From Leptolyngbya sp. 'hensonii' (GTDB lineage Bacteria > Cyanobacteriota > Cyanobacteriia > GCF-001939115): 64,000 bases of DNA. Position numbers and translations under genes: made by a program. Shown here in pieces: positions 1-64,000 of the stretch. The DNA lies in NCBI RefSeq assembly GCF_001939115.1, contig NZ_MQTZ01000019.1, positions 62,001-126,000 on the forward strand. The letters run 5' to 3'. Positions within the stretch are counted from its first letter, which is position 1. Every line of letters begins with the position of its first letter. The notes beneath the pieces were generated by a model. The model saw nothing but the letters and a program-made list of their open reading frames with translations, made no database searches and was not told where the DNA came from.

Positions 1-56
1 AATTGCGGGACGCGATCGTCCAGGCGGAGACATCCGCTGCCCAGGATTGGGAATAA
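1..56 (+). CDS. Possible 3' end of a gene running in from the left
   Basis: One forward frame is open from the window edge to a TAA at 54-56 and reads LRDAIVQAETSAAQDWE at its end. This looks like an ordinary polar C-terminus, but only about 17 codons are visible. No function can be assigned, and it could be chance. It would converge on the response regulator that ends at 84. Confidence 0.25.
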   Translation, partial: LRDAIVQAETSAAQDWE

Positions 57-83
57 CCCTGACCCGAATTTTCAAACACCCGC

Positions 84-866
84 TTACAGCCTGTGGGTTG
101 TTTCGGCAGTAATGCGGCTTGACCCACGACCATTCAGTTTCTTGGCGCTGGAATGATCCAGGGGCTTACTGGCTTGAGCATCCAGCATTTCCAGATTGAG
201 GCGATAGCCGACATTGCGAATCGTTTGAATTAAATTGGGCTGGCGCGGATCAGTCTCTACTTTCTTCCGCAGCGACAAAACGTGGGTATCCACCGTGCGA
301 GGATTGTCAATCATATCAGGCCAGGCCCTGCGCAAGAGTTCGGAGCGACTGAGAGCCGATCCCCCTGCCTGAGCCAGAACATAGAGCAGACTAAACTCCT
401 GGGGGGTTAGATCAATCAGGTCGCCCTTAAAGCGAACCCGTCGCTGCACCAGATCAATTTTTAATTCGCCCAAATCGAGCATCGCAGGAGCGAGCACCGA
501 ACGGTTCCGTCGGGTCAGGGCTTCAACCCGAGCCAGAAATTCCTGCATACCAAAAGGCTTGGTCAGGTAATCATCTGCCCCTGCTTTCAGCCCCTGCACA
601 ATATCTGCTTCACTATTCCGAGCTGACAGCATCAGAATCAAAGACTGTTGCTGCTGCTGAATCCACCGGCAGAACTCCAGACCATCACCGCCAGGTAGTT
701 CAGAATCCAAAATCACAACTACCGGTTGTCGAGTCAGGAATGTTTCCCTGGCTTGATGAATATCAGCAGACTGATGAACCCAATAGCCTGCCTGTTGCAA
801 GTGCCAACCCAGTAGCGATCGCAGGTGAGGATTGCCTTCAATAATTTGAATACAGACTGACCCCAC
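84..866 (-). CDS. OmpR-family response regulator, NblR-like
   Basis: Two-domain response regulator: an N-terminal receiver (about residues 5-120) and a C-terminal OmpR/PhoB winged helix (about 135-230, with SRSELLRRAW and RTVDTHVLSLRKKVE). The phosphoacceptor Asp lies in VVVILDSELPGGDG and the conserved Lys in DDYLTKPF. The acidic pocket, normally E-D-D, reads E-G-N, and the switch Thr is Ser. The cyanobacterial regulator NblR is known for a similarly incomplete receiver, so a stress or bleaching regulator is possible, but this is inference. I place the start at the GTG at 866, about 11 nt after an AAAGGAG box; a TTG at 899 is the longer alternative. No partner histidine kinase is visible. 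Confidence 0.85.
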   Translation of the reverse strand: MGSVCIQIIEGNPHLRSLLGWHLQQAGYWVHQSADIHQARETFLTRQPVVVILDSELPGGDGLEFCRWIQQQQQSLILMLSARNSEADIVQGLKAGADDYLTKPFGMQEFLARVEALTRRNRSVLAPAMLDLGELKIDLVQRRVRFKGDLIDLTPQEFSLLYVLAQAGGSALSRSELLRRAWPDMIDNPRTVDTHVLSLRKKVETDPRQPNLIQTIRNVGYRLNLEMLDAQASKPLDHSSAKKLNGRGSSRITAETTHRL

Positions 867-1111
867 TGCGGCATGCTCTCCTTTAATCAGTGAATCCAAA
901 CTTAACAGAGCATGTAATGTCGATTTGTAACGCTTGCTACCCTGGACTGACAGGTTCTGCGGAAATTTCCCGAACTAGAACAAAAACTATTTTACACTTC
1001 TTATAAAATCTTGACTAAGATGTGGTTCTGTAAAAAACAATGGGTTAATTAAAGATAAAATAAGAGTGAGTTCTCTACTCATTTTCCTTTAAGAGCTTCC
1101 CTTAACCCTTT

Positions 1112-1354
1112 ATGCTGCAGGATACTCAAGCTATCCGCTACTACCAAAGGCTAACCGACGCCCTTACTGATCTCTGGAATCGGGGCTATCGCTATGATGA
1201 CTTGCGTCTGTTCAAAGATGGCTATCTTTCAGCCATGAGACACACGGGCGTGATTGAACCCTACCAAATTAACCGTCTGGAAGAGGAAGTCCTGCGATAT
1301 ATCCATGATCCGTCCAACTTCGAAATGACTCAATCTGAGCCGGATTACCATTAA
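1112..1354 (+). CDS. DUF6761 family small cyanobacterial protein
   Basis: An 80-residue soluble protein resembling the cyanobacteria-restricted DUF6761 family, with the features YYQRLTDALTDLWNRGYRYD, LFKDGYLSA and NRLEEEVLRYI. It is predicted to be mostly helical, with no signal peptide or membrane segment. No biochemical role is known to me. It stands alone: the response regulator diverges upstream, and a structured RNA candidate follows within 45 bases on the same strand. The ATG at 1112 gives the usual family length. Confidence 0.8.
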   Translation: MLQDTQAIRYYQRLTDALTDLWNRGYRYDDLRLFKDGYLSAMRHTGVIEPYQINRLEEEVLRYIHDPSNFEMTQSEPDYH

Positions 1355-1395
1355 GGGACTTCAGTATAAACTCGCTCCAACTGCTAAAATAGAGG

Positions 1396-1560
1396 TTTAA
1401 AAACTGTCTGGTGGCGAAAACTGTAACTTCGTAACCTCAACCTATCCCTCCGCTTGCAACCGTCTCTACTGTTACAAGCACTAAATTTTGCAACATGGGG
1501 GTTTTGAGGCTTGCGCTTCCAAGAGTGGTTTTCACCCCCTCCAAAACTTTTAATTTGGTC
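1396..1560 (+). ncRNA. ssrS: Candidate 6S RNA (structured, rod-shaped)
   Basis: This stretch has no credible gene but folds by eye into a long rod. GAAAAC 1416-1421 pairs with GTTTTC 1528-1533 and GGT 1410-1412 with ACC 1534-1536. CCTCAA 1435-1440 pairs with TTGAGG 1504-1509. An apical hairpin uses GCTTG 1452-1456 with CAAGC 1475-1479. Between the stems is an asymmetric bubble whose 3' strand carries its own small hairpin (CTTG 1510-1513, CAAG 1520-1523). A closing stem, a central bubble with a 3'-side hairpin and a terminal hairpin match 6S RNA architecture. A TAAAAT box sits at 1385-1390, just upstream. The identification rests on shape, not on a recognised sequence match. Confidence 0.5.
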
Positions 1561-1623
1561 TACTAAGTAGTCAGTCAATCATTGATTGACGGGCAATCAA
1601 AATCCAGGTTGTTGATTGGGGTT

Positions 1624-1656
1624 AAATTTTGACGGGTCGAAGACCCGTCAAAATTT
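1624..1656 (+). terminator. Perfect 15-bp stem-loop, likely bidirectional terminator
   Basis: Arms AAATTTTGACGGGTC (1624-1638) and its exact complement (1642-1656) are separated by a GAA loop. The stem ends in a T run on both strands, so it can stop transcription from the RNA candidate on the left and from the glutaredoxin gene on the right. A weaker hairpin, GTCAATC/GATTGAC, lies at about 1574-1590. Confidence 0.6.
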
Positions 1657-1746
1657 TCCTGGCGGAACACTAGCCTAAGAATTGGGGATGACGAAGTACA
1701 ATGCCATACCTCATCGTTCCGCCAAAATCCGTTGAAGAGCCTGGGT

Positions 1747-2070
1747 TCAGGAAGCGAGAGCGACCTCTAACACTTCCTGTAACTCTCCTTTCTGGTAAAG
1801 CTCAATCAGGATGTCGGAACCCCCGACGAACTCTCCATTGATATAAACCTGGGGAATGGTAGGCCAATTCGAGTATTCCTTGATGCCCTGGCGCAATTCA
1901 TAATCTTCCAGGATGTCGATCGTTTCGTAGGGCACTCCCATGGTGTTGAGAATTTGAACCACATTATTGGAGAACCCACATTGGGGCATTAACTTGGAAC
2001 CCTTCATGAAGACCAGAATTTTATTCTGCTGGACCAGGGTATCAATCCGTTCTTTCAGCTCTGGAGTCAT
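1747..2070 (-). CDS. grxD: Monothiol glutaredoxin, Grx4/GrxD type (CGFS)
   Basis: A 107-residue monothiol glutaredoxin of the CGFS class, which binds a [2Fe-2S] cluster with glutathione and passes it to apo-proteins or to BolA. Visible family marks are [16 protein letters not shown], the cis-Pro loop [16 protein letters not shown] and the end of the thioredoxin fold. The ATG at 2070 is preceded by AGGAAAAGG and fits the family length; an upstream ATG at 2109 would add 13 non-conserved residues. It follows bolA on the same strand by 116 bases, and Grx4 and BolA are known physical partners. Confidence 0.93.
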
Positions 2071-2186
2071 AACCTTTTCCTGAATCACGCTACTTGATGA
2101 GTACCACAATCTCTAATGGCCTGCCACTACCAGGATAAGGGGAGCAGGCGATGCAATCTGTATCGCCCTGACCAGGTCATCCTGCC

Positions 2187-2447
2187 TCAGCCCCCCTGTA
2201 CAGCCGCTTCCCAGCGTTGAGGGGTATAGGTTTTGAGGGATAGGGCATGAATGGCTTCAGAAGAAACTGCCTGTTGCAGGGCAGCATAGACGAGCTGGTG
2301 TTGCTGCACCAGACCTTTACCTTCGAAGAGAGGGGAGACAATGGTGACCTGGAAGTGATCCCCACCCCCAGTTAGATCTTGAATCGTGACCTGGGCATCA
2401 GGAATGCTGGCCTTAATCATGGCTTCTACTTGATCTGGACTAACCAT
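2187..2447 (-). CDS. bolA: BolA family protein
   Basis: An 86-residue BolA-fold protein. The family pattern is clear: MVSPDQVEAMIKASIPDAQV, then GGGDHFQVTIVSPLFEGKG, then LVQQHQLVYAALQ with a late His in EAIHALSLKTYTP. BolA proteins coordinate a shared [2Fe-2S] cluster with CGFS glutaredoxins through conserved His residues and act in iron-sulfur trafficking or sensing. The glutaredoxin gene lies directly downstream on the same strand. Confidence 0.92.
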   Translation of the reverse strand: MVSPDQVEAMIKASIPDAQVTIQDLTGGGDHFQVTIVSPLFEGKGLVQQHQLVYAALQQAVSSEAIHALSLKTYTPQRWEAAVQGG

Positions 2448-2492
2448 CGATCGTCCTCTCGATTAGTTAAGACTATTACTGGACTGGGTCAA

Positions 2493-3113
2493 CTACTTCA
2501 AGGTTGTCGGAGAGGGAGCGGGCTGACTACCCTGATTAGAGGGGAAAGGAGCCTCAACAAATCCCAGTTCCAGCAACTGTTGATAGGATTTTTTGCCCAA
2601 CTCACGGGTTGGTTGCTGACTTCGAATAATTTGAATCAACAAGGGGACGGCGAGTTCGGGTTGGTTTTGGGCGCGATGAACCAGGGCCAATTGATAAGTA
2701 GCCTGATCTCTCATCTGGGCGGTTTCCAGGGCTTTACGTCGTTGAACATCCGCGATCCGATTGTCGATGCCTGAGAAGCTGGCAGCCAGATCCTGATAAA
2801 AATTGGAAAGCTGATTAAAGACCTGACGCGCTTCTTGCAGTTTTTTCACAGCAAGGTCGTAGTTTTGAGCCGAGACGGCCTTGTCGGCCTCGGTGAGTAA
2901 CCGCTGACCCCCCTGGATGCTCAGAAGACCTGAATCCTGAGTTAGAACGACATCATCTGGCTTGACTGGTGATGGGTTGCCTGGAGCAGATGGCTTGGCT
3001 GAGGAACCTGGTGTCTGAGCAAGACCAGGACTCGATGAGCCCAGAGCCAGTGCAAAAACCAGGGGTAAACCTCCTGCCAAAGTCAGAAGGCGGCTAACCG
3101 GGGGCAACATCAT
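2493..3113 (-). CDS. Secreted repeat-helical protein of unknown function
   Basis: A 206-residue protein with a clear signal peptide (LLTLAGGLPLVFALALG, probable cleavage after GLAQ), then a Pro/Ser-rich linker. An alpha-helical part follows (about 75-185) that resembles degenerate TPR-like pairs: LLTEADKAVSAQNYDLAVKK and YQLALVHRAQNQPELAVPLL. The C-terminus is again Pro/Ser-rich. It is probably periplasmic or lumenal. I do not recognise a named family. It lies between plsC and bolA on the same strand, 45-52 bases from each, so it is likely co-transcribed with them. The start is the first of two adjacent ATG codons. Confidence 0.7.
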   Translation of the reverse strand: MMLPPVSRLLTLAGGLPLVFALALGSSSPGLAQTPGSSAKPSAPGNPSPVKPDDVVLTQDSGLLSIQGGQRLLTEADKAVSAQNYDLAVKKLQEARQVFNQLSNFYQDLAASFSGIDNRIADVQRRKALETAQMRDQATYQLALVHRAQNQPELAVPLLIQIIRSQQPTRELGKKSYQQLLELGFVEAPFPSNQGSQPAPSPTTLK

Positions 3114-3165
3114 GATAATTAACTCTTCCTTGCTCGAAACAATCGGCTCTCTATCTTAAGATATA

Positions 3166-3987
3166 TTACCTCATCCCATGGTGGTTTTCATGGGAAGCCG
3201 CTAACGCCTTGAGTGCCGCTTCCAGGTCATCCGTCAGCTTTTGAGCACTCTGCTTCACCGAGCCTTGACAGTAATCGGGCACGGATAAGGGATGACCGAT
3301 TGCAATTTGAATTCGAGTGCGCCATTTGGGGATTAGATCGCTGTAATGGACACTAATGGGGACAATTTTAATCCCCAGTCCCGGTTTTCCCTGTTCTGCT
3401 TGCAGGGCCAGACGAGCCATGCCGGGTTTGAGGGGATGAATGTGACGATCGTGAAAAATCCCCCCTTCCGGGAAAATCACCAGCATTTCCCCAGCCTGTA
3501 AAACTTCAACCCCATGGCGCAGGCTGGCAACTCTGGGATGTTCCGTATCGACAGGAAAACCTCCCAGACGGCGAATAAACCAGCCCTGAATGCCTTTCAC
3601 CTCATTGGCGGAAACCATAAACCGGGGATGACGGCCTGTGACCCGTAGGCCAGTCGTGTAGGGGACTGTGATGGCATCCCAACGGGAGCGATGAGTCGGA
3701 GCCAAGATCACCGGTCCTTGCGGGGGCAGATGTTCCTGACCCGTGACCTTGAGGCCCCCAAAGTAGATGGGTAAGACGATCCATTGACCCAGGGTGTAGA
3801 CCAGTGGGGTCAGCCAGGCAGAATGACCGGAGGTCATAGGCAGCCCCTTGGCTGGCTCTATCAGGGGGGATAAGGCCAAGCGGGACGGAAATTTTGGGGT
3901 AGATGGAACCGTGTGCAGGGCATCCAGACCAGACGATCGAGAAGCCAGTGGTAGAGGATTGCGATCAGGAGAATAGAACGTTGTCAT
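3166..3987 (-). CDS. plsC: 1-acyl-sn-glycerol-3-phosphate acyltransferase family (PlsC)
   Basis: Lysophosphatidate acyltransferase-type enzyme adding the second acyl chain in phosphatidate synthesis at the cytoplasmic membrane. The catalytic HX4D block is THRSRWDAI (about residue 98), the glycerol-phosphate block is VIFPEGGIFHD (about 172), and a later conserved segment is IKIVPISVHYSD. It has about 45 extra N-terminal residues rich in Ser/Pro ahead of the first hydrophobic stretch, so an internal start such as MTSGHSAWL is possible. It leads a run of same-strand genes ending in grxD. Confidence 0.88.
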   Translation of the reverse strand: MTTFYSPDRNPLPLASRSSGLDALHTVPSTPKFPSRLALSPLIEPAKGLPMTSGHSAWLTPLVYTLGQWIVLPIYFGGLKVTGQEHLPPQGPVILAPTHRSRWDAITVPYTTGLRVTGRHPRFMVSANEVKGIQGWFIRRLGGFPVDTEHPRVASLRHGVEVLQAGEMLVIFPEGGIFHDRHIHPLKPGMARLALQAEQGKPGLGIKIVPISVHYSDLIPKWRTRIQIAIGHPLSVPDYCQGSVKQSAQKLTDDLEAALKALAASHENHHGMR

Positions 3988-4096
3988 GGAACACTACAAC
4001 ACGAAAAAACTGCAATAAACCCTTCTTCAACGTCTAACGTAAATTTTTTTCTCACACTTGTCTTCTATCTCAGGGACACTTCTAACAGTGGCATGG

Positions 4097-4618
4097 CTAC
4101 AAACCTCTTGCTACACGACGCTCTTGCCGCCGAACTGCGAACCAGTCCTGTAATTGATGGCGACAAATCGGTTCCAGAATACCGTTTAAGACCCGGAGAC
4201 GATGGTAAGAACAGCTACTTTCCGGTAGGTTTAAGACAGTTTGAACAGCACCAGTCTTGGGATCGGCTGCACCATAGACTAGAAGCCCCAGTCGGGCCAG
4301 CAAGATTGCCCCTGTACACATGGGACAGGGCTCCAGGGTGACATAAAGCGTACATTCATTCAAATGCCAGTTTTGCAGAGCCTGACCAGCTGCCCGCAGG
4401 GCCAGAATCTCTGCGTGGGCGGTTGGGTCCCGATCCCGTTCGCGCCGATTGCCTGCTTCGGCTAAAAGATGGCCGTCTGGCCCGACGATGACGGCCCCTA
4501 CAGGAACTTCTCCAACTGCCCCAGCTGCCTCAGCAACTGCCAAGGCGCGCCTCATCCAGTGGTTGTGAATGGGAGAGGGCGACTTATCCGGCTCAGGGGG
4601 GGGACTCTCCAACACCAC
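4097..4618 (-). CDS. tadA: tRNA-adenosine(34) deaminase TadA
   Basis: Zinc-dependent deaminase converting A34 to inosine in tRNA-Arg(ACG). The active-site HAE lies in PTAHAEILALRAA, and the two zinc cysteines in TLEPCPMCTGAILLARL. The N-terminal HNHWMRRALAVAEAAG is typical of bacterial TadA. The start is a GTG at 4618, followed by a second GTG and preceded by AGGAG with a 7-nt gap. It begins 18 bases after grxC on the same strand, so the two are probably one transcript. Length (173 aa) is normal. Confidence 0.93.
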   Translation of the reverse strand: MVLESPPPEPDKSPSPIHNHWMRRALAVAEAAGAVGEVPVGAVIVGPDGHLLAEAGNRRERDRDPTAHAEILALRAAGQALQNWHLNECTLYVTLEPCPMCTGAILLARLGLLVYGAADPKTGAVQTVLNLPESSCSYHRLRVLNGILEPICRHQLQDWFAVRRQERRVARGL

Positions 4619-4636
4619 TAGTTTCTCCTGATTGGG

Positions 4637-4969
4637 TTACCCAGCGGATGGCATCGGTTGTGCCAGCAGGGGATCGAGTTTCCCCTGTCGGTCCAGTTCA
4701 TACAGCTCTGTGCAGCCACCGATTAGCTGGTTGTTAATAAAAATTTGGGGAACGGTACGGTTGCCGTTGGCCCGCTGAGCCATGGCAACTCGGGCTGCTC
4801 CGTTGCCATCGATTTTGTATTCTGTAAAATTTACCCCTTTCCACCAGAGCAACAACTTAGCCCGCATGCAAAAGGGACAGGTCTGCCAGGTGTAAATTTC
4901 CACACTGGCTTGAATGGCTTCTGGATGACGATGGAGGAAGGAATTGAGGATCTTCAGCATCCTGATCAC
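4637..4969 (-). CDS. grxC: Dithiol glutaredoxin, GrxC type
   Basis: A 110-residue glutaredoxin using glutathione to reduce disulfides. It shows a CPFC active site in IYTWQTCPFCMRAKLLL, the cis-Pro segment RTVPQIFINNQLIGG and the GSH-contact C-T-E of GGCTELYELDRQGKL. About 20 residues precede the first strand, somewhat more than usual, so the internal start MLKILNSFL (ATG 4960) is possible. It is followed directly by tadA. This is the second glutaredoxin in the window, distinct from the CGFS type at 1747. Confidence 0.9.
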   Translation of the reverse strand: MIRMLKILNSFLHRHPEAIQASVEIYTWQTCPFCMRAKLLLWWKGVNFTEYKIDGNGAARVAMAQRANGNRTVPQIFINNQLIGGCTELYELDRQGKLDPLLAQPMPSAG

Positions 4970-5020
4970 CTGCTATGGCGTTTCCATAGATTTTGATTGG
5001 GTCTGCTTGGGAATGGGTGC

Positions 5021-5335
5021 TTATCCCAAGTATGGGCTTGTTAATGATGCAATCCCTATTTTACCGATTTCCTGGATATTCACCCAGGTATGGGCCAGGA
5101 AGGCTAATACCAGCGTTCCGGTGAGGCCGATCGCCAGGGATAGGCTCAAGAGTTTCAAACGCCCCAGCATGCCCCTCAGAGAAACGGAATTCAGGGAGCT
5201 ATCCCTTGTTTCCAGGGGCTGATAGGGCATGATCCATAGCAGCAAACTGCCCAGGGCCATGAACCAGCCCAGAATCGCTGCGATCCCCCCGATCCCCATG
5301 ATGATGCACCCTACCCAGACGTTCATAATCCCCAT
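5021..5335 (-). CDS. Small membrane protein of unknown function
   Basis: A 104-residue protein with two strongly hydrophobic spans. The first (about residues 7-36, [20 protein letters not shown] and on) may be a hairpin; the second (about 62-84) contains [21 protein letters not shown] short polar loop with [16 protein letters not shown] joins them. I recognise no family. It sits 51 bases upstream of grxC on the same strand and diverges from glpX. Confidence 0.55.
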
Positions 5336-5485
5336 CCTTACCTGCTCTCTGGACCCATCGCAAAACTTAACACAGTCAAAGCGAAGATTGATGGCTCATC
5401 AGATCCCCGCCCTTTGGTAGACTTGGACATTGGGGTTAGTAATTACAACCACATTAAGAATTATTCAGTTGGGAGGGCAGACTCG

Positions 5486-6526
5486 GTGGAGAATACGCTC
5501 GGTTTAGAGATTATTGAAGTAGTAGAGCAAGCCGCGATCGCTTCGGCCCGGTGGATGGGTAAAGGTGAAAAGAATATTGCCGATCAGGTCGCTGTAGAAG
5601 CGATGCGTGAGCGGATGAATAAGATTTACATGCGCGGTCGGATTGTGATTGGGGAAGGGGAGCGGGATGATGCCCCCATGCTCTACATCGGCGAGGAAGT
5701 TGGGATTTGTACCCAGCCAGATGCCAAGACCTACTGCAACCCCGATGAGCTGATTGAAATTGATATTGCCGTTGACCCCTGTGAAGGGACCAATCTGGTT
5801 GCCTATGGGCAAAATGGCTCTATGGCAGTGCTGGCCATTTCTGAGAAGGGTGGTCTGTTCGCAGCCCCCGACTTTTACATGAAAAAATTGGCTGCTCCAC
5901 CGGCTGCCAAGGGCAAAGTCGATATCAACAAGTCTGCGACTGAGAACCTGAAGATCATGTCCGAATGTATGGATCGGGCGATCGAAGAACTGGTCGTTGT
6001 TGTGATGGACCGGCCCCGTCACAAGGATCTGATTCAGGAAATTCGCGATGCGGGTGCCCGTGTTCGTCTGATCAGTGATGGAGACGTTTCGGCTGCGATC
6101 TGCTGTGCTTTTGCTGGAACCAATATCCATGCGCTGATGGGAATCGGTGCAGCTCCAGAAGGCGTGATCTCGGCAGCGGCAATGCGTTGTCTGGGGGGGC
6201 ATTTCCAGGGGCAGCTCATCTACGATCCGGAGATCGTCAAGACGGGTCTGATTGGGGAAAGCAAAGAGAGCAATATTGCTCGTCTCAAGGAGATGGGGAT
6301 CGACGATCCCGATCGGGTATACAACGACAATGAGTTGGCTTCTGGGCAAACAGTGCTGTTTGCAGCCTGTGGGATCACCCCCGGAACCCTGATGGAAGGG
6401 GTGCGGTTCTTCCATGGTGGTGCGCGGACCCAAAGTCTGGTTATCTCCAGTCAATCCAAAACGGCTCGGTTTGTGGACACCATCCACATGGTGGAAACCC
6501 AACCCAAATCTATTCAGTTGAGATAG
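5486..6526 (+). CDS. glpX: Class II fructose-1,6-/sedoheptulose-1,7-bisphosphatase
   Basis: GlpX-type, metal-dependent bisphosphatase. In cyanobacteria this enzyme hydrolyses both fructose-1,6- and sedoheptulose-1,7-bisphosphate in the Calvin-Benson cycle. Diagnostic segments are [20 protein letters not shown], the metal site [11 protein letters not shown], and [15 protein letters not shown] with LRFF-type C-terminal elements ([17 protein letters not shown]). I choose the GTG at 5486, after GGGAGG with 9 bases between, because cyanobacterial homologues begin with M-E-N-T-L-G; this gives 346 residues. An ATG at 5414 would add 24 non-conserved residues. Redox control by the ferredoxin-thioredoxin system is known in the family. 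Confidence 0.95.
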
Positions 6527-6548
6527 GGGTTATAGCTGACGGTTTACC

Positions 6549-6611
6549 ACTGGTTATGGGTTATGGGCGGACCTTATTATAGGTCTGGCCTTAGCATGAC
6601 CCATGACCAGT
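6549..6611. repeat. Long inverted repeat between glpX and hemA
   Basis: Arms 6549-6565 (ACTGGTTATGGGTTATG) and 6595-6611 pair over all 17 positions if two G-T pairs are allowed. Inside is a further hairpin formed by GACCT and AGGTC. There is no long T run. It may end glpX transcription, stabilise its mRNA, or be a palindromic repeat element. Confidence 0.5.
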
Positions 6612-6705
6612 GCCTGATGGTCAATAGGTTGTAACGGATGATCTCGACCTCAATTTAATTAGCACTGATTTTAAGAAAAGCCTGTCGTTAACCCAGCCAG
6701 AAAAC

Positions 6706-7992
6706 ATGTATATCGCAGTTGTCGGCCTCAGTCATAAAACCGCTCCAGTGGAAGTCCGGGAGAAGCTCAGTATTCCGGAGCACCAGGGAGAACCTGCAAT
6801 GACCCGCTTGAAAGCCTGTGCCCATGTGGAAGAGGTGGCAATTCTCAGTACCTGTAACCGGATGGAATTATATGTCGTCACGAATGACACGGAGTTGGGC
6901 GTTCGGGAAGTGACCCAATTCCTGGCCGACTATAGCAAACTCCCTCTAGCGTATCTGCGGCCCTATTTGTTTGTGCTTTTGCACCAGGATGCCGTGATGC
7001 ACCTGATGCGAGTCTCTGCAGGTCTGGACAGTCTGGTTTTGGGTGAGGGCCAGATTCTGGCTCAGGTCAAGCAGGCTCACAAATTAGGGCAGCAGTATGG
7101 TGGCGTGGGGCGACTACTGAATCAACTGCTAAAGCAGGCGATCTCAGCAGGTAAGCGGGTTCGGACAGAAACCAGCATTGGAACGGGGGCTGTTTCTATT
7201 AGTTCTGCAGCGGTTGAACTGGCTCAGATGAAGATTCCCCATCTTCCCACCAGTCGCGTCACGATCGTGGGGGCGGGTAAAATGTCTCGTCTGCTGGTGC
7301 AACATTTGCTGGCTAAGGGGGCTGGGCATATCTCAGTGTGTAATCGCTCGATGGAGCGGGCTGAGGAACTGGCTTCCCAATTCAAAGAAGCCCGACTGCA
7401 GCTTTTTCCGCTGGATGAAATGATGCCCTTGATTGCCAGTTCAGATTTAGTCTTTACCAGCACGGCTGCAACGGAACCTATTTTGAACCGAGGCAAGCTA
7501 GAGGCGGAATGTTCTCCTCACCGGTCTTTGATGCTGATTGACATTGCCGTGCCCCGCAATATTCATGCAGATGTGAATGAACTGGCCCATGTCCAGGCTT
7601 TTAATGTGGATGATTTGAAAGCAGTGGTGGCCCAGAACCAGGAAAGTCGGCGGGCGATGGCGATGGAGGCCGAGGCTTTGCTGGAGGAAGAATTAGAAGC
7701 TTTTGACATTTGGTGGCGATCGCTGGAAACAGTTTCTACCATTAGTAGCCTGCGGGAAAAGGTGGAAACTATCCGGGCTCAAGAACTGGAAAAAGCGCTC
7801 TCCCGTCTGGGCTCAGAATTTGGAGAAAAGCACCAGGAAATTATTGAGGCCCTCACGAAAGGGATTGTGAACAAGATCCTGCATGACCCGATGGTGCAAC
7901 TGCGGGCCCAACAGGATATTGAAACCCGACGCATGGCCATGCAATCCCTGCGGATGCTGTTTAATCTGGAAGTCGAATCCCCGATCGGGTAA
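6706..7992 (+). CDS. hemA: Glutamyl-tRNA reductase
   Basis: NADPH-dependent reductase making glutamate-1-semialdehyde from glutamyl-tRNA(Glu), the first committed step of tetrapyrrole (heme, chlorophyll, bilin) synthesis. The N-terminal catalytic domain contains [16 protein letters not shown] and the active-site Cys in [14 protein letters not shown]. The [13 protein letters not shown] segment follows, then a Rossmann domain ([17 protein letters not shown]) and a C-terminal dimerisation helix. At 428 residues it is full length. It converges on cobS, with 10 bases between the stops. Confidence 0.97.
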
Positions 7993-8002
7993 GTCATTTT
8001 GA

Positions 8003-8776
8003 TCAACTGACCAAGGTCAGCAGGCAGAGCAGGAGTGCTTCTGTCCACTCCACTACGGCTCCATAGGTGTCTCCGGTGTGGCCACCCAGTTTGTGGTTAA
8101 ACCAGGCTCCGCTCAGGAGGGCGATCGTGCTACCCCCGATGGCCAGAGTGATTAGAAAAGGCCAGAGCGGTTGAGGGCTGATTAAGGGCACCAGGGTGAG
8201 AATCAGTAATAAGACCAGGCTGGGTCCTGTATGCCAGAGGGATGGCAGGGCTACTTTGTGAAAGGCCCCCTTGCCAGTGGGCTTGAGGTAGGGGTAAGCC
8301 GCGATCGCCACCTGCTGCCCCCAGCGACTCCATCCTGCGGCTCCCAGGAGGGCCAGCCAGCGGTAGGGGGTTCCCAGATCAGACAGAGCCGCCACCTTGA
8401 GCAGCAGAATTGCAGCGGCACTCATGACCCCGAAAGCCCCGGCAGCGCTGTCAGCCATGACCTCTAAACGACGCTCTGGATTTTGGACTGCCAGCCCATC
8501 GGCTGTATCCATCGCTCCATCCAGGTGCAGTCCGCCAGTCAGGGCAATCCAGAGCACGACCACTAGAGCCGAACGAGTCATGATGGGAACTGCCAGACTC
8601 TGCAGGCCCCAATCCATGAGGCTCAGGATGAACCCAAGGATCAGCCCCACGATGGGGGCTAACCGGGCAACGTTCTGAAAATCCAGATTGAAAGCAGACG
8701 GAATAGGCAAACTGGTGTAAAAGGCGATCGCTGCTCCAGTTTGTTGAATTGCTTTAACGAAATAATTAAGGGCCAA
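8003..8776 (-). CDS. cobS: Adenosylcobinamide-GDP ribazoletransferase (cobalamin synthase)
   Basis: Integral membrane enzyme joining adenosylcobinamide-GDP and alpha-ribazole(-phosphate) in the last part of cobalamin or pseudocobalamin synthesis. Family marks are [10 protein letters not shown], the acidic loop [17 protein letters not shown], and [15 protein letters not shown], with several hydrophobic spans. The frame has no ATG near the beginning. I prefer the TTG at 8776, preceded by GAAGGTGGA, which gives the usual distance to the first conserved block. A GTG at 8812 and a TTG at 8842 are alternatives. No cobalamin riboswitch was seen upstream. Confidence 0.9.
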
Positions 8777-8842
8777 AGTTAAGTAATTTCCACCTTCAAT
8801 TTTTTCAGTCACTCTGGAAAAGCTTTGACCTGCCGGGTTCAA

Positions 8843-9168
8843 AGATGGGGGCTGAGGAGGTAGTCCATTCCCTGGGTGGGAAGATTACTGCTTTCCCTCT
8901 GCAGACAAGATCCAGGGGGAGGGGATCTACTGGAGGAAGAACAAGTTCCGTAAATTTCTGGAGTGAGTCGGCCAGAACTCCTGGGTTAGAATGATCCTGT
9001 TACGGATTAGTATTAAGATATAAGGTTTTTCCTTCTGTTTTAGACAACAGTCTAATCGCACTAATCGCAAAGGTTCCCAGGTTGTTGATAGCAGATTAAC
9101 ATCGACGTTTCGGAGATTTGCCGATCGTAATCTGCGGTGATAATTGCTGAGTCCAGGGCTTTATCTCT
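8843..9168. other. Intergenic region between cobS and the 9169 gene
   Basis: Divergent promoter region without a credible gene. An A/T-rich block (about 9015-9060) with TATTAAGATATAAGG could hold promoter elements for either side. I see no cobalamin riboswitch core and no tRNA. Confidence 0.4.
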
Positions 9169-9624
9169 ATGAATCAAGATCAATTACCCGGTGACAGGCG
9201 AGCACCCGCCCCCTGTATTGTTGATACGGGCATTGTCGTCAATAAGCGAGATATGCAGAGTATCCTGGGCGACCTAGGGTGTGTTCGTTATATTTACAGG
9301 CAGAACAACGAGCTTCTGAGTCAAGGAGAGGGGTTGGTCCTAGATGTCTTTGCTGATCCCAGCCGGTCTACCGTGGTTGCCAACCATTCGCTTTACCTGA
9401 ATGTCCTGAGTTTTGATTATCTGGAATTAAAAGTTTCCCCTGAAGCACAAACCTGCCTTGATCTTGTGCAGGATAATCTATGTTTGCAATTGATCCCCCT
9501 CTCTAATCCCCTGCAAGAACAGGTAACCTGTAATTTGAACGCTGCAGCGCTGGATGCTGTGGTTACAGAAGTGCTGTCAGCCAGTTGGGATGTGCCGATC
9601 GAAGATGGGGGCTCTCCCATATAG
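9169..9624 (+). CDS. Conserved-looking hypothetical protein
   Basis: A 151-residue soluble protein with no signal peptide. It begins with a polar segment and has a central mixed alpha/beta part (GLVLDVFADPSRSTVVANHS, LYLNVLSFDYLELKV). It ends with LDAVVTEVLSASWDVPIEDG. The composition and frame are those of a real gene, but I do not recognise the family. The next gene on the same strand encodes a CAAD membrane protein and has its own promoter-like sequence, so the two need not be one operon. Confidence 0.6.
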   Translation: MNQDQLPGDRRAPAPCIVDTGIVVNKRDMQSILGDLGCVRYIYRQNNELLSQGEGLVLDVFADPSRSTVVANHSLYLNVLSFDYLELKVSPEAQTCLDLVQDNLCLQLIPLSNPLQEQVTCNLNAAALDAVVTEVLSASWDVPIEDGGSPI

Positions 9625-9740
9625 TCAGAACTCAGGCTGGCTGTTATGTTTGAGGAAAGTCGGAACTTTATTATTCACAAAATTTGAGATTCGGGTTATC
9701 GTCAATGTTGCGATTGTATGAACAATCATTGACCTCACTA

Positions 9741-9768
9741 TTGACCTAGGGTATACGCAGAATACTAA
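9741..9768 (+). promoter_or_regulatory. Sigma-70-type promoter candidate for the CAAD gene
   Basis: TTGACC (9741-9746) and TACTAA (9763-9768) are separated by 16 bases, about 85 bases before the start codon. A second TTGACC lies at 9729. This is a pattern match only. Confidence 0.4.
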
Positions 9769-9852
9769 TCCTCTGTGTTCTCATAGTTTTTTGGCTCTGA
9801 TGCATTAAACTCTCAACACAGGTACACAGGTCGTCATTTGCAAGGTATCGAT

Positions 9853-10302
9853 ATGAATCCTGAACTTCAACAGACTGAATATTCTGATGGTATCTCTCCC
9901 CATGCGGAGACAGCCAAAGCTAAGCTTGACAACAATGCCGGTGCTACAGAATCTGGTACTACAGGTCTACTGCCGTCCGCTGAATCTGGGCAGTGGCAGC
10001 AGATTGGTCTCCAAATGTTTGATTTCTTCAAGGATCTGGCTAACTACCTGGGGGCATTCATCAAAGAAAAACCCCTGACGGCTGTGGGTCTGTTCTTGTT
10101 GGCTGCTGTCTCTGTTAAGTTAACCCTGGCAGTTCTAAATGCCTTAAATGATCTGCCTCTGGTTGCTCCTACCCTGGAGTTGATCGGGATTGGCTACGTG
10201 ACCTGGTTTACCTTCCGGTACCTCTGGAAGGCAGCCAGCCGTCAGGAACTGATCGAACAGATTCAGTCTCTGAAAGGTCAAATTGTGGGTGATGACGAGT
10301 AA
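9853..10302 (+). CDS. CAAD domain membrane protein
   Basis: A 149-residue protein with a disordered, acidic N-terminus followed by the CAAD domain (cyanobacterial aminoacyl-tRNA synthetase appended domain). The domain is seen here as FFKDLANYLGAFIKEKPLTA, two transmembrane helices (VGLFLLAAVSVKLTLAVLNA and LELIGIGYVTWFTFRYLW) and the amphipathic tail RQELIEQIQSLKGQI. Related stand-alone proteins (CURT1-like) sit in thylakoid membranes and shape curvature; fused versions anchor tRNA synthetases. I use the ATG at 9853; a TTG five codons upstream is also open. Confidence 0.85.
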   Translation: MNPELQQTEYSDGISPHAETAKAKLDNNAGATESGTTGLLPSAESGQWQQIGLQMFDFFKDLANYLGAFIKEKPLTAVGLFLLAAVSVKLTLAVLNALNDLPLVAPTLELIGIGYVTWFTFRYLWKAASRQELIEQIQSLKGQIVGDDE

Positions 10303-10376
10303 GGAGATTTCCGACCAGGAAGTTTTCAGCAGTGATTACCCCATAGTTGGGACGGTTTTCTCTGGCTTCCCATGAC

Positions 10377-10533
10377 TAACTCTGCTGGTTGACTGACAAA
10401 ACTCCTGAAACCCTTGAAATCTCGTAGGTTGGGTTGAGATCTGAAACCCAATGCAAAAGCCTTGTGAAAGTTGGGTGGAGCAGAGTGAAACCCAACCTGC
10501 AAAAAAAGTTTTGTCAGTCAATCAGCTAACTCT
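10377..10533. mobile_element. MITE-like element with TAACTCT target duplication
   Basis: A 143-bp element (10384-10526) has 20-bp terminal inverted repeats matching at 19 positions: left GCTGGTTGACTGACAAAACT, right the complement with one change. It is flanked by a perfect 7-bp direct repeat TAACTCT at 10377-10383 and 10527-10533, as expected of a target-site duplication. The interior holds two imperfect palindromes of the GTTGGGT...AACCCAAC type, common in cyanobacterial genomes, and no gene. It was presumably mobilised in trans by a transposase not present here. Confidence 0.8.
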
Positions 10534-10705
10534 GTCCTCAGCCCTTACCTCAAAGTTAGGCTTTGATTTGTTGAGTTTGGCCACACAAACTCAATGGGGC
10601 GGCCCGACTGGGTACAAAGAAGGGCAGAAAGAAAGTCAGTTAATCTATGGATCAGGGGAGAGAGTTTGAGGATAATCTCTCCCTTGCATTATTCCTCCAT
10701 CTGTT

Positions 10706-10963
10706 CTAAATATCCGGTATGGGCAGAATCCGCAAAAATTTGATGATTTCACCGGTGATTTCAATACCCACCAGATAATTATCTAGAGTGAATCGGTAGA
10801 AAATTGCACTGGCTCCGATCTGGTGCAGCTCTGGTAAATCGCGGAGCTGGCCGAGAGTGAGAAAATCATCAAACACAAACTGTCGAATCCGCTGATAGGC
10901 AGCTGGTTCCAGGTCTTTCAGGTCTTGCAGAAATGACCTTTCGTATCTTACCTCAAGCTTCAC
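10706..10963 (-). CDS. RelE/ParE-superfamily toxin-like protein
   Basis: An 85-residue protein with the short alpha/beta layout of RelE/ParE toxins. It opens with MKLEVRYERSFLQDLKDL, then a helix QRIRQFVFDDFLTLG, then strands FYRFTLDNYLVGIEITGEI and FLRILPIPD. RelE toxins cleave ribosome-bound mRNA; ParE members attack gyrase. The sequence does not decide which applies. A small upstream gene on the same strand (11057-11254) is the natural antitoxin candidate, 93 bases away rather than overlapping, which is unusual. Confidence 0.7.
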   Translation of the reverse strand: MKLEVRYERSFLQDLKDLEPAAYQRIRQFVFDDFLTLGQLRDLPELHQIGASAIFYRFTLDNYLVGIEITGEIIKFLRILPIPDI

Positions 10964-11013
10964 AACCGATTAATTAAACGAGTAATTTAAGGCGAAAGTT
11001 AGGCCGTAGCATT

Positions 11014-11028
11014 CAGGGAATTTCCCTG
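11014..11028. promoter_or_regulatory. Short palindrome between antitoxin-like and toxin-like genes
   Basis: CAGGGAA-T-TTCCCTG forms a 7-bp inverted repeat around one base. It may be an operator or a small hairpin between the two genes. Only the palindrome is observed. Confidence 0.3.
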
Positions 11029-11056
11029 GATGCCTCAATTCTTGCTTGACAGACCC

Positions 11057-11254
11057 CTAAGGGAGGAGAAGGGAGCGGAGCGCTTCTTCGCGGGTCAGGC
11101 TATCTCCAGGAGTCAGAGTTGCCTTAGCATCCTGGATTGCCTTCAGCATATAGGAGTCATAATACAGACCTTTGAGTGCCATCCAGATATTCTCTAGGTC
11201 CTCTTCAGAGAGGCGATCGACCAGACGATGAACTCTACTGCGCAGGGGATTCAT
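11057..11254 (-). CDS. Small protein, probable antitoxin partner
   Basis: A 65-residue, mainly helical protein (HRLVDRLSEEDLENIWMALK, then YYDSYMLKAIQDAKATLTPG and SLTREEALRSLLLP). It resembles the short partner proteins placed ahead of RelE-type toxins in cyanobacteria: an N-terminal helical region and an acidic C-terminus with a T/S-REEAL motif. The antitoxin role is inferred from size and position, upstream of the RelE-like gene on the same strand. Confidence 0.55.
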   Translation of the reverse strand: MNPLRSRVHRLVDRLSEEDLENIWMALKGLYYDSYMLKAIQDAKATLTPGDSLTREEALRSLLLP

Positions 11255-11308
11255 AGGAAAAGCCGTAGATAGAGAACTGGGCGCGGAGCAACGATTCAGT
11301 TTAACCTG

Positions 11309-11334
11309 CCTGTCCAGGCTGGAGCAAGGACAGG
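11309..11334. terminator. Hairpin CCTGTCC/GGACAGG with T run
   Basis: A 7-bp stem (11309-11315 and 11328-11334) is followed on the plus strand by TTTTT. It lies between the protease gene and the antitoxin-like gene. The T run suits plus-strand transcription best, but no plus-strand gene precedes it, so its function is unclear. Confidence 0.3.
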
Positions 11335-11412
11335 TTTTTGGTCGAACATGCTTTCCCAGAGTTATGACCCATGATGCCCCTGAAGATGAACCCCATCTGG
11401 GCGCACCTATCT

Positions 11413-12543
11413 CTAAGGCCGACTCAACTCCAGACTGCCCCCAGCAGGGGTACCCAGTTGATCCCGCTTACCGAAGCGCCAGTGCTGGCGGTAGCGGTTG
11501 AGAAAATTCTGGCCGATGATGCCATCCACACCCAGCAAATCTAGGGGGCCAGCATCCAGGACGATCGCGGCCAGTTGCTTCACCTGATGGGATTGGATAG
11601 CAACTTGATCCAGCTGCACTTGCTTCCCCCGCGCTGAACCACAAAACCCTGTCACTGTAATAGGTTTAGCAGTTTTCAGGTTGAGGCCCAGTCGTTTTGC
11701 GACCCGTTCTGAGAGGACCACCTGATCCGCCCCTGTATCTAGGGCCAGGGTATAGGGGCCCTGATTATTCAGGCGCGTCTGGACTGTCATCACCCCCAAT
11801 TTCCCCACCAAGGGAATGCCTTGCTGAGTAGGAGCTGACGGAGGCAAAAGCGTTAACTGGGGGATGTGAGGGTCCAGTAAGACATCATAGTTGCTGAGAA
11901 AATCCATCCCCAGGACACCCGAGAGCTGACCAGGAATTGCTCTTTTGGGTAATCCCAGACCGGATAATCCCTTGACGCTAGCAGTCTCTACAGCCAGTTC
12001 GGGCAGGGGATACACAGCTGCATTCAGGTTGGTACATTTCTCTCCTACCACCATGTAGGTCATCAGTCTGTCGGGAATTGGTGTACCCCGCAGCCGCAAT
12101 TGTTTCGCCAGATCCTTCTCAATCAAAGAGGTGGACGCTCCTGTATCCAGCAAAAAGGGCCGGCCCTGATTTGCGGTTTGGACCCGGATAGTGAACACCT
12201 GACTCCCTGGCAACCGGCTGAGGGCCACCTGTGCCTGCCCCCGGCTGACGGGTTTGGGGATTTTTATCCCACTGACTTTAACCAGGGCCGCCATGCGATC
12301 GTTGGCATCCTGTCTGACTTTGCCTTCCGGGGTCAGAATCACGACTTCAAACATGCACTGCATGGAGAGGGCCTGGAGTTCATCCAGAGCAAACTTGGGG
12401 ATGGAGGGAAATTTCTCCACCATACAGGTGCTGAGTTGCTCCTGCAATTGACGCCCCAACTGGGTTGTATTCACAGGAGCGGCCAGCGCTACTCCTGGAA
12501 GGGACAGGGCGATCCCAGCGATCGCAAGCCAGCCTACTCTCAT
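11413..12543 (-). CDS. Retropepsin-like aspartic protease, two catalytic motifs
   Basis: A 376-residue exported protein with a signal peptide (MRVGWLAIAGIALSLPGVAL, cleavage near A-A-P). It has two retropepsin-like half domains, each with an Asp-Thr-Gly-Ala motif: FLLDTGASTSLIEK (Asp133) and LALDTGADQVVLSE (near residue 268). Hydrophobic-Gly companions VLGMDFLSNYDVLLD and GIIGQNFLNRYRQHW follow. Bacterial retropepsins normally dimerise to join two such motifs; here one chain carries both, as in pepsins. It is probably periplasmic or lumenal. The ATG starts one base after the argS stop, so translation is probably coupled. Its substrate is unknown. Confidence 0.85.
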   Translation of the reverse strand: MRVGWLAIAGIALSLPGVALAAPVNTTQLGRQLQEQLSTCMVEKFPSIPKFALDELQALSMQCMFEVVILTPEGKVRQDANDRMAALVKVSGIKIPKPVSRGQAQVALSRLPGSQVFTIRVQTANQGRPFLLDTGASTSLIEKDLAKQLRLRGTPIPDRLMTYMVVGEKCTNLNAAVYPLPELAVETASVKGLSGLGLPKRAIPGQLSGVLGMDFLSNYDVLLDPHIPQLTLLPPSAPTQQGIPLVGKLGVMTVQTRLNNQGPYTLALDTGADQVVLSERVAKRLGLNLKTAKPITVTGFCGSARGKQVQLDQVAIQSHQVKQLAAIVLDAGPLDLLGVDGIIGQNFLNRYRQHWRFGKRDQLGTPAGGSLELSRP

Positions 12544-12544
12544 C

Positions 12545-14302
12545 CTACATCCGCTCCAGGACGGGAATTCCCAGCAGGGACAGCCCCAGCTTCAGGGTGC
12601 GAGCGGTCAAATGGCACAGGATCAGGCGAGAGGTCCGCAGAGGTTCCTCGGCTGAGAGCACTGGGCAGCGATCGTAGAACTGGTTAAACTTCTGACTCAA
12701 TTCAAACAGGTATTGACAGAGGCGATTCGGCAGCAGATCGGCCTCCACTGTGGCAATCACCTCGTCCAATTGCAACAGGTGCTTAGCAAGAGCCAGTTCA
12801 GTTTCTTCCTGCAAAGACAGGCTCACCCCGGTTCCCAGGTGGCCAAAGTCCACCTCCCCCTTACGGCTGATCCCCTGAATTCGTACATAGGCATAGAGCA
12901 TATAGGGAGCCGTATTCCCCTGCAGGGCCAGCATTTTGTCGTAACTGAAGATATAGTCGCTGGTTCGGTTCTGACTCAGGTCGGCATACTTGACTGCACT
13001 CAAGCCCACCACCTGGGCTGCCCTTGCTTTGAACGATTCTGATTCCACCCGTCCTTCTTCCCGCAAACGGGTTTCCAGATCAGCACGGGCTCGATCAATG
13101 GCCTCATCCAGCAACTCCTGCAATCGCACCGTGTCCCCCGATCGGGTCTTCAGCTTCTTGCCATCTTCTCCTTGCACTAAGCCAAATGGCACATGAACCA
13201 GCTCGACGGACTCTGGCACCCAACCCGCTCGCCGGGCCACCTGGAAAACCTGGGCAAAGTGATTGGCCTGTCCAGCATCGGTGACATAGATTAGACGATC
13301 GGCTTGCTCCTCAATGATTCGATGTCGAAGAGCAGCCAGGTCAGTGGTGGCGTAATTAAACCCCCCATCTGTTTTTTGAATAATCAGGGGCAGGGGATCC
13401 CCCTCCCGATTGGTAAAGCCTTCCAGGAAGACACATCGGGCACCCTGATCTTCCACCAATAGACCAGCCTCTTCCAGATCCGCAACTACTGCCGGGAGCA
13501 GGGGATTGTAAAAGGACTCCCCCCGCTCCGTCAGGCGGATATCCAGCAGATCGTAAATCACCTGAAACTCACGGCGGGACTGGTTACACAGCAGTTGCCA
13601 GGCGTGTCGGGCATCTTCAGCCCCTGACTGTAACCGAACAACTTCCTGGCGGGCCGTTTCCTGAAACGTTGCATCCTGATCAAACTGCTGCTTGGCCTTG
13701 CGGTAGAGCGTCACCAGATCCCCCAGATCCAGGGCATCCGCAGTCGTCAGGGCAGTTGGATAGGCTGCTCGCAGATAGGCAATTAGCATCCCAAACTGGG
13801 TGCCCCAGTCTCCCACATGGTTCAGGCGCAGGACCTCATGCCCCTGGAACTCCAGGATGCGGGCGATACTATCGCCAATGATGGTGGAACGCAGATGACC
13901 GACATGCATCTCCTTGGCAATATTCGGACTGGAAAAGTCCACCACGATCCGACGGGGTTTGGCCACGGGAGGAATTCCCAGTCGATCGTCTGCCTGCCGA
14001 TCAACCAACTGGGTGACCAGGTACTCTGGCTTCAAGGTCAGATTGATGAACCCTGGCCCCGCAATCACGGGTGGCAGGCAGAAACTGCCCACATCCAGGT
14101 GTTGTACCAGTGCTTCTGCGATTGCCCGGGGGGGCTGACCCAGCTTTTTAGTCAGAGCCAGGGGCAGGTTGGACTGGAAATCACCAAATTTGGGATTACT
14201 GGCAGCCACCAGGATGGGATCAGTTCCAGCCAGATCTGGGCCAAAGGCAGCTATCAGGGCCTTTTCAAAGCTGGATTTAAGGTGTGCGATCGTGGAATTC
14301 AT
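12545..14302 (-). CDS. argS: Arginyl-tRNA synthetase
   Basis: Class I synthetase charging tRNA-Arg. The N-terminal Add-1 domain ([16 protein letters not shown]) is followed by the HIGH-type signature in [20 protein letters not shown]-like context (read here as HVGH). Next come [13 protein letters not shown], the KMSK-region equivalent [14 protein letters not shown], and a DALR anticodon domain ending in [15 protein letters not shown] use the ATG at 14302 (585 aa); an ATG at 14401 opens the same frame 33 codons earlier but has no family counterpart. The protease gene follows after one base. Confidence 0.96.
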
Positions 14303-14433
14303 CGGGGCTATCAATTCAAAATGGGTGGATATCAAGGGTCTGATGACAGACCTTGCAATGCCTGTGGGGAAACGATTGGCTGGGATCATGGGTGATCCCA
14401 TTGCTGCGATCTCTGTGGTTCAAGTATACCGAC

Positions 14434-14461
14434 AAAAAAATCCCCCACCATGCGGTAGGGG
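14434..14461 (-). terminator. Rho-independent terminator of the DUF4912 gene
   Basis: On the minus strand, CCCCTACC pairs with GGTGGGGG around a GCAT loop, and seven T residues follow after one A. It lies 30 bases past the stop of the DUF4912 gene and before argS. Confidence 0.8.
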
Positions 14462-14490
14462 ACACCCTCAGGGAAATCTGTCTGTGGAAT

Positions 14491-15714
14491 TTAGACCAGC
14501 CACTCCAGAACGGCTTCGGCCTTGGTATTGGTGTTCCGTTCCAGGGTTTCACGGGTGAACTTCATGTGGATGGAGCGGGTCTGCTCGCCATCTGCGGCCA
14601 CTGCCATGATGGGGTAGTCAATCAGGCCATCCTGGAAGGACATCTGGAAGCGGAAGGTGCCATCGGGACTGAGTTGGATGGGCCGACCCCCGATCGTAAC
14701 CGTTGCATCAGGCTCAGTGGCCCCGTAGACAATCAGTTCAGCATCGGCAATCAGCCAAAACTGGCGGGGACGAATCGGTGCTGCAGAGGCAGAGAAACCG
14801 ACGCCCGACATGCCCACACCCGACATGGTCAGCCCAGAAACCGTGGGGATGGCCCACATGCCCACCCCTGAGGGGAAGACATAGGAGCTGATGGATTCGA
14901 TCGGCACCTGTTGCATCGAACCGAACAGAGAACCGGCGATGCGCTGTGCTTCAGCCCCTTCAGCCAGACCAAAGATTTCATCATAAATGGGGTTGCTGGT
15001 TGTCGCCTGACCCAGTTTGAGACTGGGGGGAACCAGGGTGATGAAGGTCTTACCGCGCAGGTCTTCATCCCAGCCGATCGTCAGGAATTGATCTTCGATC
15101 CAATCAGAGGGATAGACAGGGGGGACGCGCACGCTGGCAGAGCGGGCCAACACCAACCAGCGACCATCCATGCAGCGGTAGCCGATGTCGATCACATAGT
15201 CCCGATCACTGACCGGAATGGGAATGTACCATTCACGGGCCAATTCATCACAGGGATATTCCTGCAGACTGTGAGGACTTTGGTAATCGAGGCTGATATC
15301 AGTGACATCGTAGATCCGCAGGGCCAGTTGTTGACCTCCCTGGCGACGCAGGTCCTGCTTGTGCTCGTTAGAGATATCCCAATAGGTGTAAGCCCATTGA
15401 GGATCGCGAGGCATGAGAACAATGCGGCTCTGGCCATAGCCTTCTGGTAGCCCTGGCAAATGCTCATCGACTGAAACCAACTGACCACCCGTTCGATCCT
15501 CTTGACCTAATTCAAACTTAGTTGCTTCCACTTCTTCCTGCGCCTCCAGCATGCGAGATTGAACACCTGTTAACCGACTCCGATCAATTTCCTGAATCCC
15601 GGCCAGCAGTTGCTCCTTGCGCATGCGGCTGTAACGGGAAATTCCGTACTCACTGGCAATCTTCCGAAGTTGCCTTAAGGTCATTTCCTCCAGCGGGGGA
15701 CGTTCCTTAGCCAT
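14491..15714 (-). CDS. DUF4912 protein with Rho N-terminal-like domain
   Basis: A 407-residue protein. The N-terminus (LEEMTLRQLRKIASEYGISR, then MRKEQLLAGIQEID) matches the small helical Rho_N/SAP-like fold that binds nucleic acid. The middle (about 85-200) is a DUF4912 domain with SRIVLMPRDPQWAYTYWDIS, AREWYIPIPVSDRDYVIDIG and GRWLVLARSASVRVPP. A Gly/Ser/Met-rich linker (TMSGVGMSGVGFSASA) leads to a C-terminal beta-rich part with IVYGATEPDATVTIGGRPI. The ATG at 15714 follows GGAG; a longer frame to 15837 is not family-like. Function is unknown; nucleic-acid binding is inferred only from the N-terminus. Confidence 0.85.
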   Translation of the reverse strand: MAKERPPLEEMTLRQLRKIASEYGISRYSRMRKEQLLAGIQEIDRSRLTGVQSRMLEAQEEVEATKFELGQEDRTGGQLVSVDEHLPGLPEGYGQSRIVLMPRDPQWAYTYWDISNEHKQDLRRQGGQQLALRIYDVTDISLDYQSPHSLQEYPCDELAREWYIPIPVSDRDYVIDIGYRCMDGRWLVLARSASVRVPPVYPSDWIEDQFLTIGWDEDLRGKTFITLVPPSLKLGQATTSNPIYDEIFGLAEGAEAQRIAGSLFGSMQQVPIESISSYVFPSGVGMWAIPTVSGLTMSGVGMSGVGFSASAAPIRPRQFWLIADAELIVYGATEPDATVTIGGRPIQLSPDGTFRFQMSFQDGLIDYPIMAVAADGEQTRSIHMKFTRETLERNTNTKAEAVLEWLV

Positions 15715-15985
15715 AACTGTGATCTCCAATTTTTGATGACTTATGATTCCTTTGGGATCACGGGGATCGTGATTTTTCTTCATATTGCAGGAAACATCAG
15801 ACTGGATCAAGGGGGAGCAAGACCGAATTATGAGCAAATCTACCGATTTACAACCTGATCGGGGATCATTATGTCATGATTTTCTGACAAAAGACTGGTT
15901 TGGGGGATCAAATCCACACTGGCGGTCATGATTTTGAGCCTGTTTCCGGCACAATGGTGTAATCCTGAATGCTGTGCTTTCTTCC

Positions 15986-16699
15986 ATGACCCGACAGAGC
16001 CATATCATCAGTACCGTTCTTGCCCCTGCGATCGGCTTGTGGTTGCGATCCCAGGCCGAGCAGATTGACAATTTGCAGGTCAACATTGAAGGGGGCGATC
16101 GACAGATTCTCTCCGGCTGCTTGCCGCAGGTTACTGTAGCGGCCTGCCCAGCGGTGTATCAGGGGCTGCATTTGAGCGATATCAAGATCTCTGCCAGTGG
16201 CATCCGGATTAACCTGGGCCAGATTCTTAAGGGGAAGCCCCTGCGTCTATTGGAACCCATTGCCGTGACTGCAGACCTGATGATTCGGGCGGAAGATTTG
16301 AATTTATCGCTCCAGGGGCCGCTGCTGGCCAATGCCATGGTGGAATTTCTGGCCCAGATGGTGCGGTCTGGGCAACTGGCAACTCAGGGGGCGATCGCCC
16401 CGGATGCCCTGCTCAATCTGAAAAATCTCCAGATTCAACTGCAGTCTGAGCAGTTGCAATTGCGTGGAGAACTGCTATCTGACCCTGCTCCTGCAACACC
16501 CGTGACGATTCAAATGGGGGTCCAGCGCATCAGTGAGCACGAATTAGAATTCAATCAACTCCGACTGGTGATGGCTGAGGCCGCCCCCGTGGAGTCAGGC
16601 AGTTTCCGCATCGATTTAGGGACAGATGTGAAGCTGGAAGAACTGACGCTGGCTCCTGATCATCTCACCTGTCGGGGCCTGTTGACGGTGAATCCGTAA
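15986..16699 (+). CDS. DUF2993 (LmeA-type) phospholipid-binding family protein
   Basis: A 237-residue protein of the DUF2993 family, tubular lipid-binding-like proteins best known from mycobacterial LmeA. Recognisable parts are VLAPAIGLWLRSQAEQIDNL, DIKISASGIRINLG, and the long central segment PIAVTADLMIRAEDLNLSLQ. The C-terminal TLAPDHLTCRGLLTVNP is typical. No clear signal peptide is present. I use the ATG at 15986; a GTG four codons earlier is open. Lipid binding is family knowledge, not visible in single residues. Confidence 0.82.
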   Translation: MTRQSHIISTVLAPAIGLWLRSQAEQIDNLQVNIEGGDRQILSGCLPQVTVAACPAVYQGLHLSDIKISASGIRINLGQILKGKPLRLLEPIAVTADLMIRAEDLNLSLQGPLLANAMVEFLAQMVRSGQLATQGAIAPDALLNLKNLQIQLQSEQLQLRGELLSDPAPATPVTIQMGVQRISEHELEFNQLRLVMAEAAPVESGSFRIDLGTDVKLEELTLAPDHLTCRGLLTVNP

Positions 16700-16763
16700 G
16701 CAGTGGAAGGGCTGGTCCAGCATGCTTTCCCCTGGGCCTCGAAGGGTCTGATGGGTGGGGAGA

Positions 16764-17648
16764 CTACTGAACTATCCAGAATCTGGGCAGAATCGGTAGC
16801 ACCAGGGTAACGAAATAGTAGACCAGGGGAGCCGTGAAGACATAACTGTCTGCCCGATCGAGAATGCCACCATGGCCTGGGATCAACTGTCCGGAGTCTT
16901 TGATCCCGGCATCACGCTTCATCATGGATTCGGTCAGATCTCCTAAAAGGCTGGCAATGCCGATCAGTAACCCCAGGGCCACCCCACTCAGCGGCCAGCC
17001 TGACCACTGGAGAGACCAGGCCCCCAGAACCGCAACCACCACACTGGCTGTAACTCCAAAGACGGCCCCTTCCACCGTTTTCTTCGGACTGATGTCAGAC
17101 AGTCGAGTACGGCCAAAAGCCTTGCCCACGATGTAAGCGCCAATATCCGCAGCCCAGATGCAGCCAAAGGCCAGCAAGGTACAGGTTAATCCCTGGGGCA
17201 AGGATTGTAGATCTGCCCAGCTATGGGGCCAATATCCCTGCAGGGGCAGGTTAGTTGTCTCAGCCGTCCCCAACGATCGCAAACGCACCCAGTAACTCGG
17301 CAGGTAACCGCAGTAGAACAGGCCCAGAATGGAAGCGGCAATATCAGCGATCGTGGCAAATTTGGGTTGAAAGAGGAGATAGAAGCAGATTAAGGAACCA
17401 GCAATGGGGACGACTGCATCAGCCAGTTCCAGGGAGACTGTAGAAATGATCAGCAAGATTTGACTGGCCACCATGGTGGTTTTGGCGGCTGGGGCAATCC
17501 CTTTAGAGCGGGCCATTTGAAAGTATTCCAGCTCTCCGAGATAGACAATAATACTGAAACAGAGTGTGAAGTACCACCCTCCTAAGAGCGTCATTCCCAG
17601 GGCAAGGATGACTGCAACAATTCCGCTCAGGACACGAGGCAAGGGCAT
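16764..17648 (-). CDS. cdsA: Phosphatidate cytidylyltransferase
   Basis: CDP-diacylglycerol synthase, a polytopic membrane enzyme feeding phosphatidylglycerol synthesis. The CDS signature near the C-terminus is complete: SLLGDLTESMMKRDAGIKDSG followed by LIPGHGGILDRADSYVFTAP. About seven hydrophobic spans precede it, with GRTRLSDISPKKTVEGAVFG carrying the conserved S-P-K-K-T. Length (294 aa) is typical. Confidence 0.96.
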   Translation of the reverse strand: MPLPRVLSGIVAVILALGMTLLGGWYFTLCFSIIVYLGELEYFQMARSKGIAPAAKTTMVASQILLIISTVSLELADAVVPIAGSLICFYLLFQPKFATIADIAASILGLFYCGYLPSYWVRLRSLGTAETTNLPLQGYWPHSWADLQSLPQGLTCTLLAFGCIWAADIGAYIVGKAFGRTRLSDISPKKTVEGAVFGVTASVVVAVLGAWSLQWSGWPLSGVALGLLIGIASLLGDLTESMMKRDAGIKDSGQLIPGHGGILDRADSYVFTAPLVYYFVTLVLPILPRFWIVQ

Positions 17649-17943
17649 ACAGGATTTAACTTAAAACAGATGACACAGAGCTAGATGGGCCATGCTCACC
17701 GTGGCCCTATCCCTATTCTGAAGGGCTATTCGGATCAGAGGGGAGAGTTTTAGATCATTAAGTACCCGGTGTAACGTTCCTTTGAGGCCCACCCTGATCG
17801 TTAAACCGTCTTACTTAACTTTATAAGGTTAATCGACGATTAAGAAGTTTAAGAAATGAATTCAGACCCTTTAGTGGATTTAGGAGTTGTTTCCCTGGGT
17901 GCTGGGGCTACAGTCACCCCTTGGGTAAGGATGGGGCATGGCA

Positions 17944-18570
17944 TTAATCCAGCTTTTCGCCACTGAGGACAAAAATCGGGTCTGTAGCGGCAAAAACCTG
18001 ATGGTTCCCCCGTCGTTCCAGGCGATTCATCCCTGATTGGACAATCTCAATATTCCGGACCTGCAGTTCGGCAAAACTCTCTGAAATGGTATACAACCCT
18101 TGTAAATTAGCGGCTGTCGTTACCAGTCGCCCCTGGGGTTGCAGGTATTGCCAGACTTCTTTCAAGATTTCTTTCATCGATCGTCCCCCTTCTAGGCAGA
18201 CGCAATCCGGCTGGTCGGAGAGCTGACTGAGGCATTCTGGTGCACTGCCCTCAATCACGTCCACATTGCCCACCTGGAAGCGATCGCAGTTGCGCCGAAT
18301 CAGATTGGCCACCTCTTCATCCCGCTCCACGGCAATGACTTTGCCCTGGGGACAGAGGAGGCCGACTTCGACGGGAATGGTTCCGGTTCCAGCTCCGATA
18401 TCCCACAACACGGAATTGGGCTTGAGGCGAAGATGGGACAACAAAATGAGCCGGATCTCGCGCTGGCTGAGGGGAATTCCAGGTAACCGTTCAAACAACT
18501 CATCCGGAATTCCCGGTGTAATGTAAGGCCAGAGAGGCGATGGCATGGCTAAGGATAGGGATGAGGGCAT
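17944..18570 (-). CDS. cbiT: Precorrin-8X/6Y C15-methyltransferase, CbiT type
   Basis: SAM-dependent methyltransferase of corrin-ring synthesis, equivalent to the CbiT (decarboxylating, C15) half of CobL. The N-terminal ITPGIPDELFERLPGIPLSQ matches CbiT. It is followed by the SAM-binding glycine motif WDIGAGTGTIPVEVGLL and the acidic end of strand 2 in VIAVERDEEVANLIRRN. The catalytic-region G-G-R lies in VCLEGGRSMKEIL. The CbiE half is not in this window. The start is the first ATG; MPSPLWPYITPG is an alternative. Confidence 0.88.
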   Translation of the reverse strand: MPSSLSLAMPSPLWPYITPGIPDELFERLPGIPLSQREIRLILLSHLRLKPNSVLWDIGAGTGTIPVEVGLLCPQGKVIAVERDEEVANLIRRNCDRFQVGNVDVIEGSAPECLSQLSDQPDCVCLEGGRSMKEILKEVWQYLQPQGRLVTTAANLQGLYTISESFAELQVRNIEIVQSGMNRLERRGNHQVFAATDPIFVLSGEKLD

Positions 18571-18625
18571 CGGATGCTTTCATCCTATCGTCTCGAGGGA
18601 TGCTCCGATCTGCAGGGTGCGTCAA

Positions 18626-20098
18626 TTACTGTTTCACGACCACCAGGGTTGCCAGGGTTGAATCCGCACAGCCCGTGATCTGACCACCAGCCGCCTGGAT
18701 TGCCCGGAGAGCAGCAATGACCTCGAGACGGATGGGTTCGCCGGGGAGGAGAAGGGGAATGCCCGGTGGATAGGGGCAGATCAGCTCGGCACTGATTCGA
18801 TCGATCGCCTGGGCTACAGGAACGATTTCCGTTGGTGCGAAGTACGCATGACGGGGAGATAAGACGGGCGTGGAAAGGTCGAAGCTCAAAGTTGACTGGT
18901 CCCAGTTTTGGAGGTTGGAGGTTGGAGGTTGGATAGGGAACTGCTCTGCTAAAGTTCTCAATCCCTGAACTAAGCGATCGATATCTGGCTCTGTATTCCC
19001 CAGACTGATGATGAAGGTCAGATGGCGGTAGGACGGGAATTCCGCCGTCACACCCAAGTCCCTGTCGAGAATTTCGTCCGCCGCAAAACCCGTTAATCCC
19101 AGTCCCGCCACGGTCACGGTCAGACGGGTGCGATCGAGGGCATGGAAACCGGGATGGCTCCCCACCTGATCGGAACCGAGAACCGTCAAGCCGGGAATGG
19201 TGCTGATCTGCTGGCGGGCTCGATCGGCCAGGGCCAGGGTATGGGCCATCCACTCCTGACCCTGCAGGGCCATCTGCTGGCGGGCTGTGTCCAGGGAGGC
19301 CAGCAACAGGTAACTGGGGCTAGTGGTTTGGACTAACCGCAGGGTCCGACTGATCCGATCTGGATCGATTCGTTGCCCACGCAGGTGCAACATGGCGGCC
19401 TGGGTCAGGGCCGAGAGAACCTTGTGGGTAGACTGCACCACCAGATCTGCTCCGGCGGCTAGGGCGGGGGTGGGTAGCTCCGGGTGGAAGGCAAAATGGG
19501 GACCGTGGGCTTCATCCACTAGCAGGGGAATCTCATGGGCGTGGGCTATTTGGGCGATCGCCGCCACATTGCCGCAGATCCCGTGATACGTGGGAGACAC
19601 CAACAGCACAGCTCGGATCTGGGGAGACTGCTCCAGGGCAGTGGCGACCCTGGCCGGAGAGAGGCTGCAGAGGAGATCTTGTTGGGGGTCGTAGTCGGGC
19701 TGGACAAAGACTGGCACGGCCCCCGAGAGAATCAGACCCGCGATCGCCGATTGGTGGACATTGCGGGGCAGGAGAATCCTGTCTCCCGGACTGCAGGTAG
19801 CCAGAATCATGGCGATCACCCCTGCCGTAGACCCATTGACTAGAAACCAGGTGTGATCGGCTCCAAAGGTTGCAGCCGCCAGATCCTGGGCCTCCCGGAT
19901 CACCCCATCGGGTGCAGCCAGATTATCCAATCCGGGCAGTTCGGGCAGGTCAAGGCGACCGGGGGCTGACCCCAAAGCGGCCAGAAGACTGGGGGCCAGC
20001 CCCTGTCCCTGCTTGTGGCCAGGAGTGTAGAAAGGGGCTCGATCGAGGGCGGCCCGCTGAAGTAAGGCAGAGAGTAGGGGAGTCGTCTCCGGATGCAT
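18626..20098 (-). CDS. Orn/Lys/Arg decarboxylase family PLP enzyme
   Basis: A fold-type I PLP decarboxylase of the short (about 490-residue) Orn/Lys/Arg family. The PLP lysine is in the conserved S-T-H-K of VQSTHKVLSALTQAAML. The aldimine-contact D-E-A-H is in PLLVDEAHGPHFAFHPE, and the N-terminal FYTPGHKQGQG is diagnostic. The small C-terminal domain has SPRHAYFAPTEIVPV and CPYPPGIPLLLPGE. Substrate (arginine, lysine or another) cannot be told. A heptanucleotide GGAGGTT repeated three times at 18910-18930 codes for the linker PTSNLQN, a possible slippage site. Confidence 0.88.
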   Translation of the reverse strand: MHPETTPLLSALLQRAALDRAPFYTPGHKQGQGLAPSLLAALGSAPGRLDLPELPGLDNLAAPDGVIREAQDLAAATFGADHTWFLVNGSTAGVIAMILATCSPGDRILLPRNVHQSAIAGLILSGAVPVFVQPDYDPQQDLLCSLSPARVATALEQSPQIRAVLLVSPTYHGICGNVAAIAQIAHAHEIPLLVDEAHGPHFAFHPELPTPALAAGADLVVQSTHKVLSALTQAAMLHLRGQRIDPDRISRTLRLVQTTSPSYLLLASLDTARQQMALQGQEWMAHTLALADRARQQISTIPGLTVLGSDQVGSHPGFHALDRTRLTVTVAGLGLTGFAADEILDRDLGVTAEFPSYRHLTFIISLGNTEPDIDRLVQGLRTLAEQFPIQPPTSNLQNWDQSTLSFDLSTPVLSPRHAYFAPTEIVPVAQAIDRISAELICPYPPGIPLLLPGEPIRLEVIAALRAIQAAGGQITGCADSTLATLVVVKQ

Positions 20099-20200
20099 TA
20101 GGCTAGATAGAGGCAGGATAGATCAGGGGTGTTGCCTGTAACACCTGTCCGCATCCTAATGTACGAAGCCTAATTATTGTTGTATACACCTGTATCGTAG

Positions 20201-21292
20201 ATGCTGAGAGCCGGTATTGTTGGACTGCCCAATGTGGGTAAATCGACGTTGTTTAATGCCCTGGTTGCGAATGCAAAAGCCCAGGCTGCAAATTTTCCTT
20301 TCTGTACGATCGAGCCTAACGTCGGTGTGGTGGCTGTGCCAGATGAGCGGCTGCAGGTACTGGCGAAGATTTCCGGTTCGGCTGAGATTGTGCCGACGCG
20401 GGTGGAGTTCGTGGACATTGCCGGACTGGTGAAGGGGGCTAGCCAGGGGGAGGGGCTGGGCAATCAGTTTCTGGCCAATATTCGCGAAGTGGATGCGATC
20501 GTTCACGTTGTCCGCTGTTTTGAGAACGACGATATCATCCATGTCTCCGGGGCCGTTGATCCGGTGCGAGATATTGAGGTGATCAACCTGGAACTGGCAC
20601 TGTCGGACTTATTTCAGATTGAGCGTCGAATCGAGCGGACCCGCAAACAGGCTCGCACCAATAAAGAAGCCCAACTGGAACTGGAAGCACTGGAAAAATT
20701 GAGTGCTGTTTTGAATGAAGGCAAGCAGGCTCGCCAGGTAGACCTGAGCGAAGAAGAGGAATTAGCGGTTAAACAGTTAGGATTGTTGACGCGCAAGCCG
20801 ATAATCTTTGCCGCCAATGTTCTGGAAGATGATCTGGCTATCGGGAATGCCTGGGTGGAACAGGTGCGGGAGGTGGCAACCCGTGAGGGGGCGCAGGTGG
20901 TGGTGGTTTCGGCCCAGGTCGAGTCAGAGCTGGTTGAGTTGCCAGAAGAAGAGCGGGCAGATTTTCTAGAGTCTCTAGGGGTGCAGGAAGGAGGGTTGAA
21001 ATCCCTGATCCGCGCCACCTACGAACTGCTGGGCCTGCGAACCTACTTTACGACTGGCCCAAAGGAGACTCGGGCCTGGACGATTCAGGCAGGGATGCTG
21101 GCTCCCCAGGCTGCAGGTGTCATCCACACCGATTTTGAGCGTGGGTTTATCCGGGCGGAAACGGTAGCCTATCAGGATCTGGTCACTTGCGGGTCTATGA
21201 CTGCTGCCAAGGAAAAGGGCCTGCTGCGGAGTGAGGGGAAGGAGTATCTGGTCCAGGAAGGGGATGTGCTCTTATTCCGGTTTAATGTCTAG
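20201..21292 (+). CDS. ychF: Redox-regulated ATPase YchF (Obg family)
   Basis: A universally conserved P-loop protein that hydrolyses ATP rather than GTP and binds the ribosome. The Walker A motif is GLPNVGKSTLFNAL, the G3 motif is FVDIAGLVKGASQGEGLG, and NVLED stands at the base-specificity position of the NKXD motif. A coiled-coil follows, then the TGS-like C-terminal domain ending in YLVQEGDVLLFRFNV. At 363 residues it is full length. Its last 11 bases overlap the end of the convergent kinase gene. Confidence 0.97.
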   Translation: MLRAGIVGLPNVGKSTLFNALVANAKAQAANFPFCTIEPNVGVVAVPDERLQVLAKISGSAEIVPTRVEFVDIAGLVKGASQGEGLGNQFLANIREVDAIVHVVRCFENDDIIHVSGAVDPVRDIEVINLELALSDLFQIERRIERTRKQARTNKEAQLELEALEKLSAVLNEGKQARQVDLSEEEELAVKQLGLLTRKPIIFAANVLEDDLAIGNAWVEQVREVATREGAQVVVVSAQVESELVELPEEERADFLESLGVQEGGLKSLIRATYELLGLRTYFTTGPKETRAWTIQAGMLAPQAAGVIHTDFERGFIRAETVAYQDLVTCGSMTAAKEKGLLRSEGKEYLVQEGDVLLFRFNV

Positions 21293-23039
21293 CCGATCGC
21301 CAGAGGCGAATGGTCTTATCCTGACTGCAACTGGCGATCGTCGTCCCATCGAGACTGATGGCTACCCCATAAACGGCATCGTCATGGCCAGAGAGCACGG
21401 CCTGTTCCTGTCCCGTCTTCCCATCCCAGAGCTTGAGGGTTTTATCCCAACTGGCGCTGATCAGGACGCTGCCGTCTGGACTGAAAACCAGACCGGAAAC
21501 TGTCCAGGAGTGGCCAGAAATGATCTGCACAGTTTCACCAGAACCCACATCCCATAATCTGATCTGATTGTCATCGCCAGCACTGGCGATCCGTTTGCCA
21601 TCGGGACTGAAGGTGACAGCGCGCACGGCCCAGGTGTGTCCCGTCAGGGTGGTGATGGGGGTTCCTGATCGCCAATCCCACAGGCGCACGGTGCGGTCCT
21701 GGCTGCCACTGGCTAGCAAACTGCCGTCTGGGCTAAAGCTCACAGTCGTTATCCCCAGGCTATGGCCTAATAGGGGGATGACAGTGCTAGTTGGGAGATG
21801 CCAGAGGCGCAGGATTTTATCCATCCCCCCGATCGCCAGGGCTTGCCCATCTGGACTGAAGCTCAGGGTTTGAACAGCCGACGGAAATTCTCCCAGAATC
21901 CGATGGTTCTGCTGACTGACCCAATCCCACAGACGCACGGTGCGGTCCTGGCTGCCACTGGCCAGGATACCCTCGGAACTCCAGGCTAGGGCTTTGACAA
22001 AACCACTATGGCCCGTCAGACAGGTCCGCTGCTCAGCGGTTGACATGTCCCAAAGGCGTAGGGTTTTATCATCACTGCCACTGGCGATCGTGCTCCCATC
22101 TGGGCTGATCACCACCGTATTGATCGTGGCAAACAGGCCCCCATGACCCATCAGGGTCGCAACACAATTCCAGGTGGGAGCAGGGAGCAGGTCCTGGGAC
22201 TGAGCCAAGGACTCCCCATCCCAAGCGACTTTCTGCTCCGATTTACCCACCAGTGCATAGTGATGCATCGTCTCAAGGACTTCTGGGGCTGATTGAAACC
22301 GCCGATGAAGATCCGGTTCCACCATGCGGTCCAAAATTCGACAAAGGTTATCTCGCATGGTCTCAGAAGCGGAATCGCTTTCCAGGGGACGGTAATACGA
22401 TCTCCAGACCGATCGGCTTTCTCCTCCATCCATCAGATCAAAGGGTCGCAGATCTGTGAGCAAATGAATGCAGGTTAACCCCAGGCTGTAAAGATCGCTG
22501 GCAAATCCAGCCTGGCCCTGCAATTGTTCTGGAGCTGCATATTCTGGACTACCGAGCAAGGTGAAGGAGGGTACGGGGGAAAAGGGCAGGATAGGCTCAA
22601 CACTATCCACCAGCATCAGGACAGGAGATCTTCCAGATGCATAGATGAGATTCGCGGGTTTAATGTCCCCATGGTAAAACTGTTGCTGGTGGATCAGCTC
22701 CAGGACGGGCAAGATGCTGTCGAGGACCTGGATGACCTGGGCAATGGTGAAGCTCCCCTCCTCCGCCAGCAGGGTTTCCAGACTGCGCCCTTTGATATAT
22801 TCCCAAACACAACAAACTTGCGTTTCCGTGGCAAACCAGTCCAGCACTGTTGGGATTTGGGGATGGGTGCTGAAGTTTTGCAGATGGTGAATCCAGGACT
22901 CTACTGGGGGACGGCCTCGCAAAGGTAGGGCTTTGAGCACACAGGCGATCGGGGGAGAGTGCCGTTGATCCAGGGCCAGAAAGGTTTTCCCAGGGCTTCC
23001 CTGCCCTAAGGGCCGCACAATCTGATAGTGACTTTCCAT
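21282..23039 (-). CDS. Serine/threonine protein kinase with WD40 propeller
   Basis: A 585-residue Hanks-type kinase (about 1-255) joined to seven WD40 repeats (about 290-585), enough for one closed propeller. Kinase motifs are GQGSPGKTFLA (P-loop), the lysine of CVLKAL, catalytic HGDIKPANL and AAPEQLQG. The DFG triad reads D-S-V (MLVDSVEP), retaining the metal-binding Asp only, so activity may be modified. WD40 blades end in LRLWD, VRLWDW, LRLWHL, VRLWDW, IRLWDV, LKLWDG and IRLWRS. No membrane span is visible, so it is probably cytosolic. Targets are unknown. Confidence 0.92.
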   Translation of the reverse strand: MESHYQIVRPLGQGSPGKTFLALDQRHSPPIACVLKALPLRGRPPVESWIHHLQNFSTHPQIPTVLDWFATETQVCCVWEYIKGRSLETLLAEEGSFTIAQVIQVLDSILPVLELIHQQQFYHGDIKPANLIYASGRSPVLMLVDSVEPILPFSPVPSFTLLGSPEYAAPEQLQGQAGFASDLYSLGLTCIHLLTDLRPFDLMDGGESRSVWRSYYRPLESDSASETMRDNLCRILDRMVEPDLHRRFQSAPEVLETMHHYALVGKSEQKVAWDGESLAQSQDLLPAPTWNCVATLMGHGGLFATINTVVISPDGSTIASGSDDKTLRLWDMSTAEQRTCLTGHSGFVKALAWSSEGILASGSQDRTVRLWDWVSQQNHRILGEFPSAVQTLSFSPDGQALAIGGMDKILRLWHLPTSTVIPLLGHSLGITTVSFSPDGSLLASGSQDRTVRLWDWRSGTPITTLTGHTWAVRAVTFSPDGKRIASAGDDNQIRLWDVGSGETVQIISGHSWTVSGLVFSPDGSVLISASWDKTLKLWDGKTGQEQAVLSGHDDAVYGVAISLDGTTIASCSQDKTIRLWRSARH

Positions 23040-23147
23040 AGTTTCATGCTAATGCACCGTAGAGGGGGATACACCCCAGAGGCACACAGTTCGCCAGGAT
23101 GCTTGCCTCTCTGTATGTCTCCCCGTCTCTACGCTGCCTCCCCACCT

Positions 23148-25496
23148 CTACATCCCTTCGATCGTCACCATAGCTCCGGCGGCTTCCAATTGGCGACGAT
23201 AATTCTCGACTTCAGTCTGAGAGAGATACTCGCCAATAATTTGCGGAGCGATGTTGGCCTCCATGACCAGATCCATGGCTGCCTGGAGGTCGATGCCAGT
23301 CAGGGTCTGAACCGCCTGGGCAATTTCCTGCCGATTGCCGCTGGGCGGTGTTGTCAGGAAAATCTGAAATTCAGAGATGGTCTGGATGGGTGGTGGGGCG
23401 GGCAAGGTCATGATGGGGGCCGGTGGCAGTTCAGAGATCTCAGATTGCTCGGGGGCGGGTGGGCGAGAAGCCGTTGGGAGGGGCTTTTTCACCTTGCTTT
23501 TGCCGTTGCCGGAGGGGGAAGATGGGGTGGATTGGTTCCAGAGTAACATCCCCATCAGGCCATCCAACAGTCCAGTGCCCTGGCTACCCCCACTGACGGC
23601 CACATCGGGGACAACCCGCACATTGCGATCGCCGACAATTTGCATCATCTGCAGGGCCGTGTAGCCCTGGTCGCCCAGAGCTTCCACACCAGCCCGGTAG
23701 GCATCAGCTTTGGCTTCCCCGGTCAGGCGAATGGCTTCGGCTTCCCCGGATGCCTGTTTCACCCGCGCATTGGCCTCCAGTTCAGCGATTTTCACCCCTT
23801 CTGTGGCGGTGACCATCTGGCCCTGAATGTCTGCCAGTGCTGTCTCCCGCACCAGTTCCTGCCGCTGGGTTTGGGCAATGCGCTGGGCTTCGTAGGTCTT
23901 CTGCTGTTCTTCCGCAATCTTGCGATCGGTCAGGGTCTGCATCAGTTCGGGAGGTGGGGTAATCCGGCCAATCAAGCTATCCACCGCCTGGACATCATAG
24001 GCCCGCAGAGCTGCCCGCACATATTCTGCAGCTTCCGCCTGCCGTTGACTGCGGGCGATCAAAAAGTCCAGGATCGTATATTCCTGGGCCGAATTCCGAA
24101 AATAGTTGCCGACGATCGGGCGCAGCACATGATCCACCACATTCTGCATCGACCCCAGACGGGAGATCACCTTGGGAGCATCCAGAGCCCCAATATGGAT
24201 AATCTGGAACACTTCCAGATCAAAGGTAAAGCCATCAAAGGACAGGAGCTTTAGGGTCTCTAGCTTAGAATCGTAGCCATGCTCCCCACTGATCCGATGG
24301 GTGAAGTTAAGGACAATATTGGTGGTCGGCACCAGTTCGACCTTCATCACTTTGGTATTGAGGGGGTGTTTACCAGGATAGAGGGGCGTTACCCAGACTC
24401 CTTTATCCCCCGGATTGACCAGGCTGCCGTGGGTAAAGGACTCACCGGTGACATCGATATCAGACTTACCCACAAAGGAGATGACCACCCCGACATACCC
24501 GATCGGGACCTCCGTCATCGGCACCTGCTCCACATGGACAAACCAGGGATTCAAGTTCCAGGAACCGGATAGGATCACCTGTTCCTGTAAACCCCGCCGA
24601 CCTCCGGCTTCAATGAACTTCTGGGTATTCTGGAAATTGTCGTGCCCCGGCACGGTGGAACCGGCAATCTCACCTGCTTCGATCGGTTGTCCATCCAGAG
24701 TTGTGGCAATCCCAACCGTATCCTGGTCTACGGTATAGACCCGCAGTTGATGGGGTTTCATCCCATGCTTGGCTGCATTCTCAGAGGTGATGACAGTAAA
24801 CAAACCGGTATTGATTCGGTAAGTCCCTGTGGTGATAATTCCGAGTTGCCGACCCTTTTCGCCTCCCCGGGTGAGAAATTTGCGCCCATCCTGGAAGTTA
24901 TCGCAGATCACCGCTTTACCCAGAATGCGCTCTGGTGGAATCGATGCCCCATCATTGGCTACTACCAGGCCAATCTCATCCTGGGGAATCACCACCACGG
25001 GTTCTCGTCGGACGGAATACTGCCAGGGCCAGTAACCCCAGTGCCAACCCGGAGCCAGAGTATCGGCCTGCAGCCCAGCCTCTTTCTCCAGGGCCACCAA
25101 CCGCCCAGGGGGCAGATTGCGACTGGCGAATTTCTTAACCACAATCCCAACTTCCCGATCGCCCACGACCACCAGTCCAAATAGGAAGCCCAACTGGGGG
25201 GCAAAGATGAGCCCACCCCCAAGGATCACGATCGGAAAGACCCAGACTGGAATGGCCAGACCATCTACTTGAGCCAGATAAGGTTGGATCAGGGTTTGGG
25301 TTGGGTTGACCGCCACTGTAGCTGCCAGTGCCGGTTGTCTCTCAGGACGCAAGGAGAGTTCCATCCCCGGCTGAGCAGCCTCCGAACGGGCTTGAGTCTG
25401 AACCGGAACCGTCATCTCTGCCGCCAAAGCAAGAGAAACTGCCAGAGGCAAAGCTTTCAGCCAACCAGGCAAGCAAACCTTTGATGATTTTTTCAT
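23148..25496 (-). CDS. SPFH/band-7 (flotillin-like) protein with L7/L12-like tail
   Basis: A 782-residue protein. A signal-like hydrophobic N-terminus is followed by a membrane span (about 80-110, IPVWVFPIVILGGGLIFAPQ). Then comes a long SPFH region (about 115-490) and a helical, Ala/Glu-rich segment (about 500-620, AEEQQKTYEAQRIAQTQRQE). A Pro-rich linker leads to a final domain (about 710-782, FQIFLTTPPSGNRQEIAQAV to LEAAGAMVTIEGM) resembling the C-terminal domain of ribosomal protein L7/L12. SPFH proteins form membrane-anchored oligomers in microdomains; the tail could recruit a partner. Ordinary flotillins lack such a tail. Confidence 0.87.
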   Translation of the reverse strand: MKKSSKVCLPGWLKALPLAVSLALAAEMTVPVQTQARSEAAQPGMELSLRPERQPALAATVAVNPTQTLIQPYLAQVDGLAIPVWVFPIVILGGGLIFAPQLGFLFGLVVVGDREVGIVVKKFASRNLPPGRLVALEKEAGLQADTLAPGWHWGYWPWQYSVRREPVVVIPQDEIGLVVANDGASIPPERILGKAVICDNFQDGRKFLTRGGEKGRQLGIITTGTYRINTGLFTVITSENAAKHGMKPHQLRVYTVDQDTVGIATTLDGQPIEAGEIAGSTVPGHDNFQNTQKFIEAGGRRGLQEQVILSGSWNLNPWFVHVEQVPMTEVPIGYVGVVISFVGKSDIDVTGESFTHGSLVNPGDKGVWVTPLYPGKHPLNTKVMKVELVPTTNIVLNFTHRISGEHGYDSKLETLKLLSFDGFTFDLEVFQIIHIGALDAPKVISRLGSMQNVVDHVLRPIVGNYFRNSAQEYTILDFLIARSQRQAEAAEYVRAALRAYDVQAVDSLIGRITPPPELMQTLTDRKIAEEQQKTYEAQRIAQTQRQELVRETALADIQGQMVTATEGVKIAELEANARVKQASGEAEAIRLTGEAKADAYRAGVEALGDQGYTALQMMQIVGDRNVRVVPDVAVSGGSQGTGLLDGLMGMLLWNQSTPSSPSGNGKSKVKKPLPTASRPPAPEQSEISELPPAPIMTLPAPPPIQTISEFQIFLTTPPSGNRQEIAQAVQTLTGIDLQAAMDLVMEANIAPQIIGEYLSQTEVENYRRQLEAAGAMVTIEGM

Positions 25497-26014
25497 AGTT
25501 TTAGAAAATGAAATTCAGAGTAAGCGCAATTCACGAACTCATTTCTGGATACAAGAACAGTCCGCAGAGGCGAAGGATCAAGCCCCTACTCACGTTTGCT
25601 GCTCTTTTCATACTGCTAGTTGCAAGGCAAGTATGCAGACATTGCTTGGGTCAAAAAGTCCAGAATCTGACCAGAAACAACAAAGCTGCACTGAAAATTT
25701 CGAACACACATCTATTACGCTGCTGTCAACCTATCAGCCACAGTTTCAAGCTGTGCCGTTGTATTGGGATCACTATCCTGGGAATAGACGGCGTAATTGT
25801 TGCGTCTCCAGCTACAGGTAATTTCTGGGATGAATTCACTATAGCTCAGAGAAAAGGAGCCTGAGGGGTCGATCGGAGCCTCTCCATTGGACAGGATGCA
25901 GAGAGTAGCGCTGCGACTAAAGTTTACAAAAAGATAAGAATCATGAGACTTATCCCCCCATCAAAATACTTGCAAGCGGTGTCAACAAACGAGATGACGG
26001 CACCGCCAGCACAA

Positions 26015-26050
26015 CAAGTTGGGCAAGTTGGGCAAGTTGGGCAAGTTGTG
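26015..26050. repeat. Tandem 9-bp repeat, four copies
   Basis: CAAGTTGGG occurs three times exactly (26015-26041), followed by a fourth copy with one change. It lies just left of the MITE-like element and outside any supported gene. Confidence 0.85.
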
Positions 26051-26088
26051 GGAACAGACGAAAGTGACGGGCTGCTTAGGATCGTGGA

Positions 26089-26203
26089 TTTAATAACTCC
26101 GAAATTTTCAGCCCTCACCCCCAACCCCCAACCCCTCCCCCTCTCCTGCCGGGAGAGGGGGCAGGGGGGTGAGGGCAAGCAGAAGTTTATCGGTGTTATT
26201 TAA
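26089..26203. mobile_element. MITE-like element with TTTAA duplication
   Basis: A 105-bp element (26094-26198) bounded by imperfect inverted ends TAACTCCGA and TCGGTGTTA (8 of 9 pair). It is flanked by TTTAA direct repeats (26089-26093, 26199-26203). The centre holds a strong hairpin, CCCCCTCTCC-TGCC-GGGAGAGGGGG, with further arms CCCTCACC and GGTGAGGG. Because TTTAA is short, the duplication could be chance. Confidence 0.55.
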
Positions 26204-26458
26204 TTCTCATTCCTAAGTTAAGCTGCGCCCAAGTTTATTCATGTTTCCATTGTACTAATTGCCTCTTTCACTTTGCAGCCTCTTAAACTGCCGGGTTAAT
26301 AGCAGAGGTTGTCAACCGCCGCCACATAACTTCACCGTTAGACCACCTGTCCATCTCTTGAGATCTCTCCATACTCTCGGCCAGAAGCTGACCTTCTATG
26401 CCGCACCCAAAATCGAGGCTTGCTAACGGTCTGCCTAATCAGCCCCAAAACCAATGCT

Positions 26459-27148
26459 TTATCCATCCACTTCAACCTTTAACTCAGCAACAGGTAAGGA
26501 TTGCATGATGGCAAGAGGTGGCTCCGAACTTGGCGTGAGGGTAAGAGGTTCTTCTACCATTTGATCGGCTGGATTAGTCAAGGGGCTGGGATACAACCAT
26601 TTAGCAAAAAGCAGGGTCATCTTGGGCATCAGGAGATACGTCATCATCGGAACGGCGATCGCAGTCACAACCATGACACGCAATATCGTTGGCAGTAGGG
26701 ACAATTGATTTTGAAGCACGATAGAAATTACTGTAATGAGTGGAAAAACAGTGACCCAGGTAACCAGTGCCATCTTGTAGCGCAAAGGAGGCACTATGGT
26801 AGCCTTTCCCGGCAGGGTGAACCAGGTTTCCAAGCCTGTCAAGACTTGAATCTCAGGTGGGCGATCGGTCAACGCGGCTGCTTGGGTGAACCACGTCTGG
26901 CGCTCTTCTGAGTTTTCCCAACGACGTAAATGACTGAGTCGATCGAACTTAAAAACAACACGATATTCTGGATCATCAGCGCTGGCTGGACGAAAAATGC
27001 TGCTGCCTAAGTACCCTGGAAACTGCCCGCAGGTGGCGGTTACTCCAGCCAAGAATGCCTCAAATTTAGCTTCACATCCAGGCTTTACTCGTCGTGAAAT
27101 GACGACAGTGACAGGAGAATCTTGAGTGTTCCTGCTGATTTCAGACAT
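26459..27148 (-). CDS. Antibiotic-biosynthesis-monooxygenase (ABM) domain membrane protein
   Basis: A 229-residue protein. The N-terminal half is a ferredoxin-like ABM domain (about 12-105): PVTVVISRRVKPGCEAKFEA, YLGSSIFRP, VVFKFDRLSHLRRWENSEER. The C-terminal half has two transmembrane helices (about 125-145, 155-175), then a membrane-proximal LLFAKWLYP and a polar tail. Such proteins are common in bacteria and of uncertain function; the ABM fold can bind small aromatic or quinone substrates. It sits alone among repeats and a GNAT gene, consistent with an accessory region. Confidence 0.82.
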   Translation of the reverse strand: MSEISRNTQDSPVTVVISRRVKPGCEAKFEAFLAGVTATCGQFPGYLGSSIFRPASADDPEYRVVFKFDRLSHLRRWENSEERQTWFTQAAALTDRPPEIQVLTGLETWFTLPGKATIVPPLRYKMALVTWVTVFPLITVISIVLQNQLSLLPTILRVMVVTAIAVPMMTYLLMPKMTLLFAKWLYPSPLTNPADQMVEEPLTLTPSSEPPLAIMQSLPVAELKVEVDG

Positions 27149-27225
27149 GAGCGTAACTTGTGACTTTGGCTTGATCAGTGCTTCATCTACCCGCCATTAC
27201 TCGCCATGAATTGGGGATGGGTTGC

Positions 27226-27268
27226 AGATAGGTTGAACCAATTTTAGAACACATTCTAAAACCTATCT
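27226..27268. repeat. Interrupted palindrome upstream of the GNAT gene
   Basis: An inner stem TTTTAGAA-CACA-TTCTAAAA (27242-27261) is extended by AGATAGG (27226-27232) and CCTATCT (27262-27268), with a 9-base bulge on the left. It lies between the divergent ABM and GNAT genes and could be a regulator site or terminator. Confidence 0.45.
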
Positions 27269-27362
27269 ACTTGGGTCGAATGCTCAACTTTACTCCCCTG
27301 AAAGTTTCGCGGTTTTAGCTCACACGGCCTAAGCATCCTATTGGAGTAGACTGACGAGAGAT

Positions 27363-27821
27363 ATGAGTCATTACCTGATTGCAGGGGCAGATCCTGAAGT
27401 CGTTTTCAATTTCCCGTTCATGAACATCGAATACCGTTACGACGCCAAGATCACTGTTGAGGCCGCCATTGACCTCTACAAACGTTCCACTCTTGGGGAG
27501 AGGCGGCCTATCGATCGCCCTGACATATTTGAGGGCATGCTCAACAATGCCAATCTCATCATTACTGCTTGGGATGGAGAGCGCTTGGTTGGGATCTCTC
27601 GTTCCCTCACCGACTTCACCTATGTGGCCTACCTTGCAGACCTTGCTGTTGACGCCGAGTATCAGCGTCGTGGCATTGGTAAGCGTCTCATCCAAGAAAC
27701 CAAGCAAAGACTAGAGCGTGAGTGTATGGTCGTTCTGTTAGCGGCACCGATGGCTAATGAGTACTACCCGAGGATTGGTTTTGAACACAACCCTCGGGCA
27801 TGGGTGCTTAGGGGTGGTTAA
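27363..27821 (+). CDS. GNAT family N-acetyltransferase
   Basis: A 152-residue acetyltransferase using acetyl-CoA. GNAT motif A is complete: VAYLADLAVDAEYQRRGIGK followed by RLIQETKQRL. The last strands give CMVVLLAAPMANEYYPRIGF. The substrate is unknown. MNIEYRYDAKITVEAA (ATG 27420) is the commoner family start, but it lacks a ribosome site, whereas the ATG at 27363 follows GAGAG. This gene stands alone next to palindromic DNA. Confidence 0.85.
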   Translation: MSHYLIAGADPEVVFNFPFMNIEYRYDAKITVEAAIDLYKRSTLGERRPIDRPDIFEGMLNNANLIITAWDGERLVGISRSLTDFTYVAYLADLAVDAEYQRRGIGKRLIQETKQRLERECMVVLLAAPMANEYYPRIGFEHNPRAWVLRGG

Positions 27822-27905
27822 CCTTATGGTGGCATGATCTGGGCTGAGAATCGCCAACCGAACGGCACTATGTTTGCGTTTCATCTGCCAGTATTACCGG
27901 TTCAA

Positions 27906-30392
27906 TCATCTGGAGCGCCCTGAAATATCAGCTAACTCCTTTCCCACTCTTTGGAGCATCGCGAAGAACGGTTTCCGGTTTGACCGCCGGTTCAAGCACT
28001 CCGGCAGGGTATAAGCCCAGAAAGCGGCGGTGGGTAAGAGCCAGGGGAGGAGAAGATGGGCGGAGATGTAGAACTGCAGGCTGAGCAGGCCATACCCGAT
28101 CGTTCCCCCACCAATGGCCCAGCACCAGACCTGGGGATTGGGAAAGCGACGCATCCCGTACACAGTGCCAGCACCCAGGAAGAGGGCAACGACGATCGCC
28201 CAGAGATCGGGAATTGGCACCACCAGGTTGCCGGTTAGATAATGCTGCACCAGATAGGCATGCAGTTGTCCTCCGGAAAAGCTGGTTTGCTGACTGGTGC
28301 GGAGCCAGTATTTGACACCAGCAGGTTGGGGCAGGGTATCCTGCCCCGCCCCCGCAACACCCGCTTCATCGTAATAGGGGACGATCAGGACCACCTGTGC
28401 TGGAATGCGATCACCCTGGGGAATGGCTGCCGGGTTCTTCAGCACCTGCCAGGCTGGAACGCGGGTGTAGATGCGATCGGGGGGGAGAGAGTAGTCAATG
28501 ATTGGGTTCAGCCACATCTGACCGATGCCATAGGCAAAATTGGTGATCGGATGCAGTTGGGCCTGGGGTGGGAAAAAGCCGGAATGGGGGGTGCCCTGCT
28601 TCTGGAGGGTGCGATCGAGTTGCTCCCACAGGGTCGCCTCCGTCTGGGGTAGGGAGAGGGGATGGTCCCGATTCTGGAGTTGGCGGGTCAGGGCTAGAAG
28701 ATAGGCGAAGGGCAGCCTCTGGGGATAGGACGCTGATTGGGCGTCTCCCTGACTGTAGGGGATATAGTAGGTGGCGGCATTGATATGGCCTTCCAGCATC
28801 CAGGTGGGGGCAGCAATTTCGCCCAGGGTGCTGAGCCAGCCCGGATTCATGTCATTCCGAACGGTGGGCAAAACTAACCAGGTGCGGTGGGGATGGCGTT
28901 GGGCGGCGGTTCGGAAAGCCTGGGCCAGACGACGATCGCCCTCGGCCCCATCCCGATCCTGGTGGGAACGATCCAGCAGGTAGTCAATTCCCAGAACTCT
29001 GGCATCCAGGGCCGTGAGCCGATCGACCAGAGTGGCCAGGTAACGCCGGTCCATGGGATTGGGGGTCGAAATTTTGGCTTCCCGGATCGAGTCGGCATCA
29101 ATTTGGACCAGTAACACGGGCGGGGGATCTGTGGGGATTTGGCGGGTAACCTGGCGATAGGCAGCCTGAATCCCCGTGCGTTGATTCAGTAACTCTGCCT
29201 GTAAGCCCAGATTGCCACTGAGTAGGGTCAGGGCTGCCAGGCCGATCGCCGATCGGCGTCCCGGTAGACTCTGTTTCACGGTTTTCCAGAGACCCCTGCA
29301 GGGGATGCGAAACAGGGTGGCCTGGGGATGGCGAAACAGGGAGGGGATGAGATGGGCGGAGGGATAGGTGACATTCAGCCCAAGCTTGAGATGGTGACAG
29401 GCTCGTAAGAGGGCAGTATGGAGATCCTGATGGTCATCCAGACCCTGCAGCACCTGCGCCAGAAATTCCTGGGCCACCTGGTTATGGATGGGTTCTCGCA
29501 TCACCACCACCTGACTCAAACCCAGCCCAATCAGAGCATCGGCAATACTGAGGCCACTGCAGGAATTGAAGAGGGCAAACTGGAGCCCCTGTTTCCTGGC
29601 CAGGGCCAAATCGGGGGCAATTTCCTGAATCAGAATCGACTCTCCGGGGGCGATCGCCAGTTCACCGCCCGTCAGGTCTGTTTCGTTGCTATGGCCAATG
29701 AAAAACAACCCATCCCAACCCTGAGGGTCAGTGATGGCAGTACGGATGGCCGTCATCAAGTCATGTCTCTTTTGCCCAGGCTGCCAACCCAGAAATGTGA
29801 CGCCTCGCTTGAGTTTCATATCCTGGATCGCCTGCTTCTCGGCTTCAAAGTTCAACCCGGTCTCATCCCCCAGGATGACGAGCAGACGGGGATTTTGTCG
29901 CTGGACTTTGGGAGAGGCGTCCTGCGTGATGTTGGCTGCTGTCCGGGCGATCCGAATCATGCCGCTGGTGGTGCGAATTTCCCAGGCTTCCCAGGGGAGG
30001 CGAGCCAGATCGATCGAATTGCAGGACAGAAAAAGATCCAAAGGGGCGTTTGCCTCTCGATCTGCGGATTCGGCCAGAGTCCCTCGGATTTTGATCAGCT
30101 CCCCCCGATTCAGCCAGTCATGGAATTCGGACAGGAGTTTGGCCTCCGCTTCTGCCAGTTTGGATCGCCAGCCTGTAGGGGGCGGCGTCACCGAGCCACT
30201 CTCCACCGCCTTACCTCTGAGTTCCTTCTGGTAGAAATTCAGGTAGGTGCGTTGCCAGATCTGATAGGCGGTAGTGAGCACTATCGGATAGGTCATCTGA
30301 GCGGTTAGCCTCTGGCCTTCACCCCAGGTCAACTTAAAGAGACAACTTTGTTCTACCCGGTTAACTTCGAGCTGGTAGGGGAAGGCATACAT
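27906..30392 (-). CDS. CHAT-CHASE2 protein (caspase-like protease plus sensor)
   Basis: An 828-residue protein. The N-terminal part (about 165-350) is a CHAT domain, a caspase-like fold, with both dyad residues visible: His in LFFIGHSNETDLTGGE (about 234) and Cys in FALFNSCSGLSIADAL (about 278). A membrane span follows (about 370-392), then an extracytoplasmic CHASE2 domain (about 405-700, with VLLVQIDADSIREAKI, LVDRLTALDARVLGIDY). Two or three C-terminal spans end it. A sensor may thus control a cytosolic protease. The start is the ATG at 30392, or the TTG at 30398. AAAGGAGG at 30417-30424 is unusually far upstream. It follows the DUF1822 gene. Confidence 0.88.
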   Translation of the reverse strand: MYAFPYQLEVNRVEQSCLFKLTWGEGQRLTAQMTYPIVLTTAYQIWQRTYLNFYQKELRGKAVESGSVTPPPTGWRSKLAEAEAKLLSEFHDWLNRGELIKIRGTLAESADREANAPLDLFLSCNSIDLARLPWEAWEIRTTSGMIRIARTAANITQDASPKVQRQNPRLLVILGDETGLNFEAEKQAIQDMKLKRGVTFLGWQPGQKRHDLMTAIRTAITDPQGWDGLFFIGHSNETDLTGGELAIAPGESILIQEIAPDLALARKQGLQFALFNSCSGLSIADALIGLGLSQVVVMREPIHNQVAQEFLAQVLQGLDDHQDLHTALLRACHHLKLGLNVTYPSAHLIPSLFRHPQATLFRIPCRGLWKTVKQSLPGRRSAIGLAALTLLSGNLGLQAELLNQRTGIQAAYRQVTRQIPTDPPPVLLVQIDADSIREAKISTPNPMDRRYLATLVDRLTALDARVLGIDYLLDRSHQDRDGAEGDRRLAQAFRTAAQRHPHRTWLVLPTVRNDMNPGWLSTLGEIAAPTWMLEGHINAATYYIPYSQGDAQSASYPQRLPFAYLLALTRQLQNRDHPLSLPQTEATLWEQLDRTLQKQGTPHSGFFPPQAQLHPITNFAYGIGQMWLNPIIDYSLPPDRIYTRVPAWQVLKNPAAIPQGDRIPAQVVLIVPYYDEAGVAGAGQDTLPQPAGVKYWLRTSQQTSFSGGQLHAYLVQHYLTGNLVVPIPDLWAIVVALFLGAGTVYGMRRFPNPQVWCWAIGGGTIGYGLLSLQFYISAHLLLPWLLPTAAFWAYTLPECLNRRSNRKPFFAMLQRVGKELADISGRSR

Positions 30393-30422
30393 AAGCAAGT
30401 AATATCAGCAGAACGACCTCCT

Positions 30423-31610
30423 TTATATGCTATCCCGAGGCTCTGGGGCTGGTTGAAACACGAAAGCGGGCAGGGTGAGGGCCATGCCGTTGAACAGGGC
30501 GATCGTGGCCGTAAATGGCTCTTCCTGGTTACCGATCAACCTGGCAAAGAGATAGGTTGGGTTCAAGGTCTCGTCCAGGGTCTGGTCTACCAGAATTTCG
30601 GTGGCATCTCTGATCTGGAGGGTAATCCCCGCAGGCAGAGGAACCGTTGTCTGGCTGCCTAAGATCAGGAGTAGACTCCATTCGGGGGTGCCAGTTCCTG
30701 ATATCTGGGGCCAGGTGATGGCATAAAGCCGCAGGCCATGGCCTCCCAGCAGAAAGTCGTGATAGGCTCCCCGAGACTGGGGAAGCAAGGGGGAACCGCT
30801 GCGGCGCTCCAGTTCTAAAATCACGCCTGCCAGTTCATCAACTGGGGAGAGCATGGACGATCGCAAGGCTGGAACCAAATCTGGCAGTAGAATCCATTGG
30901 ATCTGCTCCATCAATGCCTCCAGTTCATCCCGCAGCCAGAGGCCCACGTTGATCACCGGCTGCAGGAGGGGTTGCACCAGGAGATTGGCCACAGGCACCT
31001 GCGGCCCCGTGGTGTGGGGCAGGGGAATGGCTTTAGGGTCCAGGCAGCAGAGGTAGAGGAGCAGGCGATCGGGTCTGGCTTCAAACCAGGCCAGGGGCAG
31101 ATTGTAAGTCTGTTCCAGGGTCGCTGTCAGGGCATGGGCCTGGCGCTTTTGTTGCAGGCGATCGTAGCGCAGGAAGCCCTGCACCTGGACCTGGCCCAGA
31201 TCCTCCAGCACTTCCAGCAACACATAGAAGTGGGGGATATATTCAGGCCAGTCTACCGCCGGAACGGGAACCTCGATGATTTCCTCCATCAGACTGCCCA
31301 GGGCGATTAAGCCCAAGCGGAATGGACCCACCTGCACCCGTAGCATGCTGACTTCCTCAGCCTTCGGTAAGGAAAGGCAAGTGGTCTGATCGACCTCCAA
31401 GGGAAGGTCAGGTGCCTGCGTGTGAATCCACTGGGAAAAACCGGCCAGGGCCAGGGCGTTCAGGTAGACCTGCCACTGTTGCTGGGGCGAGGATAACTGG
31501 CGGCTGATTTGGCGAGCCCGATCGATCTCGGCGGCTTCCAGGAGCAGGGTTTCCGGTTGCAGGGCAGTGAAATCAAACATAGGGGCTGACCAGGTACATG
31601 GGACTTTCAT
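30423..31610 (-). CDS. DUF1822 family protein
   Basis: A 395-residue cyanobacterial protein of the DUF1822 family, with the N-terminal block QQQWQVYLNALALAGFSQWI and the later EYIPHFYVLLEVLEDLGQVQ, where homologues often have similar aromatic-rich strands. It has no signal peptide or clear membrane span. No biochemical function is known. Its ATG overlaps the stop of the sigma-like gene (ATGA, 31607-31610), and it ends 30 bases before the CHAT-CHASE2 gene. All three are therefore probably one operon, and DUF1822 may link sensor and regulator. Confidence 0.85.
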   Translation of the reverse strand: MKVPCTWSAPMFDFTALQPETLLLEAAEIDRARQISRQLSSPQQQWQVYLNALALAGFSQWIHTQAPDLPLEVDQTTCLSLPKAEEVSMLRVQVGPFRLGLIALGSLMEEIIEVPVPAVDWPEYIPHFYVLLEVLEDLGQVQVQGFLRYDRLQQKRQAHALTATLEQTYNLPLAWFEARPDRLLLYLCCLDPKAIPLPHTTGPQVPVANLLVQPLLQPVINVGLWLRDELEALMEQIQWILLPDLVPALRSSMLSPVDELAGVILELERRSGSPLLPQSRGAYHDFLLGGHGLRLYAITWPQISGTGTPEWSLLLILGSQTTVPLPAGITLQIRDATEILVDQTLDETLNPTYLFARLIGNQEEPFTATIALFNGMALTLPAFVFQPAPEPRDSI

Positions 31611-32977
31611 AGCGCCTCCCGATGCTCTTTAAGATAGCAACATAAACTACGGGCAAAGTGACTCTGGAGGCATTGGCTTTGGGGGTGAGCGGCTTCCGCT
31701 TCGGCCTCCTGAATAACGGCCTGGATCAACTGATCCAGGGCTGCATCCACCTGCTGTAGCCGATCCGGCTGCAGGTTCAGCCCTGCCGTGGTCAGGAGGA
31801 ACCTTGGCAGGTGCTGCAGCATGGTAAGCCGGACTGCATCTCGCAAGTCCTTCAGCTTGAGCAGTCGGGAGACCTCAAACTGTTGCTTTACCTGAATCAG
31901 GGGGGCAATCCGGCCCATGGCCAGCCCCTGACAGTGAAACAGCTCCAGTGCTTGCAGGAAATTGCGGGCTTTTTGGGCATCCTTCCGCTCCAGGGCTGCG
32001 ACCCGCTGCTGGATGACCTGGGCGATCGCCCGCTCCAGGGTACTGTCGAACTCCCGGCGAAACAGCGCCAGGAACTCTGCCTGCTCCCGATCGTCCTCAC
32101 TGAAGCGCGGATCGGTCAGTCCCTCTGAGACCCGATCGTCCAGGGCCAACTGGCGCACCTGACCTTTCCGGGCATGAATCCGGTATTCCCGTAACAGCTC
32201 AGCGATCTCTCGCAGTCGCTGCAAGACTGGTCGGGGAGACCAGCCTTGATCAGGGAGCAGGGCGACCATTCGTTGCAACTGCTCCTCCGTGGGTGGGGAG
32301 CAACGCCCCTGGCTCTTGCGCTGGAGGCGATCGTGACGGTAAATAGCATGATAGCTGGCCAAAATCTGGACATCCTGACGGATCAGGGTGGCTGGGAGGC
32401 GGTGGAACAGGGCGAAAATCCGTTCCAGTTGGCGGAGTTGGGTGTCATTAAGAATAGCCCAGTCACTGATCAGGTAGATGCCATGGGCTAACAGGAAGGT
32501 ATTGAGTTCACTGCTGCGTCTAATCCGAAGACTGACCCAGGTGCTGAGGCTACTCTGTTGGGCATCAAAAGTCTGCAAAATATCATAGCCAGTGGGGACA
32601 AAAGTCTTCGGTTGATCCGTCGATGGCCCAGAGAATTCTGGAATATCATTGAGCACACAGGCCAGTAAATCATGACGGGTGAAGCCGTTAGTCCTCCCAA
32701 ATTGATTATCCAGGTGGGTACAAACCTGAACAATCTGACCAGAAATGTAACATCTCAGGCTCAATGCGGCCAGACGCCGCCTTTCCATCGTTTCGGCAGG
32801 GGCTTTGTAAATCGTCAGCAGGTGTCGTTGCATCTGCTGATCTGAAGGGGAGACTTCCGGATTGCGATCGAGCCATTGTTCCTGACAGAAAGTTTTGACC
32901 AGAGGCAGCTCGGTGGTGAGATAGCCCCCGGCTGGGTTGATCCGGAAAAAGGTCCAGTAGGTGGATGCGATCGTCAT
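31607..32977 (-). CDS. Divergent sigma-70-like protein of the CHASE2/DUF1822 block
   Basis: A 456-residue soluble protein. It resembles a highly divergent sigma factor: a helical N-terminal half with ERRRLAALSLRCYISGQIVQ and YDILQTFDAQQSSLSTWV (region 2-like, compare the F-S-T-W of true factors). A C-terminal helix-turn-helix-like block, ALELFHCQGLAMGRIAPLIQ then QFEVSRLLKLKDLRDAVR (about 345-395), recalls region 4. A charged linker lies between. It is the first gene of the block and is translationally coupled to DUF1822. Whether it binds core polymerase is not shown; a plain DNA-binding protein is the alternative. Confidence 0.6.
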   Translation of the reverse strand: MTIASTYWTFFRINPAGGYLTTELPLVKTFCQEQWLDRNPEVSPSDQQMQRHLLTIYKAPAETMERRRLAALSLRCYISGQIVQVCTHLDNQFGRTNGFTRHDLLACVLNDIPEFSGPSTDQPKTFVPTGYDILQTFDAQQSSLSTWVSLRIRRSSELNTFLLAHGIYLISDWAILNDTQLRQLERIFALFHRLPATLIRQDVQILASYHAIYRHDRLQRKSQGRCSPPTEEQLQRMVALLPDQGWSPRPVLQRLREIAELLREYRIHARKGQVRQLALDDRVSEGLTDPRFSEDDREQAEFLALFRREFDSTLERAIAQVIQQRVAALERKDAQKARNFLQALELFHCQGLAMGRIAPLIQVKQQFEVSRLLKLKDLRDAVRLTMLQHLPRFLLTTAGLNLQPDRLQQVDAALDQLIQAVIQEAEAEAAHPQSQCLQSHFARSLCCYLKEHREAL

Positions 32978-33274
32978 AGGTGGGAACTCACATTCAGATA
33001 CCTTGTGACTCTCTTGGATGGGTGAGGCTTGTCTGCTGGTATCTTATAGTTCTGAAGCCGATCCTCCTATGCAGGTGTTGGGTCATATAGGTAGGAAAAG
33101 CGATCGACGGCTGCCGGGGCCACAAGACCAGTCAGGAGTCAGCAAGTGGGCCAGCAGGGTGTTTAACCTCTCGCCCAGGCTCTGCCGGAGTGCCTAAGCA
33201 GACCCACCCCGGCGCTACGCGCCACCCCTCCCAAGAGGGGATTGTTGCCTATGAAACTGTAATGGGTCTAGATG
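32978..33274. other. Intergenic region before the relic zone
   Basis: No gene seen. Its right part carries the hairpin repeat listed at 33201-33242. The sequence upstream of 32977 should hold the promoter of the sigma-like operon, but I cannot pick a convincing -35/-10 pair. Confidence 0.4.
33201..33242. repeat. Cyanobacterial intergenic hairpin repeat
   Basis: Two adjacent palindromes, GGCGC-TAC-GCGCC (33211-33223) and CCCCTC-CCAA-GAGGGG (33225-33240), in the arrangement typical of a repeat that recurs in many filamentous cyanobacteria. Confidence 0.55.
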
Positions 33275-33291
33275 TCAAGGATTGAAGGGGT

Positions 33292-33315
33292 GGAGAGGTT
33301 GCATGTAACCTCTCC
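33292..33315. repeat. 9-bp palindrome GGAGAGGTT/AACCTCTCC
   Basis: Perfect arms around a 6-base loop, 14 bases beyond the CRISPR-type repeat. It could act as a hairpin terminator for the relic. Confidence 0.6.
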
Positions 33316-33329
33316 ACGCCACAAAATCT

Positions 33330-33364
33330 GTTTCTGTCCCCTTGCGGGGAATGGGTAATGAAAC
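33330..33364 (-). CRISPR. Solitary CRISPR-type repeat
   Basis: A 35-base unit, on the minus strand starting GTTTCATTACCC, with the centre CCCCGCAAGGGG and ending ACAGAAAC. Terminal GTTTC/GAAAC and the CCCCGCAAGGGG stem are typical of cyanobacterial CRISPR repeats, especially those seen with type III systems. Only one intact copy exists. A weak partial match (GTTTCAT at 33251-33257) lies 72 bases further on. There is no array, leader or cas gene set in the window, so this is a relic. Confidence 0.6.
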
Positions 33365-33631
33365 GTCCACCCCTGAGCAGCCCTGATTCTTTTGGACCCG
33401 TTCCCAGGCCGATCGCAAGTTCTCAAGACTCAGGCCGAAGAGAGGGGGAGTCTGCATGACCATCCTTCAGATGCGAAAATGCTCTCTGAAGACAATAATA
33501 TGGTATGGGTAGGAGAAAGGTTGCTAGAATTCTCTGGATGGTGAGTTGTAGGCACCTATTAATTGCAGGATCTCAGAAGATCTTGATTCCCCAGCGATCG
33601 TAGGGGTGGGGGCAACCTGGAATCCTCATTC

Positions 33632-35977
<2,346 letters not shown>

Positions 35978-36256
35978 ATGAAAATCTGGGTTATCAGCTT
36001 TATTCTGCTGTTTGGCTTTGCCGAGTTCTTCCAGTGGGCCAGTCATGTCACCCTGCCCCTGCCCGTCTTTATTTTGGCAGGAGCCCTGTTGGCGATCGCC
36101 TCCAATGCCGACAAGCGATCGGGACTGCCTTTCCGGGCTCAACCAACCTCACCCGCTCCCAACCTCCCGGCTGAACCAGCAACGCCCCTGCCCCCACCCG
36201 CGCCCCCGCGCCGATCGATTTCCTTTCTGATTCGCAACCCGGAAGAGACTGACTGA
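35978..36256 (+). CDS. Small single-span membrane protein, function unknown
   Basis: A 92-residue protein with two hydrophobic segments (KIWVISFILLFGFAEFFQW and LPLPVFILAGALLAIASNA), then a long Pro/Ala-rich cytoplasmic or lumenal tail and a short end SISFLIRNPEETD. No named family is recognised; the layout is common for cyanobacterial membrane proteins of unknown function. I use the ATG at 35978; a TTG at 35957 is open. It lies 44 bases before the ABA4-like gene on the same strand, so the two are probably co-transcribed. Confidence 0.65.
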   Translation: MKIWVISFILLFGFAEFFQWASHVTLPLPVFILAGALLAIASNADKRSGLPFRAQPTSPAPNLPAEPATPLPPPAPPRRSISFLIRNPEETD

Positions 36257-36300
36257 AGGGCAGGCAATGATAAGAAGTCCCCACTGAACCCTCATTTTGG

Positions 36301-36759
36301 ATGGCTATGACAATCACGATTGATCTTTTGTATAACGGGGCAAATCTCTTTGTCCTCCCCTTTTGGGCGCTCATGATTCTGCTACCGAACTGGGGGGTAA
36401 CCCAACGGGTGATGCAATCCTATCTGCCGTTTGTGGCCCTGGCTGCCCTCTACCTCTATTGGTTTACTGGGGCGCTGAATGCGGAAACGGCCCAGGCTCT
36501 GGCCAATCCCCAATTGGCCGATATTGCCCGGTTTTTTAGCGAGAAAGAGGCGGCGGCGATCGGGTGGGTGCATTTCCTGGTCATGGATCTGTTTGTCGGG
36601 CGTTGGATCTACTGGGAAGGCCAGAAGACAGGGATCTGGACTGTCCATTCCCTCCTGTTCTGCCTGTTCGCCGGTCCTCTGGGGCTGCTCTCCCACATCC
36701 TCACCCACTGGATCGCTCAGCGCTTCTCCAAAACGGCTTCTGAAGTGGAAGCGGCCTAA
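36301..36759 (+). CDS. ABA4-like family protein (DUF4281)
   Basis: A 152-residue polytopic membrane protein of the ABA4 family, named after the plant plastid protein needed for neoxanthin formation. Family marks are NGANLFVLPFWALMILLPNW, the W-V-H-F of AIGWVHFLVMDLFVGRWIYW, and GPLGLLSHILTHW at the end. Four spans are predicted. Cyanobacteria do not generally make neoxanthin, so the role here is open, though carotenoid-related chemistry is plausible. Its last four bases overlap the convergent EamA gene. Confidence 0.85.
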   Translation: MAMTITIDLLYNGANLFVLPFWALMILLPNWGVTQRVMQSYLPFVALAALYLYWFTGALNAETAQALANPQLADIARFFSEKEAAAIGWVHFLVMDLFVGRWIYWEGQKTGIWTVHSLLFCLFAGPLGLLSHILTHWIAQRFSKTASEVEAA

Positions 36760-37697
36760 ACGGATTTGCTGCCTGCTCCTGCTGTGCCTACGCCCAGCAA
36801 GAGCACCAGGGTTCCTAGCAGGACCAAGGTTCCAGGGATTTCTCGAAAGATTAAAATGCCCAGAAGGCTGGCCCCGATCGGTTCAAACAGAATGGCGAGG
36901 GAAACTAGTGTGGGGGACAGCCAGCGCACCGCCCAGTTGATGCTGCTGTGGCCGATCAGTTGGGGAACCAGAGCCATTAAAAGGAGATAGAAGTAAACAA
37001 TCGGCGGATAACCCGTGTAGCGGCTGCCCCACAACAGGGGGAGGGGCAGGAGCAGGAGGGCTGCCACACTGTAGGCAATCGCGCTGTAGTGGCTCAGGCT
37101 CAGTCCCTGCCGTTGGGCCTCGCGGCCTACTAAAAAGTAGAGGCTCACGGCCCAGGAGCCCACCAGGGCTAACCCATTGCCCAGGAGGGGCTGGGAAGCC
37201 CTACTGGGGACGCCCGTTTCTCCAAACCCAACGATCAGACTTCCGAGCAAGGCCAGAGCAATGCCCAAAATCGTCAGTCGGGTGGGTTTTTCCCCCCACC
37301 CGATCCAGGTGATCAGGGCCACCCAGACTGGATTGGTGGTGACCAGGGCCGTGGAGGCGACGATCGAGGTATAGGAGAGGGAGGTAATCCAGGTTGCGAA
37401 ATGCAGTCCCAGTAGGAGTCCGGCGACGATCGCCAAAGGAATGGGAGTGAAACGCTGCCTGGGGACAGGGACGGCTGTGGCCCTGGCCTGGAAGGATTGG
37501 ATGAGGACGATCGGCAGGATCATCAGAGCAGCCAGGCTGAGGCGGGATGCCGCGATCACCAGGCTGAAGCCCACCCCCTGCACCCCTGCGGCCCCGATCG
37601 CCAGACGGATCAGCACGGCGGACATCGAAACGGCCAGGATGCCACTCAGAAGGATGAGCCCAATCTGCCATCGGGTCGGGGGGGAATGGGAGGTCAT
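36756..37697 (-). CDS. EamA/DMT-superfamily transporter
   Basis: A 313-residue drug/metabolite-type permease with ten hydrophobic spans in two EamA halves. The first half ends around TRLTILGIALALLGSLIVGF and the second around LFREIPGTLVLLGTLVLLLG-like sequence (read here as FREIPGTLVLLG). FATWITSLSYTSIVASTALV is typical of the family. The substrate is unknown. It starts 17 bases after the dnaG stop on the same strand and may be transcribed with it. Confidence 0.9.
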   Translation of the reverse strand: MTSHSPPTRWQIGLILLSGILAVSMSAVLIRLAIGAAGVQGVGFSLVIAASRLSLAALMILPIVLIQSFQARATAVPVPRQRFTPIPLAIVAGLLLGLHFATWITSLSYTSIVASTALVTTNPVWVALITWIGWGEKPTRLTILGIALALLGSLIVGFGETGVPSRASQPLLGNGLALVGSWAVSLYFLVGREAQRQGLSLSHYSAIAYSVAALLLLPLPLLWGSRYTGYPPIVYFYLLLMALVPQLIGHSSINWAVRWLSPTLVSLAILFEPIGASLLGILIFREIPGTLVLLGTLVLLLGVGTAGAGSKSV

Positions 37698-37714
37698 AGG
37701 GGTGAAGCGTCTCT

Positions 37715-39730
37715 TCAGGAAAATTGGGTCAGTTCACTGGCGGTTACGCACCGTTGCTGATCGAGTTGCTGCAGGTGCCGTTTCTCTTTGTAATATTCGC
37801 TCTGGTAAAAAGCCTGTCGGCGTTGGGTTTCTGAGCGGGGAGACTCCTCCTCTGTCGCCGCCTCCCATGCCTGCAGGTCTGCTGCCAGGGGGTCCACCAG
37901 GCTGATGGGATCCGCCTCACCCTGATCCTGGGCCTCCTGGGCCTGGAAGTCCGACTGACTGGCCTCTTCCCACATACTCAACAGGTGGCGGCAGCGTTTT
38001 TCACACATGATGCGCTCCAGGCTGGCGGCGGCAGAACGAATCATCAGGGCAGGACGATGAATCTCTAGCTCGGTCTTTTCATCCAGTTGGAACAGGTGAA
38101 TCACCTGTTTCAGAGAACTGGAGGCTTCAATGCAGCGATCGCGGAGGGCCATCATCAGGGTTTCGGCAGGGATGTTCTGCTCTTCCAATTCCAGAATCTG
38201 TCGCCAGAGGAACCGATGATGGGACAGGCCAAATTCCAGGTCACGGGAGGTCAGGGCCTCCCGGACGGCGGGGCGATCGTCCGGGCAGTGGAGGTAAATC
38301 CGCAACAATTGGGCCTCTGCGGATTCTCGTAGGGTGTAATCGGCGGAGCTTTCCCATTTTTGCGATCGTCCGTGCCAGCGCTGTCCCCGTACTTGCTGGC
38401 GCAGGTCTTCTTCCAGCCGCAGGGCAATGCGCCCATCCCCCTGGCTGAGTAACCCCGCGCACTGGTGGATATAGTGGGTCCGCAGGGTCGCATTGGGCAG
38501 GTTGCCCAGCAGTTTGACAATCTCCTGCACCCCCTGCTGGAACTGGTCCGCCTGTTTCAAGTCCCGCCCTGCCAGAGCCTGCTGAATTTGCCAGTCCAAC
38601 CAGAGGGGGGCCTGGGAGAGGAGATCCCGATACTCTTCTGGGGGGTGACTGCGGAGAAACTCATCCGGATCTTTACCATCGGGAATGGTGAGGACACGCA
38701 GTTGCACCTGCCCCTGATAGGCCAGATTGGCGACTTCGCCGATCGCCCGATCGACGGCCTTGCTTCCGGCTGCATCCGCATCAAAATTGAAAACCACCTG
38801 TTTGGATTCGGTATAGCGGAGGAGTAGCTTCACCTGATTAGCTCCCAGAGCGGTTCCCAAAGAGGCCACGACATTGGAGATGCCATGGGCATGCAGGGAG
38901 ATGGCATCAAAGTAGCCCTCCACGACCACCGCCTGATCTTGCTTGGCAATGGCGGATCGGGCCTTGTCGAGGGCAAACAGGGTTTTGCCTTTGTCGAACA
39001 GCTCGGTTTCGGGGGAGTTGAGGTATTTGGGCTGTTCCTCCCCCAGGGCTCGGCCCCCGAAGCCGATTACCCGCCCCTGCAGATCGTGGATCGGAATCAT
39101 CAGGCGATCACGGAAGCGATCGTAATAACTGCCCCCTGACTTGCGGGGTAGAATCAGGCCCGCTTTTTCCGCCAGGTCTACTGGATAGTGTTTCTGCTCG
39201 ACTAAATAGCCGTAGAGGGTCTCCCAACTGGCTGGAGCATAGCCTAACTGGAACTGCTGGATTGCCGCCGGATCCAATTTGCGGCTGACCAGCAAATATT
39301 CCAGGGCCTCTCTCCCTTGGGGTTGCTGGAGCGCATGCTCGTAGAACCGGGCCGTGAGGGAGAGAATCTCATGCAGTTGCTCTCGAATGGAGAGTTGCCG
39401 TTGCAGTTCTTGCCGTTGTTCGGGTTCCAGGGTTTTGATCTGGACCTGGTATCTGCGAGCCAGTTGGAGCACGACATCCGTGAAGGACTGGCGGTTCAAC
39501 TCCATCAGGAACTTGAAGGCATTGCCCGCAGCCCCACAACTGAAACAATAATAAAACTGCTTGCTGGGGCTGACGCTAAAGCTAGGGGACTTATCGTCGT
39601 GGAAGGGACACAGACCCGTGAAGTCTTTTCCCTGCTTCCGTAAGACCACATGCTCGGAAACCACATCGACGATGTCAGCTTTCTCTTTGACTTCCTCGAT
39701 CGTGTCCGGATGTAGACGAACTGTCGCCAT
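37715..39730 (-). CDS. dnaG: DNA primase
   Basis: Makes RNA primers for replication. The N-terminal CHC2 zinc finger is GLCPFHDDKSPSFSVSPSKQ with YYCFSCGAAG. The TOPRIM/RNA polymerase core follows, with VIGFGGRALGEEQPKYLNSP, the metal-binding Glu of AVVVEGYFDAISLHAHG, and FNFDADAAGSKAVDRA. The C-terminal helicase-binding part is helical and divergent, as usual. It is 671 residues, normal for cyanobacteria. Confidence 0.97.
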   Translation of the reverse strand: MATVRLHPDTIEEVKEKADIVDVVSEHVVLRKQGKDFTGLCPFHDDKSPSFSVSPSKQFYYCFSCGAAGNAFKFLMELNRQSFTDVVLQLARRYQVQIKTLEPEQRQELQRQLSIREQLHEILSLTARFYEHALQQPQGREALEYLLVSRKLDPAAIQQFQLGYAPASWETLYGYLVEQKHYPVDLAEKAGLILPRKSGGSYYDRFRDRLMIPIHDLQGRVIGFGGRALGEEQPKYLNSPETELFDKGKTLFALDKARSAIAKQDQAVVVEGYFDAISLHAHGISNVVASLGTALGANQVKLLLRYTESKQVVFNFDADAAGSKAVDRAIGEVANLAYQGQVQLRVLTIPDGKDPDEFLRSHPPEEYRDLLSQAPLWLDWQIQQALAGRDLKQADQFQQGVQEIVKLLGNLPNATLRTHYIHQCAGLLSQGDGRIALRLEEDLRQQVRGQRWHGRSQKWESSADYTLRESAEAQLLRIYLHCPDDRPAVREALTSRDLEFGLSHHRFLWRQILELEEQNIPAETLMMALRDRCIEASSSLKQVIHLFQLDEKTELEIHRPALMIRSAAASLERIMCEKRCRHLLSMWEEASQSDFQAQEAQDQGEADPISLVDPLAADLQAWEAATEEESPRSETQRRQAFYQSEYYKEKRHLQQLDQQRCVTASELTQFS

Positions 39731-39832
39731 AGAGTCCCTTATGACCTTCAGGTTCTCCTTATTTTACTGATTTTGGCTAGCCCCTATGCGGATGGATTTT
39801 GAACCAGAAGATGGCGCAGCGATGGCGCAGAT

Positions 39833-40005
39833 CTTTCAAGGGCGTTGCTGAATAGAAGTATGATTTTCGTGCTTGAGCCTTATGCAGCCCTCACCCTAGC
39901 CCTCTCCCAAAGGAGAGGGAACAAGAGTTTTAGCTCCCTTCTCCTGCGGGAGAAGGGTTGGGGATGAGGGTAATTCATATTTGCATTCAGCAAAGCCGTT
40001 TCAAG
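39833..40005. mobile_element. MITE-like element with 8-bp target duplication
   Basis: A 157-bp element (39841-39997) has inverted ends GGCGTTGCTGAAT and ATTCAGCAAAGCC (12 of 13 pair), with the match continuing less perfectly inward through AA-TATGA. Flanks are CTTTCAAG (39833-39840) and GTTTCAAG (39998-40005), an 8-bp direct repeat with one mismatch. The interior holds nested hairpins built from CCCTCTCC/GGAGAGGG and CTTCTCC/GGGAGAAG. There is no gene inside. Confidence 0.75.
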
Positions 40006-40014
40006 ATCTACGGA

Positions 40015-41316
40015 TTAAAGATCTACGGACATCTCAGCCACGGCCTTCTCGGTTTGGAGAGGGTGGGATAAATTGATCCGACCATGGGGATTGGCGACCA
40101 CTGCCGCGAACAGCGCTTCGTACTGATCCAGAGCTTTCGGACGGGCATAGTACTCTTCCGCATGGATCCGACCTTTCTTCCCTAGAAGCTCGGCCTTGGC
40201 TGGATTGGCATACAAATCCCGAATGGCTGCAGCCAAGGCTCCAGGATTTTCCGGGGGCACCAGGATGCCGCCCCCACTCCGTTCCACTGCTTTAGCCGCC
40301 GTGCCCTCCGCCGGAACTGAGGCGATGATGGGCCGACCACTGGCCAGCAAAACCTGGGTTTTTGAGGGCATGTTGAAGGAAATCACGTTATGGCGCTGGA
40401 CAATGAGCCCAATGTCGGCGGCAGCCAACATCTCCGGCAACTTTTCCCTGGGGGCAAAAGGCAGCAACTTGACATTCTCTGTCTGGTAGCGATCGCAGTG
40501 ACGCTGGAGCCGCTGTAAGGCCCCTGGCTCCCCGACAATCACGATCTCAATTTCCGAAATGTCTTTCAACCGGGCCGCCGCCTGAATGACTGTTTCCAGC
40601 CCCTGGGTCAGGGCAATATTCCCGGAATAAAGGACGACAAACTTACCCTGTAACCCGTGTTCTTCCCGAAACGAGTTATGTTCCTTGGGCAAGGGCCGAA
40701 TGAAGTCGGTATCGACCCAATTAGGGATGCAAACAATCTTGTCCCCTGGGACATTTTTCCCCAGCAGGTTTTCCACAAAACCATCTGTAATGACACTGAT
40801 GGTGTGGGCCATCCGATAGGCAAACTTCTCTAAAAATTCAAAGACCCGAATCATCAGCTTGTTTCGAATCAGCCCGACGTGAATGGCCGCTTCTGGTAGG
40901 ATATCCTGCAGATTCACCACCACCGGGCAGGACCGGAACAGCCCCAATAGGGCTGCTGGAACCGATGCGGGCAGGGGAGGAGCCGTGAGCAGGATGACAT
41001 CCGGTCGCCAGCCTCGCCAGGCCTGGACAAAACTGGTGGCAACGAAACTGGCATCCAGCATCAGCCGATCGAGCAAATTTGGTTTGGGACGAATCCAGAC
41101 ATAGCTGCGTTGGATCAGCACCCCATTCCGCTGCTCAGATAGGTAGAACTTACCGCGATAGTCTTCGTAAATCTGCCGTTGAGGGTAATTGGGCATCGCA
41201 GTCACGACGCGGACTTCATGCCCACGTTGCACTAATCCCTCAGCTAACTCCGTCATCAAGGGCGCAATGCCGATCGGCTCCGGATAGTAGTTATAGGAAT
41301 AAATCAGAATTCTCAT
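40015..41316 (-). CDS. WcaI-type family 4 glycosyltransferase
   Basis: A 433-residue GT-B glycosyltransferase. The N-terminal acceptor domain begins ILIYSYNYYPEPIGIAPLMT and has GHEVRVVTAMPNYPQ, as in colanic-acid WcaI proteins. The donor domain has VVLYSGNIALTQGLETVIQA, the E-X7-E-like region (AADIGLIVQRHNVISFNMPS) and nucleotide contacts in VLLASGRPIIASVPAEG. It probably acts at the inner membrane in exopolysaccharide or O-antigen synthesis. No other polysaccharide genes are nearby. It ends only ten bases from the MITE-like element. Confidence 0.88.
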   Translation of the reverse strand: MRILIYSYNYYPEPIGIAPLMTELAEGLVQRGHEVRVVTAMPNYPQRQIYEDYRGKFYLSEQRNGVLIQRSYVWIRPKPNLLDRLMLDASFVATSFVQAWRGWRPDVILLTAPPLPASVPAALLGLFRSCPVVVNLQDILPEAAIHVGLIRNKLMIRVFEFLEKFAYRMAHTISVITDGFVENLLGKNVPGDKIVCIPNWVDTDFIRPLPKEHNSFREEHGLQGKFVVLYSGNIALTQGLETVIQAAARLKDISEIEIVIVGEPGALQRLQRHCDRYQTENVKLLPFAPREKLPEMLAAADIGLIVQRHNVISFNMPSKTQVLLASGRPIIASVPAEGTAAKAVERSGGGILVPPENPGALAAAIRDLYANPAKAELLGKKGRIHAEEYYARPKALDQYEALFAAVVANPHGRINLSHPLQTEKAVAEMSVDL

Positions 41317-41430
41317 GAGGGCAAGTCATTCCAATCAGATGGCACCAAGCAGATGGCAGTTTACACAGACTAAGAACATAGCCTGACTAGCCGGTTTGAT
41401 AACTGACTATTCATACCTTTTGTTAAATCA

Positions 41431-41459
41431 ACATCTGGATATTCTGAACATCCAGATGT
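41431..41459. terminator. Perfect 10-bp hairpin ACATCTGGAT/ATCCAGATGT
   Basis: A 9-base loop separates exact arms, between the lipoate ligase-like gene and the glycosyltransferase gene, both on the minus strand. It probably ends transcription of the former; the following T run is weak. Confidence 0.5.
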
Positions 41460-41554
41460 AAATCTTTACGTGCTCTTTATGTTTTGCTCCCTGTCTCTAA
41501 CCTATCTTTACTGAAAAGTTAATCTTCAATCAAGAGGGATGCCCCTCTGTAAAG

Positions 41555-42301
41555 TCAGGAACGGTCCTGATTTTGCAAGGTGATTGCAGCCTCAATTTCC
41601 TCAACAGAAAGGGGCTGGACGTTCACTTTTATTGTGAAGCAGTCTTCAAGCGCTGCCGTTAAGGTTGTTACAACCTGGTGTAATAAGTTTTCCCAGGTAG
41701 CGGTCTGAGATAACAGGGGCAGAGGGGTGGGCTTCTGGCCAAATACCTGGGCCATCAGGACTGGATCCACTTGCAGGGCCATAGAGCCATGTTGTAGCAC
41801 CGTATTCCCCTGGCGGAGTTGGGCACTGCCAATCAGTTTGGTGCCATCGGGGAGAACCAAGTCGGCCTGGGTAGCGGTGCCAAAACAGTGGGGATTGTGA
41901 ATGTAGCCCCGTTTTGCTTCCCCATACTCCAGGGTCAGGCCCAGCGATCGCCAGCCCTGGATTAAAAACTCACAAATCTGTCGATAGGCTTGCACCCGAT
42001 CAGGAACCAGACCGGAGGTAATGACCGCGTAGGTCAGATCTCCCTGGTGGAGGACAGCTCGTCCTCCTGTGGGCCGCCGCACTAGATCGATCGGAGATCC
42101 CTGCCAGACGAGTTGATTCCAATGTTCTGGCCATTGTTGTTGATGTCGCCCCAGGGAGATCGCCGGGGGAGCCCAGGTATAAAATCGGAGGGTTGGGGGA
42201 TGGTGGCCCAGGGCATGCTGCCGAAACAACCAGTGATCCACAGCCATCTGGGTGCAGCCATCCGCCTCCAGGAGGGGAATAAAACGCCAAACTGGGGTCA
42301 A
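41555..42301 (-). CDS. Lipoate/octanoate protein ligase family protein
   Basis: A 248-residue member of the BPL/LplA/LipB family, which attaches lipoyl or octanoyl groups to carrier proteins such as pyruvate dehydrogenase E2 or glycine cleavage H. Family marks are LRFYTWAPPAISLGRHQ, the binding loop VRRPTGGRAVLHQGDLTYAV, and the catalytic Lys in LPDGTKLIGSAQLRQG. The later VLQHGSMAL matches LplA/LipM types. It begins with a TTG two bases after the ybjN stop, so translation is probably coupled. LipM-like octanoyltransferase activity is the alternative to ligase. Confidence 0.85.
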   Translation of the reverse strand: MTPVWRFIPLLEADGCTQMAVDHWLFRQHALGHHPPTLRFYTWAPPAISLGRHQQQWPEHWNQLVWQGSPIDLVRRPTGGRAVLHQGDLTYAVITSGLVPDRVQAYRQICEFLIQGWRSLGLTLEYGEAKRGYIHNPHCFGTATQADLVLPDGTKLIGSAQLRQGNTVLQHGSMALQVDPVLMAQVFGQKPTPLPLLSQTATWENLLHQVVTTLTAALEDCFTIKVNVQPLSVEEIEAAITLQNQDRS

Positions 42302-42303
42302 TC

Positions 42304-42789
42304 TTAAGCGGCCCCAAATTCAGCCAATAAGGCTTCATCATTGTCGTCTGCGATCGTGGCCACCACTGTAATTGCCCGTGAGATTTCCCCCGGAGACAGT
42401 TCAGCGACGGTCCGGCTGGTCAGAACGACGATGGCCTGATTAAAAATGCCAAAGCGAGCTTCAAAGGTTTGATCCCAATTCATTTCCAACAGCTTCCGCA
42501 GGAGTTGGGGTTCATGCTTGACCGGCAAGGGCAGAATAGAAGACCAGACCGTCAGGGTGTCTTCATCGGTCTCCCCCGTAAACTGAACAAACACTTCCAC
42601 ACTGCCATATTTGAATTTCCAGAGATGGCCTGCATCTCCATGGCTGACCATGGCGGTGTTTTCGTGATCCAGGCTGGAAATGACCGTTTCTATCACGTCA
42701 ATCATACTGGTCGCCGCTGCATCTTCAATCAGGTCGGTGACAAGGTCATCATGGGATCCCTTTTCAGATTCAGGCTGATAAGTCGTCAT
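42304..42789 (-). CDS. YbjN domain-containing protein
   Basis: A 161-residue protein with the YbjN fold, related to type III secretion chaperone-like domains: WKFKYGSVEVFVQFTGETDE, LTVWSSILPLP, and LLEMNWDQTFEARFGIFNQA followed by VVLTSRTVAELSPGEISRAI. It is cytosolic and acidic. YbjN proteins influence stress response and motility in enterobacteria; the cyanobacterial role is unknown. It is coupled to the downstream lipoate ligase-like gene. Confidence 0.82.
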   Translation of the reverse strand: MTTYQPESEKGSHDDLVTDLIEDAAATSMIDVIETVISSLDHENTAMVSHGDAGHLWKFKYGSVEVFVQFTGETDEDTLTVWSSILPLPVKHEPQLLRKLLEMNWDQTFEARFGIFNQAIVVLTSRTVAELSPGEISRAITVVATIADDNDEALLAEFGAA

Positions 42790-42875
42790 AGAGGGTGTTA
42801 CTCGTTAAGGATGGAAAATTTCCTTCGGTACAAGCTTACCGCACGGATTGGGCCGTTGTCTTCTGCGTCAGGGGG

Positions 42876-45800
42876 CTACTCCTCATCAATAATGGCGGCC
42901 CGATCCAGCAGCAATAAATTACGTAATTGATCGGTATCCAGCTCTGTGAGCCAGTTTTCTCCAGTGCCGACAACCTGATCCGCCAGGGCCTTTTTGCTTT
43001 CGATCAGATCGTGAATCTTTTCCTCCAGGGTGCCAGTGACAACAAACTTATGCACCTGCACATTCCGGGTCTGACCAATCCGAAAGGCTCGATCGGTGGC
43101 CTGGTTCTCCACCGCCGGGTTCCACCAGCGATCGAAATGGAACACATGGTTGGCCCGGGTCAGATTCAGCCCGACACCGCCAGCTTTCAGGGAGAGTAGC
43201 AGGATTCTCGGTCCCTGAGGGTCATTCTGAAACCGATCGACAATATCCTCCCGCTGCTTTTTGGAAGTCGCACCATACAGATACAGAATCTCCTGGCCCA
43301 ACTGTTCCTCCAGATGGGCTTTCAGCAATTTGCCCCATTCGGCAAACTGGGTAAAAATGAGCGCCCGATCCCCTTCTGCCAGGGCGACCTCCAGCATTTC
43401 TTCCAGCCGCTGGACTTTACCCGATCGCTGGCGGAAAGAAGACTGGTTCTGGGCCGCTTTTTTGCCCCCGGTTTCCTTTAAGAAGTGGGCCGGATGATTA
43501 CAGATTTGTTTCAGCTTGGTCAGTAAGGCCAGAATCAGCCCATGCCGTTGAATCCCTTCGGCAGATTCAATATCCACCAGGGATTGATCAACGGCTTTTT
43601 GATAGAGGGACGCCTGTTCGGCAGTCAGGCTACAGAAGACAGCCATCTCCTGTTTCTCTGGCAGATCCTGGATGATTTCCCGATCGGTCTTCACTCGCCG
43701 CAAAATGAAGGGCTGGACCAGCGATCTCAGGGTTTTCAGGGAAGCGGTATCGCCATATTTTTCGATCGGAATCGCAAACCGACGCTGGAAAAAGTTGCGG
43801 GCTCCCAGATAACCCGGATTCAGGAAGTCCAGAATTGACCACAGTTCTGAGAGGCGATTCTCCACCGGAGTGCCGGTGAGGGCGATGCGGAATTGGGCCT
43901 GGATCTGGCGGACAGCCTGGGACTGTTTCGCCTCCGAGTTCTTGATATTCTGAGCCTCATCCAGAACAACCCCCTGCCAGGAAATTGTGGCCAGGTCTTT
44001 GATATCCCGTTGAATCAGGGCATAGCTGGTAATGATCAGCTCCTTTCCCTGAATAGCTTTGGTCAGATTTTTGCCCTTGGGCCGTTTATCCCCGTGATAG
44101 ACCAGGGTTTTCAGGGAAGGGCCAAATTTCTTGACTTCCCGTTCCCAGTTCCCCAAGACCGAAGTTGGACAGACAAGCAACGTTGGCTGTTGTAACCCTC
44201 CCTGCTCTTGTAAGACCAGGAGGAAGGCAATCAGCTCGATCGTTTTACCCAATCCCATATCATCTGCCAGACAGGCCCCCAGCCCCCAGCGTTCCAGGAA
44301 AGCCAGCCAACCCACACCACGAGCCTGGTAAGGGCGTAAGGTGCCCTTGAAGGTGGGGGGCGGATCGATCGCCTGGATATTCTGATTGCCGGTGGTCAGG
44401 GTATTGATCAACTCCTCTAAGGCACCTGATGCCTCAAAGCTGACCACTGGCAGTTTCTCGATTAACTGGTTATCCCCCGTGCTGATCCGAAGGGCATCCT
44501 CCAGGGACAGAGACATTTGCTCCTTGCGGGCGACAAAAAAGTTCTGGGCCGCCCGCACATCCTGGGGACGGAGTTCTACCCACTCGCCATTGATCTCAAC
44601 CAGGGGTGTGTTTAGGGTCACCAACCGATCGAACTCGGCTTTGGACAGGGTCTGCCCTCCGATCGACAATTCCCACTTAAAGTTCAGCAGGCTCTGTAAA
44701 CCCAGACGCAGATCCTTCTTACTGGGTGTTTCTGCCCGAACTTTCAAGCCCAGACGGTTGGCCCAGCCCTCCTGTTGGGACAGGCTGGGGGGCAACACGA
44801 CCCCAAAGCCGCTATCCTGTAGCCGCCAGGCCGTATTTTTGACAAATTCGTAGACCTGCAGGGGATGAAGCCGACAGTACTGGGGTCGCTGACTTTGCAG
44901 ACTGGGCTCAATCAGGGGATACAGGCGAGAGGCCAGCCCCAACCCAGCCAGGAAGGTTTCCTGGGGCCGCTCGATTGTTCGTCCCAGATAGGTCAATCGC
45001 TCCCCAGCGAAGTTCCAGATTGTGCGGGCATCGATTAAAAACTCGGGGTCATCGGCAGCCTGCAAGAAGTACTCCAGGGTCCATTCCACTTGCCCAGGTT
45101 GGGGGGGATGCAGGTAGAAACAGGTACAAAAAGAACTCTGGCCAGACAGGTACCGTTGAATCGGGGCAGTCCAGGTATTGAGCAGGGTTTCCAATCGTTC
45201 TACCAGGGAGGTCTCGATCGTCAGGGTGGTGGGCTTTGATCCCAGGGACTGCAGCCAGGGTTCCAGTGCCTGTTCGCTGCGCCGACTGGTGGGCAGGGTG
45301 AGCGGACCCACCAGGGTTCTGACCCTGGCATCGATGGTCCAGGCCAGAAACGATCGGAGCAGATCCTCAGGTTCACTGGGCAGAGGAATGGATAGGGAGG
45401 TGTGAGCGGGGTCTTCCTGTCCTTCTGGCCCATCAGCTTCCTGCCCTTGCCGATACAAACGCCCAACAGTAGGCATTTGATGGATAAATCGACTTAGGCG
45501 AGCCTGATCAGTGGCACTGTCGAGCAGGGGTTGCCAGCGGGCAAGGGCATTCTCGGCCTGCCGTTCCAGCCCAGGGAGGAATTTCGATCGGGCCATAAGA
45601 TCCAGGCTCCAGCGACCGACATGAGACCAAAAACGCAGATCGGGACCAACAAAAGAGTCCCCCGCATCCACTGAGCTTAAGGGTAGCGCCTGCAAAAAAC
45701 GAACAGCAGTCAGGGGTTCCAGGCAGATGCCCTCGACCCGCCAGGGCTGCAGCAAAATTTCATCCCAGAGATCTGGGTCCAAGGCTTCTCGCGACACCGC

Positions 45801-46073
45801 TGAATGCTGGGGCATGATCAGGGTGGCCTTGAACCCGGTCGGAACTACAACAATTTGAGACTTGATCAGGGAATCCAGATCTGGAAGTTGGGGTAGACTG
45901 CCTCGTTCCTGGAGAGATTGGAGAAACGGAATCAACTCTATTCTGGGCAGAGCCAGAGGATGGGGAGGGATCTGATGCAAGTGGCTGCCATCCATCGCTG
46001 AAGTTCTGCGCCATGCCTCTGCCCAGATGAATAGGTAGCCTTGAACCAGCCAATTACCATGTAAGATTGCCAT
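42876..46073 (-). CDS. SNF2-family helicase-like ATPase
   Basis: A 1065-residue Swi2/Snf2 ATPase. The N-terminal about 560 residues are a family-specific region. The ATPase core has LADDMGLGKTIELIAFLLVL (Walker A), VVLDEAQNIKN (DEAQ in place of DEAH), ALTGTPVENRLSELWSILDF, FTQFAEWGKLLK, LLSLKAGGVGLNLTRANHVF and the arginine-finger motif DRAFRIGQTRNVQVHKFV. Such bacterial proteins move or remodel DNA-bound proteins, including RNA polymerase in the case of RapA. No methylase or restriction partner is beside it, so a defence role is not indicated. Confidence 0.92.
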   Translation of the reverse strand: MAILHGNWLVQGYLFIWAEAWRRTSAMDGSHLHQIPPHPLALPRIELIPFLQSLQERGSLPQLPDLDSLIKSQIVVVPTGFKATLIMPQHSAVSREALDPDLWDEILLQPWRVEGICLEPLTAVRFLQALPLSSVDAGDSFVGPDLRFWSHVGRWSLDLMARSKFLPGLERQAENALARWQPLLDSATDQARLSRFIHQMPTVGRLYRQGQEADGPEGQEDPAHTSLSIPLPSEPEDLLRSFLAWTIDARVRTLVGPLTLPTSRRSEQALEPWLQSLGSKPTTLTIETSLVERLETLLNTWTAPIQRYLSGQSSFCTCFYLHPPQPGQVEWTLEYFLQAADDPEFLIDARTIWNFAGERLTYLGRTIERPQETFLAGLGLASRLYPLIEPSLQSQRPQYCRLHPLQVYEFVKNTAWRLQDSGFGVVLPPSLSQQEGWANRLGLKVRAETPSKKDLRLGLQSLLNFKWELSIGGQTLSKAEFDRLVTLNTPLVEINGEWVELRPQDVRAAQNFFVARKEQMSLSLEDALRISTGDNQLIEKLPVVSFEASGALEELINTLTTGNQNIQAIDPPPTFKGTLRPYQARGVGWLAFLERWGLGACLADDMGLGKTIELIAFLLVLQEQGGLQQPTLLVCPTSVLGNWEREVKKFGPSLKTLVYHGDKRPKGKNLTKAIQGKELIITSYALIQRDIKDLATISWQGVVLDEAQNIKNSEAKQSQAVRQIQAQFRIALTGTPVENRLSELWSILDFLNPGYLGARNFFQRRFAIPIEKYGDTASLKTLRSLVQPFILRRVKTDREIIQDLPEKQEMAVFCSLTAEQASLYQKAVDQSLVDIESAEGIQRHGLILALLTKLKQICNHPAHFLKETGGKKAAQNQSSFRQRSGKVQRLEEMLEVALAEGDRALIFTQFAEWGKLLKAHLEEQLGQEILYLYGATSKKQREDIVDRFQNDPQGPRILLLSLKAGGVGLNLTRANHVFHFDRWWNPAVENQATDRAFRIGQTRNVQVHKFVVTGTLEEKIHDLIESKKALADQVVGTGENWLTELDTDQLRNLLLLDRAAIIDEE

Positions 46074-46709
46074 GCGAACCAGAAATGATGTTAATCAGCA
46101 GGGAAATTTGGGTCTCAATAGAATTTTCTGGATTAAAAACCAGATTGGTTAAGCATCAGTCTTAGCCTTCTGAATCAGTCCTCCGCAGGGGGCTCTATCT
46201 GCAACTTTTCTAAATTTGCATGATTGAGAGGGGCTGGACTTGAAGTGTTTTGTCTTTCGCTCATCCCTAATCTAACTAAAGATGCCAAACCAGGCAGCAG
46301 GGGTATGAGATGCGTGGTCCATTAAAAAATTCCTAACAATATTTCTCGCCTTTTATCTATCGCCACTGTGATAGCTCACGGCATTTCTAAATGGGCTGAC
46401 TGTGACCCAGGGAGTTTTCTTGAAAGCATGAAATTTAGAGATGATTGCGATCGAACCCAGTTTCCCACTTCCCAGTTCCTTTTATGTTGTAAAGCGAATC
46501 AGTAACATATTGATCAACTTTTATACATTTCTTTTTCTCAATTGATACGATAGACAATTCTTTCATTTCAAACCCTTCTAATCAAGGTTTGGTCCCTATC
46601 TCTATAATCTTGACAGAGCCTTCAACCCGGGTTTTTGAGGGCAGTATAAGTTTATCAGTGCTAGGATTTCCACAGAAGAAAGAATAAATAGGTAAAGAAG
46701 GATCGCTAC
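46074..46709. other. Divergent intergenic region between Snf2 gene and pnp
   Basis: 636 bases with no supported gene. The right 200 bases are A/T-rich, with TATAAT at 46603-46608 and TATAAG near 46648, possible -10 boxes for pnp. The CAACCCGGGTTTTTG segment (about 46622-46636) could be a short leader hairpin. A long 5' leader for pnp is plausible. No tRNA or riboswitch seen. Confidence 0.4.
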
Positions 46710-48863
46710 ATGACAGAGATGGAAAAGTCGATATCCTTTGACGGACGGGATATCCGGCTTACAGTTGGCGTATTTGCTCCTCAAGCTGGAGGGTCCGTTT
46801 TAATTCAGTCAGGAGATACGGCAGTCCTGGTTACGGCAACCCGTGCGACAGCCCGCGAAGGAATAGATTTTTTACCCCTGACTGTGGACTATGAAGAGCG
46901 GCTCTATGCAGCCGGTCGAATTCCAGGTGGGTTCCTGCGTCGTGAAGGTCGTCCTCCGGAAAAGGCCATTCTAACGGGGCGCTTGGTCGATCGTCCCCTG
47001 CGTCCGCTCTTTCCAGGCTGGTTACGAGATGATATCCATGTAGTAGCTACGACCTTCTCCATGGATGAGAAAGTTCCCCCAGATGTCCTGGCTGTGACAG
47101 GTGCTTCGATCGCGGTGCTCCTGGCTAAAATCCCCTTCAATGGCCCGATGGCTGCCGTACGAGTCGGTTTGGTGGGGGATGATTTTGTCATTAACCCGAC
47201 CTATCACGAGATTGAAGCGGGTGATCTGGACTTGGTAGTGGCTGGAACCCCAGATGGGGTCGTGATGGTGGAGGCTGGTGCCAACCAACTGCCGGAACAG
47301 GATGTGATTGAAGCCATTGATTTTGGGTATGAAGCTGTTCTGGATCTGATCCAGGCCCAGCGGGAACTGCTGGCCCAGTTGGGCATTGAGATGGTGCAGG
47401 AAGATGCTCCGGTTGTAGAGACTACCCTGGAGACTTTTATCGCTGATCGGGCAGTGGCTCCGATTAAGGAAATTCTGGGTCGATTTGAACCGGATAAGAC
47501 GGTGCGGGATGCGGCTCTGGATGAGGTAAAAGCTGCGATCGCAATGGAGATTGCAGCCCTACCCGAGGACGATACGGTGCGAGTGGCTGCGGCTGCTGAT
47601 TCCAAAGCGCTAGACAATACCTTCAAAGGGTTGACGAAGAAGTTGATGCGGAAACAGGTGGTTGAGGATGGGGTCCGGGTGGATGGCCGCAAACTCAATG
47701 AGGTTCGACCCATTTCCTGTCGGGCAAGTGTATTGCCCCAACGGGTCCATGGCAGTGCGCTGTTCAATCGGGGGTTAACCCAGGTGATGTCTGCAGCCAC
47801 TCTGGGCACTCCAGGGGATGCCCAGGAGATGGATGATTTGCATCCGGACGAGCAGAAGCGCTATATGCACCACTACAATTTCCCCCCCTTCTCAGTTGGG
47901 GAAGCTCGCCCCATGCGATCGCCCGGACGCCGGGAAATTGGTCACGGTGCTCTGGCAGAACGGGCACTAGCCCCCGTTTTACCTGAACAAGGAACCTTTC
48001 CTTATGTGATTCGGGTGGTGTCAGAAGTGCTATCTTCCAATGGCTCGACCTCTATGGGGTCGGTGTGCGGTTCCACCCTGGCCCTGATGGATGCCGGGGT
48101 CCCTCTGAAAAAGCCTGTGAGTGGTGCGGCGATGGGCCTGATTAAGGAAGGCGAAGAAATTCGGGTCTTAACGGATATCCAGGGGATTGAAGATTTCCTC
48201 GGGGATATGGACTTCAAAGTGGCCGGTACCGACAGTGGCATTACGGCGCTGCAACTGGATATGAAGTTGACTGGCTTACCGATCGCGGTCATTGCTCAGG
48301 CGATTCATGAGGCAAAACCTGCCCGCATGCATATCCTGGAGAAGATGATGGCGGTGATTGACAAACCCCGGAATGACCTCTCTCCTTATGCCCCTCGACT
48401 GCTGACGATCAAGATCGATCCAGACCTGATTGGGATGGTGATTGGACCCGGTGGCAAGATGATTAAAAGCATCACAGAGGAAACCGGAGCCAAGATTGAC
48501 ATCGAGGATGATGGCACCGTTACCATCTCAGCCGTGGATGGGGAAAAAGCCAAGCGGGCTCGCAGTATTATCCAGGGCATGACCCGCAAATTGAATGCAG
48601 GGGATGTCTATGCTGGTCGGGTCACGCGGGTGATTCCGATCGGGGCTTTTGTTGAGTTTCTGCCCGGTAAGGAAGGGATGATTCATATCTCCCAACTGGC
48701 CGAACATCGGGTGGGCAAGGTAGAGGATGAGGTCTCGATCGGCGATGAAGTGATCGTTAAAGTTCGGGAGATTGATAACCGGGGCCGCATCAACTTGACC
48801 CGCCTGGGGATTCACCCAGACGAGGCAGCGGCGGCCCGTGAGGCGGCAGAGGCTAACCGGTAA
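46710..48863 (+). CDS. pnp: Polyribonucleotide nucleotidyltransferase (PNPase)
   Basis: Phosphorolytic 3'-5' exoribonuclease and RNA polymerase; trimeric. It has two RNase PH domains (first with [20 protein letters not shown], second with [16 protein letters not shown] and [20 protein letters not shown]), a linking helical domain, a KH domain ([20 protein letters not shown]) and an S1 domain ([20 protein letters not shown]). It is 717 residues, full length. AAGAAGGAT precedes the ATG. In many genomes it follows rpsO; here it stands alone after a long leader. Confidence 0.97.
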
Positions 48864-48879
48864 ATACTTCCCCACACCC

Positions 48880-48919
48880 CCGTCCGTAGAGGCGCGATTA
48901 ATCGCGCCTCTACGGACGG
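48880..48919. repeat. Perfect 40-bp palindrome, terminator between convergent genes
   Basis: Arms 48880-48899 (CCGTCCGTAGAGGCGCGATT) and 48900-48919 are exact complements with no loop. It lies after pnp and overlaps the 3' end of the lipoprotein gene, supplying that gene's stop codon. Its inner GTAGAGGCGCGATTAATCGC type recurs in cyanobacterial genomes. It should form a strong hairpin on both strands. Confidence 0.8.
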
Positions 48920-49377
48920 CATCGGTTCGAGGCATCAGGGGATGGGCAACAATATTGATTGGCCTGGGTGACCAAACGGGGCTCCCGATTGGTGGCCTGA
49001 TTGAGCGCCTGCAGGGCCGTATAACCAGATTTGGCATCTCGTCGATCGGCAGCGATAATCAGATCGCGGCTGGCTCGGCTAGCATCGGCATACATTTGGG
49101 AAAACTGGGCCTGGAGATCCTTCAGGCGGGCATCCTGGAGTTTCAGGTTACGGAGTTCGCTGGCACTGGTTTCTAACTCAGCAGCAATTTCGGCCAGGCT
49201 GGAGCGATATTTGCCGGTGTTATTTTGCTGACTAAAGGTTTTGACCTGGTTTGCTACCCGATTCGTCACCCGGTTCAGTTTTTCACACTGTGATAGTTTA
49301 CTCTCGCCGCAACCTGTCGCTAACAGACTCAAAGCGACAGCCAGGAAAATCACCCTATACCTGCGAGGGTAGGCCAT
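48910..49377 (-). CDS. Putative lipoprotein, coiled-coil, function unknown
   Basis: A 155-residue exported protein with a signal peptide (VIFLAVALSLLATGC) whose Cys fits a lipobox. The mature part is helical, with heptad-like spacing (NRVTNRVANQVKTFSQ, LAEIAAELETSASELRNL, LKDLQAQFSQMYADASRA). It ends in a Cys-containing tail. The last codons (R-C-R-P) and the TAG lie in the 40-bp palindrome, so the natural C-terminus may have been replaced. No family is recognised. Confidence 0.7.
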   Translation of the reverse strand: MAYPRRYRVIFLAVALSLLATGCGESKLSQCEKLNRVTNRVANQVKTFSQQNNTGKYRSSLAEIAAELETSASELRNLKLQDARLKDLQAQFSQMYADASRASRDLIIAADRRDAKSGYTALQALNQATNREPRLVTQANQYCCPSPDASNRCRP

Positions 49378-49474
49378 GGCTTCATCCCATACCGAAACAA
49401 TTACCCATTATGCATCATGGGCAGGCGACCTGGTGGGGGTGTCTTGCCCAGGGAAAGGGGAGATCGGCTGAGTT

Positions 49475-50734
49475 TTAATTGAAGATACTGCCGAAGAAGT
49501 CCACAGCTTCCTTCAGGGCTTCAATCAACCGGTCAATTTCTGCTTCAGTATTGTAGAAATACAGGCTGGCCCGTGCGGTCGATTGTGCCTCCAGATAGCG
49601 ATGCAAGGGTTGGGTGCAGTGGTGTCCCGCGCGAATGGCGATACCGGCCTGATCCAGAATTGTAGACAGGTCATGGGGGTGAACCATGCCAGCGGTAAAG
49701 GCAGCCAGGGCTGCCCGCCCTTCTCCATGTTCGTTAGGGCGGGGGCCAAAGAGGGTTAACTCTGGGATATCTGCCAGCCGCTTGAATAGATAAGCCGTCA
49801 GTTCTGCCTCGTAGCTGTGAATCCGCTCCATACCGAGATTGGTCAGGTAATCTACGGCGGCTCCCAGGGCGATCGCTTCTGCAATGGCGGGGGTGCCAGC
49901 CTCAAACTTGTGGGGCAGGTCGGCGTAGGTGGCATGATCCAGAAACACATCCGCAATCATCTCACCGCCCCCCAGGAAGGGGGGCATGGCCCGCAACAGA
50001 TCAAGCTGACCGTAGAGGAAGCCGATGCCGGTGGGGCCACACATTTTGTGGCCGGAGGCAACCAGCCAATCACAGTCCAGGGCTTGGACATCGATCGGCA
50101 TGTGGGGCACACTCTGACAGGCGTCAATCAAAACTTTTGCCCCGTACTGGTGGGCGATCGCAGTAATTTCCTGGACTGGATTGATACAGCCCAGGGTATT
50201 CGAGACATGAACCACTGAAACCAGCTTGGTTTTGTTGGAGACCAGGGAGCGGAACTGGTCCAAATCAAATTCCTGGGTCGCGGTTAGGCCGACGAACTTA
50301 AGGACAGCACCTGTTCTCTGGGCCAGCATCTGCCAGGGAATGAGGTTACTGTGATGCTCCATGACTGAGAGAATAATTTCATCGCCTGCCTGTAACTGGC
50401 TGCCCCAGGAGTAGGCCACTAGATTGATCGCTTCACTGGCGTTACGGGTGTAGACAATTTCCTGGCGGGAGGCTGCATTCACAAAGGCTGCAATTTTGTC
50501 CCTGGCTCCCTCATAGGCATCTGTAGCTCGGGAACTGAGGGTGTGTACCCCCCGATGGACATTGGCGTTGTCCCACTCGTAGTAGTGGCGGAGGGCTTCC
50601 AGAACCACCAGAGGTTTCTGGGAGGTCGCTGCGTTGTCCAGGTAAACCAAGGGCTTACCGTTGATCTGCTGGTTCAGGATGGGGAAGTCGGAACGGACTT
50701 CAGCCGCGAGGGTTTTAGGTTGGGCGATAACCAT
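49475..50734 (-). CDS. sufS: Cysteine desulfurase SufS
   Basis: Group II PLP cysteine desulfurase supplying sulfur to the SUF scaffold. The PLP lysine is in [20 protein letters not shown], and the catalytic Cys loop is [26 protein letters not shown] and [19 protein letters not shown] are the SufS signatures. It has 419 residues. It is the last gene of the suf operon, 9 bases after sufD. No SufE gene is in the window. Confidence 0.96.
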
Positions 50735-50743
50735 AGGGAGAAA

Positions 50744-52078
50744 TTAGGAGGAATGGTCTCGGACAAACTGGGAGAGTTCGGCTTGTAGGGTGGCAACGGG
50801 AATCTGCTGGATGACTTCAGAGGCAAACCCATAAATCAAGAGCTTTTGAGCCGTAGGTTGGTCGATCCCGCGACTTAGCAGGTAGAAAACTTCCCCTGCT
50901 TCCAACTGGCTGACGGCTGCACCATGGGCACACTTGACATTGTCAGCCACAATTTCAAGCTGGGGTTTGGTATCTACTCTGGCTTTTGGCGAAAGTAACA
51001 ACGTTCGACTGACTTGGCCAGCATCGGTGAGTTGGGCGGCTTTCGGCACAAAGACCCGGCCATTAAAGATGGCATGGGCTCGATCGCCCACAATACATTT
51101 GTGGACCTGGCGACTCCGACCCTGGGGCTTGCTATAAATAATCTCACTGTGGGTATCGGCCACCTGCTCACCCGAAATCAGGGTCAGACCATTGAGGATG
51201 GTTTCAGTCTGTTCGCCAGTCTGATAGATCTCCAGATTATGGCGAGACAGGTGGGCTCCCAAACTAACTGCTGTGCCCGTGAAATGACTGTCTCGTTCCT
51301 GCGTCACCACCGTTTTGCCGATGTGAAAGCTGGTTGTTCCTTCCCGCTGGAGGCGCGTATGGTTGACCCGCGCCATGGCCCCAACCCAGAGCTCTGTAAC
51401 CGGGTTGGTCAGGGCGGGGGCCGGCCCAAAACTACGATAGTCTTCCACGATCGTCACCTGGCTGCCTGCTTCGGCTACCACGAAGCAGCGGGGATGGGTC
51501 AGGGTGGGGGCAGGAGCACTGATGCTCAAGAACAACAGCTCGATCGGGAAACTGACCGTTTGGGCTTTGGGAATCCAGACGATGGCCACATCGGTGAAAC
51601 TGGCCGTATTTAAAGCGGTAAAGACTTCTCCCCTCCCTGGTTGTTGGCCCAGGTGCTCGACCACACGGGCCTGCAAGGCTCCAGCGGTGGCCAAGTTGCC
51701 GACGAACAGGCCAGCGGGTAAATCCGGAACTGTAGACAAATGAGCCGCATAGTTTCCGTTGACAAACACCAGCCGACAGGGGTTCTGGGTCGCCGGGAGG
51801 GATTCCAGCCGTGGGGTGGTTGGGGTTGTGAAGCTGATTTGGAGCAGGGAGGATAGATCTGTGAACCGCCAGGCTTCTTCTCGACTGGATGGGATGGCCA
51901 AATCCTGAATCTGGGTAGCGGCACTCTGGCGCAACTGCTGCAGGGCTGCGATCGTCGCAGGAGCAAAGCCCTGATGGTCAAACTCCCGCCGCTCCTGAAG
52001 TAATGCGGCCAAATAGGCTTGCCGATCGACAAAACCATTGGCTTGCAGGGCGGGTTCTGGTACAACCTGAATCGTCAT
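50744..52078 (-). CDS. sufD: Fe-S assembly scaffold subunit SufD
   Basis: SufD partner of the SufBC2D scaffold. The N-terminal part is variable and helical. The beta-helix core has [32 protein letters not shown], and the conserved ending [20 protein letters not shown] with His in KCAHGAAV. The ATG at 52078 overlaps the sufC stop (ATGA), which decides the start over a longer frame; this gives 444 residues. Confidence 0.95.
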
Positions 52079-52863
52079 CGGGCTACCACCTCGGCTTCCT
52101 CTTCCCTGACCCAATCATAACCCCGCTCTTCCAGCTCCAGAGCCAGTTCTTTGCCGCCGGTGGTGACAATCCGGCCCCCTTCCATCACATGAACATAGTC
52201 GGGGATGATGTAGTCCAGCAGACGCTGATAGTGGGTGATCACCAGCATGGCATTTTCAGCATTGGCCAGTTGATTCACACCACCAGCAACAATCCGGAGG
52301 GCATCAATGTCGAGGCCAGAATCTGTTTCATCCAGGATGGCCAGTTTTGGTTCCAGGAGGGCCATCTGCAGAATTTCATTGCGCTTCTTTTCCCCACCGG
52401 AAAAGCCTTCATTCACACTGCGACTGAGAAAGCTAGGGTCCATTTTGACCACATCAAGGCGCTGTTGCACCAATTCGTCAAAGTCGAAGGCATCCAGTTC
52501 TTCCAGGCCCTGGTGTTTGCGTTTGGAGTTGTAAGCGACTCGCAGGAAATCCAGGTTGCTCACCCCAGGAATTTCGATCGGATACTGAAAGGCCAGGAAT
52601 ATGCCCGCTCGAGCCCGCTCTTCCGGCTCCAGTTCCAGCAGGTTCTGCCCCTGGAACAGCACCTCACCGCCTGTGACCTGGTATTCCGGATGACCTGCCA
52701 GAACTTTGGAAAAGGTACTTTTGCCAGAGCCATTCGGCCCCATAATGGCGTGGATCTCACCCGCTTTGAGCTCCAGATTCAGACCCTTGAGAATCTGAGT
52801 GCCCTCGACATCCGCTGTCAGGTTCCGCACGGAAAGAATCACTTCACTGTTCTCGTTAATCAC
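52075..52863 (-). CDS. sufC: SUF ATPase SufC
   Basis: ABC-type ATPase driving conformational change of SufB and SufD. The Walker A motif is [18 protein letters not shown], the signature is [18 protein letters not shown], and the Walker B is [20 protein letters not shown]. It is 262 residues, without membrane parts. The start is a GTG at 52863 with AGAGGT five bases upstream. It overlaps sufD by four bases. Confidence 0.96.
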
Positions 52864-52931
52864 GCATTACCTCTTAACTGCTCAAGCATCTGGGTAGAAC
52901 TCACCCTGGCAAAATTCTGAACGGCGACTGG

Positions 52932-54368
52932 CTAACCGACGCTGCCCTCAAGTTTCAGGCTCAGGAGACGATCGGCTTCCACGGCAAATTCCATCGGCAA
53001 CTGATTAAACACATCCTTGCAGAAGCCGCTAATGATCATAGAAATCGCGTCTTCAGCAGAGATGCCCCGTTGCTGGAAGTAAAAAAGCTGATCTTCCCCA
53101 ATTTTGGAAGTCGAGGCTTCATGCTCCACCTTGCCGGTATTGTTTTGGACCTGGATATAGGGGAAGGTGTTGGCCTGGGCATTGTCACCAATCAGCATGG
53201 AGTCGCACTGGGAGTAGTTACGGGCTCCTGTTGCTTTGGGACCAATTTTGACCAGCCCTCGATAGCTGTTCTGGGATTTACCCGCAGAAATGCCCTTGGA
53301 AATAATGGTGCTGCGGGTGTTCTTGCCCACATGAACCATTTTGGTACCCGTATCAGCCTGCTGGTAATGGTTGGTTAGGGCCACAGAGTAAAACTCACCG
53401 ACAGCGTTATCGCCAACTAGGACACAACTGGGATATTTCCAGGTGATGGCCGAACCCGTTTCAACCTGGGTCCAGGAGATCTTGGAATTGACGCCAGCGC
53501 ACAGGCCCCGCTTGGTGACAAAGTTATAGATGCCCCCTTTCCCTTCCGCATCTCCGGCATACCAGTTTTGGACGGTGGAGTATTTGATCTCCGCATTGTC
53601 CAGGGCGACCAGTTCGACAACAGCGGCATGGAGTTGGTTGGTATCAAACATCGGAGCCGTACAGCCTTCCAGGTAGCTGACGTGGCTACCTGCCTCGGCA
53701 ATGATCAAAGTTCGCTCAAACTGCCCTGAGTCTCCGTTATTGATGCGGAAATAAGTAGACAGTTCCATCGGACAATGGACACCCTCTGGGATGTAGACGA
53801 AGGAGCCATCGCTAAACACGGCTGAGTTCAGGGCTGCATAGTAGTTATCTCCGATCGGCACCACGCTGCCCATGTACTTCTGGACCAGTTCGGGATAGTG
53901 TTGTAGGGCCTCAGAAATGGAGCAGAAGATAACGCCCTTTTCGGCTAATTTCTCTTTGAAGGTGGTGGCCACAGAGACACTATCAAAAATGGCATCCACG
54001 GCCACATTGGTCAGGCGCTTCTGTTCAGAGAGGGAAATCCCCAGCTTTTCAAAGGTCTCCAGAAGCTCAGGATCCACTTCATCCAGGCTCTTTTTCTTCT
54101 CCGTTTGCTTGGGGGCGGAGTAGTAGATAATGTCCTGGTAATCGATCGCCGGATATTTGACTTGGGGCCAGGTGGGCTCTTCCATCTTCAGCCACTGACG
54201 ATAGGCTTTCAGACGGAACTCCAGCATGAACTCCGGCTCATTCTTCTTGGCGGAAATAAGCCGAATGATCTCTTCATTCAACCCTCTGGGAATGGTTTCG
54301 GATTCAATATTGGTGACGAATCCGTACTTGTAGGGCTGATTAACCAGCGATTTAACTGTTGCACTCAT
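52932..54368 (-). CDS. sufB: Fe-S assembly scaffold SufB
   Basis: The cluster-building scaffold subunit. Family marks are [73 protein letters not shown] and the C-terminal [40 protein letters not shown] contains conserved Cys and is near the proposed cluster ligands. At 478 residues it is full length with no intein. It starts 46 bases after ftrB. Confidence 0.97.
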
Positions 54369-54414
54369 GGTCTTAAATCCTTACCCATTGGCCTGCCTAC
54401 TGTATCCGGTTCCC

Positions 54415-54777
54415 CTAATACTGATTAGTAACCGCTCGCACCTCTTCCATGGAGATTTCCTGCTTGTCTCCAGCAAATTCGTTCTCTGAGGTGAGAAACA
54501 GCATGCAATGACATTCCTTCCGTTCTCGCATCGGGACGCAAGGACAATTCCAGAAGGCCGCTGCGACTTCGTCTTCCTTACTCTCATAATGGCGGCAGGG
54601 ACAGAGGGGAGCCCCCAGGTCATCCTTGTGCTTGGCCAGGCCTTCGATAACAACGGCAGTCACACTGGGATCAATGCAGAAATAAGTCCCAGTGCGCTTA
54701 GCATAGGTTTCAGCAAAATTCCTCATGGCTTCGAGGCTTTTATCTGTGGCTTGCTGTGTAGTCGGGGATGCATTCAT
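54415..54777 (-). CDS. ftrB: Ferredoxin-thioredoxin reductase, catalytic chain
   Basis: A 120-residue 4Fe-4S enzyme passing electrons from photosystem-reduced ferredoxin to thioredoxin, switching on Calvin-cycle enzymes. The cluster and disulfide cysteines are in LCPCRHYESKEDEV, WNCPCVPMRERKECHCMLFL and the upstream TYFCIDP. It is the first gene of the suf transcript, between the SufR site and sufB. The placement makes biochemical sense because the enzyme itself needs a cluster. The regulatory chain FtrA is not in the window. Confidence 0.95.
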   Translation of the reverse strand: MNASPTTQQATDKSLEAMRNFAETYAKRTGTYFCIDPSVTAVVIEGLAKHKDDLGAPLCPCRHYESKEDEVAAAFWNCPCVPMRERKECHCMLFLTSENEFAGDKQEISMEEVRAVTNQY

Positions 54778-54787
54778 TAGAGTGGAA

Positions 54788-54821
54788 GACGATAGAAACT
54801 AAACGACGATAGAAACTAAAC
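54788..54821. repeat. Perfect 17-bp tandem repeat in the suf promoter region
   Basis: GACGATAGAAACTAAAC occurs twice head to tail (54788-54804, 54805-54821), ending 10 bases before the ftrB start codon. It lies in the 5' leader of ftrB or the -35 area of sufR. It may bind a protein or be a recent duplication. Confidence 0.8.
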
Positions 54822-54825
54822 TGTA

Positions 54826-54831
54826 TATAAT
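54826..54831 (+). promoter_or_regulatory. Candidate -10 box (TATAAT) of sufR
   Basis: A consensus -10 six bases before the SufR palindrome, placing the operator over the transcription start, as expected for autorepression. No good -35 is visible. Confidence 0.45.
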
Positions 54832-54836
54832 TAAAA

Positions 54837-54850
54837 CAACATTTTGGTTG
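54837..54850. promoter_or_regulatory. SufR operator, CAAC-N6-GTTG
   Basis: CAAC-ATTTTG-GTTG matches exactly the inverted repeat known to bind cluster-loaded SufR in Synechocystis. It lies in the divergent region between sufR and ftrB-sufBCDS, where it can repress both. Confidence 0.8.
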
Positions 54851-54877
54851 CTTTAGATATTTTTTAGATTACTTTAG

Positions 54878-54891
54878 AAACATATAAGTTG
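54878..54891. promoter_or_regulatory. Second, imperfect SufR site
   Basis: AAAC-ATATAA-GTTG is one base from CAAC-N6-GTTG. On the minus strand it overlaps a TTGACA at 54886-54891, a possible -35 of the suf operon. A weaker second site would suit cooperative repression. Confidence 0.4.
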
Positions 54892-54985
54892 TCAAAGTCA
54901 GCTAGGAATCTTGTGGACCCCATCCCTGGGTAGATTTTTGAAGACATAAGTTTTGGCAAGAGATTAGAAGCAAGTTGGAAGCAAG

Positions 54986-55642
54986 ATGGTAACGACACAG
55001 CAACCCTCCACCAAGGAAGATATCCTGCGCTACCTGTTGCAAAGGGGTCAGGCCAAGGCCCAGGAGTTGGCCGAACATCTTCAGGTAACGCCTCAAGCGA
55101 TCCGCCGTCACCTGAAAGATCTGGAAATTGAGGGGTTGGTTCTCCACCAGACGGTGCAAGTCGGGATGGGCCGCCCTCAATATGTGTATCAACTGAGTCG
55201 GGAAGGGCACGATCGCTTTCCCGCCCAATACGATGAATTTGCCGTTTCCCTATTAGAGACCCTCTCAGAGACGATCGGTCATGATCAGGTGAGTACTATC
55301 CTCCATAAACAGTGGCAGCGCAAGGCCGTTGATTATCGAGACAGTATGGGGTTGGGGCCTCTGGGAGAACGGATTGCCAAACTGGTTGAACTCCGCCAGG
55401 CAGAGGGATACATGGCCGAGTGGCATCAGCTAGAGCCAGAAGATAACGAGGAAAAACCGAATAGTCGTTTTATAGTTACGGAATACAATTGTGCCATTTC
55501 TCGGGTCGCACAATCCTACCCAACAATTTGCGATCATGAATTGGAACTGTTTAAAGCAGCTCTGCAAGATTGCATGGTGGAACGGACCCACTGGATTGTG
55601 AATGGCGAGCATCGATGTGGATATTTAATCAAGGCCCGGTAG
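54986..55642 (+). CDS. sufR: Fe-S-dependent suf repressor SufR
   Basis: A 218-residue DeoR/ArsR-like winged-helix repressor (DNA-binding part about 8-70, KEDILRYLLQRGQAKAQELA, VTPQAIRRHLKDLEIEGLVL). The C-terminal cluster motif is CX12CX13CX14C, starting in NCAISRVAQSYPTICDHELE, exactly the SufR pattern. Holo-SufR represses suf; loss of the cluster under iron or oxidative stress relieves it. It diverges from ftrB-sufBCDS. The start ATG has a GGAAG site. Confidence 0.96.
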   Translation: MVTTQQPSTKEDILRYLLQRGQAKAQELAEHLQVTPQAIRRHLKDLEIEGLVLHQTVQVGMGRPQYVYQLSREGHDRFPAQYDEFAVSLLETLSETIGHDQVSTILHKQWQRKAVDYRDSMGLGPLGERIAKLVELRQAEGYMAEWHQLEPEDNEEKPNSRFIVTEYNCAISRVAQSYPTICDHELELFKAALQDCMVERTHWIVNGEHRCGYLIKAR

Positions 55643-55649
55643 TGCGTTC

Positions 55650-55898
55650 ATGGAAGCCTCTCCCACCCAATTTCTGACCTTAGAAGAATCAGCCCAGGTC
55701 GATCGAGCCCTACTGGCCTCCCATGAAAAATTCCTGACCCGCCTCACCCTCTCTTCCTTAAAACTACTCAAACACATTGCCCAGGATCAGGGCGTCGCCG
55801 TAGAAGACCTGACCTCAGAGCAAGTGATTCACTGGTTTGAGCAAGATGGCAAAATTCGCCGAGAGCAAGGACCAGCCGCTGCTTTCCTGAAATGGTAA
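55650..55898 (+). CDS. Small conserved-looking protein downstream of sufR
   Basis: An 82-residue soluble protein, probably helical: FLTLEESAQVDRALLASHEK, FLTRLTLSSLKLLKHIAQDQ, VEDLTSEQVIHWFEQDGKI. It starts 7 bases after sufR and is surely co-transcribed. No function is known to me. The linkage to sufR hints at a part in iron or stress response, by position only. It ends 4 bases from the convergent peptidase gene. Confidence 0.7.
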   Translation: MEASPTQFLTLEESAQVDRALLASHEKFLTRLTLSSLKLLKHIAQDQGVAVEDLTSEQVIHWFEQDGKIRREQGPAAAFLKW

Positions 55899-55902
55899 CT
55901 TC

Positions 55903-56658
55903 TTATTTCTCTGTACCTTGGCGGTGAATTCCCCTCTCCCCCACCAGATGCCGACAAATCACCCCATAGCAATCTTGCACCGACGATCGCGCCCGCATCG
56001 CCTCTACCAGCGCCTCGTAGGCAGCCCAGTGCTCCTCAATCAGCGTGCGAGCCCTCAACTGAGCCCAGCGCTCCCGTTGTTGGGCTTCGGTTGCTGAATC
56101 TTTCAAGGCTTGACAGAGGAGTTGAAACTTCCGCCGATCGTCCCCTCCCCCTTCCGCATTCCCATCCATCAGGATTTCGGCTGCGATCCCCGCCATCCAG
56201 ACAGTGCCGTACCGTTCCAGAATTAACGTCCTCTCCGATCGGGGGGCAACAGCACCATTTTGTTCCGGTTGCTGCGCCTGATCGTCCAGTTCTAGGGGTG
56301 TCGGATCAAACGATACTCCTCCCTGGCCCGGTTGTCCCTGGCGAAGAGCCTCCCAGGCATTTAAGGTATAGCCGGTGATCGGAATTTCCAGCAGGTAGGC
56401 GACGAGGAAGTGGCCTGCTTCGTGATGAACAATCCGATCTTCGTAGTCTGACCCACCAACGGTTCGGGTGAGCCAGTCCAGCAGCAAGTTGCTACTCTGG
56501 CCTTGTAAGCCCAGATTGTCTAGCGTTGCTAACCCCAATAGCGCCAAGATGATCCCGGCAGGGAGAAAAGGTGAAATCCCTAGCGGCGGCCCCAGGAGAC
56601 TGGCGATCGTCAGGGTAAAAATGGCGATCGCAGTGACATTGAGCGCAGTTTGCTTCAT
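55903..56658 (-). CDS. FtsH/M41-like membrane peptidase without AAA domain
   Basis: A 251-residue protein with two N-terminal membrane spans (ALNVTAIAIFTLTIASLL, then PFLPAGIILALLGLATL). A zinc-protease motif HHEAGHFLVAYLLEIPITGY (HEXXH) follows, and a helical C-terminus with VWMAGIAAEILMDGNAEGGG, the place of the third metal ligand in M41 peptidases (here E or D of the ILMDGNAEGG stretch). It resembles the peptidase half of FtsH with the AAA motor missing, as in plant FtsHi/EGY-adjacent families. Active or not cannot be settled. It lies six bases upstream of nothing shared; the VanY-type gene precedes it by 6 bases, so both are probably one transcript. Confidence 0.78.
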   Translation of the reverse strand: MKQTALNVTAIAIFTLTIASLLGPPLGISPFLPAGIILALLGLATLDNLGLQGQSSNLLLDWLTRTVGGSDYEDRIVHHEAGHFLVAYLLEIPITGYTLNAWEALRQGQPGQGGVSFDPTPLELDDQAQQPEQNGAVAPRSERTLILERYGTVWMAGIAAEILMDGNAEGGGDDRRKFQLLCQALKDSATEAQQRERWAQLRARTLIEEHWAAYEALVEAMRARSSVQDCYGVICRHLVGERGIHRQGTEK

Positions 56659-56664
56659 CTAAAA

Positions 56665-57489
56665 CTACTGAGACGATCGAGCTTTATAAAACGTTTCCAG
56701 ACTGCTTTGATCCCCCACAAATCGCCAGTGCCAGGGTTCGTAGCTGACCCCCTGGCTGTTGTTTTTGGGGAAGGAGAGTTCAAATTGAAACTGAGCTGCA
56801 TGGGCTTTTAACCACTGAAAAGCAGCCGTGTTCTCAAAGACAGGATTCAAGTCTGCGGCTGGGACATTGCCATCGCCAATATCCACCGCATAGCCCGTAT
56901 GGTGTTCACTGTAACCGGGAGGAGCACTGACTTCAGCCCGCTTCTGAGCAGACTGATTACGCTCAGCTTTCACGTCAAAGAAGAGGTATTGTTGATCAGC
57001 CAGGGTGCGGAAGCCAGAAATAGGCATCAGAGAAACGCCGTCTGTTCGAGCTGCTGAGACCATAGCCTGAAACTTGGCAGCAGCCGATCGTCGCAATTTA
57101 ATGCTGCCATCTGCCACAATGGGCCTGAGATCTTGCAAAGGGGCTTCCTGATAGGCGTAATGCCCCAAAAGGGTATCTGTATTTTTACTAGTCTCTGTCC
57201 CAGGACGATTGGTAGGACGATCAGAGCCTGGTTGCTGGTTAGCCGTATCAGTACTTTGTCTGCCGACAGATTGATAGGCAAACCAGATGCCATTGAGGAG
57301 GGCGATCGTGGCGACGCCTGCCAGCACCAGGAGCAACGGACCCTGCTTGAGGCGAACTTTAGAACTGCGAGTCTCCCCTTCCCGAATGGCCACTGGAATA
57401 TCATCCGAGGCAGACATGGATGCCCTGACAGGTTTTCTCGGCAGGCCGGAGTTTTTCAAAGATCGGTTCCCGCTTGTAGATCGCAACAT
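56665..57489 (-). CDS. D-alanyl-D-alanine carboxypeptidase, VanY family
   Basis: A 274-residue single-span membrane protein with a periplasmic VanY/LdcB peptidase domain (about 115-270) trimming peptidoglycan stems. Zinc ligands and neighbours are in SMISGFRTLADQQYLF-type sequence (here LMPISGFRTLADQQYLFFDV), SEHHTGYAVDIGDGN (H-X6-D) and EPWHWRFVG (terminal His). The span is GPLLLVLAGVATIALLNGIW. The true start may be the ATG at 57417 (MSASDDIPVAI); the longer frame adds 24 basic residues. The M41-like gene follows after 6 bases. Confidence 0.87.
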   Translation of the reverse strand: MLRSTSGNRSLKNSGLPRKPVRASMSASDDIPVAIREGETRSSKVRLKQGPLLLVLAGVATIALLNGIWFAYQSVGRQSTDTANQQPGSDRPTNRPGTETSKNTDTLLGHYAYQEAPLQDLRPIVADGSIKLRRSAAAKFQAMVSAARTDGVSLMPISGFRTLADQQYLFFDVKAERNQSAQKRAEVSAPPGYSEHHTGYAVDIGDGNVPAADLNPVFENTAAFQWLKAHAAQFQFELSFPKNNSQGVSYEPWHWRFVGDQSSLETFYKARSSQ

Positions 57490-57581
57490 ATCGATTGTAA
57501 ACGAATGCGAAAACTGGAGCTAATCTATCAGCATCAGGGCAGATTTGCCCAGTCATTTTCCATCGCGGCTCAAAATAACCT

Positions 57582-58484
57582 GTGATTAACCTTTGCCTCA
57601 CCTTGCTCGGAGGAGTTCTCAGTGGCCTGGTGTTGGGTCGCACATTGCCGAAAGTAGCCTCTCACTATCTGGGACAGTTCCTGTTTTGGGTGGGGGTTCC
57701 CGTCACGATCGTGGCCTTTACCCGTCGCGCAGAATTGTCCACCGCCCTCTGGATGGCCCCTGCCGCAGCCTGGATCGCCATTCTAATCGGAACCGGGATC
57801 ACCTGGAGCTTGAAAAACAGGCCGACTTGGCCGCCATCCACCCAGGCCAGTTTTGTGCTGTCAGCCATGGTCGGTAACACAGGCTACCTGGGCTATCCAA
57901 TCGCCCTTGCTCTGGCAGGTCCAGCATATTTTGCCTGGGCTCTCTTCTATGACATCCTGGGCACGATGCTGGGAGCCTATACCCTGGGCATTGTCATCGC
58001 AGCCTATTTTAGCCGCAGTCCCCATCATCAGGGCTGGCTGGTCCGAGCTTTGCTCCGAAACCCTGCCCTCTGGAGTTTTGGGATCGGCCTGTGGGCCCGG
58101 AACTGGAATTTACCACCCCTTGCCTCCCAGACCCTGCAGGGATTGGCCTGGGTTATGGTGCCTCTCTCACTGGTGCTGATTGGCATGCGGTTAGCACAGG
58201 TCTCTTCCTGGAAAAACTTCGATCGAGCCTTAATCAGTCTGGCAATCAAGATGCTCCTGGTTCCGGGCCTGATTGGGATAGGTCTGACCCTGGCTGGAAT
58301 TCCGGAGATCCCGAAACTGATCATTGTGCTTCAAAGTGGCATGCCCCCTGCGTTTGCGACCCTAATCCTGGCTGAAGCATACAGACTGGATCTAGATTTA
58401 ACCGTAACGGCCCTGACCGTTGGTTCCTTGGGACTGGTGATAACCCTCCCTCTCTGGCTGACCCTGTTGGGTGGATGGGGGTGA
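57582..58484 (+). CDS. AEC-family (auxin efflux carrier-like) permease
   Basis: A 300-residue membrane carrier with ten spans. LYSAMVGNTGYLGYP-type core is present as LSAMVGNTGYLGYPIALAL, followed by the broken helix region. The second half repeats it at MPPAFATLILAEAYRLDLDL. Substrates of bacterial AEC proteins are small organic acids or unknown compounds. It starts with GTG at 57582 and diverges from the VanY-type gene. Confidence 0.88.
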   Translation: MINLCLTLLGGVLSGLVLGRTLPKVASHYLGQFLFWVGVPVTIVAFTRRAELSTALWMAPAAAWIAILIGTGITWSLKNRPTWPPSTQASFVLSAMVGNTGYLGYPIALALAGPAYFAWALFYDILGTMLGAYTLGIVIAAYFSRSPHHQGWLVRALLRNPALWSFGIGLWARNWNLPPLASQTLQGLAWVMVPLSLVLIGMRLAQVSSWKNFDRALISLAIKMLLVPGLIGIGLTLAGIPEIPKLIIVLQSGMPPAFATLILAEAYRLDLDLTVTALTVGSLGLVITLPLWLTLLGGWG

Positions 58485-58538
58485 CCCGTCAGCCATCCAT
58501 TTGGCTCCTGCCTCCCATCCTACTCCCCGGCCCTGTGC

Positions 58539-59009
58539 TTACCCGACCCACTGAACATCATCTTCTTCCAGGGTTTCGCCTACAGGGGCTGCTTTTGGAG
58601 TGGGAAGTTCGCCCCAGGCAAGTTTACGCTCAGTCTTGGCTACCCCTATCCCTCTATTTTGGGCAGATGATGGTTGGGTTTCGGTGCCATCCCGTTTGGT
58701 ACGTTGCTGATATCGATTGGCCATGCCAGTTGCACCCCCTGGCATGGGGGGAGAGGTTTCCTTAGCAGCGGCCTGTCGCTCTGGAACAACAATTTTCTGC
58801 ATCAAGTACTCAACGGTTTGTTCCTTAACCCAGCCTCTTGCAACCAGGATTTCGCCAAAGCGCATGCCTGTAAAGTGTTGATCCTGAAGCGCAACTTCAA
58901 TCTGCGCTGGAGTAATTAAACCAGCTTCAACCAGATATCCACCCAGCCGCTTGGCATTACCGGTGTGGGTATCGGTGCGAGTTTTTCTCTGATCGACTCC
59001 ATGTTTCAT
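58539..59009 (-). CDS. Stand-alone MshEN/GspE N-terminal-like domain protein
   Basis: A 156-residue protein. After a basic N-terminus comes KRLGGYLVEAGLITPAQIEV-ALQDQ, then FGEILVARGWVKEQTVEYLM. This is the two-helix module found at the N-terminus of type II secretion and type IV pilus ATPases (GspE/PilB); related MshEN modules bind cyclic-di-GMP. The remaining 70 residues are disordered and end in acidic EEDDVQWVG. There is no ATPase domain. I use the ATG at 59009; 20 more residues are open upstream but not family-like. A regulator of pili or secretion is inferred. Confidence 0.75.
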   Translation of the reverse strand: MKHGVDQRKTRTDTHTGNAKRLGGYLVEAGLITPAQIEVALQDQHFTGMRFGEILVARGWVKEQTVEYLMQKIVVPERQAAAKETSPPMPGGATGMANRYQQRTKRDGTETQPSSAQNRGIGVAKTERKLAWGELPTPKAAPVGETLEEDDVQWVG

Positions 59010-59224
59010 CTTTACAGGACTCCAGGACAACAAAACAAACCCCAAACTAAACCGGAGACCCAACCGCAACTATCATCAGACTTGTCCTCAGACAAGTACT
59101 TGCTGTTAGCTTACAGAACTTCCAGCGTCAACGGGAAATCCACACTCTTCATATAAACTAGACTAATTTACCTGAATTTGCCCACTCTCTGCGGGATTTT
59201 CTTCACCTGCGCTTAACGGATACC

Positions 59225-60454
59225 ATGGCTCTTCTCCAGATTGTTGTTGCTGGCGGCGGCGCTGCAGGGTTCTTTGGCGCGATCGCCGCTGCAATGGCTC
59301 ATCCCCAGGCTCAGGTCACTTTGCTGGAGGCCAGTCGTCATCCACTGGCCAAAGTTCGTATTTCTGGTGGAGGCCGGTGTAACGTGACCCATGCCTGCTT
59401 TGATCCAGCCCTTCTGGTTCAGCACTATCCCAGAGGCGGAAAGGCGCTTCGGGGTCCTTTTAGTCGCTTCCAGCCTAAAGATACGGTGGCCTGGTTTGCA
59501 GCCCATGGGGTCAGGCTAAAAACTGAAGCAGATGGGCGCATGTTTCCAGTCACGGATAGTTCTGAGACGATCGTAGACTGTCTGATACAGGCGGCCCGAG
59601 AGGCAAACGTTGAGATTTATACCACAGCCCCCATTGTTGCCGTGACCAAATCGGGGCATCAGTTTCAACTCCAGTTACGGACGGGGGAAACCCTTCCTGC
59701 CGATCGCTTGCTTTTAGCGACGGGCAGTCATCCTACGGGTTATCAGATGGCGCGTAGCCTGGGGCATTCTTTGGAACCCCCAGTTCCTTCTTTATTTACC
59801 TTCAATGTCACCGATCCGCGATTGGAAGATCTGGCCGGGGTGTCTGTACCGTTGGTTAGGCTGCGACTGGAAACACCAGATGGGAATCGGCTGGAACAGC
59901 AGGGTCCCCTGCTGATAACCCATTGGGGGCTGAGTGGGCCAGCCGTGCTGAGGTTGTCTGCTTGGGGAGCCCGGATCTTGCATCAAGCCCGCTATCGGGC
60001 CAGCCTCCAGATCAATTGGGTACCCGAGATGACTCCGGAAGAGCTCCGCCAGGTCTTGGTGCAAACCAAAGGGGAGTCGCCTAAACGGACGATCGGGGCT
60101 ATCTGTCCGATCCCGCTCCCTAAAAGACTCTGGCAGCGCCTGACCACAATGGTTGGGATCGCCGCAGAAACTCGCTGGGCTGACTTGTCAAATCAGGGGC
60201 TGAGGCAGTTGCTGCAGGAATTAACCCAGGGGAATTATGCCGTAGCCGGAAAAGGGGTGTTCAAGGAGGAATTTGTCACCTGTGGCGGGGTGAACCTGGC
60301 AGAAGTCAATTTCAAAACCATGGAAAGCCGATGCCAACCAGGGCTCTATTTTGCTGGGGAGGTGCTGGATGTGGATGGGGTCACAGGTGGATTTAACTTC
60401 CAGGCTGCCTGGACAACAGCCTGGATTGCCGGTCAGGCTATGGGTTCATCTTGA
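59225..60454 (+). CDS. YhiN/HI0933-family FAD-dependent oxidoreductase
   Basis: A 409-residue flavoprotein of the HI0933 family. The FAD motif is VVAGGGAAGFFGAIAAAMAH. The family box RISGGGRCNVTHACFDP follows, and the end has CGGVNLAEVNFKTMESRCQP, LYFAGEVLDVDGVTGGFNFQ and WTTAWIAGQAMG. The reaction is unknown in bacteria in general. The last 22 bases overlap the end of the convergent cyclase gene. Confidence 0.92.
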   Translation: MALLQIVVAGGGAAGFFGAIAAAMAHPQAQVTLLEASRHPLAKVRISGGGRCNVTHACFDPALLVQHYPRGGKALRGPFSRFQPKDTVAWFAAHGVRLKTEADGRMFPVTDSSETIVDCLIQAAREANVEIYTTAPIVAVTKSGHQFQLQLRTGETLPADRLLLATGSHPTGYQMARSLGHSLEPPVPSLFTFNVTDPRLEDLAGVSVPLVRLRLETPDGNRLEQQGPLLITHWGLSGPAVLRLSAWGARILHQARYRASLQINWVPEMTPEELRQVLVQTKGESPKRTIGAICPIPLPKRLWQRLTTMVGIAAETRWADLSNQGLRQLLQELTQGNYAVAGKGVFKEEFVTCGGVNLAEVNFKTMESRCQPGLYFAGEVLDVDGVTGGFNFQAAWTTAWIAGQAMGSS

Positions 60455-61965
60455 CTTTTGGCTTTCTTGCCCTTGAGTAAGAAGGTGGTCATCATCCCTT
60501 TTCCCTTAACCTCGATCGTCCCTCGAGGCTCAAGCAGGTATTTGTCATACAGGTACTCGTAAGTGTCCACAGTCACCTGAATACTGCCAGCAATACCCTG
60601 GGATTCCATCCGACTGGCAACGTTGACCGTATCGCCCCAGAGGTCATAAATAAATTTCTTCAAGCCAATCACTCCTGCTACGACTGGCCCAGTATTGATG
60701 CCGATTCGCAGTTGAAAGGGACTACCATCAGGGCGTTTGAAGGTTCTGATTTGTTGCTGCATGGCCAGGGCCATATCCGCAACGGCTTCTGCATGGTCTG
60801 GGCGGGGATGGGAAAGCCCCCCAGCGGCCATGTAGGCATCTCCGATTGTTTTGATCTTTTCCAGACCGTGGAGTTCGCACAGCCCGTCAAAGGTGGAGAA
60901 AATTTGATTCAGTGTGTCTACCAGTTCTTTGGGAGACACAATCGCGGCAAGAGACGTAAAGTCCACAATGTCTGCAAAAAGCACGGTGACTTTGCCAAAG
61001 CTGTCGGCAATGCCGCTCCAGGCTGAACCGGTCTGAGGGATTACCTGGCGAGCGACTTTCAATCGCTCTGCGATTGGCTGGGGCAGAATGTTGAGCAGCA
61101 ATTGTTCGGCTCGTCGCCGCTGCCGTCTTAATTCTTCCTCGGTTTGTCGCCGCTCGGTAATGTCGCTAACGGTCCCCTCATAGTAGAGAATAGCTCCGGC
61201 ACTATTCTTGACCGATCGCACGTTCTCAGAAATCCAGATGATGCTGCCATCCTTGCGATAAACCTGAGATTCAAAGTTAGAGACGGAACCATACTGGCCC
61301 ATGTAAGCAATAAATTCACTCCGCCGCTCTGGCTGGACATAAAGCTGCCGGGCAATGTCTGTGAGATTGGCGATCAAATCTTCTGGGGAGTCGTAACCGT
61401 AGATTTCGGAGAGGGCCTGGTTAGCACTGATGAACTGTCCGCTTGGTGTGGTTTGAAAGATTCCGTCTACGGCATTCTCAAAAATGCTCCGATACTTTTC
61501 CTCTGTTTGCTGGAGGGCGGCTTCGACTTGCTTGCGTGTAGCAATGTCATCGGCTAAATAGAGGACAAACTGGATCGGCTCCAAATTGAAGAATTGAATT
61601 GAGAGCAAAATGGACAGCCTTTCACCCGTTTTGGTGGCGATCTGGATGGCTTCTCTCTGAATCGGATGCTGAGCCTGTAGGGATTGAAGAATTCTGTGCT
61701 TGTCTTCCTGCTGTGCCCACAAATCCAGCTCAGCGATTCTGTGATCCACAACTTCTGCGGCAGCATACCCGGTAAGGGTCAAAAAACTCTGATTGACTTC
61801 CAGTAATTGTCCGTCGGGGAGACTCCCAATCAAAATCGGAGTGGGGTTGCCATCAAAAAGTTTGGCAACCTTCTCCTGTGATTGACACAACAAGCTTTCC
61901 AATCTCTTGCGTTCAGCGATCTCGGCTTGTAGCTGAGTAGCAATGGCCTCTAACTCTTCAGACAT
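60433..61965 (-). CDS. PAS-PAS class III adenylate/guanylate cyclase
   Basis: A 510-residue cytosolic protein. A short coiled coil is followed by two PAS domains (about 30-145, 155-270; LFDGNPTPILIGSLPDGQLL and YRSIFENAVDGIFQTTPSGQ), a linker helix (ERRQTEEELRRQRRRAEQLL) and a class III cyclase domain (about 315-490). Metal Asp residues are in VTVLFADIVDFTSLAA and the later IKTIGDAYMAAGGL; the substrate and transition-state parts are in YDLWGDTVNVASRMESQGI. The K and D at the substrate-specifying places (EKIKTIGD, YDLWGD) favour ATP. It is probably a sensor producing cAMP. No heme or flavin ligand is evident in the PAS domains. Confidence 0.92.
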   Translation of the reverse strand: MSEELEAIATQLQAEIAERKRLESLLCQSQEKVAKLFDGNPTPILIGSLPDGQLLEVNQSFLTLTGYAAAEVVDHRIAELDLWAQQEDKHRILQSLQAQHPIQREAIQIATKTGERLSILLSIQFFNLEPIQFVLYLADDIATRKQVEAALQQTEEKYRSIFENAVDGIFQTTPSGQFISANQALSEIYGYDSPEDLIANLTDIARQLYVQPERRSEFIAYMGQYGSVSNFESQVYRKDGSIIWISENVRSVKNSAGAILYYEGTVSDITERRQTEEELRRQRRRAEQLLLNILPQPIAERLKVARQVIPQTGSAWSGIADSFGKVTVLFADIVDFTSLAAIVSPKELVDTLNQIFSTFDGLCELHGLEKIKTIGDAYMAAGGLSHPRPDHAEAVADMALAMQQQIRTFKRPDGSPFQLRIGINTGPVVAGVIGLKKFIYDLWGDTVNVASRMESQGIAGSIQVTVDTYEYLYDKYLLEPRGTIEVKGKGMMTTFLLKGKKAKSQDEPIA

Positions 61966-62119
61966 TTGATTAGACTAAAAACTTCAGGTCAAATGCTCTC
62001 TGAGAGCAGAGGAAGTTGGGTCTTCATCATTATCCCCCGGGATCGGTAAATGAGGGATGTTTGTTTTTCCCTGCTTGATGATTCGTGGCTTTCCAGATTT
62101 GGGATTCAGAAGAAAATCA

Positions 62120-63481
62120 TTATGGCTGAAGAGCCCTTAAAAACGCCTCCACGACCCGATCGAGTTCAACGGCACGAGATGCTTTGAAAAGCAGCCGATC
62201 GCCCGATTCCACGATCTCCACCAGCCTGGCCACCACAGACTCATGGGTGGTAAAGATTTCAGCGGGGACAGGGGCCGCCCCAGCGGCCAAGGCTCCAGCC
62301 TCCGGTTCTGAAGCCAAAATCAGAAGTCGCTCCAGCTTGAGTTGCTGGACAACTGCTCCGACTTGGCGATGATACTCAGAGGAGTAGGCTCCCAGTTCCC
62401 GCATGGTCCCCAGCACGGCAATGTGACGCTTACCTGGTGTCTGGACCAACAGGTGCAGGGCTGCTGTCATCGATTCCAGCCCTGCATTGTAGGTTTCGTC
62501 TAACAGAATGATGTCATTGGGTAAGTCATACCGTCGGGCACGACCGGCGGGTAATTGAACGGTTAAGCCTGCAGTCAGGCAGGATAGATCCAGGTTCAAG
62601 GTCTGGGCCACTGCCAGGGCAGCCAGATAGTTGAGGGCATTATGTCGTCCCGGCAACGGTAGTGGCAGGGTCATGCCCTGGAAGGACAGGGTCTGATTAT
62701 CGAGTAAGTCAGCGCAAATATCCCCTCCTTCCAGACCAAAGGTAACGGTTTTACCTGACCAGACTTGGGCGGCTGTTTCCATCAGGAGGGGATTGTCCTG
62801 ATTCAGGATGGCCACACTGGTGGGGGGCATTTCTGCCAGTAATTCACATTTGGCCTGGGCGATCGCGAGTTCAGAACCCAGACGCTCGATATGGGCTGTT
62901 CCCACGTTCGTAATCACGGCAATATCAGGGCGGGCAATTTGGCTGAGCCGGGCAATTTCTCCCCGACCGCGCATTCCCATTTCGATGACGGCATAGTCAT
63001 GCTCTGGCGTTACCTCCAGCAGGGTTTTAGGAACCCCGATTTCATTGTTGTAGTTGGCCTGGGTTTTTAAGACGTTGCCCTTCAGGCCTAAAACAGCAGC
63101 AATTAATTCCTTGGTGGTTGTTTTACCGACAGAACCAGTGACTGCAACCACGGGGATCGACAACTGGGAGCGCCACCAGGCCCCAATTTCCTGATAAGCA
63201 ACCAGGGTATCCTTAACCTGCAGCAGGGGGTGCTTCGAATTCTGGCTGGTGTACTGCTGGTCTACAATAGCAGCCACCGCTCCAGCCGCAAAAGCTGCCT
63301 CCACAAAATCATGACCATCAAACCGCTCTCCTCTTAAAGCAAGGAACATCTGGCCTGGCTCCAGAGTTCGAGTATCGGTGGTAATTCCGACCGCTGGTTT
63401 TGCCTGCTCGGAAGGCGTGAGATGGATGGGGGTAGCAGCCAGAATCGTAACCAACTGACTCAGGAGAATGGAATGGGACAT
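62120..63481 (-). CDS. murF: UDP-MurNAc-tripeptide--D-Ala-D-Ala ligase (MurF)
   Basis: Last cytosolic step of peptidoglycan precursor synthesis. Mur-ligase marks are GITTDTRTLEPGQMFLALRG, the P-loop AVTGSVGKTTTKELIAAVLG, YNNEIGVPKTLLEV, GMRGRGEIARLSQIARPDIA and the central VITNVGTAHIERLGSE. DETYNAGLESMTAALHLL and AVLGTMRELGAYSSEYHRQV mark the C-terminal domain. It is 453 residues, full length. The start ATG at 63481 follows a region without other genes. Confidence 0.96.
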   Translation of the reverse strand: MSHSILLSQLVTILAATPIHLTPSEQAKPAVGITTDTRTLEPGQMFLALRGERFDGHDFVEAAFAAGAVAAIVDQQYTSQNSKHPLLQVKDTLVAYQEIGAWWRSQLSIPVVAVTGSVGKTTTKELIAAVLGLKGNVLKTQANYNNEIGVPKTLLEVTPEHDYAVIEMGMRGRGEIARLSQIARPDIAVITNVGTAHIERLGSELAIAQAKCELLAEMPPTSVAILNQDNPLLMETAAQVWSGKTVTFGLEGGDICADLLDNQTLSFQGMTLPLPLPGRHNALNYLAALAVAQTLNLDLSCLTAGLTVQLPAGRARRYDLPNDIILLDETYNAGLESMTAALHLLVQTPGKRHIAVLGTMRELGAYSSEYHRQVGAVVQQLKLERLLILASEPEAGALAAGAAPVPAEIFTTHESVVARLVEIVESGDRLLFKASRAVELDRVVEAFLRALQP

Positions 63482-64000
63482 AAGGTTGAAAACTTTACAA
63501 GCCTTTATAAGTTGAGATATATGTAATAAGACATAAATCTAAAGTTATAGAAAGTCCAGAGCCATTTCATACCAAAGTTTTCTGCATTTCGTCCTTAAGA
63601 AGGATGAAATAGCCGGAATAGGAAGAAGGAAATCTGTAGTGAAGTTAGACCCGCCACTCATATAAGTCGCGATTTTAACCTTACCTGATCCGTACTTCTA
63701 TCAGGGGAATTGCTTTAGACGCCTAACCCGTTGCTGAGTCTTGATCCCACTCTTAGTTTTTTCCTGAACACCCATGGGTAAAGGAAAGGCTTCATTAAAT
63801 CTTTAACCTCTCTAAGTCGAAAATTTAAGCTTTGGGTGACTTGTGTCACCCCGCCACCTTGATTTAAACAGATAACATCATGTACAAGGTGTATAGGTAT
63901 GTAGGTGCCTGTAATTTTGGGGTTCTAGATCAAGGGTTGAAATGATTCAGGGTAATTTAATTCAAATACCCGAATTGTTTTTTAGTAAGAGCGTTTGATT
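63482..64000. other. Gene-free right end of the window
   Basis: No supported gene in 519 bases. It carries the hairpin listed at 63586 and a GGTGAC-TTGT-GTCACC palindrome (63836-63851) that could be an operator. A promoter for murF must lie in the first part. The next gene probably begins beyond the window. Confidence 0.4.
63586..63610. terminator. Hairpin ATTTCGTCCTT/AAGGATGAAAT
   Basis: Eleven pairs, one of them G-T, around a 3-base AAG loop. It lies about 105 bases upstream of murF. It could stop transcription coming from the right or act in the murF leader. Confidence 0.4.

Follow-up and report, generated by a model that had tools for sequence, protein, structure and literature searches.

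A Cyanobacterial Operon Joining a CHASE2-CHAT Membrane Protease, a DUF1822 Protein, and a Divergent Sigma-like Protein, Preceded by a Promoter-like Motif

Closest Described Systems

The closest described system is that of Kaur et al. 2021, in which EACC2-caspase proteins with variable C-termini—CHASE2 is among those named—are encoded beside an ECF sigma factor and a DUF1822 protein (PMC8195603). Protease activation and a sigma-mediated transcriptional response were proposed for it, and the word promoter is absent from that paper. The three-gene operon analyzed here, within a 64-kb stretch of DNA (the window), is of the kind predicted in that study. Both combine a constant N-terminal domain with a caspase-superfamily protease, a variable C-terminus, and DUF1822 and sigma neighbors, whereas the sigma-like protein of the window is too divergent for Pfam.

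The gene set is thus a previously predicted signaling system. The original prediction for the window held that no such pathway was known, which does not stand, given PMC8195603 and the characterized systems of related logic, Csx29-Csx30-CASP-sigma and CalpL/CalpT/CalpS. Its signaling idea, in which an outside signal read by CHASE2 switches on the CHAT protease and so changes transcription, fares better: Gene order, the catalytic dyad, sigma likeness, and a promoter-like motif before the operon all favor it, although the pathway is not new at the level of prediction.

In the CASP (type III-E) system, the TPR-CHAT protease Csx29 is likewise paired with an intermediate, Csx30, and with CASP-sigma; by cutting Csx30, Csx29 is held to free CASP-sigma from inhibition, and the trigger is RNA through Cas7-11 (PMC10028731), where the window system has a membrane sensor. 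CalpL/CalpT/CalpS shares the three-part logic of sensor-protease, anti-sigma, and ECF sigma but, unlike the window system, uses a Lon-type protease gated by cA4 through SAVED (PMC11417357). In the window system, it is the protease that spans the membrane. In the regulated proteolysis of RseA/RpoE and RsiW/SigW, by contrast, the anti-sigma factor is the membrane-spanning component. The likeness to those pathways lies in the sequence of extracytoplasmic signal, protease, and released sigma factor (as cited in PMC10028731).

We favor, with slightly less than even confidence, a mechanism in which a CHASE2-gated CHAT protease would relieve DUF1822 inhibition of a dedicated sigma factor driving its own operon. 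Apparently new is the promoter-like motif, found before the operon and, in relatives, before many genes for exported proteases and adhesins.

A Conserved Three-Gene Operon

Three minus-strand genes at 27906-32977 encode, in order, the sigma-like protein, the DUF1822 protein, and a membrane protein of N-domain-CHAT-CHASE2 architecture (Table 1). Their predicted layout on one strand, with an ATGA overlap and a short gap, was exact in its coordinates: The first two genes share 4 nt (ATGA), and the third starts 24 nt after the second. Conservation of this order beyond one species, on which the original prediction had staked its case, was found across many cyanobacterial genera. The adjacent triad is present in 42 of 66 close loci, with contig ends interrupting several of the remainder, and in the window genome all three DUF1822 copies adjoin an EACC2-CHAT gene. 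An in-frame sigma-DUF1822 ORF at one locus (L090) was set aside as a likely frameshift on a low-coverage contig.

Table 1. Features of the operon and its upstream region, in window coordinates
Feature	Position	Strand	Description
Sigma-like gene P0001	31607-32977	(-)	456 aa
DUF1822 gene P0002	30423-31610	(-)	395 aa; PF08852 1.5e-35
Membrane protein gene P0003	27906-30398	(-)	830 aa; EACC2-like domain + CHAT + CHASE2
Promoter-like motif	33044..33078, core 33047-33073	(-)	ACACCTGCATAGG-N11-CAGAACTATAA; PWM score 18.0
Putative region-2-like helices of P0001	32483..32788	(-)	Residues about 64-165 (LRCYIS...VLND...FDAQQSSLSTW); conserved block in A1/A4 and model helices
Putative region-4 helix-turn-helix of P0001	31808..31978	(-)	Residues about 334-390; aligns to Sigma70_r4 stretch of L024
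N-terminal EACC2-like domain of P0003	30045..30398	(-)	Residues 1-118; conserved ahead of CHAT in orthologues
CHAT protease domain of P0003	29391..30035	(-)	Residues 122-336; PF12770 1.6e-6, 28.3 bits (cut-off 24)
Catalytic His236	29691..29693	(-)	In GHSNE; invariant
Catalytic Cys280	29559..29561	(-)	In FNSCSG; invariant
CHASE2 extracytoplasmic sensor of P0003	28176..29165	(-)	Residues 412-741; PF05226 2e-18, 67.3 bits (cut-off 26.3)

Scanning the three operon proteins against NCBIfam returned nothing useful, and when profiles of the sigma-like, DUF1822, and CHAT-CHASE2 proteins were searched directly against PDB sequences, matches were weak, due to chance, or absent. CHAT proteases serve as effectors in anti-phage and programmed-cell-death systems, and PMC8195603 puts the family in that setting; the operon might accordingly be a module whose protease kills the cell, with the sigma-like protein secondary. 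We regard this as very improbable. A PADLOC scan of the three proteins gave no match, the adjoining gene in the window is the housekeeping gene ligA, and the links observed in relatives are to exported proteins, not to defense genes.

A Transmembrane Protease with an Intact Dyad

The membrane protein was predicted to join a CHAT protease with an intact dyad to CHASE2, and both domains indeed score above their Pfam cut-offs. The His/Cys dyad is invariant in 14/14 aligned proteins and in 80/80 CHAT domains, which answers the question of its conservation in homologues raised by the original prediction. Residues are counted from the TTG start; His236 and Cys280 become 234 and 278, the numbers given in the original prediction, when counted from the ATG two codons later. 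Ahead of CHAT, about 118 residues are conserved in orthologues and distant paralogues alike, and this domain is called EACC2-like here from the agreement of its position with the EACC2 published in PMC8195603. TM segments flank CHASE2. Under the favored mechanism, the extracytoplasmic CHASE2 domain would sense a stimulus, and its signal would switch on the cytoplasmic EACC2-CHAT portion as a caspase-like protease.

Among paralogues, EACC2-CHAT stays the same and the C-terminus is exchanged: CHASE2, a periplasmic binding protein (Peripla_BP_6), or nSTAND1-WD40. The same constancy would suit a different course of events, proposed in PMC8195603, the single paper found on this gene neighborhood. 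There, CHAT is chiefly an autopeptidase that cuts its own chain, and the freed EACC2-CHAT leaves the membrane and acts on its two partners, the sigma-like protein and DUF1822, by means other than cleavage. We consider this unlikely: The DUF1822 gene usually sits between the sigma-like and protease genes, a position that autoproteolysis leaves unexplained.

A Highly Divergent Sigma-like Protein

P0001 looks like a highly divergent sigma factor. It matches no Pfam family, neither sigma region 2 nor region 4, and is much longer than a usual ECF sigma; because of the missing Pfam match, we name it sigma-like and do not class it as a sigma factor. Its predicted sigma-70 likeness, unreadable from P0001 alone, becomes apparent at the level of the family. 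Although PF08281 is reached by just 1 of 54 family members (E 0.015), hhalign aligns the family over 242 columns with a region-4-positive paralogue pair, L024/L149 (probability 97.2, E 4.7e-11), and L024 (L024:3669-4889) itself matches PF04545 (Sigma70_r4) at 1.2e-8. The ECF-like genes in the other cassettes are short (about 215 aa), and profile comparison with them gave nothing significant.

The AF2 model of P0001 (pLDDT 90.2) bears on the sigma fold that the original prediction expected. Compared with 350,542 PDB chains, its top two matches are sigma factors, but at weak E-values of 0.09 and 0.15. From conserved sequence and model helices, we infer by analogy a putative sigma region 2 in the N-terminal half.

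Residues 279-288, which separate the putative region 2 half from the putative region 4 half, form the only very low-confidence stretch of the model. Such a flexible linker raises the alternative that the sigma-like protein is itself the substrate, activated or inactivated by a cut there in the manner of pro-sigma factors, with DUF1822 as adaptor. This seems improbable to us; neither the length nor the sequence of the linker is well conserved, and for that reason no conserved cut site is visible in it.

The DUF1822 Protein

The assignment of the second protein to DUF1822 was confirmed. PMC8195603 describes DUF1822 as a TPR protein, whereas the AF2 model of P0002 (pLDDT 87.7) is alpha/beta with a C-terminal beta-sandwich. 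Profile and fold searches of the PDB revealed no resemblance of P0002/DUF1822 to known anti-sigma factors, and the DUF1822 profile found no credible PDB relative, including no detected similarity to a solved CASP-system protein. The best fold match, PDIP38 (E 9e-4), had low TM-scores and was not relied on. P0002 is a candidate anti-sigma, adaptor, or protease substrate. By analogy with Csx29/Csx30/CASP-sigma, the mechanism that we favor would have DUF1822 keep the sigma-like protein inactive at rest, until the protease cuts it.

A Bipartite Promoter-like Motif

From sigma-gene upstreams we learned a bipartite promoter-like motif, TGCATARG-N11-CAGAnnTA, which has apparently not been reported before. 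Its EM log-likelihood was 299, against at most 89 in shuffles, with 12 of 51 training upstreams lacking it. In held-out genomes the motif was present in 13/21 upstreams and missing from 8/21, compared with 0 for the control. The matrix found 113 sites, and its reversed control found 2. Of the 113, all but one fall in loci of the window operon's clade (112); the remaining site belongs to the other EACC2-CHAT clade.

On its downstream side, the window site ends 66 nt short of the sigma-like gene's ATG. Even when one mismatch is tolerated, it is the single match in the window (0 in 100 shuffles), and the strict motif likewise has a single match in the 5.94 Mb window genome. Genome-wide matches numbered 59 versus 7 for the control in 37 sigma-positive genomes and 61 versus 46 elsewhere; the motif is enriched genome-wide only where the P0001-type sigma family occurs. 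Upstreams of short-ECF genes carried no motif, bar a weak site (8.6) in the C38 cassette of the window genome.

In the last step of the favored mechanism, the freed sigma-like protein would bring RNA polymerase to promoters with TGCATARG as the −35-like and CAGAnnTA as the −10-like element. With the motif placed before the operon, its own transcription would rise, a positive feedback.

Recognition-helix sequences differ between motif variants. When the motif bases were scored for co-variation with residues of the sigma-like protein, region-4 residues were not singled out over the rest of the protein; because the top-scoring columns are scattered over it, shared ancestry explains the co-variation equally well. 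A motif that does not follow region 4 specifically, next to a protein without a Pfam sigma match, could instead be the operator of another regulator, with the sigma-like protein a scaffold or another type of transcription factor. The two-part form and promoter-like spacing of the motif weigh against an operator, as do its usual position (within 20-60 nt upstream of a start codon for 34 of 55 sites) and its confinement, as an enriched motif, to genomes with the P0001-type family; we see little likelihood in this reading.

Candidate Regulon

Cyanobacteria can carry dozens of CHAT/caspase genes, mostly without known function or regulator, and the window genome holds 33 CHAT and 6 caspase matches. 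Its clear motif site is at the operon only. Allowing up to 2 mismatches gave 11 matches in this genome, not above the 15 of the reversed control, and no strong site was found upstream of the other CHAT/caspase genes examined.

In many relatives, genes for exported caspases, TPR-CHAT proteins, subtilases, and TPS exoproteins also have the motif in front of them, which makes a program of exported proteases and adhesins the probable output in those species. If a promoter motif ties many exported CHAT/caspase genes of related species to a single sensor-protease-sigma operon, their role and timing would become open to test, and the CHAT-protease-to-sigma logic known from CRISPR systems would be extended to a membrane-sensing pathway. 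We put forward, tentatively and as a possibility that falls short of even, a widespread cyanobacterial pathway: A sensor-gated transmembrane caspase-type protease would release a divergent sigma factor, whose own promoter class would cover the operon and these exported products.

Sites that do not precede a sigma gene are intergenic in 60 of 80 cases, against an expected 15%. Target genes of the motif more often encode an N-terminal hydrophobic stretch (34/55 versus 231/697; p 3e-5). The motif also recurs before DUF1822 or CHAT genes that stand apart from the sigma gene, at L073, L093, L099, L074, and L078.

Conservation of the Triad across Cyanobacteria

The three minus-strand genes lie where the original prediction had placed them, with their overlap and short gap recovered. 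The sigma-like protein is present in 15 of 59 related genomes and in 47 of 386 genomes of the phylum (34 of 143 genera), some matches being weak-scoring. In nearly all sufficiently long loci from these genomes, genes for DUF1822 and for the membrane protein, in which an EACC2-like N-domain precedes CHAT and CHASE2, adjoin the sigma-like gene in unchanged order. A scan of one genome for each species yielded 80 named loci from cyanobacteria. The conserved arrangement sought among the three families was found in 42 of the 66 nearest loci as a complete adjacent triad, the genes mostly lying a few tens of bases apart or overlapping slightly. The remainder, a count that includes several loci ended by contig edges, comprises 16 loci without a recognizable DUF1822, 6 with DUF1822 and no sigma-like gene upstream, and 3 with several kilobases between the DUF1822 and protease genes, one of which also belongs to the preceding group. 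The CHAT dyad was intact as predicted, its His and Cys invariant in 80/80 aligned domains.

Features of the triad, its surroundings, and related loci
Feature	Position	Strand	Details
Sigma-like protein	window 31607–32977	−	456 aa; no Pfam match
DUF1822 protein	window 30423–31610	−	395 aa; 4-nt ATGA overlap with sigma-like gene; Pfam DUF1822 1.5e-35
CHAT-CHASE2 protein	window 27906–30398	−	830 aa; 24 nt after DUF1822 gene; Pfam CHAT 1.6e-6, CHASE2 2e-18
Motif copy	window 33044–33078	−	score 18.0; ends 66 nt before ATG of sigma-like gene
Inverted repeat	window ~33290–33316		GGAGAGGTT-ACATGC-AACCTCTCC; between ligA and motif; without T-run
ligA	window 33632–35665		upstream neighbor of operon, ~650 nt away
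Ser/Thr protein kinase-WD40 fusion	window 21282–23039	−
Band 7/SPFH protein	window 23148–25496	−	782 aa; unusual fusion in which a C-terminal stretch matches the C-terminal domain of ribosomal L7/L12 (1.3e-7)
Second DUF1822 cassette of the genome, L024 (G000:C20:47000-60000)	3669–12265	single strand	sigma-70 region-4 protein, DUF1822, N-domain-CHAT-CHASE2, DUF928, then TPS-domain exoprotein
Third cassette, L025 (G000:C38:4000-20000)	5678–9977		short ECF-like gene, DUF1822, CHAT module with Peripla_BP_6 in place of CHASE2
Rearranged locus L073	8321–9757		sigma-like gene downstream of protease gene
Locus L079	3386–7930		1161–1514 aa gene (with L080) between DUF1822 and protease genes; TPR-CHAT by Pfam
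Locus L080	4445–7930		1161–1514 aa gene (with L079) inserted at the same place

Sigma-Like Character of the First Protein

Pfam gave no match for nearly all of the 54 relatives of the window's sigma-like protein either. Homology to sigma factors is nevertheless supported, and the protein is termed sigma-like, since the standard family test does not place it among sigma factors. The 406-aa first protein of L024 has a clear Sigma70 region 4 (1.2e-8), and hhalign matched the window family to this protein and its relative L149 (97.2%, E 4.7e-11) over 242 columns that take in the helix-turn-helix. A confident AlphaFold model built from 54 sequences (pLDDT 90.2) is nearly all helical; its two best fold matches among 350,542 PDB chains are sigma factors, at weak E-values of 0.09 and 0.15.

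A Promoter-Like Motif Marks the Operon and Its Relatives

Were the protein a sigma factor, promoters for it would be expected, and genes of this kind are often self-driven; we searched upstream of 51 sigma-like genes. Over-represented word pairs occur there, and expectation-maximization modeling yielded AAAAnTGCATAaG followed after 10 to 12 nt (mostly 11) by CAGAanTAtat, with a log-likelihood of 299 (at most 89 in shuffled sets) and scores >8 in 39/51 training upstreams. The window's copy is its sole match at ≤1 mismatch (0 in 100 shuffles) and the sole strict match in its genome.

In held-out genomes, 13/21 sigma-gene upstreams scored >8, versus 0/21 with the reversed matrix. The 80 loci (1.17 Mb) hold 113 sites >10, versus 5 in shuffled sequence and 2 with the reversed matrix; because loci were picked around the operon and training sites counted, this reflects a concentration of sites around the operon rather than a full regulon. 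All but one (112/113) fall in the operon's clade (947 kb), the other in a second EACC2-CHAT clade (219 kb). Sites not preceding a sigma gene are intergenic in 60/80 cases (15% expected). In several loci the motif precedes DUF1822 or CHAT genes lying apart from the sigma gene (L073, L093, L099; L074, L078), and an extra copy stands ahead of the CHAT gene in some complete triads (L107, L113, L130).

Among 55 other target genes, 34 start 20–60 nt after the motif, and 34 encode an N-terminal hydrophobic stretch, called by a crude hydrophobicity rule rather than a signal-peptide predictor (231/697 background genes; P = 3e-5). Pfam on 19 targets returned, among others, DUF4384 caspases, TPR-CHAT proteins, subtilases, a TPS exoprotein, and TPR proteins. 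Across whole genomes, pattern and reversed-control counts were 59 versus 7 in 37 sigma-positive genomes and 61 versus 46 in others (Fisher 3e-6), or 59/7 versus 28/20 within the same class (P = 1.4e-4); these motif P values are too small because related genomes are not independent, and more weight belongs to the comparisons with held-out genomes and with controls.

We infer that the triad's sigma-like protein reads this motif; when motif bases were compared with sigma residues for co-variation, region 4 did not stand out. In the window's genome the link is the site ahead of the operon only: two-mismatch matches showed no genome-wide excess (11 versus 15 control), and no strong site was found, as far as examined, upstream of its CHAT and caspase matches.

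Relation to a Predicted Signaling System

The original prediction knew of no such pathway. Kaur et al. 2021 (PMC8195603), the one paper in which a full-text search found both DUF1822 and CHASE2, had, however, described EACC2-caspase proteins with variable C-termini, CHASE2 among them, with an ECF sigma factor and DUF1822 in the majority of neighborhoods without TRADD-N, and proposed autopeptidase activation and a sigma-mediated transcriptional response. The block thus belongs to a system that had already been predicted; its signaling interpretation is partly supported and was largely anticipated in print. The word "promoter" is absent from that text, and the new, testable part is the promoter-like motif with its exported-protein targets in relatives.

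By analogy, the protein most likely to serve as inhibitor and substrate is DUF1822, whose gene sits between those for sigma and protease: it would inhibit the sigma-like protein and be cleaved by the CHAT protease. Elsewhere a CHAT protease, Csx29, acts on a sigma regulator: it cleaves Csx30, a protein that binds CASP-sigma and inhibits it (PMC10028731); in CalpL/T/S an anti-sigma is likewise cleaved, by a protease different in kind from CHAT (PMC11417357). Alternatively, the protease may cut itself, the activation that Kaur et al. proposed, or may cleave the sigma-like protein directly. The DUF1822 model (pLDDT 87.7) shows an alpha/beta fold whose C-terminal part is a beta-sandwich, not TPR repeats, and PDB searches found no convincing solved relative.

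The N-domain-CHAT module also bears other C-termini, the periplasmic-binding-protein domain of L025 and nSTAND1-WD40 elsewhere. The window's genome (5.94 Mb) has 33 CHAT and 6 caspase (C14) matches, and in L025 a weaker motif copy (8.6) is located 33 nt ahead of the ECF-like gene.
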